Shown here: positions 1 to 64,000 of the stretch, piece by piece
Layout: every line of letters begins with the position of its first letter
Numbering within the stretch: the first letter of the stretch is position 1
DNA from: Acidimicrobiaceae bacterium
GTDB lineage: Bacteria > Actinomycetota > Acidimicrobiia > Acidimicrobiales > UBA8190
Length of the DNA: 64,000 nucleotides
Direction: 5' to 3'
NCBI GenBank assembly: GCA_003151955.1
Contig: PLZB01000024.1
Span: 62,001-126,000 of the forward strand
Notes under the pieces: model-generated
What the model saw: the letters and a program-made list of their open reading frames with translations, nothing else
Told to the model about the DNA's origin: nothing
Database searches by the model: none
Program-made: the position numbers and the translations under genes

Positions 1-3000
1 CGGGGGGCAGGATGGTGAGATCCGCCGTCCCGATGACCTGGCCGTTGACGCTGGCCACCACCGGGTAGGTCCCGGCGGCGGCGTTGGGCGGGACGGCCCC
101 GAGGTCGAAGGCCGCGGTGGCCGTGACGGGGGAGCCGGTGCCTGTCACCGTGAACGGCCCGGCCGTTCCCGTCAGGCTCAAGCCGCTGGCGGTCAGGGTG
201 GCGGTGACCGGGCCCAGTGCGAATTGGGAGTCGGCCGTCATCGTGAGGGTCCCCGTCAGCTCGTCCCCGTCGCGGAGGCTGGTGGCGGCCAGGGTGGGCT
301 GCCCGGTCATGTCGTTCAGAACGGGGGTGCCGGCCGACGCCGTCTGCCCGTCGTAGACGAGGACCTCGGTCAGCCGGTAGGTGCCGGGGAGCAGGGCGTT
401 GGGGCCGGGGACGGTCACGTCGAAGGTGGCGGATTCGGTCCCCCCCGAGGCCAGGTCGAAGGTCTGGGTTGTGGACGTCCCGGTCACGACGGTTCCCGTG
501 GGGTCGACCAGAGCCACGGTCAGCTGGTCGCCGGCCTGGTCCGCCCCACCGGTGTTCATCACCGTGACCGGGACCGGGACGGTCGAGCCCGGTGTGACCG
601 GGGTCGGCACGACAGGGGTGGAGAGCGTCACCCGGGGGAGCGATCCGGGAAGGGACAGGCTGACCTCGCCGATGGGTTGGTTCGTGGGTCCGAGAACGGT
701 GGCGGTGTAGACGTAGAAGGCGGCGGCGGGAAGGCCGGGGCTGCCGCTGGCCAGGGGACAGGTCGGGGACCCGGTCTCGGGGTCGAGGACCAGGGCGATG
801 GGGGTGACGTCGGCGCTGGCGGCCATGGTGACGGGGACGGTCTCCTGGCAGACCAGGGTGTTGGTGTCGGTGACGACGTGGATGAGCACGGAGCCGTCGA
901 TGGGGGCCGGGGTGGAGTTGGCCAGGTCGAGGGTGACGGTGGGCTTGGACCCGGGGGCGTAGAAGGTGGCAACCGGGGCCACGGTGGCCGCCCCCTCCAC
1001 CTGGGGGGCGTAGACGTTGATGCCGGGGCCCTGGCCGAAGCCGGAGGCGTAGACCTTGTTGTTCTGGTCGGTCACGCTCATCCTCAGGCTGCCGCCCGTG
1101 GCCACCGAGGTGAAGGTGTGGGTCCAGGGGGCGCTGCTGTGGGCCGGGACGGTGAGGGTGTCGACGTGGGGGACGTTCTCGTTGTGGCCGAGGAGGTAGG
1201 AGAGGGTCAGGTCGAGGGGTGAGCCGGTGTGGTTGGTGAACTGCCCGACGTAGGTGACGCTGCCCCCCACCGGGATGTTGGTGTCGTTGGAGGAGATGGA
1301 GATGGTCAGGTTGGACTGGTTGGGGTTGGGGAGACCGCTGTCGGGCTCGATGGCGAATTTGGCCACCCCCTGGTCGAGCTCCATCTGGTTCCCGTTGGCG
1401 TCGAGCTGCTGGACGTCGGCCTGCCAGAGGCCGGCGCCGTTGTAGCCGAGGGGCCAGGCCCCCGAGGCCGGGATGGTCAGTGTCACCGGCACCGACGCCG
1501 TCTGGCCCGGGCCCAGGGTGACGTTGAGGGGCTCGGTGGAGGGGAAGGGGGAGGGCGGGGCCTGGCCGGAGGGGTCGACCAGAACGAGGTGGGCGGAGGT
1601 GGTCCGCTGCGAGTGGTTGGTCACGGTGAGGGACAAGGTCACGGTGAAGTTCCCGGCGAAGCCGGGGACGACGGACGGCTCCACGGCGAACTTGTCGAGG
1701 GCCCAGTCCACGGCGTCGCGGACGTAGCTCACCTCGTCGGGGGTGATGGGCTGGGCCGCTGACTTCCAGTCGGTGTAGGCCGAGGTGGCCAGAACCTGGC
1801 CCTTCCCGAAGGGGTAGAGGACGGTGGTGACGTCGCCGGTGGACTGGTCGAGGGTGACGTCTTCCCCGCCGGCGGGGACCCCGGTGAAGAAGCCGTCGGT
1901 GTCGACGTTGGCGGTGCCGCTGCCGGTTGCGAAGCTGGCCAGCGGGGTGCCGTCGGTGGCCTGGTTGAGGACCTCCATGTTGCCGGTGAACCACGTCGGG
2001 GCCTCGGCCCAACCGGCCCCCGTCAGCCCCACCCCGGGCAGGGCCTGGAAGTCGCTGCCGAGCTCCTGGTCGAGGGAGACGACCTCGCCCCCGTCGTTGA
2101 CGTAGGCCCCGATCCGGTCCCGGAAATCCTGGCTGGTGACGAGGGGCCCGAGGGCACCGGTGGGGATCAGGAGGACCGGATGCTGGGCCAGCAGACCGAC
2201 CGGGTCGAATTCGACCGGAACGAGGGTGCCGGAGCGCTGGGCGGCCCGCAGGACCCCCAGGGCGTCCTGGGCGAAGCCGGCGTCGAGGACGCCGACGGGG
2301 GCGCTGGCCCCGGCGTCGACGATGAACCCGACCACGTTCTGCTGGAGCTGCCGCTCGGCGGTGGAGAGGTTGCCGCTGTCGGTCTCGAGGAGGGACTCGT
2401 CGACGACGGGGTCGGTCTCGTCGGCCATGACCTTGACCAGGGCGAGGATGTACGGGTCGAGGAATTGGGCCGTCGGGCTGTCGGCGGCGTTGAGGGCGCA
2501 CAGTTCCGCCACCCCGGTGGCGAGCCCGCCGCCGTTGGTGAAGGCGCAGGTCGATCCCAGGGCCTGCTCGACGGTGAGGACGGCCTGGTCGGCGGTGTCG
2601 TCGGGGTGGTGGGTGCCGGGGAGAGCCAGGAGGGTGGGGAGGAGGTTGGGGTTGTTGGGGTCGTTGGGGGGGTTCTGGAAGATGTTGTTGATGTACTTCT
2701 TGAAGTTGTTGTTCCAGTTGTTCTGGGCGTTCTGACAGGCCGGGGGGTTGGTCCGGCAGATGTCGTCGACCGTCTGCTTCTGGTTGATGAGCATGTGGTG
2801 CCACTTGAGGAGCTGGGCCTGGGCGTTGGCCTGGGCCTGGAGGGCCTGCTGCTGGGCGCAGAGGGCCTGCTGGTAGGCGTTGGCGGCCTGCTGGACCTCG
2901 TAGGTCATCCCGGTGAGGGCGATCCCGACCCCGAGGGTGCCGACCCCGGTGGCCACCGTCCCGGTGAAGCCGGCGCCCACCTGGAGGGTCGTGAGGGTGT

Positions 3001-5905
3001 TGGCCAGGGTCAGGCTGCTGGCCATGGAGGTGATGTCGGAGGCGGCGTTGGAGACCTGGCCGTTCTGGTTGTTGTAGGTGTTCCCGAAGTTGGTGCCGTT
3101 CTGCTGCAGGGAGGCGGTCACGTCGTTGTAGGTGTTGTAGGTGCCGACACCGATGGTGAAGGTCTGGCCGGCGGCGTTCAGGACGTTGGCGGCGGTCCCG
3201 AAGGCTCCCGAGGTATTGGTGAGCCCGTTGGCCTCGGCCAGGGCTGCCGTCTTGAGGTTGGAGGCCTGCTGGCCGGCGGCCTGGGCGTCGGCCAGGAGCT
3301 GCTGGCCGGCCGGTCCGGCCTGGCCGGCGGCGTCGAGGGCCTGGAATTCGTTGTAGAGGTTCTGGGCGTTGTTGACGGCGGTTTGGTAGGTGGCGGCCCC
3401 GTTGGTCCCGACGGAGTTGGCGCTGTTGTCGTAGAAGCTCTGGCCCCCCTGGACGGCGGCGGTGCCGGCGGTGAAGCCGTTGTCGAGGGCCTGCTGGGAC
3501 GGTTGGGAGATGTTGGGGGTCGGGGGCGACTGCCCGGAGCCGGCCGGACAACCACTGGCGAGGGGACGGGCCGCGGCCGACGGGGTCGACGGTGATGTCG
3601 GGGTCTCGACCCCGGCCCGACCACCGCCGGGTCCGATGTCGCCGATGCTGCCCGACACCGGGTCGATGATCAGGGCCGGGTCGGAGGTCACGCCGCCGTT
3701 GGTCCCCGCCACCGAGGGGAGGATGGACACGAAGCCGTCGGTGGCCAGCGTCCGGATCTGGGCAGCCTCCGAGGCAGGGGCGTCAGCCGGAATCTGGTTG
3801 GTGTTGCCGGGCCAGACGACCTGGAGCGATCCCGAGGCCGTCAGGACCTGGTTGAAAGTCCCCAGGGTGGTCGACGTGTCGGAGGCGGCCTGGAGGAGCT
3901 CGTCGCCCGGGACGGCGCCGGCCTGGGGCCCACCGAAGCCCTCGGCGGCGAGGAAGTTCTCCCCCAGGGTCATCATGAGGGCGTTGGCCGTGGCCTGGCT
4001 GGGGCCGAAGGTGTCGACGGCGCTGCGCAGAACGTCGGTGCGGGTCCCGTTGAGGGAGATGCCGGTCCCACCCTGGCTCCCGGTGTCGGCCTGCCAGGAC
4101 TGGCCGATCACGACGGCGGAGGGGAACAGGACGGCGGTGGCCCCCGAGAGCTGCTCGTCCAGGGCCAGCTGGCCGTCGGCCTGTTGGAAGATGCTCTCCC
4201 CCTCGCTGAAGAGGACGGGGATGGTGGTGGTCCCGGCCGAGAGGTCGAAGGATCCCTGGATGAGCTGGCTGGCGGTGGCGTCCCGCTCGGCCTCGTCGAG
4301 GAGTTGGGACTGACCCAGGGCCCCGTTCGTCACCGTCACGACCTGGACGCCGGCGGCCTGGACGGTGGAGTGCTTCGTCTCCGGGGGTGCCCCCGGGGGG
4401 AGGCCGGGCAGCGAGCTGGCCGCCCCGCTCTCGGCCCCCGGGCTCAGGAAGGTGAGACCGAGCTGCTGGGACGAGCCGATCGACACCGGGGTGCCCACCC
4501 CCAGGACAGCGCCGTCGAGGGAGACGATCGGGACGACCTGGATGCCGCCGGGAATGACCAGGTTGAGGTTGGTGTCGAGGTCGAGCCCCTGGTCCGCGGC
4601 CAGAGCCTGGGCGTTGCTGGCGGGCAGCCACTGGACGGCAAGGGCCCGGTCGGCGGCCTGGGCCACCGGGAGGGTGACGCTGGCGCCGGAGACGTCGATC
4701 TGGACCCGGTCCTCGAGGACGGCCGGGACCGAGGCGAATTCCCGGGTGACGGCGTCGACGGGGTACGGGAGGGCGGTCGGGAGCGATGTCCCGGTGAAGG
4801 CCTGGATGGTCCAGGTGTCGAGGTAGTCGTTGAGGTCGGGGAGGGTGGCCTGGAGGGCGCCGGCGATGCCGTTTTCGATACCGGCCGTCGCCGTGGTGTC
4901 CACCGTCATGACGTTGTTGCCGGTGGTGTTCCCGGCGGCCTGCAGCGCGGTGGAGATCTGGGCCGGGTCCTCCCCGATGGTGGTGTAGATGCTCTTGACG
5001 GCCGGGACGAACTGCATCGTCTTCACCGACGGGTCGAGGGCCACCCAGGTCCCGCCCACCAGAGCCTCGACCCAGTAGTGCTCCACCTTGAGGGCGGTTG
5101 GGGCCCCGCCCGGGCCGACCTCGGACACGGGGACCCCCAGGGCGCTGAGCCGGGCGTAGCCGTCGGCGGCCGAGGCCACCCCGAGCCAGCCGGGGACATC
5201 GGCGGCCGGGATGGTGACGATCCCCCCGGCGAACTGGGCCGGGATGGCCTCGTCCCGGAAGAGGGACACCAGGAGGTCAGCCTGGTCCAGGTCGTTCCCC
5301 GACGCCTGCCACAGGGTCTCCTGGGCTCCCTTCATGAGCCCGTAGTACGGCTGGGTCTGGATGGTGTCGTGGACGTACTGGAAGAGCTGGAGGGGATTGG
5401 GCCCGATGGTGGCGGCCAGGCTGGAGACGTCGTCGTTGGGGCCGGCGTCGATGGGGGCCTGGAGCTCGGGCCCGGTGGCGGTCGGCGGCGGGGTCGTGGC
5501 CGAGGCCGGCGTGATGGCCCCGGCCGTGCTGGGGGTGGCGGCGGCGAAGAGGACGGGATGGTGGAAGAGGGCCTCGCTGCCGGTGACGGCCCCAGCCGAG
5601 AGGGGGAGGGGCTCAGACCCGGGAACGGCGGAGGTCAGACCCTTGGCTCCGGCCCGGGGCCCGGCTGCCTCAGATGTCCCCGTGACGTTCGAGTAGGGGG
5701 TGGCACCGGCCCGGGCGTTCTTCGGGGCCGGGCTGAGGTGTTCCGGATGGGCCGGGGCCGCGACTGCGACGGCCCCCATCGGGGCGGGCATGAGGGCTGG
5801 GGCCAGAGTCCAGAAGAGGGCCAGGCCGCCGAGGAGCGCCCGGGACCCGGCGCGGCCCAGCGACGACGGGGCCGACCGACGTTCCTGGTCTCGCAACTTT
5901 CCCAT
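1..5905 (-). CDS. Giant exported protein with transglutaminase-like domain (C terminus outside window)
   Basis: About 1,968 residues are encoded here; the reading frame is open to position 1, so the C terminus lies outside. The ATG at 5905 follows a weak GAAGG. Residues 22-50 form a hydrophobic signal-like segment, so export is inferred. Residues about 165-295 look like a transglutaminase fold: the loop GNDLDQA (203-209) sits where the catalytic cysteine should be, but the position is Asp205, whereas His276 (in EHYW) and Asp291 (in ALDP) are kept. A Gln/Ala/Asn-rich centre has a hydrophobic glycine-rich stretch near 970-1000 and an Asn/Pro-rich stretch near 1055-1085. Residues about 1190-1400 resemble an amidotransferase-like Rossmann domain, and the rest are CARDB-like beta-sandwich repeats (both inference). 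The function is unknown; a surface or cell-wall-associated binding protein is plausible. Confidence 0.85.
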   Translation of the reverse strand, partial: MGKLRDQERRSAPSSLGRAGSRALLGGLALFWTLAPALMPAPMGAVAVAAPAHPEHLSPAPKNARAGATPYSNVTGTSEAAGPRAGAKGLTSAVPGSEPLPLSAGAVTGSEALFHHPVLFAAATPSTAGAITPASATTPPPTATGPELQAPIDAGPNDDVSSLAATIGPNPLQLFQYVHDTIQTQPYYGLMKGAQETLWQASGNDLDQADLLVSLFRDEAIPAQFAGGIVTIPAADVPGWLGVASAADGYARLSALGVPVSEVGPGGAPTALKVEHYWVEALVGGTWVALDPSVKTMQFVPAVKSIYTTIGEDPAQISTALQAAGNTTGNNVMTVDTTATAGIENGIAGALQATLPDLNDYLDTWTIQAFTGTSLPTALPYPVDAVTREFASVPAVLEDRVQIDVSGASVTLPVAQAADRALAVQWLPASNAQALAADQGLDLDTNLNLVIPGGIQVVPIVSLDGAVLGVGTPVSIGSSQQLGLTFLSPGAESGAASSLPGLPPGAPPETKHSTVQAAGVQVVTVTNGALGQSQLLDEAERDATASQLIQGSFDLSAGTTTIPVLFSEGESIFQQADGQLALDEQLSGATAVLFPSAVVIGQSWQADTGSQGGTGISLNGTRTDVLRSAVDTFGPSQATANALMMTLGENFLAAEGFGGPQAGAVPGDELLQAASDTSTTLGTFNQVLTASGSLQVVWPGNTNQIPADAPASEAAQIRTLATDGFVSILPSVAGTNGGVTSDPALIIDPVSGSIGDIGPGGGRAGVETPTSPSTPSAAARPLASGCPAGSGQSPPTPNISQPSQQALDNGFTAGTAAVQGGQSFYDNSANSVGTNGAATYQTAVNNAQNLYNEFQALDAAGQAGPAGQQLLADAQAAGQQASNLKTAALAEANGLTNTSGAFGTAANVLNAAGQTFTIGVGTYNTYNDVTASLQQNGTNFGNTYNNQNGQVSNAASDITSMASSLTLANTLTTLQVGAGFTGTVATGVGTLGVGIALTGMTYEVQQAANAYQQALCAQQQALQAQANAQAQLLKWHHMLINQKQTVDDICRTNPPACQNAQNNWNNNFKKYINNIFQNPPNDPNNPNLLPTLLALPGTHHPDDTADQAVLTVEQALGSTCAFTNGGGLATGVAELCALNAADSPTAQFLDPYILALVKVMADETDPVVDESLLETDSGNLSTAERQLQQNVVGFIVDAGASAPVGVLDAGFAQDALGVLRAAQRSGTLVPVEFDPVGLLAQHPVLLIPTGALGPLVTSQDFRDRIGAYVNDGGEVVSLDQELGSDFQALPGVGLTGAGWAEAPTWFTGNMEVLNQATDGTPLASFATGSGTANVDTDGFFTGVPAGGEDVTLDQSTGDVTTVLYPFGKGQVLATSAYTDWKSAAQPITPDEVSYVRDAVDWALDKFAVEPSVVPGFAGNFTVTLSLTVTNHSQRTTSAHLVLVDPSGQAPPSPFPSTEPLNVTLGPGQTASVPVTLTIPASGAWPLGYNGAGLWQADVQQLDANGNQMELDQGVAKFAIEPDSGLPNPNQSNLTISISSNDTNIPVGGSVTYVGQFTNHTGSPLDLTLSYLLGHNENVPHVDTLTVPAHSSAPWTHTFTSVATGGSLRMSVTDQNNKVYASGFGQGPGINVYAPQVEGAATVAPVATFYAPGSKPTVTLDLANSTPAPIDGSVLIHVVTDTNTLVCQETVPVTMAASADVTPIALVLDPETGSPTCPLASGSPGLPAAAFYVYTATVLGPTNQPIGEVSLSLPGSLPRVTLSTPVVPTPVTPGSTVPVPVTVMNTGGADQAGDQLTVALVDPTGTVVTGTSTTQTFDLASGGTESATFDVTVPGPNALLPGTYRLTEVLVYDGQTASAGTPVLNDMTGQPTLAATSLRDGDELTGTLTMTADSQFALGPVTATLTASGLSLTGTAGPFTVTGTGSPVTATAAFDLGAVPPNAAAGTYPVVASVNGQVIGTADLTILPP

Positions 5906-6134
5906 CGTGCCTTCGCCGGTCCGGACCCTGGTCCAGCCCTTCGTTCCGTGGAGCGCCCCCACCTGCACGCGCAGCGCCGGGGAGAATGCAATCAGAGCTG
6001 CCACAACGACACAAATGGCAGGACCAACGAAATCGCGCCGACCTGGCCCGGTCGTCGCCGACCTGGGCCGTTCGCAGTACAGGGCCGTTGTCAGGAACCC
6101 CGGCCGAACAAACGCCTCCTGACTGGCTGACAGG

Positions 6135-6207
6135 CGCCCCCGGAAGGATTCGAACCTCCGACGCACGGTTTAGGAAACCGACGCTCTATCCCCTGAGCTA
6201 CGAGGGC
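6135..6207 (-). tRNA. tRNA-Arg (anticodon CCT)
   Basis: The reverse strand folds as a cloverleaf: acceptor GCCCTCG pairs with CGGGGGC, the D arm is GCTC/GAGC, the anticodon loop TTCCTAA gives CCT, and the T arm is GGAGG-TTCGAAT-CCTTC. The discriminator is G and CCA is not encoded. The 5' half plus upstream DNA is repeated at 11.4 and 18.3 kb, which marks this gene as an integration target. Confidence 0.95.
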
Positions 6208-6236
6208 TACCTGGGCTTTTGTCCTCCACCAGGACC
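6169..6236. repeat. Attachment-site-like repeat, copy A (within and upstream of intact tRNA-Arg)
   Basis: The 57 bp at 6173-6229 run from the anticodon stem through the 5' end of the tRNA into its upstream region. They recur exactly at 11437-11493 and 18340-18396. With copy B the identity is 68 bp (6169-6236). Just beyond lies an inverted repeat GTCCT-ccacc-AGGAC and a GTCCTAG/GGCCTAC pair at 6241-6259, which look like recombinase-binding arms (inference). The right flank is similar to that of copy C. Confidence 0.8.
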
Positions 6237-6533
6237 CTCTGTCCTAGTTTCTGGCCTACAACCCGTCCGGTCAGTCTCGCACGACGGCGGCAGGCTCTCG
6301 ACCACTGAACGACGGTGCAACACCCGCTCGTCGAACTCCGTGTTGGCGTCGACGTCGCTCCCTGGAAGTGGTTCTCCGTCATCTCCTCCGTGACAAGATC
6401 ACGAGGTGACCGCCCAGTTCCCCAGTCTCGAGAACGGTGGCGCCACGTCATGCGCTCTGGTGGCCGTGCCCGGCGGTCCGTCGTTCGAGCCGGTTTTCAA
6501 ACTGTGCGACCCGAGATGGTCGGAGGTGATGCG

Positions 6534-8852
6534 ATGACCGTCAGCGCACGCGAGCAACTCGCTGTCCTGCTGGCCACGGTGGGTGGGCGGGGCTCGTTCA
6601 GCGCCTCGCAGACGGCGCCGACCGATGACCTCCACCTCGAGGTGCGAGGTGTCGGTCCGCTGACGTTCCCCGTTTCCGAGGAGCAGGCGGTGCGGCTCTG
6701 CTCCCTCGGTCGGCCCGCCCGCTACGGCCAGGGCGAGCACACCCTCCTCGACCCGGCGGTCCGCAACACCTGGGAGATCCCCAGGAGCAGGGTGAAGATC
6801 GACAAGCGGGAATGGGACAGGACGCTCCTCCCGGTGATCGAGCACCTCCACCGCGACCTCGGCCTGCCCGACGGCCGGCTCGAGGCTGAGCTCCACTCGA
6901 TGTTGGTCTACGCCCCAGGGCAGTTCTTCGTGCGCCACCAGGATTCGGAGAAGGAAGACGCCATGGTCGGCTCCCTGGTCGTCACACTCCCCTCGGCCTT
7001 CACCGGCGGTGCCTTCGAGGTCGAGCACCAGGGCCAGGTCGCCACCTACCGGGGGTCGAAGAAGGCCCTGTCCTTCGTGGCCTTCTACAGCGACTGCCGC
7101 CACCAGATCAAGCCGGTGAGGTCCGGCCACCGCGTCGTGCTGACCTACAACCTCATGCTCAGGGGCGATCCGGCCCTTGAGCTCCGACCCCCGTCGGAAC
7201 CCGGGTTGGTCGACGACCTGGCCGGCTACCTGGAGCGGCACTTCGACGGGCCCGAAGTCTGGCGTCGCCTCGTCTACCTGCTCGATCACGAGTACACCCC
7301 TCGCGGTTTGAGCTGGTCCCGGCTGAAGGGAGTCGACGCCGGACGGGTCTCGGCGCTCCGGACGGCGGCCGAACGAGCAGGCTGCGAGGTGGCCCTGGGC
7401 CTGGCCGAAGTCCACGAGACCTGGAGCGCCTTCGAACCCGAACGGGCCCGGTCGTACCGGCATTGGCGCTACCGCGACTGGGAAGAGTTCGAGGAGGACG
7501 ACCCGGCCGTCGACTCCCGTGACCGGGGGCCGGCCGACGATTACGACCTCGACGAGCTGATCGAGTCCACCGTCACCCTCGGCAGCTGGCTCGGCTCGGC
7601 CGGTGAGAAGGTGGAGGAGTTCGGCCTCTCGATCAAGGACGGCGAGGTCTGCGCCTCCACCCCGTCCGGCGACATGAGCCCCTACGCATCCGAGTACGAG
7701 GGCTACATGGGCAACTGGGGCAACACCCTCGACCGCTGGTACCACCGCGGCGCCCTGGTGGTCTGGCCGACCCGCCTGGACTTCTCCGTGCGGGCCGAGG
7801 CGTCCCCCTCCTGGGCGCTCGACACCCTGTCCGCCCGTGTCCGCGCCGGCGACCTGGCCGGAGCCAGACAGGAAGCCGGCACGCTGGCACCGTTCTGGGC
7901 CCAGGAGGCCGGACGGTCGGCGGCCAAGACCTTCCTCACCAAGGTGATGCGCACGGCCCGCCTCCTCGACGAGCCGTCGACGGCCGCCATGCTCCTGAAG
8001 CCCTTCCGGTTGGAGATGCTCACGCCCGGCCACGCCAAGGCGCTCAGCGCGCTGGTCGCCGGCTACGGGGAGCAGTGGGCCGCCGACCTCGTCCAGTCGT
8101 GGTCCACCCGGCGGGGCCGGTACGACCCTCACGTCCCGAGCACAGCAGCGTGGATCGCTTCGCTGCACCCCCTCTGTTCCGCGCTCGCCGGCTGCGGAGA
8201 CCCGGGCATGGCGGCCGCTGGCCTTCTGCTCCGCAACTCGTGGAGCTGGCTCGGTGAAGCGATCGAGAAGGACCTGGCCACGGCTTCGCCGCTCCAGCGC
8301 AGAGAGGCCCTGGGCGATCTGGGACGCCCGGTCGCAGCGGTGCTGGAGGGAGCATCGCTGGTCGGTGCGGCCGACCTTGTCGACGAGGCCGCCGCGTTCC
8401 TGTGCCGGGAGGACGACGGCATGGTCGGCTTCGCCACCGAGGTGCTCCGAGCCGTTCCCGCTCCGAAGTGGAGCGCGGCCGGCCTCGACGCCGTCTCCGA
8501 TCACTGCCGCCGTGTGCTGGAGGGGTGCGTTGCCCGCCCGCCGCGCCCTGCGGACGACTGGTCGATCCGGATGCCTCCCGGCTGCTCGTGCGAACTGTGC
8601 GGCACGCTGGCAGGCTTCCTTTCCGACCCGGCCCGCAAGATCATGGAGTGGCCGCTCGCCAAAGCGGGCCGCGCCCACATCCATTCCCGGGTCAGCGGTG
8701 CCGATCTCCCCGTCAGCCACGTGACCAGACGGAAAGGCTCCCCGTACACGCTCGTCCTCACCAAGACAGCCGCGCTCTTCAAACAGGAAGAGCAGGATCG
8801 CCAACGTGACCGAGCGGATCTGGCCTGGATCAAGCGGAAACGGCACGTATGA
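6534..8852 (+). CDS. 2OG-Fe(II) oxygenase (prolyl-4-hydroxylase-like), large form
   Basis: The protein has 772 residues from the ATG at 6534, chosen because a perfect GGAGGTGA lies 4-11 nt upstream; a frame open from 6315 has no such support. The N-terminal domain carries the double-stranded beta-helix iron site: His135 and Asp137 in RHQD, distal His190 in CRHQ, and Arg200 for 2-oxoglutarate. The rest is an alpha-rich, repeat-like region ending in a Cys cluster (CSCELC) and a conserved tail with HIHSR and PYTLVL. It would hydroxylate a protein or nucleic acid substrate using Fe(II), O2 and 2-oxoglutarate; the substrate is unknown. It stands alone as the first gene inside the tRNA-flanked element, pointing away from the tRNA. 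A role in the accessory or defence region is inference from position. Confidence 0.85.
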   Translation: MTVSAREQLAVLLATVGGRGSFSASQTAPTDDLHLEVRGVGPLTFPVSEEQAVRLCSLGRPARYGQGEHTLLDPAVRNTWEIPRSRVKIDKREWDRTLLPVIEHLHRDLGLPDGRLEAELHSMLVYAPGQFFVRHQDSEKEDAMVGSLVVTLPSAFTGGAFEVEHQGQVATYRGSKKALSFVAFYSDCRHQIKPVRSGHRVVLTYNLMLRGDPALELRPPSEPGLVDDLAGYLERHFDGPEVWRRLVYLLDHEYTPRGLSWSRLKGVDAGRVSALRTAAERAGCEVALGLAEVHETWSAFEPERARSYRHWRYRDWEEFEEDDPAVDSRDRGPADDYDLDELIESTVTLGSWLGSAGEKVEEFGLSIKDGEVCASTPSGDMSPYASEYEGYMGNWGNTLDRWYHRGALVVWPTRLDFSVRAEASPSWALDTLSARVRAGDLAGARQEAGTLAPFWAQEAGRSAAKTFLTKVMRTARLLDEPSTAAMLLKPFRLEMLTPGHAKALSALVAGYGEQWAADLVQSWSTRRGRYDPHVPSTAAWIASLHPLCSALAGCGDPGMAAAGLLLRNSWSWLGEAIEKDLATASPLQRREALGDLGRPVAAVLEGASLVGAADLVDEAAAFLCREDDGMVGFATEVLRAVPAPKWSAAGLDAVSDHCRRVLEGCVARPPRPADDWSIRMPPGCSCELCGTLAGFLSDPARKIMEWPLAKAGRAHIHSRVSGADLPVSHVTRRKGSPYTLVLTKTAALFKQEEQDRQRDRADLAWIKRKRHV

Positions 8853-8899
8853 TCGGAACCTTGACGGTCAACGGCGTCGCCGGGCGATCAGGGGTTCAG

Positions 8900-9466
8900 T
8901 CAGTGCCCCTGTCGAGTGAGTTCAGCCTCGCCGAAGGGAAACCAGCGGGCCAGATGATCCCTGGTGATCCGGTGGTCGAGGTAGTCGTCGAGGTACTGGC
9001 GACGATCCGTCACGAACCGGCCGTTGTTCAACTTGAGCGATCTGATCGTCTCCCTCACATCTCTCGCCCGCTTGGTGTTGCCGACCTCGACTTCCCCGCT
9101 CACGAGATTCAGCTCGAACTCGCCGGCCTCGACCGAGAACGGGTCGACCGGTACCGATTGATCCGTCTTGTAGGTGTTGACGGGAGGAGAAGCGAGGCGA
9201 AAGTTGCTCCACTCGTACGCCTCCATCGGAGCAACGTGGCGGGGGGTGAAGTGGTCGACGGTCAAGAAGGCGGTTGATCGCCGGACCCGGATTCCCAGGT
9301 AGGCGCACGTGTCGTCGTAGGCGTCGCAAAGATCGGGAAGGGCCCGACGCCAATATGGTCTTCGGGCTGTCACCGGTGCTTGCTGGGAGGCCAGGTACCT
9401 GGCTCCGGGCTGCCGGACCCGGGCGTCGAACGACGCCGGTTCGGGCCTTTCCGCAACCGGGATCAC
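8900..9466 (-). CDS. HNH endonuclease, Septu PtuB-like
   Basis: The protein has 188 residues and starts at a GTG that overlaps the stop of the upstream ATPase gene by 4 nt (GTGA), so translation is coupled. An HNH core is visible: Cys54, then TVDHF with Asp71-His72, YEWSNF with Asn88, and PVNTYK with Asn97. This is the layout of small HNH nucleases that pair with SMC-like ATPases in Septu (PtuA/PtuB) and some retron-associated modules. Members of the family cut nucleic acid during phage infection. A long basic N-terminal region precedes the nuclease core. The pairing makes a Septu-like defence role likely, but the exact subtype cannot be fixed from sequence alone. Confidence 0.8.
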   Translation of the reverse strand: MIPVAERPEPASFDARVRQPGARYLASQQAPVTARRPYWRRALPDLCDAYDDTCAYLGIRVRRSTAFLTVDHFTPRHVAPMEAYEWSNFRLASPPVNTYKTDQSVPVDPFSVEAGEFELNLVSGEVEVGNTKRARDVRETIRSLKLNNGRFVTDRRQYLDDYLDHRITRDHLARWFPFGEAELTRQGH

Positions 9467-10746
9467 CGGCGGACGCCGGAGGTGACCAACTCCCAGCGGG
9501 CCCAGAACGGGTCCGTCGACGAGATCGCCTGTTCAAGTCGAGCGGTGACGGCGGCGACATGCTCGGGATCGGGTTTCTTCTGTCGGGCGATCTCGGCCGC
9601 TGACTGGAGGGCGTGTTCGGCTTCGATCGAACGCGTCGAGGTCAGGTCGAACAGGTCGGAGCGCAGCCAGGCGTCGACTTCGCCGATCGGTCCCCATGGC
9701 ACCTGCTTCAGCACGACGTCGGCCGTACCGTCGCGCCGAACGAGGTCTAGTGTGAACAGCCGGTCCCGGCGCTCCTCGACGATCGTCTCCACCGAGGCGC
9801 ACAGCAGCGGGGAATGGGTTGCTCCGATCAGTTGTACCCCGTCGGCGCCGCTCAACGCCTTGACAACCTCGAGCAGTGACGGCAGAAGGCTCCGTTGCCA
9901 ACGAGGATGCAGGTGCGCCTCGATCTCGTCGAAGAGGAAGATCACCGATGAGGTCGTCTGCTCACCCGTCAGGCGGGCCGCCTCCCGGTGCTCATGCCAC
10001 GACCAGACGAGGAGGTAGGCCAGAGAGATGATCCGTTGAACGCCGGCCGAGACATGGGTCACCGGCTCCGTGCCGTAAGGAAGTCGCAAGGTCGGGAACG
10101 ACCGGGCATCGCCGACCAGGACGCGCCGCGGCTTACCGGGGCGCAGCTTCTCGGTCCCGTCCGAAAGCAGGGCGAGGACCTCGGTCAGCTCCTTGAACCG
10201 TTCGTCTTCGTCCCGCTGCCAGGCCACCCAGTCCTCGACCAATCCTCGGCAGAGCACCGCCTTGTCAGGCGAGCGAAGACCATCCCACAGCGCGGCACGG
10301 TCAAACACGAGCGACGTCTGGAACGGCACTTCCAGGAAGTCGCTCACGTAGCGCGAGCCGGCGTGGTTCCTCAGCGGGTCCCACACCGAGAACCCGCCAT
10401 CGGCTGCGGCGTAGATGACGAGGCCGGGCTTCGGGGGCTGTCCCCGCGCCGCCAACCACCGCTGAGACTTCGGGTCGAACCGGCCGGTCGTTCGAGCCAC
10501 GCCGACCTTTCCATCGAAGGTCGCCTTGATGGAAGCGGTGCTTGCGTGCGCACGATTCGGAATGGCCATCTCGCTTCGCCAGCCGCGGGTCAGCGCCCAC
10601 CACAGTGCCTCCAACAGGAAGCTCTTGCCCAGACCGTTGTCCCCGGTCATCACGTTGAGCCTTGGGGCGAAATCAGCGCGAAGGTGTGAAGCAGGGCCGA
10701 TACCCTCGGTCTCGAAGCTGCGGATCACAGACTCATCCTCGCGCAC
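9463..10746 (-). CDS. AAA/SMC-like ATPase, Septu PtuA-like
   Basis: The protein has 427 residues from a GTG at 10746 with no clear ribosome-binding site. It has the layout of an ABC/SMC-type ATPase of the AAA_21/AAA_15 kind: Walker A GDNGLGKS at residues 35-42, a signature-like HVSAGVQR, Walker B VIFLFDEIEAHLHP and the H-loop GATHS. The coiled-coil region of true SMC proteins is short, as in defence ATPases. It is the upstream partner of the HNH nuclease, with a 4-nt overlap. In Septu the ATPase binds and holds back the nuclease until infection; this role is known for the family and inferred here. Only this pair occupies 8.9-10.7 kb. Confidence 0.85.
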   Translation of the reverse strand: MREDESVIRSFETEGIGPASHLRADFAPRLNVMTGDNGLGKSFLLEALWWALTRGWRSEMAIPNRAHASTASIKATFDGKVGVARTTGRFDPKSQRWLAARGQPPKPGLVIYAAADGGFSVWDPLRNHAGSRYVSDFLEVPFQTSLVFDRAALWDGLRSPDKAVLCRGLVEDWVAWQRDEDERFKELTEVLALLSDGTEKLRPGKPRRVLVGDARSFPTLRLPYGTEPVTHVSAGVQRIISLAYLLVWSWHEHREAARLTGEQTTSSVIFLFDEIEAHLHPRWQRSLLPSLLEVVKALSGADGVQLIGATHSPLLCASVETIVEERRDRLFTLDLVRRDGTADVVLKQVPWGPIGEVDAWLRSDLFDLTSTRSIEAEHALQSAAEIARQKKPDPEHVAAVTARLEQAISSTDPFWARWELVTSGVRR

Positions 10747-10974
10747 GGAGTCGACCCCGACGGTTGCCGGCTGTGCACCACATCGGAGTCCGGACTAGCC
10801 ATGGCCCTCGTCACCGCCACCTCCGAAGGGAAAAGATAAACCCCGCCACTCCGAGCCGGCCGAAGCCGAACCCGAAGGGCGGGGAGGATTAGGCGAGACC
10901 ATAGCCGTACCGTCCGCCACATCGCACCCCCGACAAGCCCTCGTCGCTGCCAGGTCCGGACGACACCTGGACGT

Positions 10975-11157
10975 TCAGTCCTCCCGACGCAGCGAGTGCA
11001 TGCCGAGGGCCTTCTCGAAGGCGTCCCACTCCTCGTCGGTGAGACCCTCGATGGCCATCTCCTCGTCGGTGGGCATCGGCCGGGCGAGCCGAAGGGCTTC
11101 CTTCGGGGGGAGCACCGTCAGCCGGGGCGCCTCATCCGAGCCGGGGACGACGGGCAT
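10975..11157 (-). CDS. Small unknown protein at the end of element 1
   Basis: The protein has 60 residues, with the ATG at 11157 and no clear ribosome-binding site. It shares the block LTVLPPK-ALR-RPMPT, the stretch EMAIEGLTD-EWDAF and the last six residues SLRRED with the 92-residue protein at 17938-18216. The segment between the EWDAF helix and SLRRED is missing here, so this copy looks like an internal deletion. Both copies read toward the element interior and sit just inside an attachment-site-like junction. I do not recognise the family. Acidic, short and linked to element ends, it could be an antitoxin, a regulator or a recombination accessory protein, but nothing decides between these. 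Confidence 0.6.
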   Translation of the reverse strand: MPVVPGSDEAPRLTVLPPKEALRLARPMPTDEEMAIEGLTDEEWDAFEKALGMHSLRRED

Positions 11158-11307
11158 GAGCGAAAGCGTAGGCCCCGGTCGATCACGCCGACATTGCAGA
11201 GCCTCCTGACCACGCCGGGCGGTCTCCCAACTCCCCTGGGCGCCCCCGAGCGGGTCCGATCGGGACTCCGCTGACGGCCGTCCGCCGGCCCTCCCGAGCC
11301 CGATCCT

Positions 11308-11367
11308 GTCCTAGTATTTGTCCTACAACAGGCGCCTTTTCGTGTCGTCGGGTGCCGTCGGAAACCG
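11308..11367. repeat. Arm motif plus truncated core left of copy B
   Basis: GTCCTAG-tattt-GTCCTAC (11308-11326) is followed by a stretch similar to 18307-18347 and ends in GGAAACCG (11360-11367), the first bases of the tRNA-derived core, after which the similarity stops. The same arm lies at 18288-18306. Here about 70 bp of unrelated DNA separate this truncated core from the full core at 11437, so junction B looks like a scar of more than one recombination event. Confidence 0.55.
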
Positions 11368-11432
11368 TTGCTCTCCCAGGTCAGAACCGTCAAACGCCTA
11401 GGACAGTCGTCTCAACCGGAGGCACGGTTCAC

Positions 11433-11500
11433 TTTAGGAAACCGACGCTCTATCCCCTGAGCTACGAGGGCTACCTGGGCTTTTGTCCTCCACCAGGACC
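11433..11500. repeat. Attachment-site-like repeat, copy B (junction between elements 1 and 2)
   Basis: 68 bp are identical to 6169-6236: the 5' half of tRNA-Arg(CCT) from the anticodon loop plus upstream DNA. The 3' half of the tRNA is not restored; only GCACGGTT remains nearby, displaced by a few bases, so this is not a working tRNA. The right flank differs from copies A and C. Confidence 0.8.
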
Positions 11501-11600
11501 GAAGGGTGCGACATCGTCCCAATTCCCTTGTCACACCTCTCGTGTAGCTTGCCCATGGACGACGGACCGGGCGCTGATCTGAGGGAAGGGGCCGGCGCAG

Positions 11601-13367
11601 ATGCTCACAATCGCTGACGCCTTCACCGGGAGCGCTGCTCTGCTCACACCCGGTCGGAAGTCCCTGGGCCAGGTCCTCGGCTGCCCAGGCCAGGCCATCG
11701 AGGAGGTCGCCATCGGAGACCTCCATGACCGGGCCTGGCGGGCCCGTCTCCAAGAGTCCCTCCTCCCCGGCCTCGCCAACGACGAGACTCTCAAGCTCCT
11801 CCAGGACGAGCTGATCGGCGATCTCTTCCCTGCCGCTGCCCTCCTCCCCGATAGGGATCTTCCAGCCCACGAGCTCGAGCCCAAGCTGTTCCAATTGCTG
11901 GCCCGCAACCAGGCCGGCCGCTGGTCGACGGTACTCACCCTCCGCGTGGGGGAGACCCGGGACTGGATCAGCGCAGGGAACCGCATGGTCTCCGCCCTCC
12001 TCGCCCTCGCCTTCGGCCGCAGCCTCCTGGGACTGGCCAGCGTCCAGCCCGACACCTCGGCGGCCGCTCCCGGAATCGACCTCGCCATCCTCCTCGACCA
12101 CGGCCAGGCCACCTCCGACGGGACCCTCCTCGAAGCCGTCACGAGCCTGGCCAACGGCGACCGGCCGGCCCACGTCCGGGCGGCCGCCAGCCGGCTCCTG
12201 CGGACAACCGGGACCCTGGCCGGGCACCACGAGGCCCTTGCCGGGATTCTGGCCGGGGCCGGGAACCCCCGCTCGGTAGAGATCTTCGCCGAACGGGAGC
12301 TCCTGCTCGGTCCCTCCCGGCCCTTCGGGGAGATGGCCCGGGACCTCGGGATATCCGCCACCAGGGTCGCCATGCTCAGGAACGACGCCGAACGCGGGGT
12401 CAGGGCGGTGGCGGCCCAGGCCCTCGGGGAGACCCGGGCCCTCATCAACGGCGTCCGGAGTTGGCTGGGGGAGATCGTCCCCCTCGAAGCCACCGACGAC
12501 CTCCTCGGACGCCTCGGCCTGGGATCGAGCCGGACCAGGCCGGGGGCGCTCCTGCTGTGGCTGGCCGGCCCCTACCGGATCGTCGGGACGACCAAGGGCT
12601 GGCTTGCCGCCGACCCGGACGCGGCCGCCACCGGCACCAGGGCCGCCATCGCCCAGGACGGCGGGGTCCGCCCGGCCCGGGACTGCCTCGACGAACTGGC
12701 CCTGGCCGGAGTCCGGTCCGAGCACCGCCACGCCTGGCTGGCGGCCTGCGGGGCACTCTTCGTCGAGGACATGGTCGTCGACCGCTCGGGAAGCCTGGCC
12801 GTGGTGGCCGAGCGGATCCTCTTCGCCACCGGCCGGGCCATGGCCGTCGCCGATCTGGCGGGCCTGGCCGGACAGGCTGACCAGGCGGCCCGGCTCCGTC
12901 TCGCCCTCTCCCGGGACCGCCGGTTCGTCCGTGTCGCCTCCGACGTCTACGAGCTCGCCGAGTGGGGTAGCACCCCCTGGTGGCCCCGTCGGGAGCCCGG
13001 CGAAGTACCGACCTTGGCCACCCTCTCGGACGATCGCTGGTGGCTCCCCGTCCCCGTCGACGCCGGGGTCCTCAGCGGCGACACCATTCCCTTCCCAGCC
13101 GACCTGGCTGAGGCCATCGGCCTCGCCCCCCTCCAACGGCGGACGCTCACCAGCCGTTACGGCCCCGTCGCCGTTGTCGACGAGAGTGGGGTCCCCACCC
13201 TCGGGCCCCTCCGCCACGTCGCCCTGGCCGGAGGGGCTCGGATCGGGGATGATCTCTGGCTCGGCTTCGATCCCGCCGGAGAAGTGACCGTCCTCGTCCT
13301 CACCCCCGACCAGGAACCCCCCGCCGCCGACCGTTCCCTCGCCACGACCGCCCAAGGAGCCAGATGA
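11601..13367 (+). CDS. Sigma-region-4-like/winged-helix protein, gene 1 of BREX-like operon
   Basis: The protein has 588 residues; the ATG at 11601 follows GAAGGGG at a distance of about 10 nt. Residues about 225-270 resemble sigma factor region 4: a NPRSVEIFAER helix followed by a helix-turn-helix DLGISATRVAMLRNDAER. Residues about 397-456 look like a winged helix of the HARE-HTH type, ending RRFVRVASDVYELAEWG. The N-terminal 220 residues are mostly helical and unrecognised, and the C-terminal 130 residues are beta-rich. DNA binding is likely; a real sigma activity is not, since region 2 is absent. The next gene overlaps it by 4 nt (ATGA), so it leads a five-gene operon with two BREX-type ATPase-like proteins and a helicase. 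It may be the DNA-recognition subunit (inference). Confidence 0.75.
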   Translation: MLTIADAFTGSAALLTPGRKSLGQVLGCPGQAIEEVAIGDLHDRAWRARLQESLLPGLANDETLKLLQDELIGDLFPAAALLPDRDLPAHELEPKLFQLLARNQAGRWSTVLTLRVGETRDWISAGNRMVSALLALAFGRSLLGLASVQPDTSAAAPGIDLAILLDHGQATSDGTLLEAVTSLANGDRPAHVRAAASRLLRTTGTLAGHHEALAGILAGAGNPRSVEIFAERELLLGPSRPFGEMARDLGISATRVAMLRNDAERGVRAVAAQALGETRALINGVRSWLGEIVPLEATDDLLGRLGLGSSRTRPGALLLWLAGPYRIVGTTKGWLAADPDAAATGTRAAIAQDGGVRPARDCLDELALAGVRSEHRHAWLAACGALFVEDMVVDRSGSLAVVAERILFATGRAMAVADLAGLAGQADQAARLRLALSRDRRFVRVASDVYELAEWGSTPWWPRREPGEVPTLATLSDDRWWLPVPVDAGVLSGDTIPFPADLAEAIGLAPLQRRTLTSRYGPVAVVDESGVPTLGPLRHVALAGGARIGDDLWLGFDPAGEVTVLVLTPDQEPPAADRSLATTAQGAR

Positions 13368-14149
13368 CGACCACCGCCGTCCCCCCCACCCTCGAGCAGG
13401 CCCTCGAGGCGCTCGAATCCGATGCTGACGGAGCCCTGCGCGCTCTCCTCGCCGCCGTCAAGGAAGCCAAGCGGCTGAAAGCTGCGGCCGCCACCGGTCA
13501 GATGCGCGACGTCCAGCAGGCCGTCGAGGCCGTCGACCGGCTGGCCGCCGCCGCGGCCGGGTCCGCCACCGAGCTGCGGGCCGGCTGGCGCTTCGATGTC
13601 ACCGGCTACTTCGAGTCCGAGAGCTACACCAAGGAGCTCCTCGCTGCCACGGCCGCCGCCGGGATCCAGGCCGTCGAGTCAGACCAGCGGATCCTCTGCT
13701 ACCCCAGCATCATCCAGGTCTCGACCGCCGACACGACCGTCGTCATCGACAAGAAGCGGGAACGCCGGGTCCGGCCCTCCTTCCTGGCCCGCCTCCTCGC
13801 CGCCGGTCAGGACAAGACCCCGAAATCGAAGCCCGAGGCCTTCCTCGAAACCCTGGCCGCCGCCTACGCCCTCGTCGCACCCCGACCCGGCGCCGTGGCC
13901 AAGCTCACCGACCTCTACCGGGTCCTCACCCTCCTCCCCGGAATGAGCCGGGAGTACACCAAGCCGGAGTTCGCCCGGGACCTCTACCTCCTCGACCAGA
14001 GCGGCATCACCCTCACCAGGACCGGTCTGGTCATGAGCCTCCCGGCCAGCGCCCTCACCCGGGGATCCGGCAACCTCACGACCGTCACCAAGGCCGGCCA
14101 GGTCAAGCTCTACGCCGGCGTCGCCTTCACCGCCGAGGAGGCGCCATGA
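13364..14149 (+). CDS. Unknown protein, gene 2 of BREX-like operon
   Basis: The protein has 261 residues and overlaps its neighbours by 4 nt on both sides (ATGA). Residues about 10-75 are an Ala/Glu/Leu-rich amphipathic stretch that may form a coiled coil. The rest is a mixed alpha/beta domain with a basic patch (KKRERRVRPS) near residue 130 and a predicted all-helical C-terminal half. No catalytic motif, membrane segment or signal peptide is visible, and I do not recognise the family. Its fixed place between the putative DNA-binding protein and the ATPase pair suggests a structural subunit of the same complex, by analogy with small BREX proteins of unknown activity; this is inference from position only. 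Confidence 0.65.
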   Translation: MTTTAVPPTLEQALEALESDADGALRALLAAVKEAKRLKAAAATGQMRDVQQAVEAVDRLAAAAAGSATELRAGWRFDVTGYFESESYTKELLAATAAAGIQAVESDQRILCYPSIIQVSTADTTVVIDKKRERRVRPSFLARLLAAGQDKTPKSKPEAFLETLAAAYALVAPRPGAVAKLTDLYRVLTLLPGMSREYTKPEFARDLYLLDQSGITLTRTGLVMSLPASALTRGSGNLTTVTKAGQVKLYAGVAFTAEEAP

Positions 14150-15099
14150 TCGGCGTGGGCGACTACACCGCTTTTCTCGACACCGAGTACCTCCACGGCT
14201 ACGTCGACAGCGGCGGAGCAGCCGTGAAATTCGTCCTCCCCGCCGACGACGAGTCCGCCGGCCGGTTCTCCACCGGCCTCCGTCAGCGGGCCGAAGCCGG
14301 CGGCTTCGCAGTCGTCCGAGTCGACGCGGCCCTGACCAAGGTCCATCTCATCGAGCAGATCTTCTTCGCCGTCAGCCGCCAGATCGACTGGAACGCCCTG
14401 GCCGCCACCACGGCCCGCCGGGCCCTGGCCGTGGCAGGCTACCCCGTCCCCGACGGTGACGACATCTCCGTCGACGCGGTCGCCGCGGTCCGCGGGGTCG
14501 AGTCCCGCGAGCTCAAACGGGACCTCGACCGCCACCTCCAGGACTTCGTTTACCACGACTACGCCATGGTCCAGGAGTTCCGGATCGCCATGCTCCGTCT
14601 CTGCCAGGCCCAACTCCGCACCGGTCAGGTGACCGATGCCGAGCACAGCGCCGTCCTCGACTGGCTCGCCGGAGAGCTCCGCCAGATCTCGGCCCTGAAG
14701 ACCGCTCTCATCTTCCGCCGGATCGCCCGCCACAACGCCCGCCACCTCCTCTTCTCCCTGGCCCACTGGCTATCCGTCAACGGCCGAGCCGGCCTCGTCA
14801 TCGAGCTCGACATCCGTCGCCTCGGCCTGGCCCGGCGCCCCGGGCCCGACGAGCGGGAAGGGATCTACTACACCAAGGCCTCCGTCATCGACGCCTACGA
14901 GGTCCTCCGTCAGCTCGTGGACAACACCGACGAGCTCTCCCACTGCTGCGTCGTCGTCGTCGCCCCGGCCGAATTCATCACCGACCCCACCCGGGGCATC
15001 GAGGCCTACCAGGCCCTCAAGCTCCGGATCATCGACGAGGTCCGCGACCAACGACGCGACAACCCCTACTCCTCTCTCGTCCGCCTGGGGGCATCATGA
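14146..15099 (+). CDS. BREX ATPase-like protein with degenerate P-loop, gene 3
   Basis: The protein has 317 residues and overlaps by 4 nt at both ends. The N-terminal lead-in (EYLHGYVDSGGAAVKFV, residues 14-30) is the segment that precedes Walker A in BREX-type ATP-binding proteins (DUF2791), but the loop that follows reads LPADDESAGR, without GxxxxGKS/T. The strand usually carrying Walker B reads GLVIELDI (about 216-223), without the Glu after Asp. The fold appears kept while ATP binding is probably lost. The next gene encodes an intact version of the same ATPase class, so this may be a non-catalytic partner in a hetero-oligomer, as seen for degenerate P-loop pairs elsewhere (inference). The assignment to DUF2791 rests on pattern only. 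Confidence 0.65.
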   Translation: MIGVGDYTAFLDTEYLHGYVDSGGAAVKFVLPADDESAGRFSTGLRQRAEAGGFAVVRVDAALTKVHLIEQIFFAVSRQIDWNALAATTARRALAVAGYPVPDGDDISVDAVAAVRGVESRELKRDLDRHLQDFVYHDYAMVQEFRIAMLRLCQAQLRTGQVTDAEHSAVLDWLAGELRQISALKTALIFRRIARHNARHLLFSLAHWLSVNGRAGLVIELDIRRLGLARRPGPDEREGIYYTKASVIDAYEVLRQLVDNTDELSHCCVVVVAPAEFITDPTRGIEAYQALKLRIIDEVRDQRRDNPYSSLVRLGAS

Positions 15100-16352
15100 C
15101 CACCGTGGCCGTCCAACGCCGCCGGGCCCTCGAAGCCCTGCGGGCCGGAGTCCCCAACCGTGACGCCGTCACCGTGCTCGGCTCCCTCCAGATCGGCGTC
15201 GAAGACCGCTTCAGCCAACTCCTCGACTCCATCGAAGCCGTCCCCACCGGCCCCGCCCCCGGCGGGATGCTCGTCGGGGGCGGCTTCGGTTCGGGGAAGA
15301 GCCACGTCCTCGAGCACCTCGCCCACGTCGCCCTCAGCCGGGGGTTCGTCGTCTCCAAGGTCGTCATCTCCAAGGAGACCCCCCTCTACGACACGGCCAA
15401 GGTGTTCCGGGCCGCCATCGACGAAGCCCTCGTCCCGGGCCGGCCCGGCTCCGCCATCGACGAGCTGTCAATCGCTCTCCAACCCGATTCCGCCGAGTAC
15501 GCCGAGCTCTACCACTGGGTCCACGGCGACGACGTCCCCCTCGACAGCCGCTTCGCCGCCACCCTCTTCCTCTACGAGTACGCCCGGGGCGACGCCGAGT
15601 TCATCGACCGGATCGTCCGGTTCTGGGCTGGCGACCCCCTGTCGGTGGCCGACCTCCGGCGACGGCTCAAGGAGACCGGGGCCGCCGCCACCTACCGCCT
15701 GGCCTCCATTCGCGAGCAGCAGCTCTCCCTCCAGCGGTTCCGCTTCGTCTCCCGCCTCGTCCGGGCCGCCGGCTTCAAGGGCTGGGTCGTCCTCCTCGAC
15801 GAAGTCGAGCTCATCGGCCGTTACACCGTCCTCCAGCGGGCCCGGTCCTACGGGGCAGTCGCCCGCTGGATCCGCGGTGAGCGCGAGGACTCCGCCGCCC
15901 CCCTGGGTGCGGTGCTCACCACCGTCGACGACTTCGAGGCGATGGTCCTCACCGGCAAGAGCGACACCGAGCTCATCCCCAAGAAGCTCCGCATGAAGGA
16001 GACCACCGAAGGGGAGCTGGCCGCTATCGACGCCGAGGCCGGCATGCGGATCATCTCCCGGGAACAGGTCCGGCTCCAGCCTCCCGGACGCGACGAGCTC
16101 GACCGGACCTACGCAAACCTCAAGCAGATCCACGCCGAGGCCTACGGCTGGGACCCCCCCGACGTCGTCGGCATCGAACGCCTGCCTTCCAACCGGATGC
16201 GCCAGTACGTCCGGGCCTGGATCTCCGAATGGGACCTCCGCCGCCTCGACCCCACCTACGTCCCGGAGATCGCCGCCACCCCTCTCACCGTCGACTTCAG
16301 CGACGACGCCGACCTCGAAGGGGACGGCGGGGACGGCGGGCGTGCTGATTGA
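15096..16352 (+). CDS. BrxD-like ATP-binding protein (DUF2791), gene 4 of BREX-like operon
   Basis: The protein has 418 residues; its start overlaps the stop of gene 3 by 4 nt. Walker A is GGGFGSGKSH (residues 61-70), followed by the family pattern FVVSKVVISKETPLYD (84-99) and Walker B VVLLDEVELI (231-240). This is the layout of the BREX system ATP-binding domain family (BrxD and relatives). The C-terminal tail is acidic and Gly-rich. In type 2 BREX, BrxD is paired with the helicase BrxHI, and here too the next gene is a helicase, overlapping by 11 nt. No PglX methylase, PglZ phosphatase or BrxC-size ATPase lies nearby, so it is not a standard BREX locus. Confidence 0.85.
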   Translation: MTTVAVQRRRALEALRAGVPNRDAVTVLGSLQIGVEDRFSQLLDSIEAVPTGPAPGGMLVGGGFGSGKSHVLEHLAHVALSRGFVVSKVVISKETPLYDTAKVFRAAIDEALVPGRPGSAIDELSIALQPDSAEYAELYHWVHGDDVPLDSRFAATLFLYEYARGDAEFIDRIVRFWAGDPLSVADLRRRLKETGAAATYRLASIREQQLSLQRFRFVSRLVRAAGFKGWVVLLDEVELIGRYTVLQRARSYGAVARWIRGEREDSAAPLGAVLTTVDDFEAMVLTGKSDTELIPKKLRMKETTEGELAAIDAEAGMRIISREQVRLQPPGRDELDRTYANLKQIHAEAYGWDPPDVVGIERLPSNRMRQYVRAWISEWDLRRLDPTYVPEIAATPLTVDFSDDADLEGDGGDGGRAD

Positions 16353-17958
16353 CACCCTCGAAGCCGTCGTCGGGGAACGGCCCGGGGCCACCGTCCCGGA
16401 GCTGAGCCGGGACCTGGCCTCCATCGGCACCCCCACCGCTGACGACGAAGTCTCCCGCCTCCTCTACGGCAGCCACGGCCGCTTCCGCAGCGACGCCGGC
16501 TCACCCCGGCGGTGGTGGCTGGCCACCACCGCACCGGCTCCCGCTCCCCCCGGAGCCGAATCGGGGCAGTCAACCGCGGAGTCCTGGGAGGACATCTCCC
16601 CTGGCCTCTACGCCTGGCAGACCGAGGCCCTCGACGCCTGGGTGGCCCAGCACCGCCGGGGAGTGGTCGAAGCCGTCACCGGCACCGGGAAGACCAGGGT
16701 CGGGGTGGCCGCCGTCCTCGAGCAGCTCCGCCGACGGGGCCAGGCCCTTGTCATCGTCCCGACGAAGGAGCTCCAGCGGCAGTGGCTGGCCGTCCTCGGG
16801 CCGGCCCTGCCCGCCGGCACCCTCGTCGGCCACCTCGGCGACGACGGCCGAGCCTCACTCACCAGCCACGACGTCGTCGTTGCCATCGTCAACACCCTCC
16901 GCTCCGCCGACACCCGTCCCATCCGCCCCCACGGCCTCCTCGTCGCCGACGAGTGCCACCGCTACGGCGCCCTCTTCAACCGCCTCGCCCTTGACCCCCG
17001 ATTCGACCGCCGGCTCGGCCTCAGCGCCACCTACGCCCGCGACGACGACGGCCATCGCACCTGGCTCGACCCCTACTTCGGCGGCTCCTGCTACCAGCTC
17101 GGCTACCGGCGGGCCATCGCCGACGGGGTCGCCGCCCAGGTTGCCGTCGCCCTGGCCGGGGTCACCTTCGAACCGGCGGAGCAGGACACCTACGACATCC
17201 TGAGCGACACCATGGCCCAGACCGCGGCCAAGCTGATAGCCCGCCATGGACTCCCCCGGGAGCCCTACCAGGAATTCATCCGGGTCCTCCACGTCCTGGC
17301 CGACCGCTCCGGCGACGGACCCGGACCGACCCTGGCCCGCCGGTACCGGGCCGCCGCCACCGAACGCCGCCTCCTCCTGGCCGGAGCTGGTCGCAAGGGA
17401 GAGGCCATCGACATCCTCGCCCCCGCAGTCGCGGCTTCAGAGCGGACCATCATCTTCACTCAGACCATCGAGGCCAGCGAGCGGATCGCACACCGTCTCG
17501 GCGAGGCCGGCATCGAGACGGGCGTCGTCCATTCCGGCCTCCCCACCCGACTTCGCCACAGCGTCCTCGACCGCTTCGCAGCGGGGAGCCTCAGAGCCGT
17601 CAGCGCCCCCCGGGTCCTCGACGAGGGGATCGACGTCCCCGACGCCGACCTCGCCCTCATCGTCGGTGCCAGCCGGTCCCGACGCCAGATGATCCAGCGG
17701 ATGGGCCGGGTCCTCCGGCCCAAGTCGGACGGCCGCTCGGCCCGGTTCGTCGTCCTCTACGTCGAAGGGACCATCGAGGACCCCGCCCGAGGCGCCCACG
17801 AGGGCTTCCTCGACGAGCTGACCGGCGTGGCCACCACCATCCGCCGATTCTCCGTCGAGCGCGACGCCGACGAGCTCCTCACCTTCCTCGCCGACCCGGC
17901 CCCCTCACGGCCCGGCGCGGACTCGACACCGCGAGGGTCAGTCCTCCCGGCGCAGTGA
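16342..17958 (+). CDS. SF2 DEAD/DEAH-box helicase, gene 5 of BREX-like operon
   Basis: The protein has 538 residues from a GTG at 16342 that lies inside the end of gene 4. Residues 1-60 look like a small winged-helix domain (LLYGSHGRFR). The helicase core follows: a Q-like motif LYAWQTEAL (89-97), Walker A AVTGTGKTRV (111-120), DECH (203-206), SAT (228-230), and motif VI QRMGRVLRP (452-460). The layout is closest to XPB/RecG-like SF2 translocases acting on double-stranded DNA; there is no nuclease domain. It closes the operon. The stop overlaps the 3' end of a small gene on the other strand by 21 bp. Its role is likely DNA remodelling in the same complex as the BrxD-like ATPase (inference). 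Confidence 0.9.
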   Translation: MLIDTLEAVVGERPGATVPELSRDLASIGTPTADDEVSRLLYGSHGRFRSDAGSPRRWWLATTAPAPAPPGAESGQSTAESWEDISPGLYAWQTEALDAWVAQHRRGVVEAVTGTGKTRVGVAAVLEQLRRRGQALVIVPTKELQRQWLAVLGPALPAGTLVGHLGDDGRASLTSHDVVVAIVNTLRSADTRPIRPHGLLVADECHRYGALFNRLALDPRFDRRLGLSATYARDDDGHRTWLDPYFGGSCYQLGYRRAIADGVAAQVAVALAGVTFEPAEQDTYDILSDTMAQTAAKLIARHGLPREPYQEFIRVLHVLADRSGDGPGPTLARRYRAAATERRLLLAGAGRKGEAIDILAPAVAASERTIIFTQTIEASERIAHRLGEAGIETGVVHSGLPTRLRHSVLDRFAAGSLRAVSAPRVLDEGIDVPDADLALIVGASRSRRQMIQRMGRVLRPKSDGRSARFVVLYVEGTIEDPARGAHEGFLDELTGVATTIRRFSVERDADELLTFLADPAPSRPGADSTPRGSVLPAQ

Positions 17959-18216
17959 CTTCACGGCCTCAGCCCTGAACCGGGCCCGCCCCACCGCCTG
18001 CTCGTCGAGGCAAGAGGCGACACGATCGAAGTCTCCGGAGGAGAATGCCTGCTGGGCAACCGCGATGGCCTTCACGAAGGCATCCCATTCGTCGTCGGTG
18101 AGACCTTCGATGGCCATCTCGTCGCCGGTGGGCATCGGCCGGGGCTGCCGGAGGGCATCCTTCGGGGGAAGCACGGTCAGGCGCGGCGGCACTTCCGAAC
18201 GGGGAATGACGGGCAC
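17938..18216 (-). CDS. Small unknown protein at the end of element 2 (paralogue of 10975-11157)
   Basis: The protein has 92 residues from a GTG at 18216, the point where similarity to the 60-residue copy begins. Shared parts are LTVLPPK-ALRQ-RPMPT, EMAIEGLTD-EWDAF and the terminal SLRRED. This longer copy has an extra helical stretch of about 35 residues before the last motif. It ends inside the 3' end of the helicase gene on the other strand. Both copies lie just inside a tRNA-derived junction and share the flanking arm motif, so the gene belongs to the element's end module and not to its cargo. The function is unknown. A longer upstream reading frame crosses the tRNA repeat and is not believed. 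Confidence 0.6.
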   Translation of the reverse strand: MPVIPRSEVPPRLTVLPPKDALRQPRPMPTGDEMAIEGLTDDEWDAFVKAIAVAQQAFSSGDFDRVASCLDEQAVGRARFRAEAVKSLRRED

Positions 18217-18287
18217 GCTCCTGACTGTACGCCGGTCGGCGGGCGTCGGCGTCACCGCGTGTGCCCCGGCTTCGGACGACAGACCTT

Positions 18288-18339
18288 GTCCTACTATTTG
18301 TCCTACAAATGGCGCCTTCTGGTGTCGTCGGGAGTCGTC
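18288..18339. repeat. Arm motif left of copy C
   Basis: GTCCTAC-tattt-GTCCTAC (18288-18306) and the following 33 bp match 11308-11359 with a few changes and run directly into the full core at 18340. This is the intact version of the arm-core junction that is disrupted at copy B. Confidence 0.6.
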
Positions 18340-18396
18340 GGAAACCGACGCTCTATCCCCTGAGCTACGAGGGCTACCTGGGCTTTTGTCCTCCAC
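18340..18396. repeat. Attachment-site-like repeat, copy C (right end of element 2)
   Basis: 57 bp are identical to 6173-6229. The right flank, including GTCCTAG/GGCCTAC at 18408-18426 and the next 25 bp, closely matches the right flank of copy A. This fits a model where C keeps the original chromosomal upstream region of the tRNA and A carries the version brought in by the element. Confidence 0.75.
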
Positions 18397-18467
18397 TGGG
18401 ACGCTCTGTCCTAGTAACTGGCCTACCGCCCGTCCGGTCAGTCTCGCATGGGCGACAGACCCTGTTT

Positions 18468-19088
18468 TCAGGCATCACGGATCCGGTCGATCATTCGCCA
18501 GATCTCGCTGCTGGGGTTGCTTCGGGGCGGCGATCCGTCACCTGCATGCTTCTGGTCAAGGCTCACCGCCCGCGCCTTCGCTTTGCCGTAGCGTTCGGAG
18601 AGCGCCTCAAGTGCGGCCGAGGAGAGCACCTTGGAGCAGCCGAGAATCGCTCCGGCGAAGTGCTGGGCATCGTGGCGATGGATGAACGCCGTCTGGTCTT
18701 GAAAGTGCAGGAGGAACCAGAGTTCAAGGCACGGGTTCGTAACAGCCAGATGGATGCCGTGATGGTCGGCCAGTTCGATGGCCTCGCGGAAGTTGGCGTG
18801 CTCATCGCGGTCGAAGACGCACCAGATCTCGTCGTGCGGCCGGCCTCTTCCCCGTCTGGCGTCTTGCGCCTCGGCCCGTCGTGCTCCGACAGCTCGCTCG
18901 ACAAGCTGAAGGGGCCCGCCTCGGTAGGGATCGATGGTGACGCGCACGCGGTCGCGGTGACGTCGATGCCAGTCGACGAGGTACATCTCCTCGGTTCGAA
19001 GGCCTTCGACGAACGCCAGCAGTTCGAGCCGGCCGGCCGCGTTCGACACCCGCCGTCGGGGAGGCCCGCTCCCCCCGTTGCGACTCAA
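18468..19088 (-). CDS. RloB / AbiLii-like TOPRIM-type protein
   Basis: The protein has about 206 residues; the likely TTG start overlaps the stop of the ATPase gene by 4 nt (TTGA). The RloB family pattern is clear: FVEGLRTEEMYL near the N terminus, then WCVFDRDEH, LADHHGIHLAVTNPCLELWFLLHF and a helical C-terminal part. RloB proteins resemble TOPRIM nucleases, with the Glu of the first motif and DxD of the second as metal ligands. With an AAA ATPase partner the pair corresponds to AbiL (AbiLi/AbiLii) or RloAB, an abortive-infection type of phage defence. The gene lies just right of the last tRNA repeat. A more internal start (GTG in VSNAAG) cannot be excluded. Confidence 0.85.
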   Translation of the reverse strand: MSRNGGSGPPRRRVSNAAGRLELLAFVEGLRTEEMYLVDWHRRHRDRVRVTIDPYRGGPLQLVERAVGARRAEAQDARRGRGRPHDEIWCVFDRDEHANFREAIELADHHGIHLAVTNPCLELWFLLHFQDQTAFIHRHDAQHFAGAILGCSKVLSSAALEALSERYGKAKARAVSLDQKHAGDGSPPRSNPSSEIWRMIDRIRDA

Positions 19089-20437
19089 TTGCGATCGCCC
19101 GAGGTGATGAGATCAGCGGTGGCATCGAACTCCTGGCGCGAAAGGATCGGCGTGGCGCCGTAGCGCCCGGCGAGGTAGCGGCGGCCGACAGCCTCCTCCT
19201 TGCGGGGGTCAAGATCGGCGAGCGGGTACAGACGGGAGCTGCCGTCCGCCCGCTTCTCTGTGAACCAGATCTGGTCCCGGCCCAGGAGCCGCTCACCCGT
19301 CGAGTCGCCGAGGAGCGTGGCGTCGTGCGAGTTGAACACGAGCTGCGCCCGACGAGGATTCGTCGTCGGATCCTGGAACAGGCGCACCAGCTCGGCGACG
19401 AGGGCCGGATGGAGGCTGGCGTCAAGCTCATCGGCGAGAAACACGGCGCCGTCGGCAAGCGCGTCGACCACCGGGCCGACGAGACCGAACCAGACGAGTG
19501 TGCCGAGGGACTCGTCCTGGGCATCGAGCTCGACCTCTCCGCCGACGCCTTGGTGGACCAGACGAACTCCGAGCTCCTCGAAGGCCGGACCTTCGTCAAT
19601 GCCGTCAGGCTCGCCCTCGGTCCCGGCGAGGATGCGAACGGCGCGCTGCAACCGCTCCCGCATGACCGGGTCGAGCTCGTGCTTCTTGGCCCCGGTGACG
19701 CCGAGATCCGCCGCCCGCAACAGCGCCAGGACCGACTCGCGGCGGGACTCCTGGTCGAGCAGCTGCGTCGTGAGCGCCTGACGGAACTGTCGACTGTTCG
19801 CCTCGGCGAGCCGGAGGTTGCGCCCGAACCAAGCGTACAGGGGGAGCAAAGCGGGGTGATTGGCCGAGGCCGCGGTCGAGAGGAACAACGCATTTGGCCG
19901 GAGCAACTCCATGACGGCTCGGCCCTTGACCCGCTCGACGGCACCCAGATCGACATCGCTGTCATGGCGGCGAAAAAGCAGAGCGGCCTTGCCGTGAGGG
20001 TACCGATAGGCCCACTCCTCAAGGACCCGCTCGTCGTCGAGCACGAACCCGTACTCATGGCGGACGCCAGCGAGCACGACGTCGACCTCGAATCGCGACG
20101 GCGCCCGGCGCGCCTCCGGGTCGAGCAGGAACGGACGCCGCGGGATCCCTCCCGTCGGGCTCCCCCCTCTGAATGAGTGGAGAACGTGCCCGCGCATGTC
20201 ATCCATCGCCCTGACCAGGTTCGACTTGCCGGACCCGTTGGCGCCGAACACGGCGGCCACCGGGAGCACACCGACAGGCCGGCCGCCCTCTCGCCATGCC
20301 ACCTGCCGCACCGCGCTCTTGTCAGCGAGACTGGAAGCGACCAGTGAGAGCTCGAACTCGTCGCGGAACGATCGGACATTCTCACCTCGGAAGGCGAGCA
20401 GTACTGAAACCCCGTGACCCTCGATGTTCTCTATCAC
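19085..20437 (-). CDS. RloA / AbiLi-like AAA ATPase
   Basis: The protein has 450 residues from a GTG at 20437; the reading frame is open further up to 20620 but that stretch is unlike the family and crosses an AT-rich putative promoter region. The ATPase layout is of the AAA_15/AAA_21 kind: an N-terminal SVLLAFRGENVRSF strand-turn, Walker A GANGSGKS (65-72), a middle helical region, Walker B VFLADELDASLHP near residue 325 and a sensor-like VFNSHDATLL. The partner RloB gene follows with a 4-nt overlap. RloA/RloB pairs act as abortive phage defence; ATP-dependent sensing by this subunit is the family view and is inferred here. Confidence 0.85.
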   Translation of the reverse strand: MIENIEGHGVSVLLAFRGENVRSFRDEFELSLVASSLADKSAVRQVAWREGGRPVGVLPVAAVFGANGSGKSNLVRAMDDMRGHVLHSFRGGSPTGGIPRRPFLLDPEARRAPSRFEVDVVLAGVRHEYGFVLDDERVLEEWAYRYPHGKAALLFRRHDSDVDLGAVERVKGRAVMELLRPNALFLSTAASANHPALLPLYAWFGRNLRLAEANSRQFRQALTTQLLDQESRRESVLALLRAADLGVTGAKKHELDPVMRERLQRAVRILAGTEGEPDGIDEGPAFEELGVRLVHQGVGGEVELDAQDESLGTLVWFGLVGPVVDALADGAVFLADELDASLHPALVAELVRLFQDPTTNPRRAQLVFNSHDATLLGDSTGERLLGRDQIWFTEKRADGSSRLYPLADLDPRKEEAVGRRYLAGRYGATPILSRQEFDATADLITSGDRN

Positions 20438-20784
20438 AGATCTATTATTGCAGGAAAGCTTCGTAAATACCAGGCTGATCGCACTTGAGCGTCGGTTCAG
20501 GCACAGCTTCTGGCGTCCAGTCCAGAACATGGCGACACCGACGTGCAGAGGATCGTCACCCTCGCACGACCGACACGGCCGGTCGATCACCCGGGCCAGG
20601 GTCGGCTCGACGGCTGGCAACTCGTCACCCGGAACGGGCCCGGTCCTGGTCGGCGAGCCTCGGCCGGAGCTTCCCGTACTCCCCCCAAGGGAGCCCGGTG
20701 ACAGCGCCCGCCTCGAGCGAGACCTCGTCGACTCCCAGCCGGAGGTCTCCCCCTGGCCCTCCGGGAAGCCGGCCGCCTCCGGTC
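20438..20784. other. Gap upstream of rloA with AT-rich stretch and a possible gene remnant
   Basis: 20440-20500 is unusually AT-rich for the window and is the likely promoter region of the rloA/rloB pair. On the minus strand 20625-20740 reads as a short coding-like stretch (VDEVSLEAGAVTGL, then GEYGKLRPRLAD) that ends in a stop but has no usable start, so it may be the remains of a gene. Nothing else is seen. Confidence 0.35.
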
Positions 20785-21456
20785 CTACCGGTCGGCGGTG
20801 GCGCTCCCGCTCCGGTCCGGGCGCCCGACCGGCCGGGTGATGGCCCGGAAGGTGGTGACGAGCTGGTCCCGGGCCCGGGTCCGGAAGAGCTCCGTGACCG
20901 GGGCCAGCGGGGCCTCCGTCGTGTCCTCCTGCTGACCGACCGTCTCGGCGCCGTCGCCGACCACCCCGCTCCCGGCCACGGGGGGCAGGGGCTGGGCCAC
21001 CAGCCGCCGGCCGTCATCGGCCCGGACGAAGAGCCCGTAGTGGAAGGCCAGGTTGAGGAGGTCCAGCCGGGTCGAGGGCTCCTCCACCCCGGCCGCCTCG
21101 GCGAACCGTCGCATGGTGAGACGGGTCTCGTCGTCCTCGGCCGTCGGCCGAGCCGACCAGATGGTCTCGGCCAGGGTCACCTCGTCGAAGAAGTCCCGGC
21201 CCACGATCCGGTTGACGAGACCGAGGGTCAGGAGGAAGAGGAGGTCCATCGGCCAGTACCGGGCCCACCCCGACTCGATGAACTCCCGGTTGAGGGCCTC
21301 CTGGTCGTAGAGCTCCTCGGACGCCGGGGTACCCAGGATGGTGTCGATGTCGCGGGACAGATCCTGGAGGAAGGCGGGTCGATCCTGCCATCCGTTGGGG
21401 GGACTCACCCACCTCGGTCTACCATCGACCGCCCATTCGGGGAAGCTCGGCTCCAC
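20785..21456 (-). CDS. Hypothetical protein
   Basis: The protein has 223 residues from a GTG at 21456. Codon use shows the strong third-position GC of its neighbours, which supports coding. It is mostly alpha-helical and soluble, with an acidic N-terminal half, a patch WPMDLLFLLTLGLVNRIVG (about 68-86) that is moderately hydrophobic but has charged borders, and a Pro/Arg-rich C terminus. No known motif, signal peptide or clear membrane span is seen, and I do not recognise the family. It lies between the phage defence pair and a lipoprotein gene, on the same strand as both, with more than 100 bp on each side. Confidence 0.55.
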   Translation of the reverse strand: MEPSFPEWAVDGRPRWVSPPNGWQDRPAFLQDLSRDIDTILGTPASEELYDQEALNREFIESGWARYWPMDLLFLLTLGLVNRIVGRDFFDEVTLAETIWSARPTAEDDETRLTMRRFAEAAGVEEPSTRLDLLNLAFHYGLFVRADDGRRLVAQPLPPVAGSGVVGDGAETVGQQEDTTEAPLAPVTELFRTRARDQLVTTFRAITRPVGRPDRSGSATADR

Positions 21457-21571
21457 TCGCCCCCGGGGCCCGTCGGCTCAGCCCGTCTACCAGGGAGTTC
21501 TCACCGGGCCCGCCCTCCAACCCCGGATCGGCGGTGGTCGGGGACCCGCTGAGCGTGGCGAACAACGCCCC

Positions 21572-22417
21572 CTAGGTCGAGGGCTGGTTGCTCGGGAAGG
21601 TGTAGCTCCCGCTCCAGGCCCCGTAGGCGTTCGTGGTGACACCGTTGGCGGTGCCGGCCGTGTACTTGGCGTACCCCTGGGCGATCTGGATCAGGACGGT
21701 CCCGCCCTGGGCCACCGTCATGAGGCCCTTGAAGACCGCGGCGGTGCAGATCGAGGAGTCGTCGGTGAACGGCCCGCTGCCGTAGACCGAACCGAGGCTG
21801 CCGTTGGCCGAGCAGACCACCGTGACCTGCTTCCCGTTCTGGCCCCGGTAGGCGGTGGCGTCCTGCGCCCAGGTCTCGACCCCGACCGGGACCGTTCCGG
21901 GCGGTGCCGCCGGGAAGGTGTAGCTCCCGTTCCAGGTTCCGTAGCTGCTCGAGGTGATCCCGTTGGCCGTCCCCGCCTGGTAGCTGGGAGCCCCGGCCGC
22001 GATCTGGTAGGTGACCGTTCCCCCCTTGACCAGGGTGATGAGCCCGGACTGGACGGCGGCGGTGCAGATCGAGGAGTCGTCGGTGTAGGTCCCGTTCCCC
22101 CACACCCCGTAGGCCGTCCCGTTCGGGGTGCAGGCCAGGGTGTAGGTCTTGCCGTTCTGGCCCCGGAAGGCCGTGGCGTTGGTGTTCCACACGTTGGTGC
22201 CCGCCACCGTGGTGGACGACCCCGCCGCCGTGGTGGACGAACCCGCGGACGTGGTGGTCGTCGACGCCGAGGTGGTCGAGGTGGTGGTGCTCGTCGTGAC
22301 CGCCGCTGAGGACTTGCTGCTGCTGCACCCGGCCGCGGCCAGGAGGAGGGCCCCGGCCGTGACGACGCCGAGCGTCGTTGCCATCCGCCGGACGGGACTG
22401 TGTTCGATGGGAGTCAT
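21572..22417 (-). CDS. Lipoprotein with two LCCL-like domains
   Basis: The protein has 281 residues from the ATG at 22417. A signal peptide ends in a lipobox (LLLAAAGC) and a Ser/Thr linker of about 45 residues follows, so it is exported and lipid-anchored. Two tandem repeats of about 85 residues then share FRGQNGK, the pattern GTYTDDSSICTAAV or GPFTDDSSICTAAV, GL-T-V-GGTV, and a closing SYGTWNGSYTF or AYGAWSGSYTF. The DDSSIC-AAV signature and spacing are those of the LCCL domain, known mainly from animal extracellular proteins and some bacterial surface proteins. It lies 25 nt downstream of the nitrate transporter gene on the same strand and may be read with it. The ligand is unknown. Confidence 0.85.
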   Translation of the reverse strand: MTPIEHSPVRRMATTLGVVTAGALLLAAAGCSSSKSSAAVTTSTTTSTTSASTTTTSAGSSTTAAGSSTTVAGTNVWNTNATAFRGQNGKTYTLACTPNGTAYGVWGNGTYTDDSSICTAAVQSGLITLVKGGTVTYQIAAGAPSYQAGTANGITSSSYGTWNGSYTFPAAPPGTVPVGVETWAQDATAYRGQNGKQVTVVCSANGSLGSVYGSGPFTDDSSICTAAVFKGLMTVAQGGTVLIQIAQGYAKYTAGTANGVTTNAYGAWSGSYTFPSNQPST

Positions 22418-22442
22418 CCCAGGGACACTAGGCCATCGGCGG

Positions 22443-24005
22443 TCAGACCCCGGCGCCGACCTGATCGGGCCGGAACATCTCCCTCTCGAGTTCCTCCCCG
22501 ACCGCACCCTCCGACGCCCCGGGGAGGTCGACGGTGTCCCGGGGGAGGAACCGGCAGAGGACGGCCACGACCAGGGCGGCCCCGGCGATGACGAGGAACA
22601 CGAGCGGTACGTTCCCGACCTTCTGCCGGGGCGAGATGCTGAAGAAGAGGACCGACGAGAGGAGGAGTCCCCCGACGTTCCCGTAGGCGCCGACCAGGCC
22701 GGCGATCTGGCCGGCCGACCGCCGGTTCACGGTGGGGACGATGGCGAAGACGGCCCCGTTGCCCCCCTGGACGAAGACCGACGCCACGAGGACCAGGGCC
22801 ACCCCGGCCCCGACCGACCACGACGACTTCATGGTGGCCATGGCCACGAACGAGACGGCCACCCCCAGGAGGAGCCAGATCAGGGTGCCCCGGCGTCGGC
22901 CCAGGACGTCGGAGACGATCCCTCCTCCGGGCCGGGTGACGAGGTTGGTGAAGGCGAAGGCGCTCCCGGCGATCCCCGCCGCCGCGATGTGGAGCCCGAA
23001 GGTGGTGGCGAAGTAGGTGGGGAGGAGCGAGATGACGGTCAGCTCCGTCCCGAAGGTGACGGCGTAGGCCAGGCAGAGGAGCACCACGGCCCGCATCGGG
23101 AACCGCTCCTCGGGGGGATACCCCCCGGCCAGGGCCCGGCGGTTGGCCAGGACGACCCGGACGACCTGATGGACCACGAAGGCGGCCACGGCCATCACGG
23201 CCAGGGTGGTCCCCGTCGGCGAGAGGACCTTCGTCCGCTCCAGGCGGTCCGCCGCCAGGACCAGCACCCCCCCGATGGGCACCAGCAGCGCCACCAGCGC
23301 CACCGCCCCGGCCCGGCTGGTGGCCTCGAGGGCCCCCGTCCGGACCGGCCGCTCGAAGGCCCGGCCCTCCGGGGTGTCCCGGACCAGGGTGAGCAGGACG
23401 ACCCCGTAGACGGCGGCGACCACCCCGGCGGTGAAGACCCCCCACCGCCAGGCCTCCGGGCCCTGGGCCAGCGAGGTGGCCACCAGGGGCAGCCCGATGG
23501 CGGCGGCGGCCGAGCCGAAGTTCCCCCAGCCCCCGTAGAAGCCGGCCGCCGTCCCGATGTCCCCGTCCTCGAACCACTCGGTTACGAGCCGGATCCCGAC
23601 CACGAACCCGGCCCCCACCAGTCCGACGAACAGCCGGGCCAGGGCCAGGGTGGCGAAGCTGTGGGCGGTGGCGAAGACGGTGTTGGGGACGGCCGAGAAG
23701 ATGAGGAGCCCGGCGTAGATCCGCCGGGGCCCGAACCGGTCGACGGCCTTCCCGATGAGGAGCCGACCCGGGACGCAGAGCACCAGGTTGCAGAGCGTCA
23801 GGGCGGCCAGCTGCTTGGCCGTGAGGTGGAGGCTCTTCCCGATGGCCACGAGGAAGGGGGCCATGTCGAACCAGACGACGAAGGACATGAGGAAGGCGAA
23901 GGTGGTGGCCAGGAGGACCCTCCGCCGGGGCAGGGCGGCCAGCAGGACCCCGGCCCGGCGTCGGAATTCGTGGGTGACGAGCGAGGTGGGTCCCGTCTGG
24001 GGCAT
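22443..24005 (-). CDS. narK: Nitrate/nitrite transporter, NarK-type MFS
   Basis: The protein has 520 residues; the ATG at 24005 is preceded by AGGAG at 6 nt, which decides the start over a longer frame. It is a major facilitator protein with about 12 membrane segments. The motif after helix 2 (GRLLIGKAVDRFGPRR) and the nitrate signature GGWGNFGSAAA in helix 5 identify the NarK/NasA nitrate porter group. It would import nitrate (or exchange it for nitrite) at the cytoplasmic membrane. The gene is divergent from nnaR and the nitrate assimilation genes, with a 247-bp control region rich in palindromes between them. A long insert with Arg/Pro-rich loop after helix 6 is typical of actinobacterial members. 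Confidence 0.9.
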   Translation of the reverse strand: MPQTGPTSLVTHEFRRRAGVLLAALPRRRVLLATTFAFLMSFVVWFDMAPFLVAIGKSLHLTAKQLAALTLCNLVLCVPGRLLIGKAVDRFGPRRIYAGLLIFSAVPNTVFATAHSFATLALARLFVGLVGAGFVVGIRLVTEWFEDGDIGTAAGFYGGWGNFGSAAAAIGLPLVATSLAQGPEAWRWGVFTAGVVAAVYGVVLLTLVRDTPEGRAFERPVRTGALEATSRAGAVALVALLVPIGGVLVLAADRLERTKVLSPTGTTLAVMAVAAFVVHQVVRVVLANRRALAGGYPPEERFPMRAVVLLCLAYAVTFGTELTVISLLPTYFATTFGLHIAAAGIAGSAFAFTNLVTRPGGGIVSDVLGRRRGTLIWLLLGVAVSFVAMATMKSSWSVGAGVALVLVASVFVQGGNGAVFAIVPTVNRRSAGQIAGLVGAYGNVGGLLLSSVLFFSISPRQKVGNVPLVFLVIAGAALVVAVLCRFLPRDTVDLPGASEGAVGEELEREMFRPDQVGAGV

Positions 24006-24069
24006 GGTGGCTCCTAACCGTTCCGGTGGGGGTCGATCCCCGCACCGTAGGGACGGGGGATTTCCCCCC

Positions 24070-24202
24070 TGTTGCCCCCGCGTGAGCGCTCGGGAACCGA
24101 ATCCGCACATCCCCCCCGGCCGCCTGTGCGTGCACAGCGGGGGACGGGTCCGGTGACCCCCAGTTCACCCGCTGCTAACAATCCGGACCCACGGGGGCAA
24201 CA
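24070..24202. promoter_or_regulatory. narK-nnaR divergent control region with inverted repeats
   Basis: Three symmetrical elements are present. TGTTGCCCCCG (24070-24080) recurs in inverse as CGGGGGCAACA (24192-24202), with similarity extending outward on both sides. CTGTGC-gt-GCACAG (24124-24137) is a perfect palindrome. GGTGA (24152-24156) pairs with TCACC (24165-24169). Such sites could bind NnaR and GlnR, the known regulators of nitrate genes in actinomycetes; the binding is inference. Confidence 0.5.
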
Positions 24203-24252
24203 TGGGGATGCTCTGATCACCTCGTGGCACCCCCCACGCTCGGAACCCTGTC

Positions 24253-25392
24253 GTGACCGGGGCCGCGCCCGCCCTCCCCCTCCGGGGCTTCACCGTCGGG
24301 GTCACCGCCCATCGCCGCCGGGAGGAGCTCGCCCTCATGCTCGAGCGGCGGGGTGCCCGGGTCATGAAGGCCTCTACCATGCAGCTCGACCTCCTGGCCG
24401 GCGAGGAGGTCCTCCGCCGGGAGACCCTCGACTGCCTCGGGGGCCCGATCGATGTCATGGTGGCCACCACCGGGATCGGCTTCCGGGGCTGGCTCGAGGC
24501 CGCCGACGGCTGGGGCTACGGCGACGACCTCCGGGCCCGGCTCACCGGGGCCGAGCTCGTGGCCCGGGGCCCGAAGGCCCGGGGGGCCATCCGGACGGCC
24601 GGCTTCGTCGAGGCCTGGTCCCCCGCCTCGGAGTCTGTCGGCGAGGTCGTCGCCCGGCTCCTCGACCGGGACCTCACCGGGGTCCGGATCGTCCTCCAGC
24701 TCCACGGGGAGCCCCTCCCCGAGGTGGTCTCGGCCCTGGCCGGGGCCGGGGCCGAGGTCCGGACCGTCGGCGTCTACCGTTGGTCCGGTCCCGGCGACCT
24801 GGCCTCGGTGGAACGGCTCATCGCCGCCACCCTGGCCGGCCAGGTCGACAGCATCGTCTTCACCAGCGCCCCCGCCGCCGGCGGCCTCTTCACCGTGGCC
24901 CGCCTCTCCGGCCTCGAGGACCAGCTCATGGCAGCCATGCGCGGCGACGTCCTGGTGGCCTGCGTGGGAACGATCTGCGCCGCCACCTTCCGGGAGCGGG
25001 GCATCGACGTCCTCCTCCCCGAGCGGGCCCGCCTGGGATCGCTCGTCCGGGTCGTGACCGAGGAGGTCCCCCACCGCCGCACCCGCCACCTGGCCCTGGC
25101 CGGCCACACCCTCGAGATCCGGGGGGAGGCCGTCGTCCTCGACGGCGAGGTCATCTTCGTCCCCGCCGCCCCCATGGCCATCCTCCGGGTCCTCGCCACC
25201 GAGCCCGGGGTCGTCTTCAGCCGCCGCCGCCTGGCCGCCCACCTCCCCGGGAAGGAGTCCGGCGCCCACGCCGTCGAGATGGCCGTGACCCGGCTCCGCT
25301 CCCTCCTCCCCGTCCCCGGCCTGGTCGAGACCGTCGTCAAACGGGGCTACCGCCTGGCCTCCCCCACCACCTTCCCCGTCGGCGTCCGGTGA
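24253..25392 (+). CDS. nnaR: NnaR-type regulator: uroporphyrinogen-III synthase-like domain fused to winged helix
   Basis: The protein has 379 residues from a GTG at 24253. Residues 1-265 follow the HemD (uroporphyrinogen-III synthase) fold, beginning LRGFTVGVTAHRRREEL and containing TSAPAAGGLF near 208. Residues about 280-370 are an OmpR-type winged helix (ILRVLATEPGVVFSRRRLAAHL and VKRGYRL). This architecture is that of NnaR, which with GlnR activates nitrate and nitrite assimilation in Streptomyces and mycobacteria. Placement between narK and the molybdenum cofactor and nitrate reductase genes supports this. Whether the HemD part still makes tetrapyrrole (siroheme supply) or senses a ligand is not settled by sequence. 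mobA overlaps it by 4 nt. Confidence 0.9.
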   Translation: MTGAAPALPLRGFTVGVTAHRRREELALMLERRGARVMKASTMQLDLLAGEEVLRRETLDCLGGPIDVMVATTGIGFRGWLEAADGWGYGDDLRARLTGAELVARGPKARGAIRTAGFVEAWSPASESVGEVVARLLDRDLTGVRIVLQLHGEPLPEVVSALAGAGAEVRTVGVYRWSGPGDLASVERLIAATLAGQVDSIVFTSAPAAGGLFTVARLSGLEDQLMAAMRGDVLVACVGTICAATFRERGIDVLLPERARLGSLVRVVTEEVPHRRTRHLALAGHTLEIRGEAVVLDGEVIFVPAAPMAILRVLATEPGVVFSRRRLAAHLPGKESGAHAVEMAVTRLRSLLPVPGLVETVVKRGYRLASPTTFPVGVR

Positions 25393-25955
25393 TCGCCGGC
25401 CTCCTCCTCACCGGGGGCGCCAGCCGCCGGATGGGCCGGGACAAGACCACCATCCCCGTCGACGGCGAGCCCTGCCCGGCCCGGACCGCCCGGGTCCTCA
25501 CCGCCGTCACCTACCCCACCCTCGAGGTCGGGCCGGGCCGGAGCACCCTCCCCCCCGTGGTCGAAACCGATCCCGGCCGGGGCCCCCTGGCCGCCATCGC
25601 CGCCGGAGCGGTCGCCCTCCGGGACCGGGGCCACGACGGCCCGGCCCTGGTCCTGGCCGGCGACCTCCCCTTCGTCCCCCTGGCCCTCCTCCGCTGGCTG
25701 GCCGACCACCCCGGACCCGGATCGGTCGTCCCCCTGGTCGACGGCTGGCGCCAACCCCTCCTGGCCCGCTGGTCGGCCTGGGACCTCGAGGCCGCCGTCG
25801 CCGCCGTCGCCGGGGGACGGCGCTCCCTCCGGGGCCGGCCCGGCGGCCCCGGGACCACCCTGGCCGACGAGGAGGCCTGGTCGGCGGTGGCCGGACCGGA
25901 GGACTTCACCGACATCGACACCCCCGGGGACCTCCTCCGGCTGGCGCTCCGATGA
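25389..25955 (+). CDS. mobA: Molybdenum cofactor guanylyltransferase MobA
   Basis: The protein has 188 residues from a GTG that overlaps the nnaR stop (GTGA). The N-terminal nucleotide-binding motif LLLTGGASRRMGRDKTT is the LxGGxSxRMGxDK signature, and VLAGDLPFVPL is the metal-binding D-x-P motif. It joins GMP from GTP to molybdopterin-Mo to give the bis-MGD cofactor needed by the nitrate reductase encoded downstream on the opposite strand. It is at the short end for the family but complete. It forms one unit with nnaR, moeA and a DUF6457 gene, all overlapping by 4 nt. Confidence 0.9.
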   Translation: MIAGLLLTGGASRRMGRDKTTIPVDGEPCPARTARVLTAVTYPTLEVGPGRSTLPPVVETDPGRGPLAAIAAGAVALRDRGHDGPALVLAGDLPFVPLALLRWLADHPGPGSVVPLVDGWRQPLLARWSAWDLEAAVAAVAGGRRSLRGRPGGPGTTLADEEAWSAVAGPEDFTDIDTPGDLLRLALR

Positions 25956-27229
25956 TCACCCTGGAGGCCACCCGGGACCTCGTCCTCTCGGCCTGCTCCC
26001 CGCTCCGGTCCCGTTCCCTCCCCACCGCCGGGGTCCTCGGCCTCGTCACCGACGGGCCCCTGGTCGCCCCCTGGCCCGTCCCCTCCTTCGTCAACTCCGC
26101 CATGGACGGCTTCGCCCTCCGCTCCGCCGATCTCGGGACCGTCCCCACCGAGCTCCGGGTGGTGGCCGACATCCCGGCCGGCGCCCCCTGGGCCGGGACC
26201 CTCCGGGCCGGGGAGGCGGCCCGGATCATGACCGGCGCCCCCCTCCCCGACGGGGCCGACGCCGTCTGTCCCGTCGAGCAGACCCGGGCCGGGAGCGGGC
26301 CGGCCACGGTCGGGATCCTGGCCCCGGTCGGGCCGGGCCGCCACGTCCGGCATCCCGGCGAGGACGTCCGCCAGGGGGACCTCGTCATCGACACCGGCAC
26401 CCTCCTCTCCCCCGCCCACCTCGGCCTCCTGGCCAGCCTGGGCATCGACCGGGTCAGGGCCGTCCCCCGGCCCACCGTCGGCGTCCTCTCCACCGGCGAC
26501 GAGCTCACCACCCTCCCCGGCCCCCCCACCGCCGGCCGGATCCGCGATGCCAACCGCCCCGCCCTCCTGGCCGCCCTGGCCGAGGCCGGCTGCCTCCCCG
26601 TCGACCTCGGCATCGTCCCCGACGACGGGGACCGCCTGGCCGCCGCCCTCCTCGACGGGGCCCGGCGCTGCGACGCCCTCGTCACGAGCGGCGGGGTGAG
26701 CGTCGGGGACCACGACCTCACCCGGCTCGTCCTCGAACGCCTCTGCGGTCCGAGCACCCGCTGGCTCCAGGTCGCCCTCAAGCCCGGGAAGCCCTTCGCC
26801 TTCGGGACCCTCCCCCGGACCGGCCAGCCCCTCTTCGGGCTCCCCGGCAACCCCGTGGCCGCCCTCGTCGTCTTCGCCCTGATCGTCCGGCCCGCCCTCC
26901 GCCACCTGGCCGGCCACCGCCCCGTCCTCCCCCCCACCCTCCGGGCCACCGCCTCGGCCCCCATCCCCCGCCGGCCGGACGGGAAGCTCCACGCCGTTCG
27001 GGCCCTCGCCACCGTCGACGCCGACGGCCGGCTCACCGTGGCGCCCTCCCCCCACCAGGGCTCCCACCTCCTGCGGACCATGGCCGACGCCAACGCCCTC
27101 GTCCTCCTCCCCGACGGCCCCGGCGTCGAGGCCGGGGCCCCCGTCGAGGTCCTCCTCCAGTCCCTCGACCGGACCCAGCCGGAGACGGCATCCGGCCTCC
27201 CCGCCGGGTTGGCCCTGGCCCTCCGTTGA
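25952..27229 (+). CDS. moeA: Molybdopterin molybdenumtransferase MoeA
   Basis: The protein has 425 residues; the ATG overlaps the mobA stop by 4 nt. MoeA motifs are in order: PSFVNSAMDGFALRSAD (about 46-62), RIMTGAPLPDGADAV (about 91-105), VGVLSTGDEL (around 177), SGGVSVGDHD (around 248) and the substrate-binding PGNPVAAL (around 299). The C-terminal domain IV is present. It inserts molybdate into adenylylated molybdopterin in the cytoplasm, the step before MobA. Its place in the nnaR operon ties cofactor supply to nitrate use. Confidence 0.92.
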   Translation: MITLEATRDLVLSACSPLRSRSLPTAGVLGLVTDGPLVAPWPVPSFVNSAMDGFALRSADLGTVPTELRVVADIPAGAPWAGTLRAGEAARIMTGAPLPDGADAVCPVEQTRAGSGPATVGILAPVGPGRHVRHPGEDVRQGDLVIDTGTLLSPAHLGLLASLGIDRVRAVPRPTVGVLSTGDELTTLPGPPTAGRIRDANRPALLAALAEAGCLPVDLGIVPDDGDRLAAALLDGARRCDALVTSGGVSVGDHDLTRLVLERLCGPSTRWLQVALKPGKPFAFGTLPRTGQPLFGLPGNPVAALVVFALIVRPALRHLAGHRPVLPPTLRATASAPIPRRPDGKLHAVRALATVDADGRLTVAPSPHQGSHLLRTMADANALVLLPDGPGVEAGAPVEVLLQSLDRTQPETASGLPAGLALALR

Positions 27230-27507
27230 GCGGCCTGGCCGGCGGGGACTGGACGGCCGGGCTGGCCTCCGCCCTGGGTGTCCCCCCGCCCACCCCGGAG
27301 GAGCTGGCCGACCTCCTCGAGCTGGCCGGCGTGGCCGCCCACGCCTCGGAGCGCTGGGCCGCCCCCCTCTCCTGCTGGCTGGTGGCCCGGGCCGGGATGG
27401 CCCCGGCCGAGGCCCTGGCCCTGGCCCGTCGCCTGGCCGGCGACGACGACCCGGTCAGACCACTGACAGTGCCCCGTGGCGCTCGAGCGCCTCGACCAGC
27501 CGGCTGA
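27226..27507 (+). CDS. DUF6457 small protein of the molybdenum cofactor operon
   Basis: The protein has 93 residues from a TTG that overlaps the moeA stop (TTGA). The pattern ELADLLELAGVAAHASERWAAPLS, then WLVARAGMAPAEALALARRLA, matches the small helical DUF6457 family that often sits beside mobA in actinomycetes; its biochemical role is not known. The last 52 nt overlap the 3' end of the nitrate reductase flavoprotein gene on the other strand, so the two operons converge with no space for a separate terminator. The Pro/Arg-rich tail encoded in the overlap may be poorly constrained. Confidence 0.7.
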   Translation: MSGLAGGDWTAGLASALGVPPPTPEELADLLELAGVAAHASERWAAPLSCWLVARAGMAPAEALALARRLAGDDDPVRPLTVPRGARAPRPAG

Positions 27508-28891
27508 CACAGGAGCCGCACCCGGTCCCGGCCCGGGTGGAGGCCCGGAGCTTCTCGACCGTGTCCGAGCCGGCCCCGATGGCCTCCTCCACCGTCGCCT
27601 CGCTCACCCGGTTGCAGTTGCAGAGCTCGGCGCTCCCCGGTCCCCCCACCCGGGCGAAAGCCGGGGGGGAGCAGAGGACGTCGACCGGGTTCGGGGGCAT
27701 TCGCTCCCCACTGTCGAAGAGCTGGACCAACCGGGCCGTGCTCTCCCCGTCTCCGACCACCACCGCCCCCAGGAGCCGGCCGTCCCGGATGATCAGCTTC
27801 CGGTAGACCCCCCGGCGCTCCTCGATGACCTGGACCACCTCGTCGGTGTCCTCGACGGCCTCGATGGGGCCCATCGAGGCCACGTCCACCCCGGCCACCT
27901 TGAGCTTGGCGCAGACCTTCGACCCGCGGTAGCGCGCCTCGGGGTCCGAGCCCCCCAGGATGGCGGCCAGGACCCCGGCCTGCTCGAAGCAGGGCGCCAC
28001 CAGGCCGTAGGTCACCCCGTCGTGCTCGGCGCACTCCCCGATGGCCGACACCGTCGGGGCCGAGGTGGTCAGCCGGTCGTCGACGAGGATGCCCCGGGCC
28101 ACCTCGATCCCCGAGGCCGCCGCCGTCTCGATCCGGGGCCGGGTCCCGGTGGCGAAGACGGCGGTGTCGGTGGGGACGACCCGGCCGTCGTCGAGCCGGA
28201 GCGCCTCGAGCCGGTCCCGGGCCAGGACGGCCTCGGTCTGCCCGAAGACGACCTCGATGCCCATGGCGGCCACGGCGTCCCGGAGCACCGTCCCCCCGAG
28301 CCGGTCGAGCTGGGTCTGCATCAGGGTGTCCCCGACGTGGAGGACCGTCACCCGGTGGCCCTGGTCCACGAAGGTCCGGGCCAGCTCGAGGCCGAGGAGC
28401 CCGCCCCCGACCACCGAGATCCGCCGCCGGCCCCCGGCCGGGTCCGTCTCCCGGCGGAGCGCCAGCCCGTCCTCCATGGTCCGCAAGAGATGGACCCCGG
28501 CCTGCCTGACCCCCTCGGCGGTCCGGATGCCGGCCACCGGGGGCATCCAGGCCGAGCTCCCCGTGGCCAGGACGCACCGGTCGAAGCCGACCGTCTCCCC
28601 GTCGCCGATGACGGCCTCCCCCCGGGCCAGGTCGAGCCGTTGGACCCAGCGTCGGGTGACGAGCCGGATCCCGTTCACCGCATACCAACCGGCCGGCTTG
28701 GTGGTGATCTCGTCGGGACCGGCCCCGCCCACCACCCGGGCCAGCATGATCCGGTTGTAGGCCCCCGTCGGCTCCTCGCCCACCACCGTGATCTCGTAGC
28801 GCTCCGCCCCTCCGACGAAGACCAGCTCGTCGAGGAACCGCTCGGCCGCCATCCCGTTGCCGACGACCAGGAGCCCGGGCCGGGCCGTCAC
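27455..28891 (-). CDS. Nitrate reductase electron-transfer flavoprotein (NasB-like) with BFD-type [2Fe-2S] domain
   Basis: The protein has 478 residues and its GTG overlaps the nitrate reductase stop by 4 nt. Residues 1-300 are a two-dinucleotide-binding flavoprotein: FAD motif VVGNGMAAERFL, NAD(P)H motif ISVVGGGLLGLELA and SAIGECAEH. A rubredoxin-reductase-like C-terminal domain follows, then a BFD-type [2Fe-2S] domain with CNCN (around 424) and CGSC (around 457). This is the N-terminal half of NirB in architecture, without the sulfite-reductase-like half. It would pass electrons from NAD(P)H to the molybdenum subunit next to it. Residues 1-410 are paralogous to NirB at 31136, pointing to duplication within the cluster. 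Confidence 0.88.
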   Translation of the reverse strand: MTARPGLLVVGNGMAAERFLDELVFVGGAERYEITVVGEEPTGAYNRIMLARVVGGAGPDEITTKPAGWYAVNGIRLVTRRWVQRLDLARGEAVIGDGETVGFDRCVLATGSSAWMPPVAGIRTAEGVRQAGVHLLRTMEDGLALRRETDPAGGRRRISVVGGGLLGLELARTFVDQGHRVTVLHVGDTLMQTQLDRLGGTVLRDAVAAMGIEVVFGQTEAVLARDRLEALRLDDGRVVPTDTAVFATGTRPRIETAAASGIEVARGILVDDRLTTSAPTVSAIGECAEHDGVTYGLVAPCFEQAGVLAAILGGSDPEARYRGSKVCAKLKVAGVDVASMGPIEAVEDTDEVVQVIEERRGVYRKLIIRDGRLLGAVVVGDGESTARLVQLFDSGERMPPNPVDVLCSPPAFARVGGPGSAELCNCNRVSEATVEEAIGAGSDTVEKLRASTRAGTGCGSCVSRLVEALERHGALSVV

Positions 28892-30987
28892 CGGTCACCC
28901 CCCTCGGCCGGGCTGACCCGGACGGCGCAGACCTTGAACTCGGGCATCCTGCTGACCGGGTCGAGGGCCGGGTTGGTCAGCAGGTTGGCGGCCGAGCGGC
29001 CCCCCCAGTGGAAGGGGGCGAAGACGGTGTCGGGCCGGATGTCCGGATCGAGGTCGGCCCGGAAGACGACCGAGCCCCGGCGGCTCTCGACCAGGGCCCG
29101 GCCGTCGTCGGCCACGCCGATCCGGGCGGCCAGGAGCGGGTGGATCTGGAGCCGGGGATCGGGCCGAGAGGCGACCAGGGGCCCGATCCGGCGGGTCTGG
29201 GCCCCCGAGTTGTAGTGCTCCCGGTACCGGCCCGTCGTGAAGATCACCGGATAGTCCCCATCGGGCTCCTCGGCGGCGGGCCGGTGCCGGACGGGGACGA
29301 ACCGGGCCCGGCCGTCGGGGTGGGCGAACCGCTCGGCGAAGAGCCGGGGGGTGCCGGGATGGTCCTCCTCCGGGCAGGGCCAGAAGACCCCGTCCTCGGC
29401 GTCGATCCGCTCGTAGCTGATCCCGCTGTAGTCGGCCCGGCCGCCCCGGCTGGCCCGCCGGAGCTCCTCGAAGACCTCCCGGGGGCCCTCGAAGCTGAAC
29501 TTGGGGCCGCAGCCGAGCCGCTCGGCCAGGCCGGCCAGGACCTCCAGGTCGCTCCGGACCCCCTCGGGGGGATCGAGGTGCCGGCGGCGGTGGAGGACCC
29601 GGCCCTCCAGGTTGGTCGTCGTCCCCTCCTCCTCGGCCCACTGGGTCGTCGGCAGCACCACGTGGGCCCGTTCGGTCGTCTCGTTGGGGAAGGCGTCGAG
29701 GACGGCCAGGCAGTCGAGGGCGTCGAGCCGCTCCCCGATCCGTCCCGCCGACGGGGAGGCCACGGCCACGTTCGAGCCCACCACCAGCAGCCCCCGCAAC
29801 CCCCCGGGCAGGCCCATGGTGTCGAGGAGCTCGTAGGCGCTCCGGCCGGGCCCGGGGAGCTCACCGACCGGGACGCCCCAGACCGAGGCCGCCGCGGCCC
29901 GGTCCGAGGCGTCACCGATCGACCGGTAGCCGGGGAGCTGGTCGGCCTTCTGGCCGTGCTCCCGACCCCCCTGGCCGTTGCCCTGGCCGGTGAGACAGCC
30001 GTAGCCGGCGGCCGGCCTCCCGACCTTCCCGAGGGCGAGCATCAGGTTGGTGAAGGCGAGCACCGAGTCGACCCCCTTGGACTGCTGCTCCGGGCCCCGC
30101 CCGCTCAGGAGCATCGAGGCCGGCTTCCCGGCCAGGAGCCGCACGGCCCGCCGGATCAGGTCCTCGGGGACGCCCGTGATCCGCTCGACCCGGGTCGGGT
30201 CGTCGCTCAGGACGGCCCGGCGGACGGCGTCGAACCCCGACGTCCGGCTCCCGATGTAGTCCCGGTCGACGAGACCCTCGGCGATGGCGCAGTGGAGCAT
30301 CCCGTTGGCCAGGGCCAGGTCGGTCCCGGGCCGGAGCTGGAGGTGGAGCCCGGCCCGGCGGGCCGTGGCCGTCCGCCGGGGGTCGGCCACGATCAGGGTC
30401 CCCCCCCGGGCCTGCTGGGCGTCGAACCACTGCATGATCGGCGGCATGGTCTCGGCGCAGTTCGAGCCCCACAGGAGGACCACGTCGGCGTCGCCGATGT
30501 CGGCCACCGGGAAGGGCAGGCCCCGGTCCAGCCCGAAGGCACGGTTCGCTCCGGCCGCCGCCGACGCCATGCAGTAGCGGCCGTTGTAGTCGATGTTGGG
30601 GGTCTTGAGCGCCACCCGGGCGAACTTCCCCAGGAGGTAGGCCTTCTCGTTGGTGAGGGCCCCGCTCCCGAAGACCCCGACGGCCCCGGGACCGTGGGCG
30701 GCCCCGATGGCGGCCAGTCGTTCCGCCAGCTCGTCGAGGGCGGCCTCCCAGGAGGCCTCCTCCAGCTCACCGCTCCGGCCCCGGACCAGGGGGTGGAGCA
30801 GGCGGGACCGGTGGCCGAGGAGGACGCCGGCGTTGAACCCCTTGGTACAGAGCTGGCCCCGGTTCACCGGGAAGCCGTCGGGGACGATTCCCGCCGGGAC
30901 GCCGACCCGGTCCCCGTCCCCGACGAGCATCCCGCACTGGAAGGCGCAGAACGGGCAGTGGGTGGCCGTGGTCCGCGTCGTCACCAC
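28888..30987 (-). CDS. nasA: Assimilatory nitrate reductase catalytic subunit
   Basis: The protein has 699 residues from a GTG at 30987; the frame is open to 31107 but family similarity starts at the first cysteine block. CPFCAFQCG (C11, C14, C18) and LCTKG (near 46) bind a [4Fe-4S] cluster. The molybdopterin oxidoreductase domain runs to about 560, with GRYCMASAAAG (the Mo-ligand region with Cys) and WGSNCAETMPPI. The molydopterin dinucleotide-binding domain closes it (FTTGRYREHYNSGAQTRR, FAPFHWGG). It reduces nitrate to nitrite in the cytoplasm. There is no signal peptide and no C-terminal iron-sulfur domain; the [2Fe-2S] domain is on the partner flavoprotein. It is divergent from nirBD. 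Confidence 0.9.
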   Translation of the reverse strand: MVTTRTTATHCPFCAFQCGMLVGDGDRVGVPAGIVPDGFPVNRGQLCTKGFNAGVLLGHRSRLLHPLVRGRSGELEEASWEAALDELAERLAAIGAAHGPGAVGVFGSGALTNEKAYLLGKFARVALKTPNIDYNGRYCMASAAAGANRAFGLDRGLPFPVADIGDADVVLLWGSNCAETMPPIMQWFDAQQARGGTLIVADPRRTATARRAGLHLQLRPGTDLALANGMLHCAIAEGLVDRDYIGSRTSGFDAVRRAVLSDDPTRVERITGVPEDLIRRAVRLLAGKPASMLLSGRGPEQQSKGVDSVLAFTNLMLALGKVGRPAAGYGCLTGQGNGQGGREHGQKADQLPGYRSIGDASDRAAAASVWGVPVGELPGPGRSAYELLDTMGLPGGLRGLLVVGSNVAVASPSAGRIGERLDALDCLAVLDAFPNETTERAHVVLPTTQWAEEEGTTTNLEGRVLHRRRHLDPPEGVRSDLEVLAGLAERLGCGPKFSFEGPREVFEELRRASRGGRADYSGISYERIDAEDGVFWPCPEEDHPGTPRLFAERFAHPDGRARFVPVRHRPAAEEPDGDYPVIFTTGRYREHYNSGAQTRRIGPLVASRPDPRLQIHPLLAARIGVADDGRALVESRRGSVVFRADLDPDIRPDTVFAPFHWGGRSAANLLTNPALDPVSRMPEFKVCAVRVSPAEGGDR

Positions 30988-31135
30988 CCGATCCTGACCG
31001 GGCCCCGTTACGCCCCCGTGGCCGCTCGATGACGGGGGGGACACTTCCTGCTCACCGGGACCGGGGCCGGCTGTGCGGCCGATTTCACCGAGGTGTCCCC
31101 GGCCCACAACAGCCAGGAAACCTCCCCTCCCTACC
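30988..31135. promoter_or_regulatory. Divergent control region nasA / nirB
   Basis: 148 bp separate the two start codons. GTTACGCCCCCGTG (31007-31020) resembles the TGTTGCCCCCG element found twice between narK and nnaR, with a 2-bp insertion, so a common regulator is possible. No strong -10/-35 pair is obvious. Confidence 0.35.
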
Positions 31136-33697
31136 GTGGCCCCCGTGGAGCGGACCCTGGTGATCGTCGGGAACGGGATGGTGGGCCAGAAGCTCGTCGA
31201 CCTCCTGGTGGCGGCCGGGGCCGGGGAAACCTGGCGGATCGTCGTCCTGGGCGAGGAGCCCCGACCGGCCTACGACCGGGTCCACCTGAGCTCCTACTTC
31301 GACGGCTGCACCGCCGAGGACCTCGGCCTGGCCGACCCGGCCGTCATGGACGCCGTCGAGCTCCACCTCGACGCCCGGGTCGCCGCCATCGACCGGGGGG
31401 CCCGCACCGTGACCACCGCCTCGGGAACCGTCCACGGCTACGACGCCCTCGTCCTCGCCACCGGGTCGACCCCCTTCGTCCCTCCCCTGGAGGGGGCCGA
31501 CGGCCCGGGCTGCTTCGTCTACCGGACCCTCGAGGACCTCGACGCCATCCGGGCCGCCTCCGCCGACACCGGGACGGGGATCGTCATCGGGGGGGGCCTC
31601 CTCGGCCTCGAGGCCGCCAACGCCCTCCTCCACCTCGGCCTCGAGGCCCGCGTCGTCGAGATGGCCCCCCGGCTCATGCCCCTCCAGCTCGACGACCGGG
31701 GCGCCGGGGTCCTCCGGGACGAGATCGAAGCCCTGGGCATCGAGGTCCACCTGGGCGCGACCACCACCCGGATCCTCCGGACCGGCCCGACCGTCGACGG
31801 GGTCGAGCTCGGTGACGGCTCGACCATCCCGGCCGAGCTGGTCGTCTTCTCGGCCGGGATCCGGCCCCGCCAGGACCTGGCCGAGGCCGCCGGCCTCCTC
31901 CTCGGCCCCCGGGGCGGCGTCGTCGTCGACGATGCCTGCCGGACCTCCGACCCCGCCATCTCGGCCATCGGGGAGTGCGCCTCCCACGACGGAAGGGTCT
32001 ACGGCCTGGTCGCCCCCGGCTACGCCATGGCCCGGGTCGTGGCCGACCGCCTGGCCGGCGGGGAGGCCGCCTTCACCGGGGCCGACACCTCCACCCGGCT
32101 GAAGGTCCTCGGCATCGGGGTGGCCAGCTTCGGCGACGCCCACGCCACCACCCCCGCCGCCCGGGAGCTGGTCTGGCACGACCCCGTCGACCGGATCTAC
32201 CGGAAGCTGGTCGTCGACGGCGGAGGGACCCGGCTCCTCGGGGGGGTCCTCGTCGGCGACGTCGAGGACTACGCCGTCCTCCAACAGCTCCAGCTCTCGG
32301 GCCAGGCCATCCCGGGCCGTCCCGGCGACCTGGCCGCCCCCCGCCGGGAGGCCACCCCCCTCCTGGGCGTGGCCGCCATCGCCGACGGGGCCACCGTCTG
32401 CACCTGCAACAACGTCACCAAGGCCACCATCTGCGCCGCCGTCGGGGCCGGGGCCGACGCCATCGGCGACCTCAAGGCCGCCACCACGGCCGGGACCGGC
32501 TGCGGGAGCTGCCTCCCCCTGGTGAAGGGCCTCCTCGAGTGCGAGCTGGCCCGGGCCGGCCGGGAGGTCGACCACAGCCTCTGCGAGCACTTCCCCCACA
32601 CCCGCCAGGAGCTCTTCGACATCGTCCGGGTCCGGGAGATCCGCACCTTCGGGGCCCTCCTCGAGGCCTGCGGGACGGGCCGGGGCTGCGAGATCTGCAA
32701 GCCGGCCGTGGCCTCCATCCTGGCCTCCCTCTGGAACGAGCACGTCCTGGCCGGGGCCCATGCCCCCCTCCAGGACACCAACGACCTCTTCCTGGCCAAC
32801 CTCCAGCGCGACGGCACCTACTCCGTCGTCCCCCGGGTCCCCGGCGGCGAGATCACCCCCGACCAGCTCCTCGCCATCGGCGGGGTGGCCCGCCGCTTCG
32901 ACCTCTCCTGCAAGATCACCGGCGGCCAGCGCATCGACCTCCTCGGGGCCCGGGTCGACCAGCTCCCCGGGATCTGGCAGCTCCTCATCGAGGCCGGCTT
33001 CGAATCCGGCCACGCCTACGGCAAGGCGCTGCGGACGGTGAAGTCCTGCGTCGGGACCAACTGGTGCCGCTACGGCGTCGGGGACTCGACCGCCCTCGCC
33101 ATCGAGCTCGAGCTCCGCTACCGGGGGCTCCGGTCCCCCCACAAGATCAAGTCGGCCGTCTCGGGCTGCTCCCGGGAGTGCGCCGAGGCCCAGAGCAAGG
33201 ACTTCGGGGTCATCGCCACCGAGCGGGGCTGGAACCTCTACGTCTGCGGCAACGGAGGGATGCGGCCCCAGCACGCCGTCCTCCTCGCCCCCGACCTCGA
33301 CACGGCCACCCTGGTCGGGCTGGTCGACCGTTTCCTCATGTTCTACATCCGCACCGCCGACCGCCTCGAGCGCACCGCCACCTGGTTGAACCGCCTCCCG
33401 GGTGGGATCGACTACCTCCGCCAGGTCGTCCTCGAAGACTCCCTCGGGCTCTCCGACCAGCTCGAAGCCGACATGGCCCGCCACGTCGCCACCTACCGCT
33501 GCGAGTGGAGGGCCACCCTCGAGGACCCCGACCAGCTGGCCCGGTTCCGCCACTTCGTCAACGCCGATGCCCCCGACCCGACCCTCGACTACGTCCGGGA
33601 GCGGGGACAGCGCCGACCCCTCCGACCCCACGACGCCCGGCCCGACCGGGTGCCGGTCTCCATCGGCACCCCCCAGCGAGGAGCGAAGCCCCGATGA
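31136..33697 (+). CDS. nirB: NAD(P)H-dependent nitrite reductase large subunit NirB
   Basis: The protein has 853 residues from the GTG at 31136; a second GTG at 31145 is equally possible as neither has a good ribosome-binding site. In order: FAD domain (VIVGNGMVGQKL), NAD(P)H domain (IVIGGGLLGLEAA), BFD-type [2Fe-2S] domain (CTCNN near 421, CGSC near 457), a second short BFD-like unit with CEIC, then the sulfite/nitrite reductase ferredoxin-like domain and the siroheme-[4Fe-4S] domain with CVGTNWC and SGCSRECAEAQ. It reduces nitrite to ammonium with six electrons from NAD(P)H. nirD overlaps by 4 nt. Siroheme synthesis genes are not in the window. Confidence 0.93.
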   Translation: MAPVERTLVIVGNGMVGQKLVDLLVAAGAGETWRIVVLGEEPRPAYDRVHLSSYFDGCTAEDLGLADPAVMDAVELHLDARVAAIDRGARTVTTASGTVHGYDALVLATGSTPFVPPLEGADGPGCFVYRTLEDLDAIRAASADTGTGIVIGGGLLGLEAANALLHLGLEARVVEMAPRLMPLQLDDRGAGVLRDEIEALGIEVHLGATTTRILRTGPTVDGVELGDGSTIPAELVVFSAGIRPRQDLAEAAGLLLGPRGGVVVDDACRTSDPAISAIGECASHDGRVYGLVAPGYAMARVVADRLAGGEAAFTGADTSTRLKVLGIGVASFGDAHATTPAARELVWHDPVDRIYRKLVVDGGGTRLLGGVLVGDVEDYAVLQQLQLSGQAIPGRPGDLAAPRREATPLLGVAAIADGATVCTCNNVTKATICAAVGAGADAIGDLKAATTAGTGCGSCLPLVKGLLECELARAGREVDHSLCEHFPHTRQELFDIVRVREIRTFGALLEACGTGRGCEICKPAVASILASLWNEHVLAGAHAPLQDTNDLFLANLQRDGTYSVVPRVPGGEITPDQLLAIGGVARRFDLSCKITGGQRIDLLGARVDQLPGIWQLLIEAGFESGHAYGKALRTVKSCVGTNWCRYGVGDSTALAIELELRYRGLRSPHKIKSAVSGCSRECAEAQSKDFGVIATERGWNLYVCGNGGMRPQHAVLLAPDLDTATLVGLVDRFLMFYIRTADRLERTATWLNRLPGGIDYLRQVVLEDSLGLSDQLEADMARHVATYRCEWRATLEDPDQLARFRHFVNADAPDPTLDYVRERGQRRPLRPHDARPDRVPVSIGTPQRGAKPR

Positions 33698-34089
33698 CCC
33701 TCACCGTCCTCACCGCCCCCGACCGTCCCGAACTCGACGAGCGTCCCGCTGCCGGCCCCGACGGCTGGGTCGGGGTCTGCCCGGTCACGACCATCCTCCC
33801 CGACACCGGGGTCTGCGCCCTGGTCGGCGACACCCAGGTGGCCGTCTTCCGGCTCGCCGACGGCGACCTCCACGCCGTCTCCAACCACGACCCCTTCAGC
33901 CACGCCGCCGTCCTCTCCCGGGGCATCCTCGGCGACCGCCGGGGCCGTCCCAAGGTGGCCTCCCCGGTCTACAAGCAGTCCTTCGACCTCCGGACCGGGG
34001 TCTGCCTCGACGACGACTCCGTCCGGATCCCCGTCTACCGGATCCGGGTCGCCGACGGGACGGTCCAGGTCTCGCTGTCGCCGGGCTGA
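33694..34089 (+). CDS. nirD: Nitrite reductase small subunit NirD
   Basis: The protein has 131 residues; the ATG overlaps the nirB stop. It has the Rieske-like beta fold of NirD but lacks the Cys/His ligands of true Rieske proteins, as is normal for this subunit. Family patterns are NHDPFSHAAVLSRGI, VASPVYKQSFDL and TGVCLDD. It pairs with NirB in the cytoplasm. Confidence 0.92.
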   Translation: MTLTVLTAPDRPELDERPAAGPDGWVGVCPVTTILPDTGVCALVGDTQVAVFRLADGDLHAVSNHDPFSHAAVLSRGILGDRRGRPKVASPVYKQSFDLRTGVCLDDDSVRIPVYRIRVADGTVQVSLSPG

Positions 34090-34161
34090 ACATCCCCGAC
34101 CCTCCGACGGTATCCAACCCCGAACCGGCAGCTGCCGGGCTGGCGGCAACGGAGGCAACCG

Positions 34162-35349
34162 GTGACAGGTCGGCAGCAACAGCAGCGCATCACGTCGGCA
34201 CGACGGGGCCGGGCCTTCCTGGCCCTGGCCGGCGCCGGTCTCGTCCTGGCCGCCGGAGCCTGCTCCTCGACGACGTCGACCACCCCTGCATCCAAGGCGG
34301 CCACCTTCATCGGCTCCGGCGTCCTCACCACTTCCCAGATCAGCTCGACGGTGCCGGCCAACGGCGACATCAACCCGTACGGCATCGCCACCGTGCCCGA
34401 GACCACCGGCAACCTGGTGGCCGGGGACACCCTGGTCAGCGACTTCAACAGCAGCGCCAACGTCCAGGGGACCGGGACGACCGTCGTGGCCGTCTCCCCG
34501 AGCGGCGGCCTCTCCCTTTTCGCCGCCCTGGCATCGCTCCCCGCCGCCGACCCCTGCCCGGGCGGGGTCGGCCTGACGACGGCCCTCGACATCCTCCCCG
34601 GTGGCTGGGTCGTGGTCGGGAGCCTCCCCACCGCCGCCGGAGGCGCCCTCCCCCCGGAGAACCCGGCCGGCTGCCTCATCGTCCTCGACAGCACCGGCCG
34701 ACCGGTCGCCACCTGGACCAGCCCCGACATCAGCGGGCCCTGGGACATGACCCTGGCCCCGTCCACCTCCACGACCACCGCCACCCTCTACGTCTCCAAC
34801 GCCCTGACCCGGCCGGCCGGCGCCACCGGCACCCCGACCTCGGGCCAGTGCACCGTGGTCCGCCTCGACATCACCCTGCCCCCGGCCGGGGCCGTCCCGA
34901 CGCTGGCCGGCACCACCGTCATCGGCAGCGGCTTCCCCTGGAAGGCCGACCAGGCCGCCCTGGTCCTCGGTCCGACCGGCCTGGCCCTGGGCCCGAACGG
35001 CACCCTCTACGTGGCCGAGACCGAGAACGACACCGTCAGCGCCATCCCCGACGCCGCCACCCGGACCACCCCGGTCGACGCCGGGGCCTCGGTGGTGAGC
35101 ACGGGCGGCTCCCTCAACGCCCCCCTCGGGATGACCCTGGCCCCCAATGGCGACCTCCTGGTCGTGAACGGGAACGACGGTGTCATCACCGAGCTGTCCC
35201 CGGCCGGCCACCAGCTCGGCCACGCCACCCTGGTCAGCGACGGGGCCGGCGCCCTCTTCGGCCTGACCGTCGCCCCCGATCACCGGACCCTCGTCTTCGT
35301 GAACGACGGGAAGAACGCCCTCGACCGCTACGTCACCGCCGGAGGCTGA
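34162..35349 (+). CDS. Beta-propeller lipoprotein
   Basis: The protein has 395 residues; the GTG at 34162 follows GGAGG at 6 nt. Twin Arg residues, a hydrophobic stretch and a lipobox (LVLAAGAC) are followed by a Ser/Thr linker, so it is a lipid-anchored surface protein. The remaining 340 residues are a repeated beta pattern of the NHL/SMP-30 propeller kind: GPTGLALGPNGTLYVAETENDTV, APLGMTLAPNGDLLVVNGNDG and LFGLTVAPDHRTLVFVNDG. No catalytic residues stand out. The ligand is unknown. It follows nirD by 72 bp on the same strand but has its own ribosome-binding site, so co-transcription is uncertain. Confidence 0.8.
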   Translation: MTGRQQQQRITSARRGRAFLALAGAGLVLAAGACSSTTSTTPASKAATFIGSGVLTTSQISSTVPANGDINPYGIATVPETTGNLVAGDTLVSDFNSSANVQGTGTTVVAVSPSGGLSLFAALASLPAADPCPGGVGLTTALDILPGGWVVVGSLPTAAGGALPPENPAGCLIVLDSTGRPVATWTSPDISGPWDMTLAPSTSTTTATLYVSNALTRPAGATGTPTSGQCTVVRLDITLPPAGAVPTLAGTTVIGSGFPWKADQAALVLGPTGLALGPNGTLYVAETENDTVSAIPDAATRTTPVDAGASVVSTGGSLNAPLGMTLAPNGDLLVVNGNDGVITELSPAGHQLGHATLVSDGAGALFGLTVAPDHRTLVFVNDGKNALDRYVTAGG

Positions 35350-35401
35350 CGGCCCCGACGGACGCCGGTCCCGCCGACCCAGCCCTAGCTAGCCTCTTTC
35401 C

Positions 35402-35785
35402 GTGCTCCACCTCCGCGCCACCCGGTCACTGACGCCTATCGACCTCCAGGCCGTCGTGGGCCTTGTCCCCTCCCTACTGGCAGCCTGGCGGGAGCTCCCG
35501 TTCGTCGACGGCGTCTACGTCGACGGCACCGGTCGGGCCCGGGGGGGACTCCGGGTGGTCGAGGGGCGGCACCCGGACCCCGGCGTCCGCTACCTCCTCG
35601 TCAGCCGGCGATCCGACGTCGAGCAGCACGAGGGGTCCCCCCGGGCCACGGACAGGACCGAGGTCACCGTGGTCGAGGACCTCTCCAGCGAGTACTTCGG
35701 TGGCGCCCCCGGCGGGGTGGGACCGGAGGCCTTCACCGCTGCCCTGGCCGGCCTCCTCGGGGACCCGGCCGGATCGCCGGTGTAG
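35402..35785 (+). CDS. Hypothetical protein
   Basis: The protein has 127 residues from a GTG at 35402 with no clear ribosome-binding site. The sequence is a soluble alpha/beta protein with a PFVDGVYVDGTGRARGG turn region, RYLLVSRRSDVEQHE and an acidic centre; no known motif is recognised. The upstream CTAGCTAGCC could be part of a promoter. The stop codon lies within the first of the tandem repeats that control hipB. Confidence 0.5.
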   Translation: MLHLRATRSLTPIDLQAVVGLVPSLLAAWRELPFVDGVYVDGTGRARGGLRVVEGRHPDPGVRYLLVSRRSDVEQHEGSPRATDRTEVTVVEDLSSEYFGGAPGGVGPEAFTAALAGLLGDPAGSPV

Positions 35786-35856
35786 CCGTACGGATCCATT
35801 GTTGGGAATGTAGCCGTACGGATCCATTGACGGGAATGTGCTCGTACGGCTACTCT
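35781..35856 (+). promoter_or_regulatory. Tandem 28-bp repeats and promoter of hipBA
   Basis: Two 28-bp direct repeats (35781-35808 and 35809-35836) differ at two bases; a third, partial unit follows. The units contain GTAGCCGTAC, and the third contains its inverse GTACGGCTAC, so the half-sites are in mixed orientation. TTGACG (35827-35832) and TACTCT (35851-35856), 18 bp apart, fit a promoter overlapped by the repeats. This is the arrangement expected for an autoregulated antitoxin operator (inference). Confidence 0.55.
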
Positions 35857-35865
35857 GGGGGAGTC

Positions 35866-36129
35866 ATGTACGCCCGCACCGCCAGGGACATCGGTCTGAT
35901 CCTGCGGGACCGCCGCCGCTCCCTCCACCTGACCCAGGCCCAGTTGGCTGAGAGGGCGGGAGTGAGCCGGCCCACGGTGGTGCGCATCGAGACCGGACGT
36001 GAGCGCGCCGAGCTGGGCGTCGTCCTCCGGTTGCTCGCCGCTGCCGGCCTGAGCGTCAACCTGGCCCCGCCGCCGCCCCCCGAGATCGATCTCCAGGAGG
36101 TTCTGGCCCGGACCCGGCAGGGCGAATGA
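35866..36129 (+). CDS. hipB: HipB-like antitoxin, Xre-family helix-turn-helix
   Basis: The protein has 87 residues from the ATG at 35866, with GGGGGAG just upstream; an in-frame upstream ATG (35827) lies inside the repeat operator and is rejected. The Cro/C1-type helix-turn-helix is residues about 9-63 (LTQAQLAERAGVSRPTVVRIETG), followed by a Pro-rich linker and a short C-terminal peptide. It would bind the repeats upstream and neutralise the HipA kinase encoded next. The stop overlaps the first ATG of hipA by 4 nt. Confidence 0.85.
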   Translation: MYARTARDIGLILRDRRRSLHLTQAQLAERAGVSRPTVVRIETGRERAELGVVLRLLAAAGLSVNLAPPPPPEIDLQEVLARTRQGE

Positions 36130-36281
36130 CGACGGACGTGCTCGTCGTCCTCCTCGGGGCCAGACCGATCGGCGAGGTGACCCGAACCCGGGCCGGTCTC
36201 ACCTTCAGCTACGACGACGCCTACCGGAACGGGCCCAGGGCCACCCCCCCTGTCGATGTCGATCCCACTGGCGGTGTCTGA
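36126..36281 (+). pseudogene. hipA: hipA N-terminal segment, cut off by a frameshift
   Basis: ATG at 36126 overlaps the hipB stop. The frame reads 51 residues, beginning MTTDVLVVLLGARPIGEV and containing FSYDDAYRNG, the normal HipA N-terminal subdomain, then stops at 36279. A run of seven C (36244-36250) lies where the correct frame is lost; with six C the reading continues through PLSMSIPLAV into the kinase part. Confidence 0.75.
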
Positions 36282-37413
36282 GCACGGCGACCAGGTGACG
36301 AGCTCCTATCTCTGGGGCCTCCTCCCGGACAACGGGCGGGTCCTCGATCGGTGGGCCCGGGAATTCCAGGTTTCCGCCGGAGACGCCTTCGGGCTCCTGG
36401 CCAACGTGGGCGAGGACTGCCCGGGAGCGGTCCAATTCGTCGTGCCCGACCGGGTCGACCAAGCCACCCGGCCCGGCCATGTCGAGTGGTTGGACGAGGC
36501 CCGGATCGCCGGGAGGCTCCGGGCCCTGCGCGCCGACGATTCCGCCTGGCGCCCGGAGCACCGCTCCGGTCGGTTCAGCCTGGCCGGCGCCCAAGCCAAG
36601 TTCGCCCTGCTGCACGAGAGCGGGCAGTGGGGGGAACCCTCCGGCCGGACGCCGACGACCCACATCCTCAAACCGGGCATCGGGGCGTTCGACCACCATG
36701 CCCTCAACGAGCATCTCTGTCTCCGGACAGCCCAGAAGCTCGGGATCGCCGCTGCGAGCAGCGAGTTCCTGTCTTTCGAGGATCAGGTGGCATTGGTGGT
36801 GGAACGATTCGACCGAATCAGGATCGACGACCAGTGGGTCCGGGTCCACCAGGAGGACTTCTGCCAGGCCCTGGCGGTACGGCCCGGACTCAAGTACCAG
36901 AGTGACGGAGGTCCTACCGTCCCCGACATCGCCGGCCTCATCCGCCGACATGTCTCCCCGGCGGACCGGGTCGACCCGGCCATCCGACAGTTCGCCGACG
37001 GACTGGCCTTCAACTTCCTCGTGGGCGGCACCGACGCCCACGCCAAGAATTACTGCCTCCTCCTCTCCGGTCAGAGCGTGGAGGTCGGACCGCTCTACGA
37101 CCTCGCCAGCCACCTCCCCTACGACGGCGGCAGGTACCGGGAGGCCAAGATGGCCATGAAGGTCGGGGACAAGTACCCGGTGAGCAGGGTCACCGCCTAC
37201 GAGTGGCGCAAGACGGCGGACATCCTCGGCGTCGACGCCGAAGGACTCCTCGGTCGCGTGTCCAACCTGGCCGAACGACTCCCCGACGCCCTTTCGGAGG
37301 CCTGCACCGAGGTCGCCCACCTCGAGGAGCCGTTCCCCGGGGAATTCCTCGCCGAGATCGTGAAGATCCAGCCGCTGCTTCTCCGCCAGCTGCGGTCGAG
37401 CTGGGGCCCGTAG
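36256..37413 (+). CDS. hipA: HipA-like serine/threonine kinase toxin (kinase part, frame-shifted from its N terminus)
   Basis: 385 residues in the second frame. HipA kinase motifs are intact: FSLAGAQAKFALL (Gly-rich phosphorylation loop), THILKPG (ATP-binding Lys), NEHLCLRTAQKLGI, VERFDR, HQEDFCQAL, the catalytic NFLVGGTDAHAKNY and the metal-binding GPLYDLAS. HipA kinases phosphorylate glutamyl-tRNA synthetase or similar targets and cause persistence. The N-terminal 45 residues are encoded upstream in another frame, separated at a C7 tract; whether translation can start at the ATG at 36256 and give an active kinase is unknown. Sequencing error, a real mutation or slippage are all possible. 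Confidence 0.8.
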   Translation: MSIPLAVSEHGDQVTSSYLWGLLPDNGRVLDRWAREFQVSAGDAFGLLANVGEDCPGAVQFVVPDRVDQATRPGHVEWLDEARIAGRLRALRADDSAWRPEHRSGRFSLAGAQAKFALLHESGQWGEPSGRTPTTHILKPGIGAFDHHALNEHLCLRTAQKLGIAAASSEFLSFEDQVALVVERFDRIRIDDQWVRVHQEDFCQALAVRPGLKYQSDGGPTVPDIAGLIRRHVSPADRVDPAIRQFADGLAFNFLVGGTDAHAKNYCLLLSGQSVEVGPLYDLASHLPYDGGRYREAKMAMKVGDKYPVSRVTAYEWRKTADILGVDAEGLLGRVSNLAERLPDALSEACTEVAHLEEPFPGEFLAEIVKIQPLLLRQLRSSWGP

Positions 37414-37466
37414 GCCCGCACCTCGGTACCATGGCCGCCGGGGCGACGGGCGGGAGACGGCGGAGC

Positions 37467-38597
37467 ATGCGCACGGGGTCGGACGGAGCCGCTGGACCTG
37501 CCGGTGACCACGGCCCGGCCGGGCCGCTCCCCGTCCACCCCGTCACGCGGTTCCAGGTCAACCCGCTCGTCCTGAGCTACGCCATCGCCCCCCTGGCCCT
37601 CGCCACGCTCCTCGGCCTCCGGAAGTACCGCCTCATCGCCGACGAGTCACCCTGGCTCTGGGTTGGGGTGTTCGCCACCATCCCGACCGGGTCGGCCCTC
37701 GTCGACGCCCTCTACCGGCGCCGTCCCTCGCCGGGGTGGCTCCACGTCCGGGTCGCCGGCCAGGCCTTGTCCGTGACCGCCGTCATCTACCTGACGGGCT
37801 GGGGACCGGTCCTGGCCGGGGCCTTCGCCTTCATCGCCCTGGAGAACATCGCCCACGACGGCTCGAGGGTCTGGCGGATCACGGCCCTGTGGTGCCTGGC
37901 CGGTATCGCCGCCGGGCAGCTGGCCGTGGCCCGGCACTGGCTGCCCTCGTTCCTCTCCGTCTCGCGGGGGGAGGCCCTGGCCCTCATGGGCGTCGTTGTC
38001 CTCCTCTTCGTCATCCGGATGGCGGCGGCCACCATGGAGCAGAAGGAGGCGGCCGAGATCCTCCTGGCCCAGCAGGCTCTCCACGACCCCCTGACCGGGC
38101 TCCCCAACCGGCAGCTGATCATGGACCGGGCCGAGCAGGTCCTGGCCCGCGCCGTCCGGGACGACGGCCCCCTGGCCGCCTTCTTCATCGACCTCGACAA
38201 CTTCAAGGAGGTCAACGACACCCTCGGCCACGACGCCGGGGACAAGCTCCTCCAGGCCGTGGCCACCCGCTTCCTGGGGGTGCTCCGGCCCAGCGACACG
38301 GTGGGCCGACTCGGCGGCGACGAGTTCGTGGTCCTGGCCGAGGGGGACTCCCTGGCCGGGGGCCCCGAGCCCCTGGCCCGCCGGCTCCAGGCCGCCCTGG
38401 CCGAGCCCATTCGGCTCGACGGGTACGAGGGGACCGCCCTCGACGTCTCGGCCAGCATCGGCATCGCCCACGGGTCCCGCCCCTCGGCCCGGGAGCTCCT
38501 CCGCGACGCAGACGCCGCCCTCTACCAGGCCAAGGCGGCCGGGAAGCGCCGCTTCGTCCTCTTCGGGACCGACTCCGAGCCGGCGGCCGCCTCCTAG
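37467..38597 (+). CDS. Membrane-bound diguanylate cyclase (GGDEF)
   Basis: The protein has 376 residues from the ATG at 37467; an ATG at 37431 is an alternative. The N-terminal 200 residues contain about six hydrophobic segments and act as a membrane sensor region of MASE type (inference). The GGDEF domain runs from about 205 to 365: DPLTGLPNRQL, FFIDLDNFKEVND, RLGGDEFVVL and the I-site RPSD five residues before GGDEF, so product inhibition is likely. It makes cyclic di-GMP from two GTP. No EAL domain or phosphodiesterase gene is near. Confidence 0.9.
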   Translation: MRTGSDGAAGPAGDHGPAGPLPVHPVTRFQVNPLVLSYAIAPLALATLLGLRKYRLIADESPWLWVGVFATIPTGSALVDALYRRRPSPGWLHVRVAGQALSVTAVIYLTGWGPVLAGAFAFIALENIAHDGSRVWRITALWCLAGIAAGQLAVARHWLPSFLSVSRGEALALMGVVVLLFVIRMAAATMEQKEAAEILLAQQALHDPLTGLPNRQLIMDRAEQVLARAVRDDGPLAAFFIDLDNFKEVNDTLGHDAGDKLLQAVATRFLGVLRPSDTVGRLGGDEFVVLAEGDSLAGGPEPLARRLQAALAEPIRLDGYEGTALDVSASIGIAHGSRPSARELLRDADAALYQAKAAGKRRFVLFGTDSEPAAAS

Positions 38598-38608
38598 ACT
38601 CCCCTGCC

Positions 38609-39496
38609 GTGGCCGACCCGGACCGACCCCCCCTGTCCCTGGCCCTGGCCACCCGGAGCAGCCGGCACGAGATCGCCCCCCTCCTGGCCATCATCGGCGA
38701 CCGGCTGGGTGAGGTGGACGGGGAGGTGGTGGTGGCCTCCTCCTCCGGTGAGGCTCCCCCCGAGAACCTCGACCCGGCCCTGGTCCGATGGCTCCCGGTG
38801 GACAGCAGGGACCTCTCCCTGCTCCGGCTCCGGGCCGTCCTGGCCTGCCGGGGGGCCGTGGTGGCGGTGGGAGAGGACCAGGCCGTCCCCGCCGACGGCT
38901 GGGCTCGGGCCGTGATCCGCTCCCACCGGGAGAACCCCGAGCCGGTCGTCGTCGGCTGTCTTGTCAACGCCACCCGGTCCACCATGGTGGGCCGGGCCAA
39001 CTTCCTCTCCTTCGCCGGGCCCTACCTCCCCCCCATGCCCCTCCTCCCCGGGGGGCGCCCCCCGCCGTCGTCCACCCTCTCGTTCAAGCGGGAGGCGCTG
39101 GTCGGCCTCGATCCCGCCGACCGCGGCGGCCTCGAGCCCGACCTCGTCAACCGGCTCTTCGGGGAGCGGGCCATGGTGACCGACGACCGGATCGCCGTGC
39201 TCCACTTCCAGGACGAGGGCCTGGCCTGGTCGCTGCGCAACGCCTACGCCTCGGCCCGCACCGGCTACGGGGCCGTCGGTCCCGGCCTCGACCGGGACCA
39301 GCGGCGGGCCGCGTCCCGGTGGGTCGTCGCCAACCTCCCCCGCCGGACGTTGCGGGAGGCCGGGGCGGCCCGGACCCGGCTGGGGGCGGCCTGGCCCGAG
39401 CTCGGCCTGGTCGCCCTCCTGGCCGGCGCCTCCACCGTCGGCGCCCTGGCCGGCACCCTGGCCGGACCGGGCCGAGCCCCCGGGACGGTGGCCTGA
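38609..39496 (+). CDS. Glycosyltransferase family 2-like protein with C-terminal membrane segment
   Basis: The protein has 295 residues from a GTG at 38609, 11 bp after the diguanylate cyclase stop, so the two are probably one transcript. The pattern is that of a GT-A fold: SLALATRSSRHEI at the N terminus, VVAVGEDQAVPADGWARAV in place of the usual DDD strand, FKREALVGL and an acidic GGLEPDLVNRLFGE. A hydrophobic stretch near 270-285 may anchor it. The DxD motif is altered (GED), so the donor and activity are uncertain. Position suggests a surface polysaccharide role linked to cyclic di-GMP (inference). Confidence 0.65.
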   Translation: MADPDRPPLSLALATRSSRHEIAPLLAIIGDRLGEVDGEVVVASSSGEAPPENLDPALVRWLPVDSRDLSLLRLRAVLACRGAVVAVGEDQAVPADGWARAVIRSHRENPEPVVVGCLVNATRSTMVGRANFLSFAGPYLPPMPLLPGGRPPPSSTLSFKREALVGLDPADRGGLEPDLVNRLFGERAMVTDDRIAVLHFQDEGLAWSLRNAYASARTGYGAVGPGLDRDQRRAASRWVVANLPRRTLREAGAARTRLGAAWPELGLVALLAGASTVGALAGTLAGPGRAPGTVA

Positions 39497-39505
39497 CCGG
39501 AGGGC

Positions 39506-39991
39506 TCAGCCGCAGCTCTGGAAGACCGTCATGTACCAGCCCGGGGTGTCGGCCGGGCCCACCAGGAAGACGGCCTGGCCCACCCCACCGGCCATGGTGG
39601 TCGATGTCCCCGAGGGGTAGTCGTGGTTGAAGGAGCAGATGTAGTCGCCGACCCCCGGGCGCAAGGTGCAATGGTCGAGGCGGAGGTTGACGGCCTCGTT
39701 GTGCATCTGGTCGAGCTGGGCCCGGGCCGCCGGGTTGGTGACATGGTCGAGCTCGGCGGTGTTGTTCGTGTTCCAGGCCGCGGCCAGGTAGGTCATGGCC
39801 GCCTCGGGGGTGTCGAAGTGGGGCGGTGCCGTGGTGGTGGGCCCGGTGGAGCTGGTGGTGGGCGCCGTCGTGGCCGTGGTGGACGACGTCGACGAGGCGG
39901 CTGCCGACCGGGACCCGCTCGAGGCCGTGTTGGAGCAGCCGGCCAGGGCCAGGAGAAGCACCAGGAGACCGCAATTGACCGACCGCTTCAT
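39506..39991 (-). CDS. Small lipoprotein with Ser/Thr linker
   Basis: The protein has 161 residues; the ATG at 39991 follows GGAGGGAG. A signal peptide ends in LLLALAGC (lipobox), followed by a Ser/Thr/Ala linker of about 35 residues and a globular domain with two Cys (DHCTL and YICSF) that may form a disulfide, plus a third Cys at the C terminus. The family is not recognised; the domain has an NTF2-like feel (TPEAAMTYLAAAWNTNN), which is inference. Confidence 0.7.
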   Translation of the reverse strand: MKRSVNCGLLVLLLALAGCSNTASSGSRSAAASSTSSTTATTAPTTSSTGPTTTAPPHFDTPEAAMTYLAAAWNTNNTAELDHVTNPAARAQLDQMHNEAVNLRLDHCTLRPGVGDYICSFNHDYPSGTSTTMAGGVGQAVFLVGPADTPGWYMTVFQSCG

Positions 39992-40047
39992 GGGGCTCCC
40001 TCCGCCTGAGATGGGAGGCCGATCGTAGCGTCCCGGAGTGGGGTCGA

Positions 40048-40440
40048 TCAGTGGTTCTGGAGGCTGGCGGCGGCCATGGTGAAGTAGCCGGTGAGCTCCC
40101 TCCGGTCGGCCTCCCCCAGGGTGGCCTCCCCCACCGCCGCCGTCATGTGGGCCAACCAGGCGTCGCGCTCCATGGGGCCGATCACGAAGGGGGCGTGGCG
40201 CATCCGGAGCCGGGGATGGCCCCGGACCTCCCCGTAGGTCTGGGGGCCCCCGAAGTACTGGTCCAGGAAGAGGGCCAGGTGGGCCCTGGCGTCGGTGAGG
40301 TCCCGGGGGTAGAGGGGGCGGAGCCGGGGGTCGGACTCGACCCGGCCGTAGAAGCCCTCGACCAGCGCCTCGAAGAAGGCCAGGCCCCCGACCCGCCCGG
40401 AGAGGGTGTCAGGCTCGGGGTCGGCCTCGGAGCTGGTCAC
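40048..40440 (-). CDS. glbO: Truncated haemoglobin, group II (GlbO)
   Basis: The protein has 130 residues from a GTG at 40440. The group II pattern is clear: FYGRVESDPRLRPLYP near the N terminus, HLALFLDQYFGGPQTYGEVRG and the proximal His in LRMRHAPFVIG, ending with AWLAHM. It binds haem and O2/NO in the cytoplasm; in actinomycetes GlbO is linked to oxygen transfer and peroxidase chemistry. It lies 62 bp downstream of the anti-sigma factor gene on the same strand and may be part of that transcript. Confidence 0.92.
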   Translation of the reverse strand: MTSSEADPEPDTLSGRVGGLAFFEALVEGFYGRVESDPRLRPLYPRDLTDARAHLALFLDQYFGGPQTYGEVRGHPRLRMRHAPFVIGPMERDAWLAHMTAAVGEATLGEADRRELTGYFTMAAASLQNH

Positions 40441-40501
40441 GCCGTCCACGGTACCCGGCGCCGTGCCGCCCTCAGGCAGCCGGCCGGGGCCCGGAGTCCG
40501 G

Positions 40502-41332
40502 TCAGGCCGAGAGGAGCGAGCCCTGGGCCACCGGGGTGTGGCTGGAGGTGACGACGCCGCCGGCCACCTCGGCGGTGACGGCGAAGGTGGTGATCCGGGC
40601 CGAGGGGTCGACGTTGAAGGCCACCGCCCCGGGCTGGCTCCCGAGGAGCCCGAGGGAGACGAGCTGGCCGTTGGCCAGACCCCAGAGCTGGTAGGTCTGG
40701 CCCGAGGGGAGGGGGGCCAGGGCGCCGGGTCCGGAGCTGTTGACGAGGAAGGCCGACCCCGAGGGAAGGATGACGATGTCGGCGGCGGTCTGGTTCCGGG
40801 CCGAGCTCCCGAGGAGGGCCACCCGCCGGGCGGCCGGGTTGAGGAGGGCGGCCGTGACCACCTGGGACAGGGTGGACCGGCTGGCGTCAGACTTGAGCTG
40901 GCCCACCTGGTTGTCGAGGCTCCCGACCTGGACCACCAGGGCGACGATGAGGGCGGCGGCCACGGCCCCGACCCCGGCCGTCCCCACCCGGACCCACCGC
41001 CGCCGGAGGGGCGACGGCCGGAAGGGGAGGATCCCGGCGGTGGGACCGGGGGAGCCGGGGAGGGAGGGCAGGGGCCGGGGGGACTCCCCCTCGGCAGGCC
41101 GGTCGATCCGGGCCGAGATCCGGTCCCAGAGGTCGGCGGGGGCGGTCCCCCCGGTGTTGGCCAGGAGGCCGGCCACCTCGTGGTGCTGGGCCACCTCGGC
41201 CGCGCACCTCGGGCAGCCGGGGAGGTGGGCGGCGACCCGGTCGGCCTCATCCGGTTCCAGGGCGTCGAGGGCGTAGGCCCCGAGGAGCTCGGACAGCGCC
41301 TCGTGATCCTCGTGGCTCAGGACGCCGTCCAT
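40502..41332 (-). CDS. Anti-sigma factor, RskA-like, membrane-bound
   Basis: The protein has 276 residues; its ATG overlaps the 3' end of the sigma factor gene by 16 bp. Residues 1-60 are a zinc anti-sigma domain (AAHLPGCPRCAAEV, the HxxxCxxC motif). One membrane segment follows at about 118-137 and an extracytoplasmic RskA-type domain (about 140-276). It should hold the ECF sigma factor at the membrane until a signal leads to its cleavage. Confidence 0.9.
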   Translation of the reverse strand: MDGVLSHEDHEALSELLGAYALDALEPDEADRVAAHLPGCPRCAAEVAQHHEVAGLLANTGGTAPADLWDRISARIDRPAEGESPRPLPSLPGSPGPTAGILPFRPSPLRRRWVRVGTAGVGAVAAALIVALVVQVGSLDNQVGQLKSDASRSTLSQVVTAALLNPAARRVALLGSSARNQTAADIVILPSGSAFLVNSSGPGALAPLPSGQTYQLWGLANGQLVSLGLLGSQPGAVAFNVDPSARITTFAVTAEVAGGVVTSSHTPVAQGSLLSA

Positions 41333-41898
41333 GGTTCCTCCACTCCGTGCTGGACCAGAGCCGTCTTCAGCCGGCGGAGGCCGCTGCGGATCCTGCTCTT
41401 CACCGTGCCCTCCGGCTCCCCGAGGAGGCTGGCCACCTCCCGGTAGGTGTGGCCCCCGAAGTAGGCCAGCTCGATGGCCCTCCGCTCCTCCTCGGGGAGG
41501 GTCCCGACGGCCGCCTTGACCTGGTCGGCGACGGAGAGGTCCCAGGCGTGGTGCTCGATGTCGTAGCCCGCCGTGGCCCGGTCCCGGACGGTCCGCTCCT
41601 CCCGGGCCCGGCGGGCCGCGTCGGAGCGGAGGACGTCGACGGCCCGGCCGTGGGCCTTCGTCATGAGGAACGTCCGCAGGGCCCCCCGGGCCGGGTCGAA
41701 CCGCTCGGGCCGGTTCCAGAGCTCGAGGAAGACCTCCTGGGTGATCTCCTCGGCCAGCGTGGCCGACCCCATGACCCGGGCGGCGAGGGCGTGGACGGCG
41801 CCACCGTGGCGCCGGTAGGCCTCGGCCAGGGCGGGCTCGTGCCAGCGGCCGATGGCCACCACCAGGGCGGCATCGCTGGCTGTGTCGCTATCGATCAT
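41317..41898 (-). CDS. ECF RNA polymerase sigma factor (SigK/SigL-like)
   Basis: The protein has 193 residues from the ATG at 41898. Region 2 contains EEITQEVFLELWNRPERFDP; region 4 contains LPEEERRAIELAYFGGHTYREVASLLGEPEGTVKSRIRSGLRRL. The cognate anti-sigma factor follows with a short overlap. The gene is divergent from a cupredoxin gene and two ferritin-like genes, which are candidate targets. It resembles mycobacterial SigK/SigL, whose anti-sigma factors are of the same RskA type. Confidence 0.92.
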   Translation of the reverse strand: MIDSDTASDAALVVAIGRWHEPALAEAYRRHGGAVHALAARVMGSATLAEEITQEVFLELWNRPERFDPARGALRTFLMTKAHGRAVDVLRSDAARRAREERTVRDRATAGYDIEHHAWDLSVADQVKAAVGTLPEEERRAIELAYFGGHTYREVASLLGEPEGTVKSRIRSGLRRLKTALVQHGVEEPWTAS

Positions 41899-42049
41899 GT
41901 CGACTCGTCTTCGGGGCCGGGCCGGTCCCCGGATGACCCATTCTCCGTCGCCGCCCCCCCCGGACGCTGGGATCCGCTCGAACACCCTGGTCAGAGACTC
42001 GTCGAACAATTCCCATCCGCCGGGGTGGCCCGCTCCGTAGAGTGCGGTG

Positions 42050-42475
42050 ATGACCAACACCTCCAGCACCCTCATCGGACCGGGCCGTCGGCTCCTCATG
42101 GTCGTCGGCGCCCTGACCCTCGCCGTCGGCCTGGCCGCCTGCTCCTCGAGCTCCTCGTCCTCGACCTCCACCACGGCCACGACGGCCGCCGGCTCGGGGA
42201 CGACCACCGCTCCCACCGGGGGGACCTCCATCACCATCAGCAGCTTCAAGTTCTCCCCGGCCTCCCTGACGGTGAAGCCGGGGGCGAAGGTCACGGTGGA
42301 CAACAAGGACCCGGCCCCCCACACCGTGACCTCCTCGTCCGGGGGCTTCGACACCGGGCAGATCAGCGGGGGGTCGAGCGGGAGCTTCACGGCCCCGACC
42401 ACCCCCGGCACCTACTCCTACATCTGCTCCAACCACACCTTCATGTCGGGCACCCTGGTGGTCTCCTCGAGCTGA
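42050..42475 (+). CDS. Cupredoxin-domain lipoprotein (plastocyanin-like)
   Basis: The protein has 141 residues; GTG at 42047 directly before ATG at 42050 is an alternative start. A signal peptide with lipobox (VGLAAC) and a Ser/Thr linker lead to a beta-sandwich of about 85 residues. Type-1 copper ligands are present: His in APHTV and Cys, His and Met in YICSNHTFMSG. It would carry single electrons at the outer face of the membrane. The divergent ECF sigma/anti-sigma pair and the two exported ferritin-like proteins downstream suggest an envelope redox or metal-stress locus (inference). Confidence 0.88.
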   Translation: MTNTSSTLIGPGRRLLMVVGALTLAVGLAACSSSSSSSTSTTATTAAGSGTTTAPTGGTSITISSFKFSPASLTVKPGAKVTVDNKDPAPHTVTSSSGGFDTGQISGGSSGSFTAPTTPGTYSYICSNHTFMSGTLVVSSS

Positions 42476-42567
42476 GCCCGCCCCCTCTTTGCCCCCCGGC
42501 CGGGCCGGGACCTTCCTCTGACGCGCCCCGAAACATCCCAGAGACCCCGACACAGGAGGTAACGACC

Positions 42568-43440
42568 ATGAGGTTCCCGACACGGGGACACCCCGACATC
42601 GATCCCGGGGAGCTCCGACCGCTCCTCGAGGAGTCCCAGGATCTCCACGCCGACTCCATGGCGGAGACCGGGGAGAGCCTGGCCGAGATGGTCGAGCTGG
42701 GCCACGAGCAGCGGGCCTCGGGCCCGGCCGACCCCGAGGAGGGCCAGGCCTTCGCCGCCGCCCGGGACCGGAACCTGGCCGGGGCGTTCGGGGGGAGGCT
42801 CCTCGTCGCCGCCGGCGCCGGGGCGGCCCTCTCGGCCCTCCTGGCCGGCGAGGCCTTCGCCGACGCCCCCGCCGACATCCAGATGCTCCAGACCCAGGCC
42901 TCCATCGAGAACCTGGCCGTGGCCACCTACCAGACGGCCCTCACCCTGGACTTCATCGGGGGGAGCTCGGCCAACCCGGTGGTGAAGGCCTTCGCCACCA
43001 CGACCGTGCAGCAGCACCAGCAGCACGCCAAGGCCTTCAACGCCGCCATCGTCCAGCTCAAAGGGAAGCAGCAGACCAACCCCGACCCGGCCCTCCTCCA
43101 AGTGGTGAAGAACGCCGAGCCCGGCCTCACCGGGCCCCTGCCCGTGGTGGCCCTGGCCCTGGAGCTCGAGGAGGGGGCGACCCAGACCTACGTCGCCTTC
43201 ACCTCGGCCTTCACCGACCCCAACGCCCGGAAGGTGACGGCCAGCATCATGGGGGTCGAAGCCCAGCACGCCGCCGTCCTCCTGGCCGTCCAGGCGCTGC
43301 TCAGCGGGGGCGCCCCCCAGCTCATCGCCCTGCCCCCGAACGCGGCGGCCCTCCCGGCCGCAGCCGGATCCGTCGGGTTCCCCCAGGCCTTCTACCCCAC
43401 CAACCAGGCCCGTCCCGCCAACGAGGGAGCCGTCTCATGA
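42568..43440 (+). CDS. Exported ferritin-like protein 1
   Basis: The protein has 290 residues; AGGAGGT at 42554-42560 sets the ATG at 42568. After a 65-residue acidic leader, a hydrophobic stretch (LLVAAGAGAALSALLAG, about 78-94) ending in EAFADAP looks like a signal or anchor. The following four-helix bundle has ferritin-like metal ligands: ASIENLAVATY, VQQHQQHAKAFN, LELEEGATQTY and VEAQHAAVLL. Such Ferritin_2-type proteins are widespread on actinobacterial surfaces and their substrates are unknown. A second paralogue overlaps it by 4 nt. Confidence 0.82.
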   Translation: MRFPTRGHPDIDPGELRPLLEESQDLHADSMAETGESLAEMVELGHEQRASGPADPEEGQAFAAARDRNLAGAFGGRLLVAAGAGAALSALLAGEAFADAPADIQMLQTQASIENLAVATYQTALTLDFIGGSSANPVVKAFATTTVQQHQQHAKAFNAAIVQLKGKQQTNPDPALLQVVKNAEPGLTGPLPVVALALELEEGATQTYVAFTSAFTDPNARKVTASIMGVEAQHAAVLLAVQALLSGGAPQLIALPPNAAALPAAAGSVGFPQAFYPTNQARPANEGAVS

Positions 43441-44246
43441 GGAACCGCACCGACAGGACTCCAACGCCCCCGCTGGAGATCTCCGAGGCCGAGCTGGTCG
43501 AGATGACCCGGGATCTCGAAGCGGTCCACCAGGACGTCTCCCTCCCCGCCCTCCAGCAGTCGGTGGAGCAGTGGGTGGAGACCAACCACGAGGCCGCCGG
43601 ACCCCGGCGGGCCAGCCGGCGGAGCTTCCTCCTCGGCAGCGGCGCCGCCGCCGTCGGGGGGGTCCTCCTGGCCGCCTGCGGGAGCTCGTCGAGCTCGGGC
43701 TCGGGGGCGACGACCACGGTCGGGGGAAAGCTCTCCTCGCTGACCGGAGACCTGAAGGTGGCGGCCCTGGCCGCCAGCCTCGAGAACCTCGGTGTCTACG
43801 CCTACAACGCCGGGATCCAGGCGGCGACGGCGGGCAGGCTCGGGTCGGTCCCGCCCGCGGTGGTGACCTTCGCCCAGACGGCGATGGCCCAGCACACCCA
43901 GCACGCCGAGGCCTGGAACGCGGTGCTGACGGGGGCGGGGAAGGCCAAGGTCACGGTCACCGACCCGGCCCTGACCCCGACCGTCAACCAGATGTTCTCC
44001 CAGGTGACCGACGTGCCCGGCCTGGCCAGGCTGGCCCTCACCATCGAGAACGTGGCGGCCCAGACCTACCAGGCCGGCATCGGGGTCCTCTCGAGCAGCC
44101 AGGCCCTGGCCACGGCGGCGACAATCCAGCCGGTGGAGATGCAGCACGCCGCCATCTTGAACTTCGTCCTCGGGAACTATCCGGTGCCGAACGCCTTCAA
44201 CCCGACCACCGATGCCCGGCCGGTGAGCGACCTCGACGGGAGCTGA
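43437..44246 (+). CDS. Exported ferritin-like lipoprotein 2 (Tat signal)
   Basis: The protein has 269 residues; the ATG overlaps the stop of ferritin-like protein 1. After a 55-residue acidic leader similar to that of protein 1, a Tat motif RRASRRSFLL leads into a hydrophobic stretch and lipobox (LLAACG). The bundle repeats the ligand pattern: ASLENLGVYAY, MAQHTQHAEAWN, LTIENVAAQTY and VEMQHAAILN. Folding in the cytoplasm before Tat export would allow metal loading inside the cell. A strong hairpin follows the stop. Confidence 0.85.
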   Translation: MRNRTDRTPTPPLEISEAELVEMTRDLEAVHQDVSLPALQQSVEQWVETNHEAAGPRRASRRSFLLGSGAAAVGGVLLAACGSSSSSGSGATTTVGGKLSSLTGDLKVAALAASLENLGVYAYNAGIQAATAGRLGSVPPAVVTFAQTAMAQHTQHAEAWNAVLTGAGKAKVTVTDPALTPTVNQMFSQVTDVPGLARLALTIENVAAQTYQAGIGVLSSSQALATAATIQPVEMQHAAILNFVLGNYPVPNAFNPTTDARPVSDLDGS

Positions 44247-44277
44247 CCTGTCGGGCCGTCCCCGGGCGGCTTCCCAC

Positions 44278-44310
44278 CCGACCCCGGATCCCCGACGGAT
44301 CCGGGGTCGG
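44278..44310 (+). terminator. Perfect 14-bp hairpin after the ferritin-like operon
   Basis: The stem at 44278-44291 pairs perfectly with 44297-44310 around the loop CCGAC. It lies 32 nt after the stop of ferritin-like protein 2. There is no U-run, as is common in high-GC actinomycetes. Confidence 0.75.
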
Positions 44311-44431
44311 GCCGCGTCCGGGGACCGACGGGCCCGAGCCCGTCCGGGGGTCATCCGGGAGGGCGGACGGGAACGAAGAAGCCTTCCGGGACCGTCCCCT
44401 CGACCCGGCCACCCTCCGGTGCCTCCGCTAC

Positions 44432-45091
44432 ATGCACGACGTGGAGAACCACACCATCTGCTACCTCCGGGACGTCCTCGTCACGAAAGCCCACAAGGAC
44501 CCCGAGGTCACCGCCTTCCTGGCCTGCTGGAGCTACGAGGAGCACTGGCACGGGGACGCCATCGCCAAGATCCTCGACGCCCACGGCGAGGCCGCCGGGC
44601 CGACCCGGATCGAGGCGGTCCGGAGCCGGCTCCGCCGGGACGGGCTCCGGCCCCTCCTCTTCAACGTCGGCTCGGCCCTGACCCGGCACCTGGTGGCCGT
44701 CCAGATGGCCTGGGGGGCCGTCAACGAGTACACCACCCAGTCCGGCTACGCCCGGCTGGCGGCCAAGGCCGACCACCCCGTCCTCGGGGAGCTCCTCCGG
44801 CGGATCATGAAGCAGGAGGGCCGGCACATCGACTTCTACGCCGGCCAGGCCCGGACCCGGCTGGGGGAGAGCCGGGCCGCCCAGCGGCTGACCCGCTACG
44901 CGCTGCGGAGGGCCTGGGGCCCGGTCGGCTCCGGGGTCATGGCCGAGGAGGAGGTCCGGTTCCTGGCCGCCCACCTCTTCGGGGACGAGAAGGGCCTGGC
45001 CGTGGCCCGGCGGGTCGATCGCCAGGTGGACCGGCTCCCCGGCCTCGGGAACCTCCACCTCCTCGAGCAGGCCGTCCTTGCCGCGGCCTGA
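44432..45091 (+). CDS. Diiron acyl-ACP-desaturase-like / ferritin-like protein
   Basis: At least 219 residues from the ATG at 44432. Diiron ligands are in the order ENHTICYLRD, YEEHWHGD, NEYTTQSGY and KQEGRHIDFY, the pattern of acyl-ACP desaturases and related ferritin-fold proteins. Coding character continues upstream in frame to about 44340 (residues such as NEEAFRDRPLDPATLRCL fit the family), but no ATG, GTG or TTG is present between the hairpin at 44310 and 44432. Either translation begins at 44432 and the N terminus is short, or a rare start codon or sequence change is involved. Function could be lipid desaturation or oxidation; it is not established. Confidence 0.75.
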   Translation: MHDVENHTICYLRDVLVTKAHKDPEVTAFLACWSYEEHWHGDAIAKILDAHGEAAGPTRIEAVRSRLRRDGLRPLLFNVGSALTRHLVAVQMAWGAVNEYTTQSGYARLAAKADHPVLGELLRRIMKQEGRHIDFYAGQARTRLGESRAAQRLTRYALRRAWGPVGSGVMAEEEVRFLAAHLFGDEKGLAVARRVDRQVDRLPGLGNLHLLEQAVLAAA

Positions 45092-45108
45092 GGCTGGGTA
45101 GCGGTAGC

Positions 45109-45345
45109 TCAGGCCGGGGTCCCGTTCAAGGTGACGACGGCGAAGGCGGCGCCCTGGGGGTCGACCAGGACGGCGAACCGGCCCGGCTCGATGTCCGGCG
45201 GCTGACGGTCCCCGGGCATCCGGGTCGCCGACACAGCCACCGCCTACGGTTCCTCCCAGGGCTCGGGCCACGAAACCCGGGACCGGCTCGTGGACGGGCA
45301 GCACGACGTCCGCCTCGTGGACATCCCGGTTGGCTCGTGGTCGAC
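45109..45345 (-). pseudogene. Decayed VOC (glyoxalase/bleomycin-resistance-like) gene
   Basis: The last 36 codons (45109-45219) read PPDIEPGRFAVLVDPQGAAF and a short tail, the typical C terminus of a VOC protein. Upstream on the same strand a different frame reads VVLPVHEPVPGFVARALGG, another VOC-like stretch, so the gene appears frameshifted and truncated at its 5' end. Confidence 0.5.
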
Positions 45346-45371
45346 CGTTCAGAGCAAGACGAGGTCGTCCG

Positions 45372-46007
45372 ATGACTTCCCGCCCCACCCCCGCATGGCA
45401 CACCACCGTCCGCCGTGACCGAGCCGGCCAGCAGGCCGAGATCGAGGTCGAGGTCCGCAGCAGCGCCCGACGGCGCCGGAGCTCCACCGCCTTCTGGTCG
45501 GGAGACCGGATCGTGGTGGTCCTGCCCGGCACCCTGCCCGCCGCCCGCCAGGAGGAGGTCGTCAACGGGCTGGTGGCCCGGGTCCTGGCCCGGCGACCCA
45601 GGGCCGCCGCCTCCGACCAGGAGCTCGAGGCCCGGGCCGCCCTCCTGGCCGACCGCTACGTCGATGGGGTCCTGCCCGACAGCATCCGCTGGGTCACGAA
45701 CCAGCGGTTGCGCTGGGGGTCGTGCAGCCCCCTCAGCCGCGACATCCGTCTCAACCACCGACTCCGGGCCGTCCCCAGCTGGGTCCTCGACGCCGTCATC
45801 GTCCACGAGCTGGCCCACCTGCTCGAGGCGGGTCACGGGCCCCGGTTCAAGGCCCTGGTGGCCCGCTACCCCCGGCTGGCCGAGGCCGACACCTACCTGG
45901 CCGGCTTCAGCGCCGGGATCAACCAGGCCGATACGGACGGCGGGGTGGCCGGGCAGGACGGATCGGACGAGGGGACGTGCGAGTCCGTGGACGGCCGGCT
46001 GTTCTGA
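45372..46007 (+). CDS. YgjP-type M48-like metallopeptidase (DUF45)
   Basis: The protein has 211 residues from the ATG at 45372. The central part carries RLRWGSCSPLSRDIRLNHRL and the zinc motif HELAHLLEAGHGPRF (HExxH plus a third His), the hallmark of the YgjP/WLM metallopeptidase group. There is no signal peptide, so it acts in the cytoplasm. Members are small stand-alone proteases of largely unknown substrate. The last 25 residues are acidic and variable. It is transcribed alone. Confidence 0.85.
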   Translation: MTSRPTPAWHTTVRRDRAGQQAEIEVEVRSSARRRRSSTAFWSGDRIVVVLPGTLPAARQEEVVNGLVARVLARRPRAAASDQELEARAALLADRYVDGVLPDSIRWVTNQRLRWGSCSPLSRDIRLNHRLRAVPSWVLDAVIVHELAHLLEAGHGPRFKALVARYPRLAEADTYLAGFSAGINQADTDGGVAGQDGSDEGTCESVDGRLF

Positions 46008-46170
46008 CCGGGGTCCCCACCCAGTCGTCCCGTGGGCCGACCTGTAGACCCGGGGGGCGACCTCGGATTTCCGGGGGAGGGACCACGGCACGACGGAGCC
46101 CCGGAGGCCCTGGATCCGATCGAAGGCAGGGGGTAGATTCGTTGCAGGCGGACAGGAATCGGAGGTCGTC

Positions 46171-46364
46171 ATGACGCAGTGGAGGGCCACCGCGGTGCGG
46201 GACGAGCTCGAGGCGGGCGGGAGACCCACGGGCACTGGGCCCGGCAGCCGGGGTTCGCCGGGGTGGCCGGTCGGGCCGTGAGCGAGGAGACCCGGACCGG
46301 GGTCCTCGTCAGCACCGCCAAGGACATGGGACTCCTCGCCAAGGAGGGGGACAAGAAGGTCTGA
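46171..46364 (+). pseudogene. Small gene with probable frameshift
   Basis: ATG at 46171 has a good GGAGG 6 nt upstream and starts MTQWRATAVRDELEAGG. Coding character then moves to another frame (GRETHGHWARQPGFAGV, then STAKDMGLLAKEGDKKV), ending at 46364. The two halves fit one 64-residue protein if a base is lost or gained near 46215. The family is not recognised. Confidence 0.4.
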
Positions 46365-46374
46365 GGCCGGGGCC

Positions 46375-47334
46375 TCAGACGGGGACGAGTCGGCGGGGAG
46401 CCCGGGACGGCTCGGGGGCGGGGGCCAGGCTCCGGGCCCGGGCCGCCTCGAGGACCTCGGAGGTCCCCAGCGCCCAGCGGAGGACGGCGAAGATGGAGCG
46501 GGTCCCGGCCCGGACGATCTCCCGCTCGAGCTGGAAGGACTGGCGGACCCCGTAGTCCCGGCGGGCCCAGCCGGGGAGGAGGTCCAGGGCGGCCTGGACC
46601 AGCAGTCCCCGGACCAGCTGCTCGGGGTCGGCCCCGACCACCGGGGTGGGGCTGCCGCCGTCGACGATGAAGGCCAGGGCCGTCAGGGCCTGGGACCCGG
46701 CCACGAGCTCGGGCCTTCGGGCGGCCAGGTAGTCGTGGATCTCGGCCACGCTGGCCGGGACGTCGGTGGCCCCGAGGCCGGTGGCCACGACGGTCATCTC
46801 GACCACGTAGCGGTCGGCGTCGGCCCGGGAGAGGGGCCGGGGACCGTAGCGGCGGTAGGCCCGGAGGAAGCTCGAGACCTCGGCCACGTGGACCCAGGTC
46901 AGGAGGTCGGGGTCGGTGGCGTCGTAGGGACGGCCGTCGGGGGCGGTCCCCTTGACGAAGCGGTGGACCCGGCGGACCGTCTCCATGGCCTGCTCGGCCG
47001 CCTCCGTGCTCCCGAAGGTTGTGACCCCGACGAAGGCGGCCGTCCGCTGGAGCCGGCCCAGGGGATCCTCCCGGAAGGCGGAGTGCTCGGCCACCCCGGC
47101 CATGGCCAGGGGGTGGAGCGCCTGGAGCATGAGGGCGGCCAGGCCCCCGACGAGCATGGAGGGGAGGTCGCCGTGGAGCCGCCAGGTGACGCTGTCGGGC
47201 CCGAAGAGCCCGGGGTCACCGGGGGGCTCGTCGAAGGTGGTCGGGGGGGTCCGGCGCTCGTCGACCAGGGTCTGCTGGAGGTTGAGTCGGATGGCGTCCC
47301 GTAGGGTGTCGAGCGGTGGCAGGGTCGGCAACAT
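46375..47334 (-). CDS. DUF2236 / MpaB-type oxygenase
   Basis: The protein has 319 residues; the ATG at 47334 has GGAGG about 9 nt upstream, while a GTG at 47367 would add 11 Arg-rich residues. The DUF2236 pattern is present: RLHGDLPSMLVGGLAALMLQALHPLAMAG near 50-78, then GRLQRTAAFVGVTTFGS, VRRVHRFVKG, WVHVAEVSSFLRAYRRYG, and a C-terminal helical part. Family members bind haem b through a conserved His and include latex-clearing and MpaB-like oxygenases. It is divergent from a TetR gene with a palindrome between them, so it is probably repressed by that regulator. Confidence 0.88.
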   Translation of the reverse strand: MLPTLPPLDTLRDAIRLNLQQTLVDERRTPPTTFDEPPGDPGLFGPDSVTWRLHGDLPSMLVGGLAALMLQALHPLAMAGVAEHSAFREDPLGRLQRTAAFVGVTTFGSTEAAEQAMETVRRVHRFVKGTAPDGRPYDATDPDLLTWVHVAEVSSFLRAYRRYGPRPLSRADADRYVVEMTVVATGLGATDVPASVAEIHDYLAARRPELVAGSQALTALAFIVDGGSPTPVVGADPEQLVRGLLVQAALDLLPGWARRDYGVRQSFQLEREIVRAGTRSIFAVLRWALGTSEVLEAARARSLAPAPEPSRAPRRLVPV

Positions 47335-47400
47335 CCGTGGGGACCTCCGAGGCCGGGATCGGCTCACAGCCGGTGCTGCGCTCTAGTCTGCCACCGAAAA

Positions 47401-47412
47401 TGACAGCTGTCA
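47401..47412. promoter_or_regulatory. Perfect 12-bp palindrome between DUF2236 and TetR genes
   Basis: TGACAGCTGTCA lies midway between the two divergent starts (47334 and 47435). A perfect palindrome in a locally AT-rich stretch of a divergent tetR promoter is the expected operator. Binding is inference. Confidence 0.65.
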
Positions 47413-47434
47413 CTTTATTGGGAGGCCCGGGCCG

Positions 47435-48109
47435 GTGGGCGGGGTGAGCGGGGAGAGGCGGCCCCGGGGGCGGCCGCCGGCCGGGAGCCGGCCCGTCGAC
47501 GACGGAGCCCTCCTGGCGGTGGCCCTCGAGGCCTTCGGGGACGACGGCTTCGAGGGGACCTCGGTCCGAGACGTCTGCCGGCGGGTGGCGGTCAGCCACA
47601 ACTACGTCCACCAGCGGTTCGGGTCGAAGGAGGACCTCTGGTTCGCCGCCGTCGACCGGGCCTTCTCGGAGCTGGCCGCCGACCTGGCCGCCGCCCTCGA
47701 CCCCGACCCGGGGGACGACGTGGAGCGGCTCCGGGCCGTCCTCGTCCGGTTCATCGAGCTCTCGGCGGCCTCCCCGGCCCTCCTCCGGGTCATGAACGCC
47801 GAGGCCACCCGGCCGGGTCCCAGACTCGACCACATGTACGACCGGTTCATCGGGCCGGCGGCCACCGTCATCGGGACGGTCCTCCGGCGGCTGGAGCGGG
47901 CCGGCCGGCTGGGGACGGTCGATCCGGCCACCCTCCACTTCCTCGTGGCCCACGGGGCCGGGGCGCCGCTCAGTCTGACCGGCCTGGCCGCCAAATTCGG
48001 GATGCCGGCCCGCTCCGACCCGCCCGCCGTCAGCCGCTACGCCCACGACGTGGTCGAGCTCCTGCTGGGCGGCATGGTCCGGGCCCCCTCCCGGGAGGAG
48101 CCCTCGTGA
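47435..48109 (+). CDS. TetR-family transcriptional regulator
   Basis: The protein has 224 residues from a GTG at 47435, with GGGAGG about 9 nt upstream. The DNA-binding domain spans about 20-75 (ALEAFGDDGFEGTSVRDVCRRVAVSHNYVHQRFGSK, read in part), followed by the all-helical ligand domain with an RVMNAEAT stretch. The next gene, an F420-type oxidoreductase, overlaps by 4 nt, and a DUF2236 gene is divergent. It probably controls both through the palindrome at 47401. Confidence 0.9.
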   Translation: MGGVSGERRPRGRPPAGSRPVDDGALLAVALEAFGDDGFEGTSVRDVCRRVAVSHNYVHQRFGSKEDLWFAAVDRAFSELAADLAAALDPDPGDDVERLRAVLVRFIELSAASPALLRVMNAEATRPGPRLDHMYDRFIGPAATVIGTVLRRLERAGRLGTVDPATLHFLVAHGAGAPLSLTGLAAKFGMPARSDPPAVSRYAHDVVELLLGGMVRAPSREEPS

Positions 48110-49080
48110 CGGGCTGGCTCCTCCAGCACGACCTCCGGTCCCCGGACTTCGGGACCCCCCTCCCCGCCCTCTACGGCGAGGCCCTGGCCATGTCGGCCTG
48201 GGCCGACGGCCGGGGCTGTCCCCGGGTCGTCATCTCGGAGCACCACGGCTCCGCCGACGGCTATCTCCCCTCCCCCTTCGTCTTCGCCGGGGCGGTGGCG
48301 GCCCGGACGGAGCGGACCCGGATCCTGATCGCCGCCCTCGTCCTGACCCTCCGGGACCCGATCGCCGCCGCCGAGGACGCCCTGGTCCTCGACCTCGTCT
48401 CCGGGGGCCGGCTCGAGCTGGTCCTCGCCCCCGGCTACGTCCCCGAGGAGTGCGCCATGTTCGGGGTCCCCTTCGAGGCGCGGGGCCGGATCTTCGAGGA
48501 GAAGGCCACCGCCTTCCTCGCCGCCCTGACCGGGGAGCCCTTCGAGTGGCAGGGCCGGACCGTCCGGGTCACCCCGGGTCCGGTCCAGCGGCCCCGGCCC
48601 TTCGTCATCATGGGGGGGTCGGCCCCGAAGCGGGCGGCCCGGCTGGCCGACGCCTACCTTCCCCCCGTGGCCGAGCCCGCCCTGGCCGAGGCCTACCGGG
48701 CCGAGTGCGGCCGGCTGGGGAAGGGGGAGGGGATCCTCCTCTGGCCCGAGGGGCCCACCTCGGTCTTCGTCACCGAGGACCCCGACCGGAGCTGGGCCCT
48801 CCTCGGACCCCACCTCCTCCACGAGAACAACAGCTACGGGGAGTGGTCGACCGGGTCCCCGGGGGCCAACGCCTGGGTCCCGGCTGCCGACGTGGAGACG
48901 CTCCGGGCCGAGGGGGACTACGCCGTGGTCACCCCGGAGGAGGCCGTGGCCCTGGCCGACACCATCGGGCCGGGCGGGGTGCTCCGGCTCAAGCCCCTCG
49001 TCGGCGGGCTCGACCCGGCGCTGGGCTGGGAGTCACTCGAGCTCTTCGTCGACCGGGTCCTCCCCCGGCTCGGGGCCTGA
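48106..49080 (+). CDS. LLM-class (luciferase-like, F420-dependent) oxidoreductase
   Basis: The protein has 324 residues from a GTG overlapping the tetR stop. The bacterial luciferase fold is visible: VVISEHHGSADGYLPSPFV (about 41-59), VLTLRDPIAAAEDALVLDLVSGGRLELVLAPGYV (read in part, 84-118), and FVIMGGSAPKRAARLADAY. These enzymes use F420H2 or FMN; in actinomycetes F420 is the usual cofactor. The substrate is unknown. Operon with the TetR regulator suggests an inducible detoxifying or catabolic step, possibly together with the divergent DUF2236 oxygenase (inference). Confidence 0.88.
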   Translation: MTGWLLQHDLRSPDFGTPLPALYGEALAMSAWADGRGCPRVVISEHHGSADGYLPSPFVFAGAVAARTERTRILIAALVLTLRDPIAAAEDALVLDLVSGGRLELVLAPGYVPEECAMFGVPFEARGRIFEEKATAFLAALTGEPFEWQGRTVRVTPGPVQRPRPFVIMGGSAPKRAARLADAYLPPVAEPALAEAYRAECGRLGKGEGILLWPEGPTSVFVTEDPDRSWALLGPHLLHENNSYGEWSTGSPGANAWVPAADVETLRAEGDYAVVTPEEAVALADTIGPGGVLRLKPLVGGLDPALGWESLELFVDRVLPRLGA

Positions 49081-49115
49081 CGACCGGGCTCAGAGGGGCT
49101 GCAAGAGAGGCCCTG

Positions 49116-49150
49116 TTGACTTGATCAGGTCTGGTCAATAGGCTGGACTC
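49116..49150 (+). promoter_or_regulatory. Promoter/operator of Phd-PIN module
   Basis: TTGACT (49116-49121) and TAGGCT (49139-49144) are 17 bp apart. The start of transcription would fall at or next to the ATG at 49151, so the mRNA is probably leaderless; no ribosome-binding site is present. TTGAC and GTCAA (49134-49138) form an inverted repeat over the spacer, a likely antitoxin operator. Confidence 0.6.
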
Positions 49151-49393
49151 ATGGCAGAGGCCTACAACATCTACGAGGCGAAGACCCAGTTCTCCCAGCT
49201 CGTCGATCGGGTCGAGCAGGGCGAGGAGATCGTGATCGCCCGAGCCGGCCGCCCGGTGGCCCGATTGACCCCTCTCTCGAAGCGATCCGAACCCCGCGTT
49301 CCGGGCTTCTGGCGTGGACAGGTCGTCATCGCCGACGACTTCGACGAGCTCCCCGAGGATCTCGAGCGGGCGTTCGCCGGGGAGGACCCGTGA
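49151..49393 (+). CDS. Phd/YefM-family antitoxin
   Basis: The protein has 80 residues. It begins MAEAYNIYEAKTQFSQLVDR and contains GEEIVIARAGRPVARLTPL, the standard Phd/YefM DNA-binding fold. The C-terminal 25 residues (from VIADDFDELP) form the toxin-binding tail. The toxin gene overlaps by 4 nt. Confidence 0.93.
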   Translation: MAEAYNIYEAKTQFSQLVDRVEQGEEIVIARAGRPVARLTPLSKRSEPRVPGFWRGQVVIADDFDELPEDLERAFAGEDP

Positions 49394-49764
49394 GACTGCT
49401 GCTCGACACCCACGTCCTCCTCTGGTGGCTTGCGGACATCGAGATCTCCGAGGAGGCCTTTCAGGCCATTGCCGATCCGGAGAACGAAGTACACGTCTCG
49501 CCTGTGAGCACCTGGGAGATAGCGATCAAGGCAGCCCTGGGAAAGCTCAAGGCACCCCAGAACCTGCTGGAAGGGATTGCGGTCAATGGATTCGAGCCGT
49601 TGACGATCAAGCTGGCCCACGGTCTGGAGGCGGGAGTGCTGCCGCCACATCACCGGGACCCGTTCGACCGGATGCTCATCGCCCAAGCCAGGCTGGACGA
49701 ACTGACCCTCGTGACCCGGGACGCCCGCTTCGCCGACTACGGAGTGCGTTACATCGCCGCCTGA
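49390..49764 (+). CDS. PIN-domain toxin (VapC-like)
   Basis: The protein has 124 residues from a GTG overlapping the antitoxin stop. PIN acidic residues are in place: LLLDTHVLLWWL (Asp6), STWEIAIKAALGKL (Glu), DPFDRMLIAQA (Asp) and VTRDARFADYG (Asp). It would cleave RNA, commonly tRNA, when freed from its antitoxin. Pairing with a Phd-type antitoxin is common for this PIN subgroup. Confidence 0.93.
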   Translation: MRLLLDTHVLLWWLADIEISEEAFQAIADPENEVHVSPVSTWEIAIKAALGKLKAPQNLLEGIAVNGFEPLTIKLAHGLEAGVLPPHHRDPFDRMLIAQARLDELTLVTRDARFADYGVRYIAA

Positions 49765-49874
49765 GCCCGCTCCGGGCGCCGGGCCACCAGCCAGCGGCGA
49801 AAAGGGGCCTTCTGGAGCCTCTATTGGGACCCTTGCGATGTCGCCCGACCACCCGTAGCCTGACCGACCCGATC

Positions 49875-49908
49875 GTCTCAGTCTGCTACGGTTGTCGCAG
49901 ACTGAGAC
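49875..49908 (+). promoter_or_regulatory. 12-bp inverted repeat upstream of ParD-like/zeta module
   Basis: GTCTCAGTCTGC (49875-49886) is repeated in inverse at 49897-49908, with a 10-bp spacer. It ends 19 bp before the ATG, and GAGGAG (49914-49919) provides the ribosome-binding site. It may be an operator or a hairpin in the leader RNA. Confidence 0.65.
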
Positions 49909-49927
49909 AGAACGAGGAGACGGCAAG

Positions 49928-50323
49928 ATGTCTGCTGCTGACCGACCGACCCGCTTTGCCGTGGACCTCCTCGAGTCCGCCGCAGTGGAGGGCAGACGGG
50001 AGAGTCGCTCGACGAAGCAGCAACTGGACCACTGGGCCAGGGTAGGCCGGGCCGTCTCCATGCACGGGACCGCCGGCCGCCTCCGGGTGGAGAGGGCGCT
50101 CGCCGGGGAGTTGCCGCTCAGCGGGCTGGTCGAAAGCGAGCGTCTTGTCGCCAACGCGGAGCTGGATGTGGAGATCCAACGGCGGGCCGAGGCCATCTCC
50201 TTCGGAGCGCAACTGGCCGCAGAAGGGGTGACCACCGTCGCCCTCGCCGACGACGGCACCCTGCTCGAGCACCGCCCTGACGGCTCGGTCACCGTCGTCG
50301 CTGCGCCGACCCGTTCCGGGTGA
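49928..50323 (+). CDS. ParD-like antitoxin
   Basis: The protein has 131 residues from the ATG at 49928, set by GAGGAG 8 nt upstream. RFAVDLLESAAVEGRRESRS followed by TKQQLDHWARVGRAVS matches the ParD-like ribbon-helix-helix family (HWARxG). The C-terminal part (VALADDGTLLEHRPDGSVTVV) is a beta hairpin typical of the group. The zeta-type toxin gene overlaps by 4 nt. Confidence 0.85.
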   Translation: MSAADRPTRFAVDLLESAAVEGRRESRSTKQQLDHWARVGRAVSMHGTAGRLRVERALAGELPLSGLVESERLVANAELDVEIQRRAEAISFGAQLAAEGVTTVALADDGTLLEHRPDGSVTVVAAPTRSG

Positions 50324-50898
50324 GCCGCCTCGACCTCGTTGTCGGACCCAACGGGGCGGGGAAGTCGACCTTCGTCCGCCTGATCGTGGCCCCGGCCTGG
50401 CCGGCAGCGGCCTTCGTCAACGCCGACGAGATCGCCGCCCGGAAATGGCCCGACGACACGGAGGCGCACGCTTACGAGGCGGCTGAGATCGCGGCTGCTA
50501 CCCGGTCACGGCTGATCGAGCTCCGTCACCCCCTGATCGCCGAGACGGTCTTCTCCCATCCCTCCAAGCTCGACCTGATCGACGGGGCGACTGCAGCGGG
50601 CTACTACGTGGCCCTCCACGTCCTGATGGTTCCCGAAGACCTGGCCGTGGACCGCGTGGACTACCGGAGGGCCAGCGGCGGTCACGGGGTGCCGGTGGCC
50701 AAGATCCGAGAGCGCTACCAACGCCTCTGGGCACTGGTGGTCGACGCCGTGCCCAAAGCTTCATCGGCAACGTTCTGGGACAACTCCCAGCTTGCCGGCC
50801 CCCGGCAGGTTGCGTTGTTCATCGACGGGCTGGTCGTCGGGAGACCCATGTGGCCAACGTGGGCTCCGGCGGACCTCACCAGACGATGGCCCGCTTAG
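50320..50898 (+). CDS. Zeta-type toxin / P-loop kinase
   Basis: The protein has 192 residues from a GTG. Walker A is GPNGAGKST (9-17), followed by NADEIAARKWP, ETVFSHPSKLDLID and a basic RVDYRRASGGHGVP, as in zeta toxins that phosphorylate UDP-N-acetylglucosamine or other small substrates. The partner is a ParD-like protein, not epsilon. The stop overlaps the 3' end of the acyl-CoA dehydrogenase gene on the other strand. Confidence 0.88.
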   Translation: MSRLDLVVGPNGAGKSTFVRLIVAPAWPAAAFVNADEIAARKWPDDTEAHAYEAAEIAAATRSRLIELRHPLIAETVFSHPSKLDLIDGATAAGYYVALHVLMVPEDLAVDRVDYRRASGGHGVPVAKIRERYQRLWALVVDAVPKASSATFWDNSQLAGPRQVALFIDGLVVGRPMWPTWAPADLTRRWPA

Positions 50899-52022
50899 TC
50901 GAGGACGGCAGCGGCCACCAGCTCCTCGAGGTAGCGGGTGTCCCACCAGGTGATCTGGAGCTGCTTGGCCCGGCGGAAGTAGAGCTGGATGTCGAACTCG
51001 AGGGTGAAGCCGATCCCGCCGAAGACCTGCTGGGCCATGGCGGTGACGTCCCGGAAGGTCTGGCCGGCGAAGAGCTTGGCCATGGGGGCGAGCTTCCCGA
51101 TGTCACGGCCGTCGGCGGCGGCCCAGGCCGCCTCGTGAACGAGGGTCTCGGCCCCGTCGACGGTGGTCGCCGCGTCGGCGAGGTAGTGGGCCAGGGCCTG
51201 GAAGGCGCCGAGGGGCTTGTCGAACTGGTGGCGGTCCTTGGCGTACTGGACGGTGATCTCGAGGGCGTGGCGGGCCCCGCCGACGGCCTGGGCGGCGAGG
51301 AGGATGATCCCCTCGTGCATCTGGGCGTCCCAGGTGGACCAGCCCGAGCCGGCCGGGCCGACCCGGTCGGCGGGGGTGACCCGGACCCGGTCGAGGTCGA
51401 CCCGGAACTGGGTGTCAGAGGAGATGGAGTGCTGCTGGGTCAGGGTGACCCCCTCAGCGGCTGGGTCGACGAGGAAGAGGTCGACGTCGCCGGGGGCGTC
51501 CCCGGTCCGGGCCAGGACGAGGAGGGCGGCGGCGGCCCCGGCGAAGGCGACGTGGCGCTTGGCCCCGGTCAGGGTGAAGCCGTCACCGTCGGGCTCGGCC
51601 CGGAGCTGGACCCCCTTCGGTCCGAAGCCGTTCTCGGGCTCGAGCCAGGCCGGGGTGAGAATGGCGTCCCCGGCGATGATCCGGGGGAGCCAGGCGGCCT
51701 GCTGATCGGCGGAGCCGGCCCGGGCCAGGACCCCGCCCGCCATCACGGCGGTGACGAAGTGGGGGGTGGGGGCGAGGGAACGACCGAGCTCCTCGTAGAC
51801 GGCGACCCCTTCCAGGAGGGTCATCCCGGAGCCACCGTGGGCCTCGGGGAGGAGGAGGCCGATGAGGTCGAGCTGGGCCAGCTGCTTCCAGAGGTCGGCG
51901 GGGTAGCCGGTGGGGTCGTCCTCGAGCTCCCGGACCACCGCCAGGGGGCTCGAAGTGGCGCAGACGCCCCGGACGGTGTCCCGGAGCATCTCCTGCTCGT
52001 CGGTGAAGTCGAGATTCAGCAC
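50895..52022 (-). CDS. Acyl-CoA dehydrogenase (ACAD), short form
   Basis: The protein has 375 residues from a GTG at 52022 with GAGGAG 6 nt upstream. The ACAD fold is recognisable: LDFTDEQEMLRDTVRGVC, LLPEAHGGSGMTLLEG, RHQFDKPLGAFQALAHYLAD and QVFGGIGFT. The catalytic Glu region and FAD-binding segments are diverged, as in the second subunits of heteromeric ACADs (FadE-type alpha2-beta2 enzymes) used for steroid or branched side chains. A full ACAD lies upstream in the same operon (54209-55390), which fits a two-subunit enzyme (inference). Confidence 0.88.
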   Translation of the reverse strand: MLNLDFTDEQEMLRDTVRGVCATSSPLAVVRELEDDPTGYPADLWKQLAQLDLIGLLLPEAHGGSGMTLLEGVAVYEELGRSLAPTPHFVTAVMAGGVLARAGSADQQAAWLPRIIAGDAILTPAWLEPENGFGPKGVQLRAEPDGDGFTLTGAKRHVAFAGAAAALLVLARTGDAPGDVDLFLVDPAAEGVTLTQQHSISSDTQFRVDLDRVRVTPADRVGPAGSGWSTWDAQMHEGIILLAAQAVGGARHALEITVQYAKDRHQFDKPLGAFQALAHYLADAATTVDGAETLVHEAAWAAADGRDIGKLAPMAKLFAGQTFRDVTAMAQQVFGGIGFTLEFDIQLYFRRAKQLQITWWDTRYLEELVAAAVLD

Positions 52023-52039
52023 GGTCGTCTCCTCGGGGG

Positions 52040-52522
52040 TCAGGGGGTCCAGCGGTCCCCGGAGCGGCTCCAGGGGTTGTCGTCGTCGGTGGTGGGGAGG
52101 GCGAGGCGGGCGTGGCAGGAGGTCTTGAGGTCGCCCCCGACGGAGAGGGTGACGTCGACGCCGATCCAGCCGCAGCCGGTGTCGTCGCTGACCACCTCGT
52201 CGACGGTCCCGGTGAAGACCATGGTGTCGCCGGGGAAGACGGAGCCCTTCATCCGGAAGGTCATCCGACCCAGCCGGCCCCGGGGGCCGGTCCAGTCGGT
52301 GAGGTAGCGCTCGAACCAGGCGGCCTGGTTGGGGGTGTTGAGGAAGATGTCCCGGACCCCGTTGCGATCGACCGCGAAGTCCTTGTCGTGGTGCATGGGC
52401 CGCCAGTCCCGGCTGGCCAGGGCCCCGAGGACGACGGTGGTGGCGGTGACGTCGTAGGGGAGGTCGGGGAGGCGGTCCCCGACGGTGACGGCGGGGAGGG
52501 TGAGGCGGGGAGCGGTTGTCAC
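52040..52522 (-). CDS. MaoC-type hydratase
   Basis: The protein has 160 residues; the GTG overlaps the stop of the upstream gene. A single hot-dog domain carries ALASRDWRPMHHDKDFA, the hydratase motif with catalytic Asp/His, and GCGWIGVDVTLSVGGDLKT in the C-terminal strands. It pairs with the upstream hot-dog protein, probably as a heterodimeric enoyl-CoA hydratase such as those acting on bulky steroid-like acyl-CoA. Confidence 0.85.
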   Translation of the reverse strand: MTTAPRLTLPAVTVGDRLPDLPYDVTATTVVLGALASRDWRPMHHDKDFAVDRNGVRDIFLNTPNQAAWFERYLTDWTGPRGRLGRMTFRMKGSVFPGDTMVFTGTVDEVVSDDTGCGWIGVDVTLSVGGDLKTSCHARLALPTTDDDNPWSRSGDRWTP

Positions 52523-53049
52523 GGGGCCACCCCTGCTTCGGACCCGGCCCGGCGGTAGCCGAAGCCGGTGTAGGACTCGACCCCGACGAGGGCACCGGCC
52601 TGGTTGGTGTACTCGACCTCGATGACCCAGAACCGGCCCGTCCCGAGCTTCGTCGTCTTCTCGGGGGAGACGGAGCGGAGGATCTGGCGGGTGGTGAGGA
52701 GGTCGCCGGGGCGGACGGGGTCGTGGAAGACGATGGTGTTCTCGGTCATGACGGCCTCGGGGAGGCCGAGGGCCTCCTTCAGGTCGAAGTGGATCTGGAG
52801 GGGGAGGGCCACCCTGTCCCGGCCCGGGGCCCAGTGGTGGGGTCGGAACCAGACGGAGAGCATCGTCGGGGGGGCGATGGGACCCCCGGTGAGGGCGTCG
52901 GCGACGTCGTCGTCCCAGAAGAGGGGGTTCCCGTTCTCGACGGCGGAGCAGGTCGACCAGACATAGCCCCGCTCGACGGGGAACTCCCCGGCCTCCTCGT
53001 ACTGCTCGACCCCGATGAGGGCCTCGATGTCGGCGGACAGGTCGGTCAC
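52519..53049 (-). CDS. MaoC N-terminal-type dehydratase (FAS1-like hot-dog)
   Basis: The protein has 176 residues from a GTG at 53049 that overlaps the CoA transferase stop (GTGA). The pattern is of the MaoC dehydratase N-terminal family: GPIAPPTMLSVWFRPHHW, ENTIVFHDPVRPGDLLTTRQIL and FWVIEVEYTNQAGALVG. It lacks the catalytic D-x-x-P-I-H motif and likely forms the non-catalytic half of a hydratase with the gene that follows. Confidence 0.83.
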   Translation of the reverse strand: MTDLSADIEALIGVEQYEEAGEFPVERGYVWSTCSAVENGNPLFWDDDVADALTGGPIAPPTMLSVWFRPHHWAPGRDRVALPLQIHFDLKEALGLPEAVMTENTIVFHDPVRPGDLLTTRQILRSVSPEKTTKLGTGRFWVIEVEYTNQAGALVGVESYTGFGYRRAGSEAGVAP

Positions 53050-54209
53050 GCCACCACTCCCCTCTGGCGGAGCTCGGCGACGGCGGCCGGATCGAGCCCG
53101 GCTCCGGCCAGGAGCTCGTCGGTGTCGGTCACATCGGCAGGCCGGACGGCCACCGTCCCCAGGGTGGGGGGCATCCCGGCCAGGATGGGGCCGAGCTGGC
53201 GGAAGGTCCCGGTCGCGTCCTCCTTGGCCTCGACGACGGCACCCCGGTAGGCGAACTGGGGGTCGGCGGTGGCCTCGGCGACGGTCTGGACGGGGGCCAG
53301 GCAGGTGTCGGCCCCAGCCAGCTCCTCGACCCAGTCGTCCCGGTCCCGCCGGGCGAAGGCGGCGGCGAAGTCGGCCCGGATCCGGTCCTGGACGGCGTCG
53401 TCGCCCTGGTGGTCGATCCACTGGGCGCAGTCGAGGGCCCGGCAGAGGTTGGCGTAGAACTTGGGCTCGATGGCCCCGACGGCGAGCCAGCGACCGTCGG
53501 CGGCCCGGTAGGTGCCGTAGCAGGCGTAGCGGCCCGTGAGGATGTCGTGGCCCGGGCCGGGGTCGGCCCCGGTGGCCAGGTGCTCGTCGGCCTGGAGGGA
53601 CATGAGCCAGAGGACGCCGTCGGCGACGGAGACGTCGAGGTAGGCCCCCTCCCCGGTCCGGCCCCGGCCGGCCAGGGCGGCGGTGACAGCCAGGGCGGCC
53701 TGCATCCCGCCGGCGGCGGCGTCGGCGATGGTGGCCCCGGGGACGGGGGGGCCGCCGTCGGCCCGGGGCTCGGTCGAGGCCAGGTAGCCCCCGACGGCGA
53801 GGTAGTCGATGTCGTGGCCGGCCCAGGAGGCGCGGGGGCCGGTCTGGCCGAAGCCGGTGGTGGAGCAGTAGACGACGGCGGGGTTGACGGCCCGGACGGC
53901 CTCGTAGCCGATCTCGAGGCGGTCGACGACCCCGGGCCGGAAGCTCTCGACGACGACGTCGGCCCGGGCGGCCAGGGCCAGGAAGGCCTCCCGGCCGGCG
54001 GGGTCCCGGACGTCGAGGTGGATCCGCTGCATCCCCCGGTGGCCGGAGTAGGCCCAGAAGGCGGGGACGATGGCGTCGTGACCCCGGCCGGGGACGGGGC
54101 CGACCTTGACCACGGTGGCCCCGTAGTCGGCCAGGAGCCGGGTGGAGCGGGAGGCGGGTCCGACGGAGGAGAGGTCGAGGACGGTGACGCCCTCGAGGGG
54201 GCCGGCCAT
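53046..54209 (-). CDS. Family III CoA transferase (CaiB/BaiF)
   Basis: The protein has 387 residues; the ATG overlaps the ACAD stop by 1 nt. Family motifs: GVTVLDLSSVGPASRSTRLLADYGATVVKV (read in part, N terminus), NPAVVYCSTTGFGQTGP, the catalytic Asp in AGHDIDYLA and GEGAYLDVSVADGVLWLM. It moves CoA between carboxylic acids in the cytoplasm and could activate the substrate degraded by this operon. Confidence 0.92.
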   Translation of the reverse strand: MAGPLEGVTVLDLSSVGPASRSTRLLADYGATVVKVGPVPGRGHDAIVPAFWAYSGHRGMQRIHLDVRDPAGREAFLALAARADVVVESFRPGVVDRLEIGYEAVRAVNPAVVYCSTTGFGQTGPRASWAGHDIDYLAVGGYLASTEPRADGGPPVPGATIADAAAGGMQAALAVTAALAGRGRTGEGAYLDVSVADGVLWLMSLQADEHLATGADPGPGHDILTGRYACYGTYRAADGRWLAVGAIEPKFYANLCRALDCAQWIDHQGDDAVQDRIRADFAAAFARRDRDDWVEELAGADTCLAPVQTVAEATADPQFAYRGAVVEAKEDATGTFRQLGPILAGMPPTLGTVAVRPADVTDTDELLAGAGLDPAAVAELRQRGVVA

Positions 54210-55390
54210 CAGAAGTTCTTGGGGAGGCCGAGCTTCCGGCGGGCGATGATGTTCTTCTGGATCTCGGAGGCGCCGCCGCCGATGGTGTCGATGACGGTGT
54301 AGCGGTAGGTCGACTCGGCCCGGCCGACCAGGGGGGCCTCGGCGGTGTGGACCCGGAGCTGGCTCCCGGGACCGGTCAGGTCCATGGTGGCGTCGGCGAG
54401 CCGGCGGGAGTACTCGGTGGCGTAGAGCTTGTACTCGGAGGCCTCGCTCGTCGGGGGGGCTCCCCCCTTGGCCGAGGCGGCCACGAACTTGAGACCGAGG
54501 ACCCGGGCCACCTCGGCCTGGGTGTGGAGCTGGGCGATCCGCTGACGGACGACGGGGTCGGACTTGAGGGGCTCGCCGTCGCGGACGGCATCACGGACGT
54601 AGTCGGTGAGGAGGTCGAGACGCTGCTTGATGGGGGAGTAGGTGAAGAGGGTGAAGCGCTCGAGGTCGAGGGCCTCGGAGATGTACTGGAAGCCCTTGTT
54701 GAGCTCCCCCACCACGTAGTCGTCGGGGACGAAGACGTCGTCGAGGTAGACCTCGTTGGTCCGCTCGTCGCCCATGGTCCAGATGGCCTTGACGGTGATG
54801 TTGGGCTGGTCGAGGGGGACGAGGAAGAGGGAGATCCCGTGGTGCTTGGGGGCGTCGGGATCGGTCCGGGCCCCGACCCAGTACCACTCGGCGAAGTGGG
54901 CCGAGGTGGTCCAGGTCTTCTGGCCGTTCAGGAGCCATCCCCCGTCCACCTTGGTGGCCTTCAGCTGCATGGAGGCGGCGTCGGAGCCGGCGTTGGGCTC
55001 GGAGTAGCCGACGGCGAACTCGACCTCGTTCCGGAGGATCTTGGGGAGGAACTCCCCCTTCAGGCGGTCGTTCCCGTGGGCGATGACCGTCTTCCCGATG
55101 ATCCCGACCCCCTTCCCGATCTGGGGACCGCCCCGGCGGGCCAGGGCCTCGTTCAGGAGGTACTCGTAGACACCCTCCCCTTCCGAGCCGCCGACGTCCT
55201 TGGGCCAGGTCATCCCCAGCCAGCCCCGCTCCCCCAGCTTGGCCATGAAGGCCCGCCGCTTGGGGGTGTCGACGATCTGGGCCATGTTCTCCCGGGTGAC
55301 GTCGAAGACCTCGGGGTCGTCGTTCTCGTCGAGGAACTTCTCGACCTCCTCGACGAAAGCGAGCTGCTCCGGTGCGAACTCGAAGTCCAT
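54209..55390 (-). CDS. Acyl-CoA dehydrogenase (ACAD), long form, first gene of operon
   Basis: The protein has 393 residues; the ATG at 55390 has GGAGG 7 nt upstream, and the operator at 55444 lies 54 bp further up. It has the complete ACAD layout: MDFEFAPEQLAFVEEV, LNEALARRGGPQIGKGVGI, GYSEPNAGSDAASMQ, NGQKTWTTSAHFAEW and IDTIGGGASEIQKNIIARRKLGLP. The GGGASEIQ motif is that of FadE-like enzymes acting on CoA esters of complex or cyclic acids. With the CoA transferase, two hot-dog proteins and the second ACAD it forms a beta-oxidation-like set on one transcript. Confidence 0.92.
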   Translation of the reverse strand: MDFEFAPEQLAFVEEVEKFLDENDDPEVFDVTRENMAQIVDTPKRRAFMAKLGERGWLGMTWPKDVGGSEGEGVYEYLLNEALARRGGPQIGKGVGIIGKTVIAHGNDRLKGEFLPKILRNEVEFAVGYSEPNAGSDAASMQLKATKVDGGWLLNGQKTWTTSAHFAEWYWVGARTDPDAPKHHGISLFLVPLDQPNITVKAIWTMGDERTNEVYLDDVFVPDDYVVGELNKGFQYISEALDLERFTLFTYSPIKQRLDLLTDYVRDAVRDGEPLKSDPVVRQRIAQLHTQAEVARVLGLKFVAASAKGGAPPTSEASEYKLYATEYSRRLADATMDLTGPGSQLRVHTAEAPLVGRAESTYRYTVIDTIGGGASEIQKNIIARRKLGLPKNF

Positions 55391-55443
55391 GGACCCCTCC
55401 AGCTGGTTCCGACCCACGGCCGTGCGCACTGCCGAGCCGTTTC

Positions 55444-55458
55444 CTGACTGACCGTCAG
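55444..55458. promoter_or_regulatory. Operator CTGAC-n5-GTCAG upstream of ACAD operon
   Basis: CTGACTGACCGTCAG is an inverted repeat of 5-bp arms around 5 bp. It differs by one base from 55981-55995, which precedes the divergent thiolase operon. Shared sequence suggests one TetR-type regulator for both (inference). Confidence 0.65.
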
Positions 55459-55631
55459 ATTTGGTGAGGCCCACTGTAGAGGCCGGATCGCGAGGGCGCC
55501 AGCGCGGCCGCCGGGGATCTCAGTTCGGATGGGGAATCCCTGGAGTATCTGCGATCCCGGAAGCCTGACGATCGGCCCCGTCTGGCCAAATCGCCGCCCT
55601 GAAATCTCCGGATCGCCGCTCCGGAACCCCT

Positions 55632-55794
55632 GGGCGGGAGAGCGGGCGGATCCAAGACGACCTCGCTCATCGTCGGCTTCGCCGACGGCTACACGCTGCG
55701 GCTGGAGAGCAACGGCAGAGACTTCGACAGGACGAAGCAGATGGCTGCCGAGCTGGGGCAGGTCACCGGCCCGCTCGGCGGTCACCCGCGCTGA
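55632..55794 (+). pseudogene. Gene remnant without start codon
   Basis: The frame reads TTSLIVGFADGYTLRLE, then FDRTKQMAAELGQVTGPLGG, and stops at 55792. A stop upstream and the absence of any start codon mark it as the 3' end of a lost gene. The rest of 55459-55801 shows nothing else. Confidence 0.4.
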
Positions 55795-55801
55795 AGCGAC
55801 A

Positions 55802-55957
55802 TCAGCGGATGAGTCCGAGGCCCTTCTGGCAGTGGGGGCCGCCCCAGTGCTCGACGATCCGGCCGTCGGGGATGCGGAGGATGGCGGTGCCGTTGACCGT
55901 CCGGTTCGAGACGACGAGGTCGTCGGACTCGATGAGGAGGTCAACGGTGAAGGCCAT
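55802..55957 (-). pseudogene. C-terminal fragment of a SnoaL-like (NTF2 fold) protein
   Basis: 51 codons from an internal ATG read MAFTVDLLIESDDLVVSNRT, then AILRIPDGRIVEHWGG and KGLGLIR. This is the C-terminal half of a SnoaL-like protein; the codons just upstream (AAFPD) also fit the family, but the reading then meets the operator at 55981, so the N-terminal half is gone. Confidence 0.6.
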
Positions 55958-55980
55958 GTCGGGGAAGGCCGCGGGCCTAT

Positions 55981-55995
55981 CTGACTGATCGTCAG
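55981..55995. promoter_or_regulatory. Operator CTGAC-n5-GTCAG upstream of thiolase operon
   Basis: CTGACTGATCGTCAG, 22 bp before the ATG at 56018 and one base different from the copy at 55444. It probably overlaps the promoter of the plus-strand operon. Confidence 0.65.
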
Positions 55996-56017
55996 AACGG
56001 GGCTAGGATCGGGGTCG

Positions 56018-57457
56018 ATGCGAGGAATCGTCAGCTCCGGCGGCTATGTCCCCTACCGGCGTCTCCAGCGCTCGGCCGTGGCCGGGCTCCTGGGCTCGGG
56101 CGGGGGGAAGGGGACCCGGTCGGTGGCCTCCCACGACGAGGACACCACCACGATGGGGGTGGAGGCGGCCCGGCTTGCGCTGCGGTCGGCCCCCGGAGCG
56201 GCCCCGACGTCCCTCTGGTTCGCCACCGCCAGTCCGGCCTACCTCGACAAGACCAACGCCACCGCCGTCCACGCCGCCCTCCGGCTCCCCGGGGAGGTGT
56301 CCGCCCTCGACTTCGGGGGGGCGCTGCGATCGGGGATCGGGGCCCTCGGGGCCGCCCTGGCCGGCGGGGGGACGACCCTGGTGGTCCTCTCCGACCAGCG
56401 GGACGGGCTCCCGGGCGGGGGCGACGAGTCGGCCGGGGGGGACGGGGCCGCCGCCCTCCTCGTGGCCGAGGACGGGCCGGGGAGCCCGGTCATGGCCGAG
56501 TACCTCGGTGGGGCCTCGGCCACCGACGAATTCGTGGACCGGTGGCGGGCCCCGGGGGATCGTCGGTCGAAGTCCTGGGAGGAGCGCTTCGGGGAGACCA
56601 GATACGTCCCCCTGGGCCGGAGCACCTTCGACCGGGCCCTGAAGGACGCCGGGCTCACCCCCGAGGGGGTCGACCGGGTCATCGTGACCGGGATGCACCT
56701 CCGGGCCAACAAGGCCCTGGCCGGGAAGCTCGGGGTGGCCCCCGAGGCCCTGGCCGACGACCTGGCCGCCACCGTGGGTCAGACCGGCGCCGCCCACCCC
56801 GGGCTGGTCCTGGCCGCCGTCCTCGAGACCTCCCGGCCCGGCCAGGTCATCGCCCTCGTCCACCTGGCCGACGGGGCCGAGGTCCTCCTGCTGCGGACCA
56901 CCCCGGCCCGGGCCGACTGGGAACCGACCCGGCCCGTGGCCGACCAGATCGCCGCCGCCGCCGACCTCCCCTACGGGAAGTTCCTGGCCTGGCGGGGGAT
57001 GCTCACCCCCGAGCCCCCCCGGCGACCCGAGCCCCAGCGGGTCTCGACGCCGGCGGCCTGGCGGGCCGAGGACTGGAAGTACGGCTTCGTCGGCTCGAGG
57101 GACCGGTCCTCGGGGGCGGTCCACCTCCCCCCCTCCCGGGTCTCGATGGAGGGGGGGGCCGTCGACGAGATGGAGCCCGCCCCCATGGCCGACGTCCAGG
57201 GGACCATCGTCACCTCCACCATCGACCGGCTGGCCTACTCCCCCAGCCCCCCCATCGTCTTCGCCGTCGTCGACTTCGACGGGGGGGGACGGTTCCCGGT
57301 GGAGATGACCGACGTCGAGGCCGAGGCCGTCGCCATCGGGGACCGGGTGGAGATGACCTTCCGCCGGCTCTACTCCGCCGACGGGATCCACGACTACTTC
57401 TGGAAGGCCCGCCCCGTCCCCGCCGCGGGTCCACCGACGGCGGAGGAGACGGGCTGA
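56018..57457 (+). CDS. HMG-CoA synthase-like protein fused to DUF35 OB-fold, cysteine-free
   Basis: The protein has 479 residues. Residues 1-325 follow the thiolase-superfamily HMG-CoA synthase fold (GIVSSGGYVPYRRL, FDRALKDAGLTPEGVDRVIVTG, VGQTGAAHPGLVLAAVLE), and residues about 345-465 are a DUF35-type OB domain (VQGTIVTSTIDRLAYSP, VDFDGGGRFPVEMTD). The active-site Cys region reads LDFGGALRSG and the DUF35 zinc-ribbon cysteines are also absent; the protein has no Cys at all. It therefore cannot be a normal synthase and is better seen as a non-catalytic partner of the thiolase-like protein that follows, with a 1-nt overlap. Confidence 0.85.
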   Translation: MRGIVSSGGYVPYRRLQRSAVAGLLGSGGGKGTRSVASHDEDTTTMGVEAARLALRSAPGAAPTSLWFATASPAYLDKTNATAVHAALRLPGEVSALDFGGALRSGIGALGAALAGGGTTLVVLSDQRDGLPGGGDESAGGDGAAALLVAEDGPGSPVMAEYLGGASATDEFVDRWRAPGDRRSKSWEERFGETRYVPLGRSTFDRALKDAGLTPEGVDRVIVTGMHLRANKALAGKLGVAPEALADDLAATVGQTGAAHPGLVLAAVLETSRPGQVIALVHLADGAEVLLLRTTPARADWEPTRPVADQIAAAADLPYGKFLAWRGMLTPEPPRRPEPQRVSTPAAWRAEDWKYGFVGSRDRSSGAVHLPPSRVSMEGGAVDEMEPAPMADVQGTIVTSTIDRLAYSPSPPIVFAVVDFDGGGRFPVEMTDVEAEAVAIGDRVEMTFRRLYSADGIHDYFWKARPVPAAGPPTAEETG

Positions 57458-58647
57458 TGGGATCGCACGGGATCAGGGACCGGGTGGCCATCGTCGGGAT
57501 GGGCTGCACCGCCTTCGGGGAGCACTGGGACCGAAGCCTCGACGACCTCATCGTCGACGCCGCCGCCGACACCTTCGCCTCGGCCGGGGTGACGAAGGAG
57601 GAGGTCGACGCCTACTGGTTCGGGACGGCCCAGTCGGGGATGTCCGGGATCACCCTGGCCCGGCCCCTCCAGCTCGAGAACAAGCCGGTGACCCGGGTCG
57701 AGAACTACTGCACCACGGGCTCCGAGGCGCTGCGGGCCGCGGCCTACGCCGTGGCCTCGGGGGCCTACGACGTGGCCATGGCGCTGGGGGCCGAGAAGGT
57801 GAAGGACTCCGGCTATCAGGGCCTCAACGCCTTTCCCGTCCCCGGGGACGGGACGGCCCGGACCCTGACGGCGGCAGCCATGTTCTCCATGGTGGCCCCC
57901 GCCTACGCCCGGAAGTACGGGGTCGACGAGGAGCAGCTGGCCGAGGTCCTCGCCACCATCTCGGTGAAGAACCACTTCAACGGGGCCCGGAACCCCCGGG
58001 CCCAGTTCCGGAAGGAGGTCTCCAAGGAGACCGTCCTCCGCTCCCCCCGGGTGGCGGGGACGCTGGGGGTCTTCGACTGCGCCGGGGTGGCCGACGGGGC
58101 CGCCGCCGCCATCGTCGTCCGGGCCGAGGACGCCCACCGCTACACGGACAAGCCCCTCTACATCAAGGCCCTCTCCTTCGCGGCGGGGAGCGGATCGGGG
58201 CTCATCGACCCCGACTACGACTACACCCACTTCCCGGAGTGCGAGGTGGCGGCCCGGGACGCCTACGCCCAGGCCGGGATCACCGATCCCCGCCGGCAGC
58301 TGGCCATGGCCGAGGTCCACGACTGCTTCACCCCCACCGAGCTGGTCCTCATGGAGGATCTCGGCTTCGCCGAGCGGGGGACGGCCTGGAAGGAGATCCT
58401 GGCCGGGACCTTCGCCCTCGACGGGGAGCTTCCCGTCAACCCCGACGGGGGCCTGAAGAGCTTCGGCCACCCGGTGGGGGCCTCGGGGCTCCGGATGTTC
58501 TACGAGTGCTGGCTCCAGCTCCGGGGGGAGGCCACTCCCGAGCGGCAGATCAGCACCGACAGGACCCTGGCCCTGACCCACAACCTCGGGGGCTACCCGG
58601 GGGAGATGGTCTCCTTCGTCTCCGTGGTCGGGACCGAGCCGGGCTGA
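57457..58647 (+). CDS. Thiolase-like / SCP-x-type lipid-transfer protein
   Basis: The protein has 396 residues; the ATG overlaps the upstream stop and GGAGGAG lies about 9 nt before it. Thiolase residues are present: nucleophile Cys in VENYCTTGSEALRAA (about 85-99), VHDCFTPTELVLMEDLG, and the C-terminal SFGHPVGASGLRM with the catalytic His. The extra NHFNGARNPRAQF stretch is typical of the SCP-x/Ltp2 thiolase-aldolase group, which cleaves steroid or long side chains when bound to a DUF35 partner. Such a partner is fused in the preceding gene. It carries out thiolysis or retro-aldol cleavage of CoA esters. Confidence 0.92.
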   Translation: MGSHGIRDRVAIVGMGCTAFGEHWDRSLDDLIVDAAADTFASAGVTKEEVDAYWFGTAQSGMSGITLARPLQLENKPVTRVENYCTTGSEALRAAAYAVASGAYDVAMALGAEKVKDSGYQGLNAFPVPGDGTARTLTAAAMFSMVAPAYARKYGVDEEQLAEVLATISVKNHFNGARNPRAQFRKEVSKETVLRSPRVAGTLGVFDCAGVADGAAAAIVVRAEDAHRYTDKPLYIKALSFAAGSGSGLIDPDYDYTHFPECEVAARDAYAQAGITDPRRQLAMAEVHDCFTPTELVLMEDLGFAERGTAWKEILAGTFALDGELPVNPDGGLKSFGHPVGASGLRMFYECWLQLRGEATPERQISTDRTLALTHNLGGYPGEMVSFVSVVGTEPG

Positions 58648-58673
58648 CCGACCCCCGTCGACCGGGGATCAGC
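58643..58673. terminator. Possible bidirectional hairpin between thiolase and PIG-L genes
   Basis: GCTGA and CCCC pair with GGGG and TCAGC across a short loop at the convergent 3' ends. The stem is interrupted, so this is tentative. Confidence 0.35.
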
Positions 58674-59346
58674 GGAGCCAGGCCGGAGCTTCCTGGGACT
58701 CCTCGACCTGGTGGGAGGGGGCCACGCTGAGCCCGGGGTCGAGGGGGGACCAGACGAACCGGTGGGCCTCGAAGGCCTCGGCGTAGCGGGCCCGGGCCTG
58801 GAAGCCCCGGAATCGGGCCTGGGCCTCGATGGCCTCGGGGTCGACCAGGCCGCAGCCGAGGACCTGGGACATGTGGGCCCGGACGAGGTCGAGCTTCCCC
58901 TCGACGAAGTCGGCCACGTCGATGTGGAGGGTGGGGGCGAACCCGACGGTGGAGGGGGATTCGTAGGAGAGGATCCGACAGGACCGGCGGGCGGCGGCCA
59001 GGGTGGCGGAGGCGGTGGCCCGGTGGTCCTGGTGGGTGTCGGCGGTGGTGTGGGTGTAGACGATGTCGGCGCCGGAGGCGGAGAGGGCGGCTTCGACGGC
59101 CACCACCCCGGTCAGGTCCCCGGGGACGAGGCCGTCCTCGAACCGGCCCCAGCGGAGCTCGGCGCCGAGGAGGGCGGCGGCATCCTCCTGCTCGGCCCGT
59201 CGGGTGGCGTTCCCGGTCGGCCCCAGCTCGCCGCCCGTCATGACCAGCATGGTGACGCGGTGGCCAGCCTTGCGGTGGGCCAGGAGGGCTCCGCCGCATC
59301 CGAGCTCGATGTCGTCGGGATGGGCTCCGACGGCCAGGACGTTCAT
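58669..59346 (-). CDS. PIG-L/LmbE-family deacetylase
   Basis: The protein has 225 residues from the ATG at 59346; GGAGG lies about 10 nt upstream. The zinc-binding motif AHPDDIELGCGG (8-19) and THTTADTHQDHRAT (read at about 99-112, third ligand His) identify the PIG-L family, which includes MshB and Mca of mycothiol metabolism and GlcNAc-PI deacetylases. It removes an acyl group from an amino sugar or conjugate. Which substrate is used cannot be told from sequence. It is transcribed alone after a strong hairpin. Confidence 0.9.
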   Translation of the reverse strand: MNVLAVGAHPDDIELGCGGALLAHRKAGHRVTMLVMTGGELGPTGNATRRAEQEDAAALLGAELRWGRFEDGLVPGDLTGVVAVEAALSASGADIVYTHTTADTHQDHRATASATLAAARRSCRILSYESPSTVGFAPTLHIDVADFVEGKLDLVRAHMSQVLGCGLVDPEAIEAQARFRGFQARARYAEAFEAHRFVWSPLDPGLSVAPSHQVEESQEAPAWLR

Positions 59347-59382
59347 CGGGTCGTCCCCTCCACGTGGGTGGGACCGGTCGTG

Positions 59383-59423
59383 CCCCTGATCCCGACTGCA
59401 CGGGACGGGCTCGGGATCAGGGG
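59383..59423 (-). terminator. 13-bp hairpin after the downstream DUF6801-like gene
   Basis: CCCCTGATCCCGA (59383-59395) pairs perfectly with 59411-59423 around a 15-nt loop. It lies 17 nt after the stop of the surface-protein gene and before the PIG-L start. Confidence 0.7.
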
Positions 59424-59439
59424 CATCGGACCGGGACGC

Positions 59440-60168
59440 CTAGGCCTGGACGGCCCGACGGGTGTGCCGACGGGTGTGCCGACGCTGGACGACGATGAAG
59501 CTGGCACTGGAGAACAGGGCCAGACCCACGATGCCGACCACCCCGATGGGGGCGACGACATTGGGGACGACAGTGACCGACGCCAGGGTGGGCGCCGTTC
59601 CCGACACCGTGCAGGCCACCGTCTGGGGCCCACCGATGAACCAGACCGAGCTCGGGTTGATGGTGAGGCTCAACGTCAGGTTGCCAGGCTTGAAGGTGGC
59701 CGTTCCCGTCGCCAGGGGGGTGAAGCTCACCGGGTTCAGCGTGACCTTGATCGGGCTTCCCAGGCTCGCCGTCTTGGTGTCGACGGGGGCCGACAGGCTG
59801 GCCGTGGCCGAGGCCGGGGTGACGTCCGTCCCGGTGACGACGGCCGTGACTCCTGTGGTGTTGACGTCTGAGACGCCGAGGAGGTTGGCCGTGGCCACGG
59901 GGAGGAACGGGAGCATCAGCGACGCCGTCGCCGAGGCGGACGTCGTCTGGCCCACGCCGGCCATGGACGGGACGGTGGTGACGACGGAGATGGTCACCGC
60001 CGTGGAACCGATCAGCGGGAAGTTGCAGTTGTAGTTCACCGGCACCGTGGTCGTGGTCGTGACCACCGCGGCGGCCGGACCGGCGGCGGCGACGCCCAGG
60101 GCGGCGAGGCCCAGGGTCGAGAGGACGGCGGCGCCGGTGAGGCGGACCGCCGTGTTGCGGATCTTCAT
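59440..60168 (-). CDS. Secreted surface protein, DUF6801-like, copy 1
   Basis: The protein has 242 residues; AAGGAG precedes the ATG at 60168. A signal peptide (LTGAAVLSTLGLAALG, cleaved near AAA-VV), a Thr-rich start, a beta-sandwich of about 170 residues with two Cys (YNCNF and VACTVSG) that may form a disulfide, then a C-terminal membrane segment (GVVGIVGLALFSSASF) and a basic tail (RRHTRRHTRR). This is a cell-surface anchored layout. Copy 2 lies directly upstream, with the same ends and about half of positions shared by eye. Confidence 0.82.
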   Translation of the reverse strand: MKIRNTAVRLTGAAVLSTLGLAALGVAAAGPAAAVVTTTTTVPVNYNCNFPLIGSTAVTISVVTTVPSMAGVGQTTSASATASLMLPFLPVATANLLGVSDVNTTGVTAVVTGTDVTPASATASLSAPVDTKTASLGSPIKVTLNPVSFTPLATGTATFKPGNLTLSLTINPSSVWFIGGPQTVACTVSGTAPTLASVTVVPNVVAPIGVVGIVGLALFSSASFIVVQRRHTRRHTRRAVQA

Positions 60169-60216
60169 ATTGGAGAGCTCCTTGAACGGCGTTGGACCGG
60201 CAGGGCCTGGACGTGC

Positions 60217-60260
60217 CCCCCGGCCCCGGCTGCATCTCTCGATGCGGGCCGGGACCGGGG
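60217..60260 (-). terminator. GC-rich hairpin between the two DUF6801-like genes
   Basis: CCCCGGCCCCGGCTGCAT (60217-60234) pairs, with one or two mismatches, with 60242-60260 around the loop CTCTCG. It lies about 35 nt past the copy 2 stop, so the two copies are separate transcripts or partly attenuated. Confidence 0.6.
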
Positions 60261-60294
60261 AGACGGTCCGGTTACTGCTGGAGTGCCGGGCTGG

Positions 60295-61020
60295 TTAGGC
60301 CTGGACGCCGGCGTGGGTGCGGCGGCGCTGCACCACGATGAAGCCGGCACCGGCGATCCCGGCCAGGGCCAGGATGCCGACGGAGCCGATCGGGGTGACG
60401 GCCTTGGGCAGGATGGTGACCGTGGCCAGCGTCGGAGCCGTGCCGCTCAGGGTGCAGGCCACGACCTGGGGACCACCGATGGCCGGCGTGGCCGGCGGGT
60501 TGATGGTCAGGTCCAGGGTCAGGGCGCCCGGGGTGAAGGTGGCGGTCCCGGCGACGGTGGCCGTGAAGGACACCGGGTTCAGGTTGGCCACGATCGGGTT
60601 GCCCAGGTTCGCCACCGGGATGTCGAACGGCGCCGCCAGGGTGGCGGTGGTGGTCTGGGTGGTCGCGCCGGGCTCGGTGGCGATGACGACGGTCGAGGCG
60701 CCGGTGGTGGCGATGTCCGTGACACCGAGGGCCGTGGCAGCACCGGAGACGGAGGAGGGCAGGGTCAGCGTGGCCGAGGCCGTGGCCGACGCCGTCTGGC
60801 CCACCGTGACGCTGGTCGGGGCGGTGGTGGTGACCGCGATCGTCACGGCCGTGGCGCCGAGGACCGGGAAGGTGCAGCTGTAGCTGACCGGGACCGTGGT
60901 GGTGGTGGTGCCGGCGGCAGCAGCCGGACCGGCGAAGGCAACGCCGAGCGAGGCGAGGCCCATGGTCGAGAGGGCGGCGGCGCCGGCGAGGCGCACTGCC
61001 TTCGAGTTGCGGATCTTCAT
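60295..61020 (-). CDS. Secreted surface protein, DUF6801-like, copy 2
   Basis: The protein has 241 residues; AAGGAGAT at 7 nt sets the ATG at 61020 against a longer frame that reaches 61260. It has the same layout as copy 1: signal peptide (LAGAAALSTMGLASLG), Thr-rich mature start (GTTTTTVPVSY), two Cys (YSCTF and VACTLSG), a beta domain and a C-terminal membrane segment (GSVGILALAGIAGAGF) with basic tail. Tandem duplication is evident. These proteins are common on actinobacterial surfaces and their role is not known. Confidence 0.82.
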   Translation of the reverse strand: MKIRNSKAVRLAGAAALSTMGLASLGVAFAGPAAAAGTTTTTVPVSYSCTFPVLGATAVTIAVTTTAPTSVTVGQTASATASATLTLPSSVSGAATALGVTDIATTGASTVVIATEPGATTQTTTATLAAPFDIPVANLGNPIVANLNPVSFTATVAGTATFTPGALTLDLTINPPATPAIGGPQVVACTLSGTAPTLATVTILPKAVTPIGSVGILALAGIAGAGFIVVQRRRTHAGVQA

Positions 61021-61667
61021 GATGGTGATCTCCTTGTCGAGGTGAAACGAAAGAAATTCTGTTGGCGACACACGAAAGCGCTCAAGTCGGCGTTCCCCTT
61101 GGACGATGCCCAGGCGAGGTGTCCGAGCCGGGTGGCTTGAGGACGGACCGGGCTTGATCCGGAAGGAACCTGTTTGCAGACGGGGCCCCCGGGTCGCTAC
61201 GGCTGTCAGCGCAGTAGCAGCTGAGTCATCGCTGTTCTTCTTGCATCCCCCCTCTCGCACGCCCTGCCGTCGCAGCTCTCAGCATCCTGAAGCGACTGTT
61301 GGGTCGTCGTCCCTGAGCCCCTACCCCCTGCGGGCTCCTACTTCGTTCAGATTCAGAAAGCAGAACCTTCCCTTTTCGATTTCTACCACAAGTGTCAAGG
61401 TAGGAAGCCAGCCCGGAGGGCCTGAATTCGTGCCTCCGGGACCCGTTTGTGCCTGGGCCGAAGGTCAGTCGGCGAGGAGTTGTGCGGAACCCGCCATGTG
61501 ATTCTCTGCACTCACCCCCAGTGGTGGTAGTGCCATCACATTGAGTGGTTGGAACGGTTCTGCGGAATCGTCCGGACCTCGCCGGAGCCGCCAATTCGCC
61601 GACCGGAAGCCTCTTGGAGCTGGGCGGCGGCCGCCGCCTCTCGGGTCCCCTCTGGCATGATCCCCCG
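61021..61667. other. Intergenic region of about 650 bp
   Basis: This long space lies between the minus-strand surface gene and the plus-strand SDR gene. It is less GC-rich than the coding DNA, especially at 61310-61400. On the minus strand TTGACA (61395-61400) could be a -35 element, but no good -10 follows. No coding frame with a start and codon bias is convincing, and no tRNA or strong hairpin is seen. Confidence 0.4.
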
Positions 61668-62558
61668 ATGGGCATCCTCGAGGAACGGGCCGGACTGGCC
61701 GGGAAGCTGGCGGTGGTAGCCGGAGGGGGCGGCGGGCTGGGCCGGGCCATCGCCCTCGACCTGGCCGGGGCCGGGGTGGAGCTCGTCCTGGCCGACATCG
61801 ACGGCGACGCCCTGGCCGCCACGACCGCCGAGGCCCGGGACCGGGGGGTGACCGTGACCGGGCAGGTCGCCGACGTCCGGGAACCGGACCAGCTGGCCGC
61901 CGTCTTCGCCGCTGCCGACGCCACCGACCGGCGGCTCGACATCCTCGTCAACGTGGTCGGGGGGACCTTCCGGAGCCCCTTCACCGAGCTCTCCGGCCGG
62001 GGCCGGGACGCCCTCATCCGGACAAACTTCACCTGGGTCCTCGACGCCGTCGGCCAGGCCGCCGGTCGGATGGCCGCCGACGGCCGGGGAGGGTCGATCA
62101 TCACCCTGACCTCGATCGAGGCCCACCGGGCCGCCCCCGGCTTCGCCGTCTACGCGGCCATGAAGGCGGCCCTCGAGCACCTGACCAGGACCCTCGCCGT
62201 CGAGCTCGGCCCGGCCGGGATCCGGCTCAACACCATCGCCCCCGACTTCGTCCCCACCGCCGGCCTGGCCCGGGTGGCCGGCGAGGCCGGCTCGGGTTCG
62301 GAGCTGGCGGCCGAGGCGGGAAGCGATCCGGACCCTGGGGACCACCTCACCATCCCTCTGGGCCGGAAGGGGACCCCCGAGGAGGTGGGGAGCTGCGCCC
62401 TCTTCCTGGCCTCCGACCTCTCCTCCTACCTGACCGGGACCACCCTCCACCCCGACGGGGGGGCCCTGGCCGGCTCGGGCTGGATGGACTGGCCCGGGGA
62501 GGGCTTCACGGCCCGGCCCCCGGCCTGGGTCCTGGAGGAACTTCCACCCCGGGCCTAG
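61668..62558 (+). CDS. Short-chain dehydrogenase/reductase (SDR)
   Basis: The protein has 296 residues from the ATG at 61668; an upstream frame from 61545 lacks coding bias. NAD(P)-binding GGGGGLGRAIA (19-29), ADIDGD for cofactor choice (Asp favours NAD), NVVGG in place of NNAG, catalytic Ser in ITLTSIEAH, and YAAMKAAL with Tyr and Lys. The C-terminal PLGRKGTPEEVGSCALFLASD and TGTTLHPDGG are standard for classical SDRs. The substrate is unknown; position next to thioesterase and thiolase genes suggests lipid or steroid metabolism. Confidence 0.9.
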   Translation: MGILEERAGLAGKLAVVAGGGGGLGRAIALDLAGAGVELVLADIDGDALAATTAEARDRGVTVTGQVADVREPDQLAAVFAAADATDRRLDILVNVVGGTFRSPFTELSGRGRDALIRTNFTWVLDAVGQAAGRMAADGRGGSIITLTSIEAHRAAPGFAVYAAMKAALEHLTRTLAVELGPAGIRLNTIAPDFVPTAGLARVAGEAGSGSELAAEAGSDPDPGDHLTIPLGRKGTPEEVGSCALFLASDLSSYLTGTTLHPDGGALAGSGWMDWPGEGFTARPPAWVLEELPPRA

Positions 62559-62568
62559 GTACTCGCCC

Positions 62569-63094
62569 CGTGGGCCGAGTAGGGTCGGCCGGCGGCCTCG
62601 GCCCGGGACCGGCCCCTGTCCGGAGGTAGCCGGGCTCGAAGAGGGAGACGACCATGGCCAGGATGGAGAAGGCGTGGACGTCGTCGTTGGCCCGGGCGAT
62701 GAGGGCGAAGACCTCGAGCTCCCCCAGGGCGGTCCAGCGCGCCGCCAGGCCGGGATCGGCGACGTCGCTCTCCCAGGGGTCGGCCAGGGCCCGGGAGGGG
62801 TGGAGGACGAGGGCGGCCAGGACCATGGTCTGGACGATCCCGGGTCCGGAAGGCGAGGTTCCGGAACCGGAGCGCCATGGCCAGCTCGGCCGGGCCCACC
62901 GGCTCCGCCCCGGAGACGTCCACGGGGTGGCCGGTCATGGCGGTGAAGACCGATTCGAGGAGGACCCGCTAGAGGTCGGTGAGGCCGGCCGGGGGGGCGA
63001 CGTCGGTGACCGCGGCCCAGGCCACCCGGCTGACCTCTTCCGCCGTCGGGGGGGTCAGCTCCGTCTCGTCGCCGGCCGGGAGGGGAACGGGCAT
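62569..63094 (-). pseudogene. Broken gene with in-frame stop and frameshift
   Basis: From the ATG at 63094 the frame reads MPVPLPAGDETELTPPTAEE, reaching AGLTDL and then TAG at 62969-62971. The frame continues RVLLESVFTAMTGHPVDVSG and LAMALRFRNLAFRTRD, after which coding character moves to another frame (MVLAALVLHPSRALADPW, FALIARANDDVHAFSILAM). The pieces fit one protein of about 170 residues; a CAG-to-TAG change and a one-base shift near 62835 would explain the breaks. The family is not identified with confidence. Confidence 0.6.
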
Positions 63095-63149
63095 GGCAGG
63101 GTCACGTTACCGGCCGGCCCGGGCCGAACCGGCGGGTAGGTTCCCGGTG

Positions 63150-63956
63150 ATGACCGAGGCCCTCTTCCTCCCCAACGGCGACCGGTGGCTCCCGACGGAG
63201 CTGGCCCGGGGACCCTGGTCGGCCGACTCCCTCCACGGGGGGCCGGTGGCCGCCCTCGTGACCCGGGCCGCCGAGCTCTGCGAGCCGGACCCCTCGAAGC
63301 AGGTGGTCCGGCTCACCCTGGAGCTCCTGAAGCCGGTCCCGGTCGCCCCCCTGACCGTGTCGGCCCGGGTGGTCCGGCCGGGCCGGAAGGTCGAGGTCGT
63401 CGACGTGACCCTGGCCGACGGCGACCGGGAGCTGGCCTGGGGACGGGTGGTCCGGCTCCGACTCCAGGGCGCTGGGAACGCATCCGGGCTCGAACCAACG
63501 GTCGGGCCGGTCCCCGGCCGGGACCCGGACGCTCCGGCCGGACCCGAAGGGCAGACGTCGACCCCGGTGTTCGACGGGGGGTGGTCGGGGTTCCACAACG
63601 GAGGGGCCGAGCTCCGGTTCGTCGATGGCCACTTCAGCCGGCCCGGGCCCTGCCGGGTCTGGGTCCGGCTGGCCGTCCCCGTCGTCCCCGGGGAGGTCCC
63701 CTCCCCCACCGTCCGGGCCGCGGCCGCCGCCGACTTCGGCAACGGGGTCTCCTCCATCCTCGACTTCACCCGGTTCGTCTTCATCAACCCCGACCTGACC
63801 GTCTCCCTGGACCGGCCCCCGGAAGGCGAATGGGTCTGCCTGGACGCGGCCACGACGCTCGGTCCCCCGGGCGTCGGGCTGGCCCAGAGCCGGCTCTGGG
63901 ACCTCCGGGGTCCGGTGGGCCGGTCCCTCCAGAGCCTCCTGGTCGAGCCCCGGTAG
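63150..63956 (+). CDS. TesB-like acyl-CoA thioesterase family protein
   Basis: The protein has 268 residues from the ATG at 63150 (a GTG directly precedes it). Double hot-dog thioesterase pattern: TELARGPWSADSLHGGPVAALVTRAAE at the N terminus (read in part), RLTLELLKPVPVAPL, a poorly conserved linker, and the second half with AAAADFGNGVSSIL and FINPDLTVSLDRPPEGEWVCLDA, then GLAQSRLWDLRGPVGRSLQSLLV. It hydrolyses acyl-CoA thioesters. The frame runs to a stop at 63954, 44 bp before the window end. Confidence 0.87.
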   Translation: MTEALFLPNGDRWLPTELARGPWSADSLHGGPVAALVTRAAELCEPDPSKQVVRLTLELLKPVPVAPLTVSARVVRPGRKVEVVDVTLADGDRELAWGRVVRLRLQGAGNASGLEPTVGPVPGRDPDAPAGPEGQTSTPVFDGGWSGFHNGGAELRFVDGHFSRPGPCRVWVRLAVPVVPGEVPSPTVRAAAAADFGNGVSSILDFTRFVFINPDLTVSLDRPPEGEWVCLDAATTLGPPGVGLAQSRLWDLRGPVGRSLQSLLVEPR

Positions 63957-64000
63957 GGCAGCGACGCCCACCCTTCCCGTGGCCCGTCCGGGCGACTAGA

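Follow-up and report, generated by a model that had tools for sequence, protein, structure and literature searches.

The window, i.e. the whole stretch of 64,000 nucleotides analysed here, carries five open reading frames at 11601-17958, all of them on the plus strand and successively overlapping by 4, 4, 4 and 11 nt. The first-pass annotation had read these as five same-strand overlapping genes encoding a protein with a sigma-region-4-like helix-turn-helix and a winged helix, an unknown protein, a BREX-ATPase-like protein without P-loop, an intact ATPase and an SF2 helicase, together forming a compact and self-contained operon. This description is borne out by the evidence given below for the following features.

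11601-13367, plus strand: g1, 588 aa, multi-domain protein, probably DNA binding (Pfam of homologues, profile against PDB, AF2, Foldseek)
13364-14149, plus strand: g2, 261 aa, core-triad protein (AF2 model, 53-sequence alignment)
14146-15099, plus strand: g3, 317 aa, BrxC/D-family protein without P-loop (PF10923, 2.5e-13)
15096-16352, plus strand: g4, 418 aa, intact BrxC/D-family ATPase (PF10923, 4.5e-24)
15276-15305, plus strand: Walker A of g4, xFGxGKSH
15792-15809, plus strand: Walker B of g4, DExE
16342-17958, plus strand: g5, 538 aa, SF2 helicase nearest to PbeA/XPB with an N-terminal winged-helix-like part
16681-16695, plus strand: GTGKT motif of g5

No family was matched by g1 as a whole protein. 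Its sigma region 4 helix-turn-helix lies at about residues 222-275, where RpoH was matched at 1.7e-7 in the profile comparison with PDB, and is followed by a winged helix of RNAP-delta/HARE-like type (about residues 399-452, seen in the model and weakly matched by RNAP-delta) and a C-terminal B3-like barrel (about residues 478-568). A weak RNAP-alpha-CTD-like part is also present. The AF2 model has a pLDDT of 83.8 and its Foldseek matches reached a probability of up to 1.00, yet with E values of 0.17-0.5. In case of g2, no family was found in Pfam, PADLOC or NCBIfam and the fold search against PDB gave no match (best E 0.85); the model (pLDDT 94.9, 53 sequences) contains a long helical hairpin, a small beta domain and a winged-helix-like C-terminal part. 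An antisense open reading frame over g1 (11412-13355, 647 aa), which is longer than g1, was rejected as a real gene because the g1 frame is the one conserved among homologues. No sigma-70 promoter was detected when the operon region was scanned.

As judged by profile comparison, g3 and g4 are P-loop-less and intact members, respectively, of the BrxC/BrxD (ORC/Cdc6-type) ATPase family. Both exceed the Pfam gathering cut-off of 22.2 for PF10923 (g3 50.2 bits, g4 85.6 bits), and the kinship between the two is seen by profile only, as BLAST does not show it. The P-loop was found in 0/93 homologues of g3, which is presumed to be a pseudo-ATPase, and the conservation of the Walker A and Walker B columns of g4 is 95% or higher in an alignment of 97 sequences. 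The g5 helicase has the motifs GTGKT, DECH and QRMGRVLRP. It was matched by the PADLOC model of PbeA at 2.1e-56 and 189.8 bits, aligned to PbeA positions 251-624 only, against 42.6 bits for the BrxHI model. The HxKx4D motif of the HKD nuclease is absent in 27 relatives of g5.

A cassette at tRNA-Arg(CCT)

The operon is nearly the sole cargo of a 6.9-kb cassette (11433-18339) with att-like borders, which is inserted at tRNA-Arg(CCT) in tandem with a Septu cassette and lacks its own integrase.

6133-6207, minus strand: tRNA-Arg(CCT), intact, insertion site of the array (ARAGORN)
6169-6236: repeat copy 1, comprising the 5' half of the tRNA and the 29 nt upstream of it (repeat search)
8900-10746, minus strand: Septu (PtuB 8900-9466, PtuA 9463-10746), cargo of the preceding cassette, outside the operon
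11307-11326: two TGTCCTA motifs at a distance of 12 nt (11307, 11319), marking the right end of the Septu cassette
11433-11500: repeat copy 2, 68 nt with the same sequence as copy 1, bounding the operon cassette on the left
17941-18216, minus strand: small gene (about 92 aa) closing the cassette on the right
18287-18306: TGTCCTAC at 18287 and 18299, marking the right end of the operon cassette
18340-18458: repeat copy 3, 91% to copy 1 over 121 nt, bounding the operon cassette on the right
18468-20530, minus strand: AbiL-type pair (AbiLii 18468-19088, AbiLi 19085-20530), just beyond the third repeat

Direct repeats containing a part of the tRNA are thus present at both ends of the cassette. The 34-nt repeat core has three matches in the window and none in 100 shuffles, and mismatched flank pairs gave such repeats in 0/150 cases. 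The right-end module, consisting of the small gene and the paired TGTCCTA sites, is common to both cassettes: 11307-11374 and 18287-18354 are 87% identical, and a homologue of the small gene was found by tblastx in the Septu cassette, also at its right end (10978-11157; 153 nt at 84%). No integrase was found on the contig or in the cassette, and 16 tyrosine-integrase matches lie elsewhere in the genome. The placement on an element is stronger than initially claimed, the operon filling a single cassette bounded by tRNA halves. The claimed vicinity of defence genes also stands, as PADLOC identified Septu (PtuB 1.9e-52, PtuA 4.8e-147) and the AbiL pair (AbiLii 2.9e-20, AbiLi 3.9e-86) on the two sides.

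Among the relatives, direct repeats bracket the operon in loci L042 and L016 and repeats flank that of L039, whereas most relatives have no recognisable att repeats at their flanks. The search with g4 gave no match in IMG/VR and none in PLSDB. Family members were too divergent at their flanks for a comparison with an empty site.

The g2-g3-g4 triad and its partners

The order g2-g3-g4 recurs in about 80 further loci of several phyla, which is more than chance would give, and 269 relatives of the triad were found, likewise across several phyla. All of the 12 genomes searched have one triad copy each, and the distribution is patchy (7/395 genomes of the class). Conservation of the full five-gene order, which had been proposed as a check, holds in Acidimicrobiia, where the triad goes with a PbeA-like helicase and where g1 was found upstream of it in 18 loci of this type; elsewhere it fails, the triad having a different helicase or none. 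The partner in several other phyla is an SNF2 helicase, and three of these (L049, L053 and L056) carry Mrr_cat (1e-23 to 3.5e-25); the operons of L049 and L053, from Syntrophaceae, also include a gene termed c6. In the g4 tree, the sequences with a PbeA-like partner form one clade (100/98) nested among SNF2-partnered or helicase-less lineages, so the helicase partner has changed. Transfer is implied by the SNF2 clade, in which Bacillota, Thermodesulfobacteriota, Myxococcota, Chloroflexota and Nitrospirota occur together.

In Nitrospirales, g3 and g4 are fused, the triad is often duplicated and no helicase lies beside it. The fused triad keeps the same chromosomal neighbours, including an adjoining histidine kinase and response regulator, across lineages of about 50-65% protein identity. 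In L131 and L132, the triad lies near eno- and era-like genes (assigned by eye) and adjoins a DEAD/DSHCT helicase. Many actinobacterial triads are solitary among metabolic genes, and the neighbours of the family in Acidimicrobiia are mostly metabolic-looking. Family neighbours matched 68 and 64 PADLOC models against 12 for random regions, but this comparison is weak evidence because the models are redundant, many of the matches are generic ATPases or helicases, and it counts models matched, not proteins per system. The suggested association with defence genes and mobility is clear for the window copy, in its cassette beside Septu and AbiL, and weak or absent family-wide; the Nitrospirales module is a chromosomal fixture.

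Relation to named systems

PbeA, BrxD and SngB, to which g5 and g4 are most closely related, are components of defence systems, and the operon was compared with each of these. The view of a BREX-like operon built around a BrxD-helicase pair did not hold. The BrxD equivalog NF033438 has an NCBI cut-off of 350 bits, far above the 62.7 bits of g4 and the 39 bits of g3, and g5 is PbeA/XPB-like by the bit scores given above. The statement that PglZ and methylase are missing from the operon was correct: this genome contains no PglZ, and neither a methylase nor a PAPS-reductase domain was found in g1-g5 with Pfam, PADLOC and NCBIfam, the flanks having been scanned with PADLOC. Nor are the homologues tied to PglZ, for which 15/36 triad genomes have a match, on another contig in all cases but one, a sub-threshold match at a distance of 22 kb. 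BREX membership was rejected on the BrxD score, the BrxHI score and the absence of PglZ. The likeness to type 2 BREX (Pgl) lies in a BrxC_BrxD ORC/Cdc6-type ATPase encoded with an SF2 helicase, where a loader-helicase logic, with BrxD loading BrxHI, has been proposed (PMC12839542). On the other hand, BrxHI is Ski2-like and g5 is not, and the operon has the P-loop-less partner g3 and the unrelated g2 but no PglX, PglZ, PglW or BrxC. The type 1 BREX-related (BR) systems centre on DUF499 ATPases and contain a fusion of an SNF2 helicase with a PD-(D/E)XK nuclease (PMC12839542); the fusion is similar to the SNF2-Mrr partner of distant triads, whereas DUF499 ATPases were not detected among g1-g5.

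PbeABCD (PMC6459918), which PMC10853773 reinterprets as a CxC ABC-ATPase system, shares with the operon the helicase core of PbeA, which is the closest to g5 in PADLOC. However, PbeA joins an HKD nuclease to the SF2 helicase and this nuclease is missing from g5. PbeB, PbeC (an ABC-type ATPase) and PbeD are replaced by unrelated proteins, their PADLOC models having no match in g1-g5. The phosphorothioation gene dndC is absent from this genome, and Pbe membership was rejected on the lack of HKD, PbeB-D and DndC. Shango has an ATPase, SngB, which is distantly related to g4 and is found alongside the helicase SngC, but the operon matches the SngB and SngC models weakly (37.5 and 26.5 bits, respectively), the helicase is of another family, g1, g2 and g3 are absent there and no other Shango component, such as SngA, was matched. 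Since a true SngB/SngC pair adjoins a solitary triad in L075, Shango and the triad are distinct. Septu is carried by the neighbouring cassette with the identical kind of ends, whereas its proteins have no homology to those of the operon. The operon is named neither in PADLOC or NCBIfam nor in the literature searched, in agreement with the earlier suggestion of an undescribed system; the literature on PF10923/DUF2791 and on BrxD-like/BrxC-like proteins yielded nothing relevant.

Possible role of the operon

The sequence analysis points, with a probability of slightly below 0.6, to the five genes encoding an ORC-type ATPase module which places an SF2 translocase on DNA or controls it there and serves here as anti-invader cargo. 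With regard to complex formation, loading, target and anti-invader purpose, we infer that the conserved core module, made up of the helical/winged-helix protein g2 with g3 and g4, may assemble on DNA, where its ATP hydrolysis would serve the loading or licensing of an SF2 translocase, in this copy the PbeA/XPB-like g5. The g1 protein, with its sigma region 4, winged helix and B3-like parts, would serve the Acidimicrobiia version as the subunit that recognises DNA or RNA polymerase. Invading DNA may then be blocked or remodelled by the system. As the window copy has no nuclease, its effect would be a stall of replication or transcription, or the recruitment of nucleases of the cell; in related operons of other phyla, the nuclease may be supplied directly by the SNF2-Mrr fusion. 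A defence role is supported by the cassette borders, the Septu and AbiL neighbours, the core order, the partner exchange, the Mrr fusion, the kinship of g5 and g4 with defence components, the repeats around the operons of L042, L016 and L039, the proposed loading of BrxHI by BrxD as a precedent, and the patchiness. It is weakened by the Nitrospirales synteny, the solitary actinobacterial triads, the weak enrichment, the lack of nuclease and methylase in this copy and the lack of any IMG/VR or PLSDB match.

The main rival is a cellular role of the ancestral triad, as a helicase-loader or DNA/transcription-maintenance module (restart, repair, stalled polymerases) captured in places, the five-gene version being cellular or helping the element to replicate. 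The fused-triad synteny beside a two-component pair, the surroundings of the triad in L131 and L132, the solitary triads of Actinobacteria, the single copy per genome and the resemblance of g1 to RNA polymerase accessory parts are all consistent with it, and relatives of XPB and SNF2 include transcription-linked enzymes. The patchy distribution, transfer between phyla, partner exchange, Mrr fusion and att-like borders beside Septu argue against it, and we consider it rather unlikely for the operon. It is less probable still that g3/g4 and the helicase serve the mobile element, starting its replication or excluding competitors at the tRNA site, with phage defence incidental. ORC/Cdc6-type ATPases do initiate replication in archaea and plasmids, the operon is nearly alone in its cassette, and the latter, having no integrase, depends on other elements; yet the Septu cassette has the same ends and none of these genes, most relatives lack recognisable att repeats and no plasmid record was matched. 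The idea of a BREX or Pbe system that is reduced or orphaned and relies on a distant methylase or phosphorothioation locus in the genome is suggested by the common PF10923 and the PbeA-like homology, but is largely refuted because its partners (PglZ, DndC, PbeB, PbeC, PbeD) are absent, g3/g4 score far under the BrxD cut-off and g5 lacks the HKD part of PbeA.

Beyond the preferred reading of a translocase-loading module with an anti-invader purpose, a tentative generalisation can be drawn from the family. The g2-g3-g4 triad might be a general bacterial ORC-like helicase loader, separate from DnaC/DnaI and from BREX proper, which is plugged into XPB/PbeA-like, SNF2 and SNF2-Mrr motors. It might provide methylation-independent immunity in mobile cassettes, with DNA recognised via the promoter- or RNA-polymerase-like domains of g1, and have been domesticated for a cellular task in Nitrospirales. 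If true, BREX-family ATPases act outside BREX as a separable module driving different helicases or helicase-nucleases, and such a module isolates the question of helicase loading by BrxD and makes it testable.

The window copy also represents an integrase-less type of cassette at a tRNA gene, with shared ends and defence cargo, and the shared end gene and repeat could serve as handles for finding more systems. Relatives of this small gene were found in 28/397 genomes, often with a PIN-type toxin gene next in order, and the small gene is therefore probably antitoxin-like.

Operon and tRNA-bounded cassette

The five genes of the operon were confirmed at the coordinates, on the common strand and with the overlaps (4, 4, 4 and 11 nt from g1 to g5) reported in the first-pass annotation, and all the sequence motifs listed there were found in g1-g5.

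Features of the operon and its cassette
11601-13367, + strand: g1
13364-14149, + strand: g2
14146-15099, + strand: g3, ATPase homologue lacking the P-loop
15096-16352, + strand: g4, intact ATPase
16342-17958, + strand: g5, SF2 helicase
6133-6207, - strand: tRNA-Arg(CCT)
6516-8852: 2OG-Fe(II) oxygenase-domain protein (778 aa), inside the Septu cassette
10978-11157 and 17941-18216: two copies of the small end gene

An exact second copy of the 5' half of tRNA-Arg(CCT), together with 29 nt upstream of it, lies at 11433-11500, and a third copy, at 91% over 121 nt, lies at 18340-18458. The 34-nt core of this repeat occurs three times in the window versus none in 100 shuffles, and no further copy of comparable length was found in the rest of the genome. 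Segment 11433-18339 is filled by the operon, which is carried on an element, as had been supposed; these borders, reaching beyond the 11601-17958 previously delimited, are the decisive local finding. The preceding segment contains the 2OG-oxygenase gene and Septu. At its right end each of the two segments has a copy of the small gene (84% over 153 nt between the copies), along with a pair of TGTCCTA sites and a copy of the tRNA repeat. AbiL lies directly after the third repeat. Defence genes do lie beside the operon, whose copy in the window is a mobile cassette within a defence array. No tyrosine integrase was found on the contig, and 16 matches are located elsewhere in the genome. The window also contains genes for a HipA-like kinase (36256-37410), a ParD-like antitoxin (49892-50320) and an LCCL-domain protein (21575-22207), part of which is duplicated internally (a 196-nt repeat, 73%).

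The small end gene is probably antitoxin-like and serves as a marker for the right-hand end of tRNA-anchored elements within the order, where relatives of it were detected in 28/397 genomes. Among the 12 loci fetched (L170-L181), L171, L172, L173, L174, L179 and L181 have a tRNA gene within ~2.5 kb, and in several of the 12 a PIN-like gene, recognised as a toxin by eye, follows the small gene. At L173, three genes resembling by eye a type I restriction-modification set (1725-7809 and 8908-9944) adjoin the small end gene, a PIN-like gene and tRNA-Glu/Gln, and this is perhaps a further cassette of the tRNA-anchored type. Long direct repeats also bracket the operon in two related loci (L042, L016) and flank it in a third (L039), versus 0/150 mismatched flank pairs.

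Repeats flanking the operon in other genomes
L042, direct: 7990-8091 / 14435-14543
L016, direct: 6941-7069 / 10930-11050
L039, direct, each copy itself an inverted repeat: 4160-4213 / 12900-12953 / 13373-13425

Affiliation of the five proteins

In Pfam, BrxC_BrxD (PF10923, cut-off 22.2 bits) was matched by both g3 (50.2 bits) and g4 (85.6 bits) and g5 was an SF2 helicase, while no significant family was obtained for g1 and g2, which none of the libraries searched could name. The BREX-like reading of the operon was nevertheless rejected, as the BrxD scores, the helicase match and the absence of PglZ are all contrary to it. Against the NCBI BrxD equivalog (cut-off 350 bits) g4 scored 62.7 and g3 39 bits, and in PADLOC g5 matched BrxHI weakly (43 bits) in comparison to its best match, PbeA (190 bits). 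The alignment with PbeA is confined to the helicase part (PbeA positions 251-624), and the HKD motif of PbeA is missing from every relative of g5. No PADLOC model of PbeB, PbeC or PbeD was matched by g1-g4, and neither dndC nor PglZ was found in the source genome. A PglZ match was present in 15/36 genomes bearing g2-g3-g4, on a separate contig in all but one, where a sub-threshold match lies 22 kb away.

The sigma-region-4-like part ascribed to g1 was borne out by a profile of 18 homologues matching RpoH (1.7e-7), and individual homologues match Sigma70_r4 and RNA_pol_A_CTD in Pfam. Its predicted winged helix is visible in the AF2 model (mean pLDDT 83.8), consistent with a weak RNAP-delta match, along with a C-terminal barrel. 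In Foldseek this modelled barrel matched B3 domains and the DNA-binding N-terminal domain of LlaJI.R1 (probability 0.97-1.00 for the top matches, but E 0.17-0.5); because of these E-values the likeness is a lead, not proof. The g2 model is confident (94.9): it shows a helical hairpin of some length and a small beta part, and it ends in a winged-helix-like fold. No match to it was found in the PDB (best E 0.85). The P-loop is present in 0/93 g3 homologues, other g3 positions being strongly conserved, and the Walker A and Walker B columns of g4 are at least 95% conserved in 97 sequences.

Conserved triad and its helicase partners

Searching one genome per species (~85,000 genomes) with the g4 alignment gave 269 relatives, and among the best 80 of these 269 the conserved unit is g2-g3-g4, hereafter the triad. 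The intact and P-loop-less ATPase homologues form a conserved pair, nearly always with g2, and are encoded with exchangeable SF2 motors that sometimes bear a nuclease. The proposed five-gene order fails as a general unit but stands in Acidimicrobiia, where a PbeA-like helicase is downstream of the triad and g1 upstream in 18 loci. In Bacillota, Thermodesulfobacteriota, Chloroflexota, Gemmatimonadota and others, the triad is followed by c6 (~185 aa) and an SNF2 helicase; in many other Actinobacteria it is solitary. The SNF2 helicase of L049, L053 and L056 has a C-terminal Mrr_cat nuclease (1e-23 to 3.5e-25), making this operon a candidate restriction system with no methylase of its own. In the g4 maximum-likelihood tree, sequences with PbeA-like partners form a single clade (100/98) nested among SNF2 or helicase-less lineages, and the SNF2-partnered clade mixes several phyla; the helicase has therefore been exchanged, and the triad has moved between phyla. 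Prevalence is at least 7/395 genomes of the class and at least 3/376 of the phylum, lower bounds because few candidates per genome were scored. In Actinoplanes, a solitary triad is preceded at a distance of a few kb by Shango-like SngB and SngC genes (L075 2426-5873).

Defence or cellular role

In the preferred reading, the triad would form an ORC-like complex on DNA that loads or licenses the SF2 motor, which in Acidimicrobiia g1 would direct to its target, and invading DNA would be blocked. The same loader role has been proposed, without proof, for BrxD towards BrxHI (PMC12839542). The pairing of a BREX-family ATPase and an SF2 helicase is already known as a general kind. To the extent of these searches, what is new is the triad, of which no description was found in open-licence papers (it may be described elsewhere), and its helicase exchange.

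The strongest rival explanation is that the triad is a cellular DNA-handling module, and the Nitrospirales data favour it for that branch. There, g2 occurs in 19/78 genomes, and g3-g4 are fused, often as tandem duplicates: L081, L085, L089, L095, L097 and L134-L139 carry g2 and then one or two fusions of ~758 and 774 aa, and the chromosomal block that holds them is conserved. The neighbours remain the same across lineages although only ~50-65% identical, and the block is apparently inherited vertically. A histidine kinase and response regulator(s) adjoin it, with no helicase alongside. L131 and L132 share another conserved position, adjoining a DEAD/DSHCT helicase. Given this synteny and the L131/L132 position, the triad is more than a set of accessory genes for defence. 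Around the family, defence genes are only weakly enriched: neighbours matched 68 PADLOC models in Acidimicrobiia loci and 64 in other actinobacterial loci versus 12 in random regions of the order, the models being redundant and many matches generic, and sampled neighbours look metabolic.
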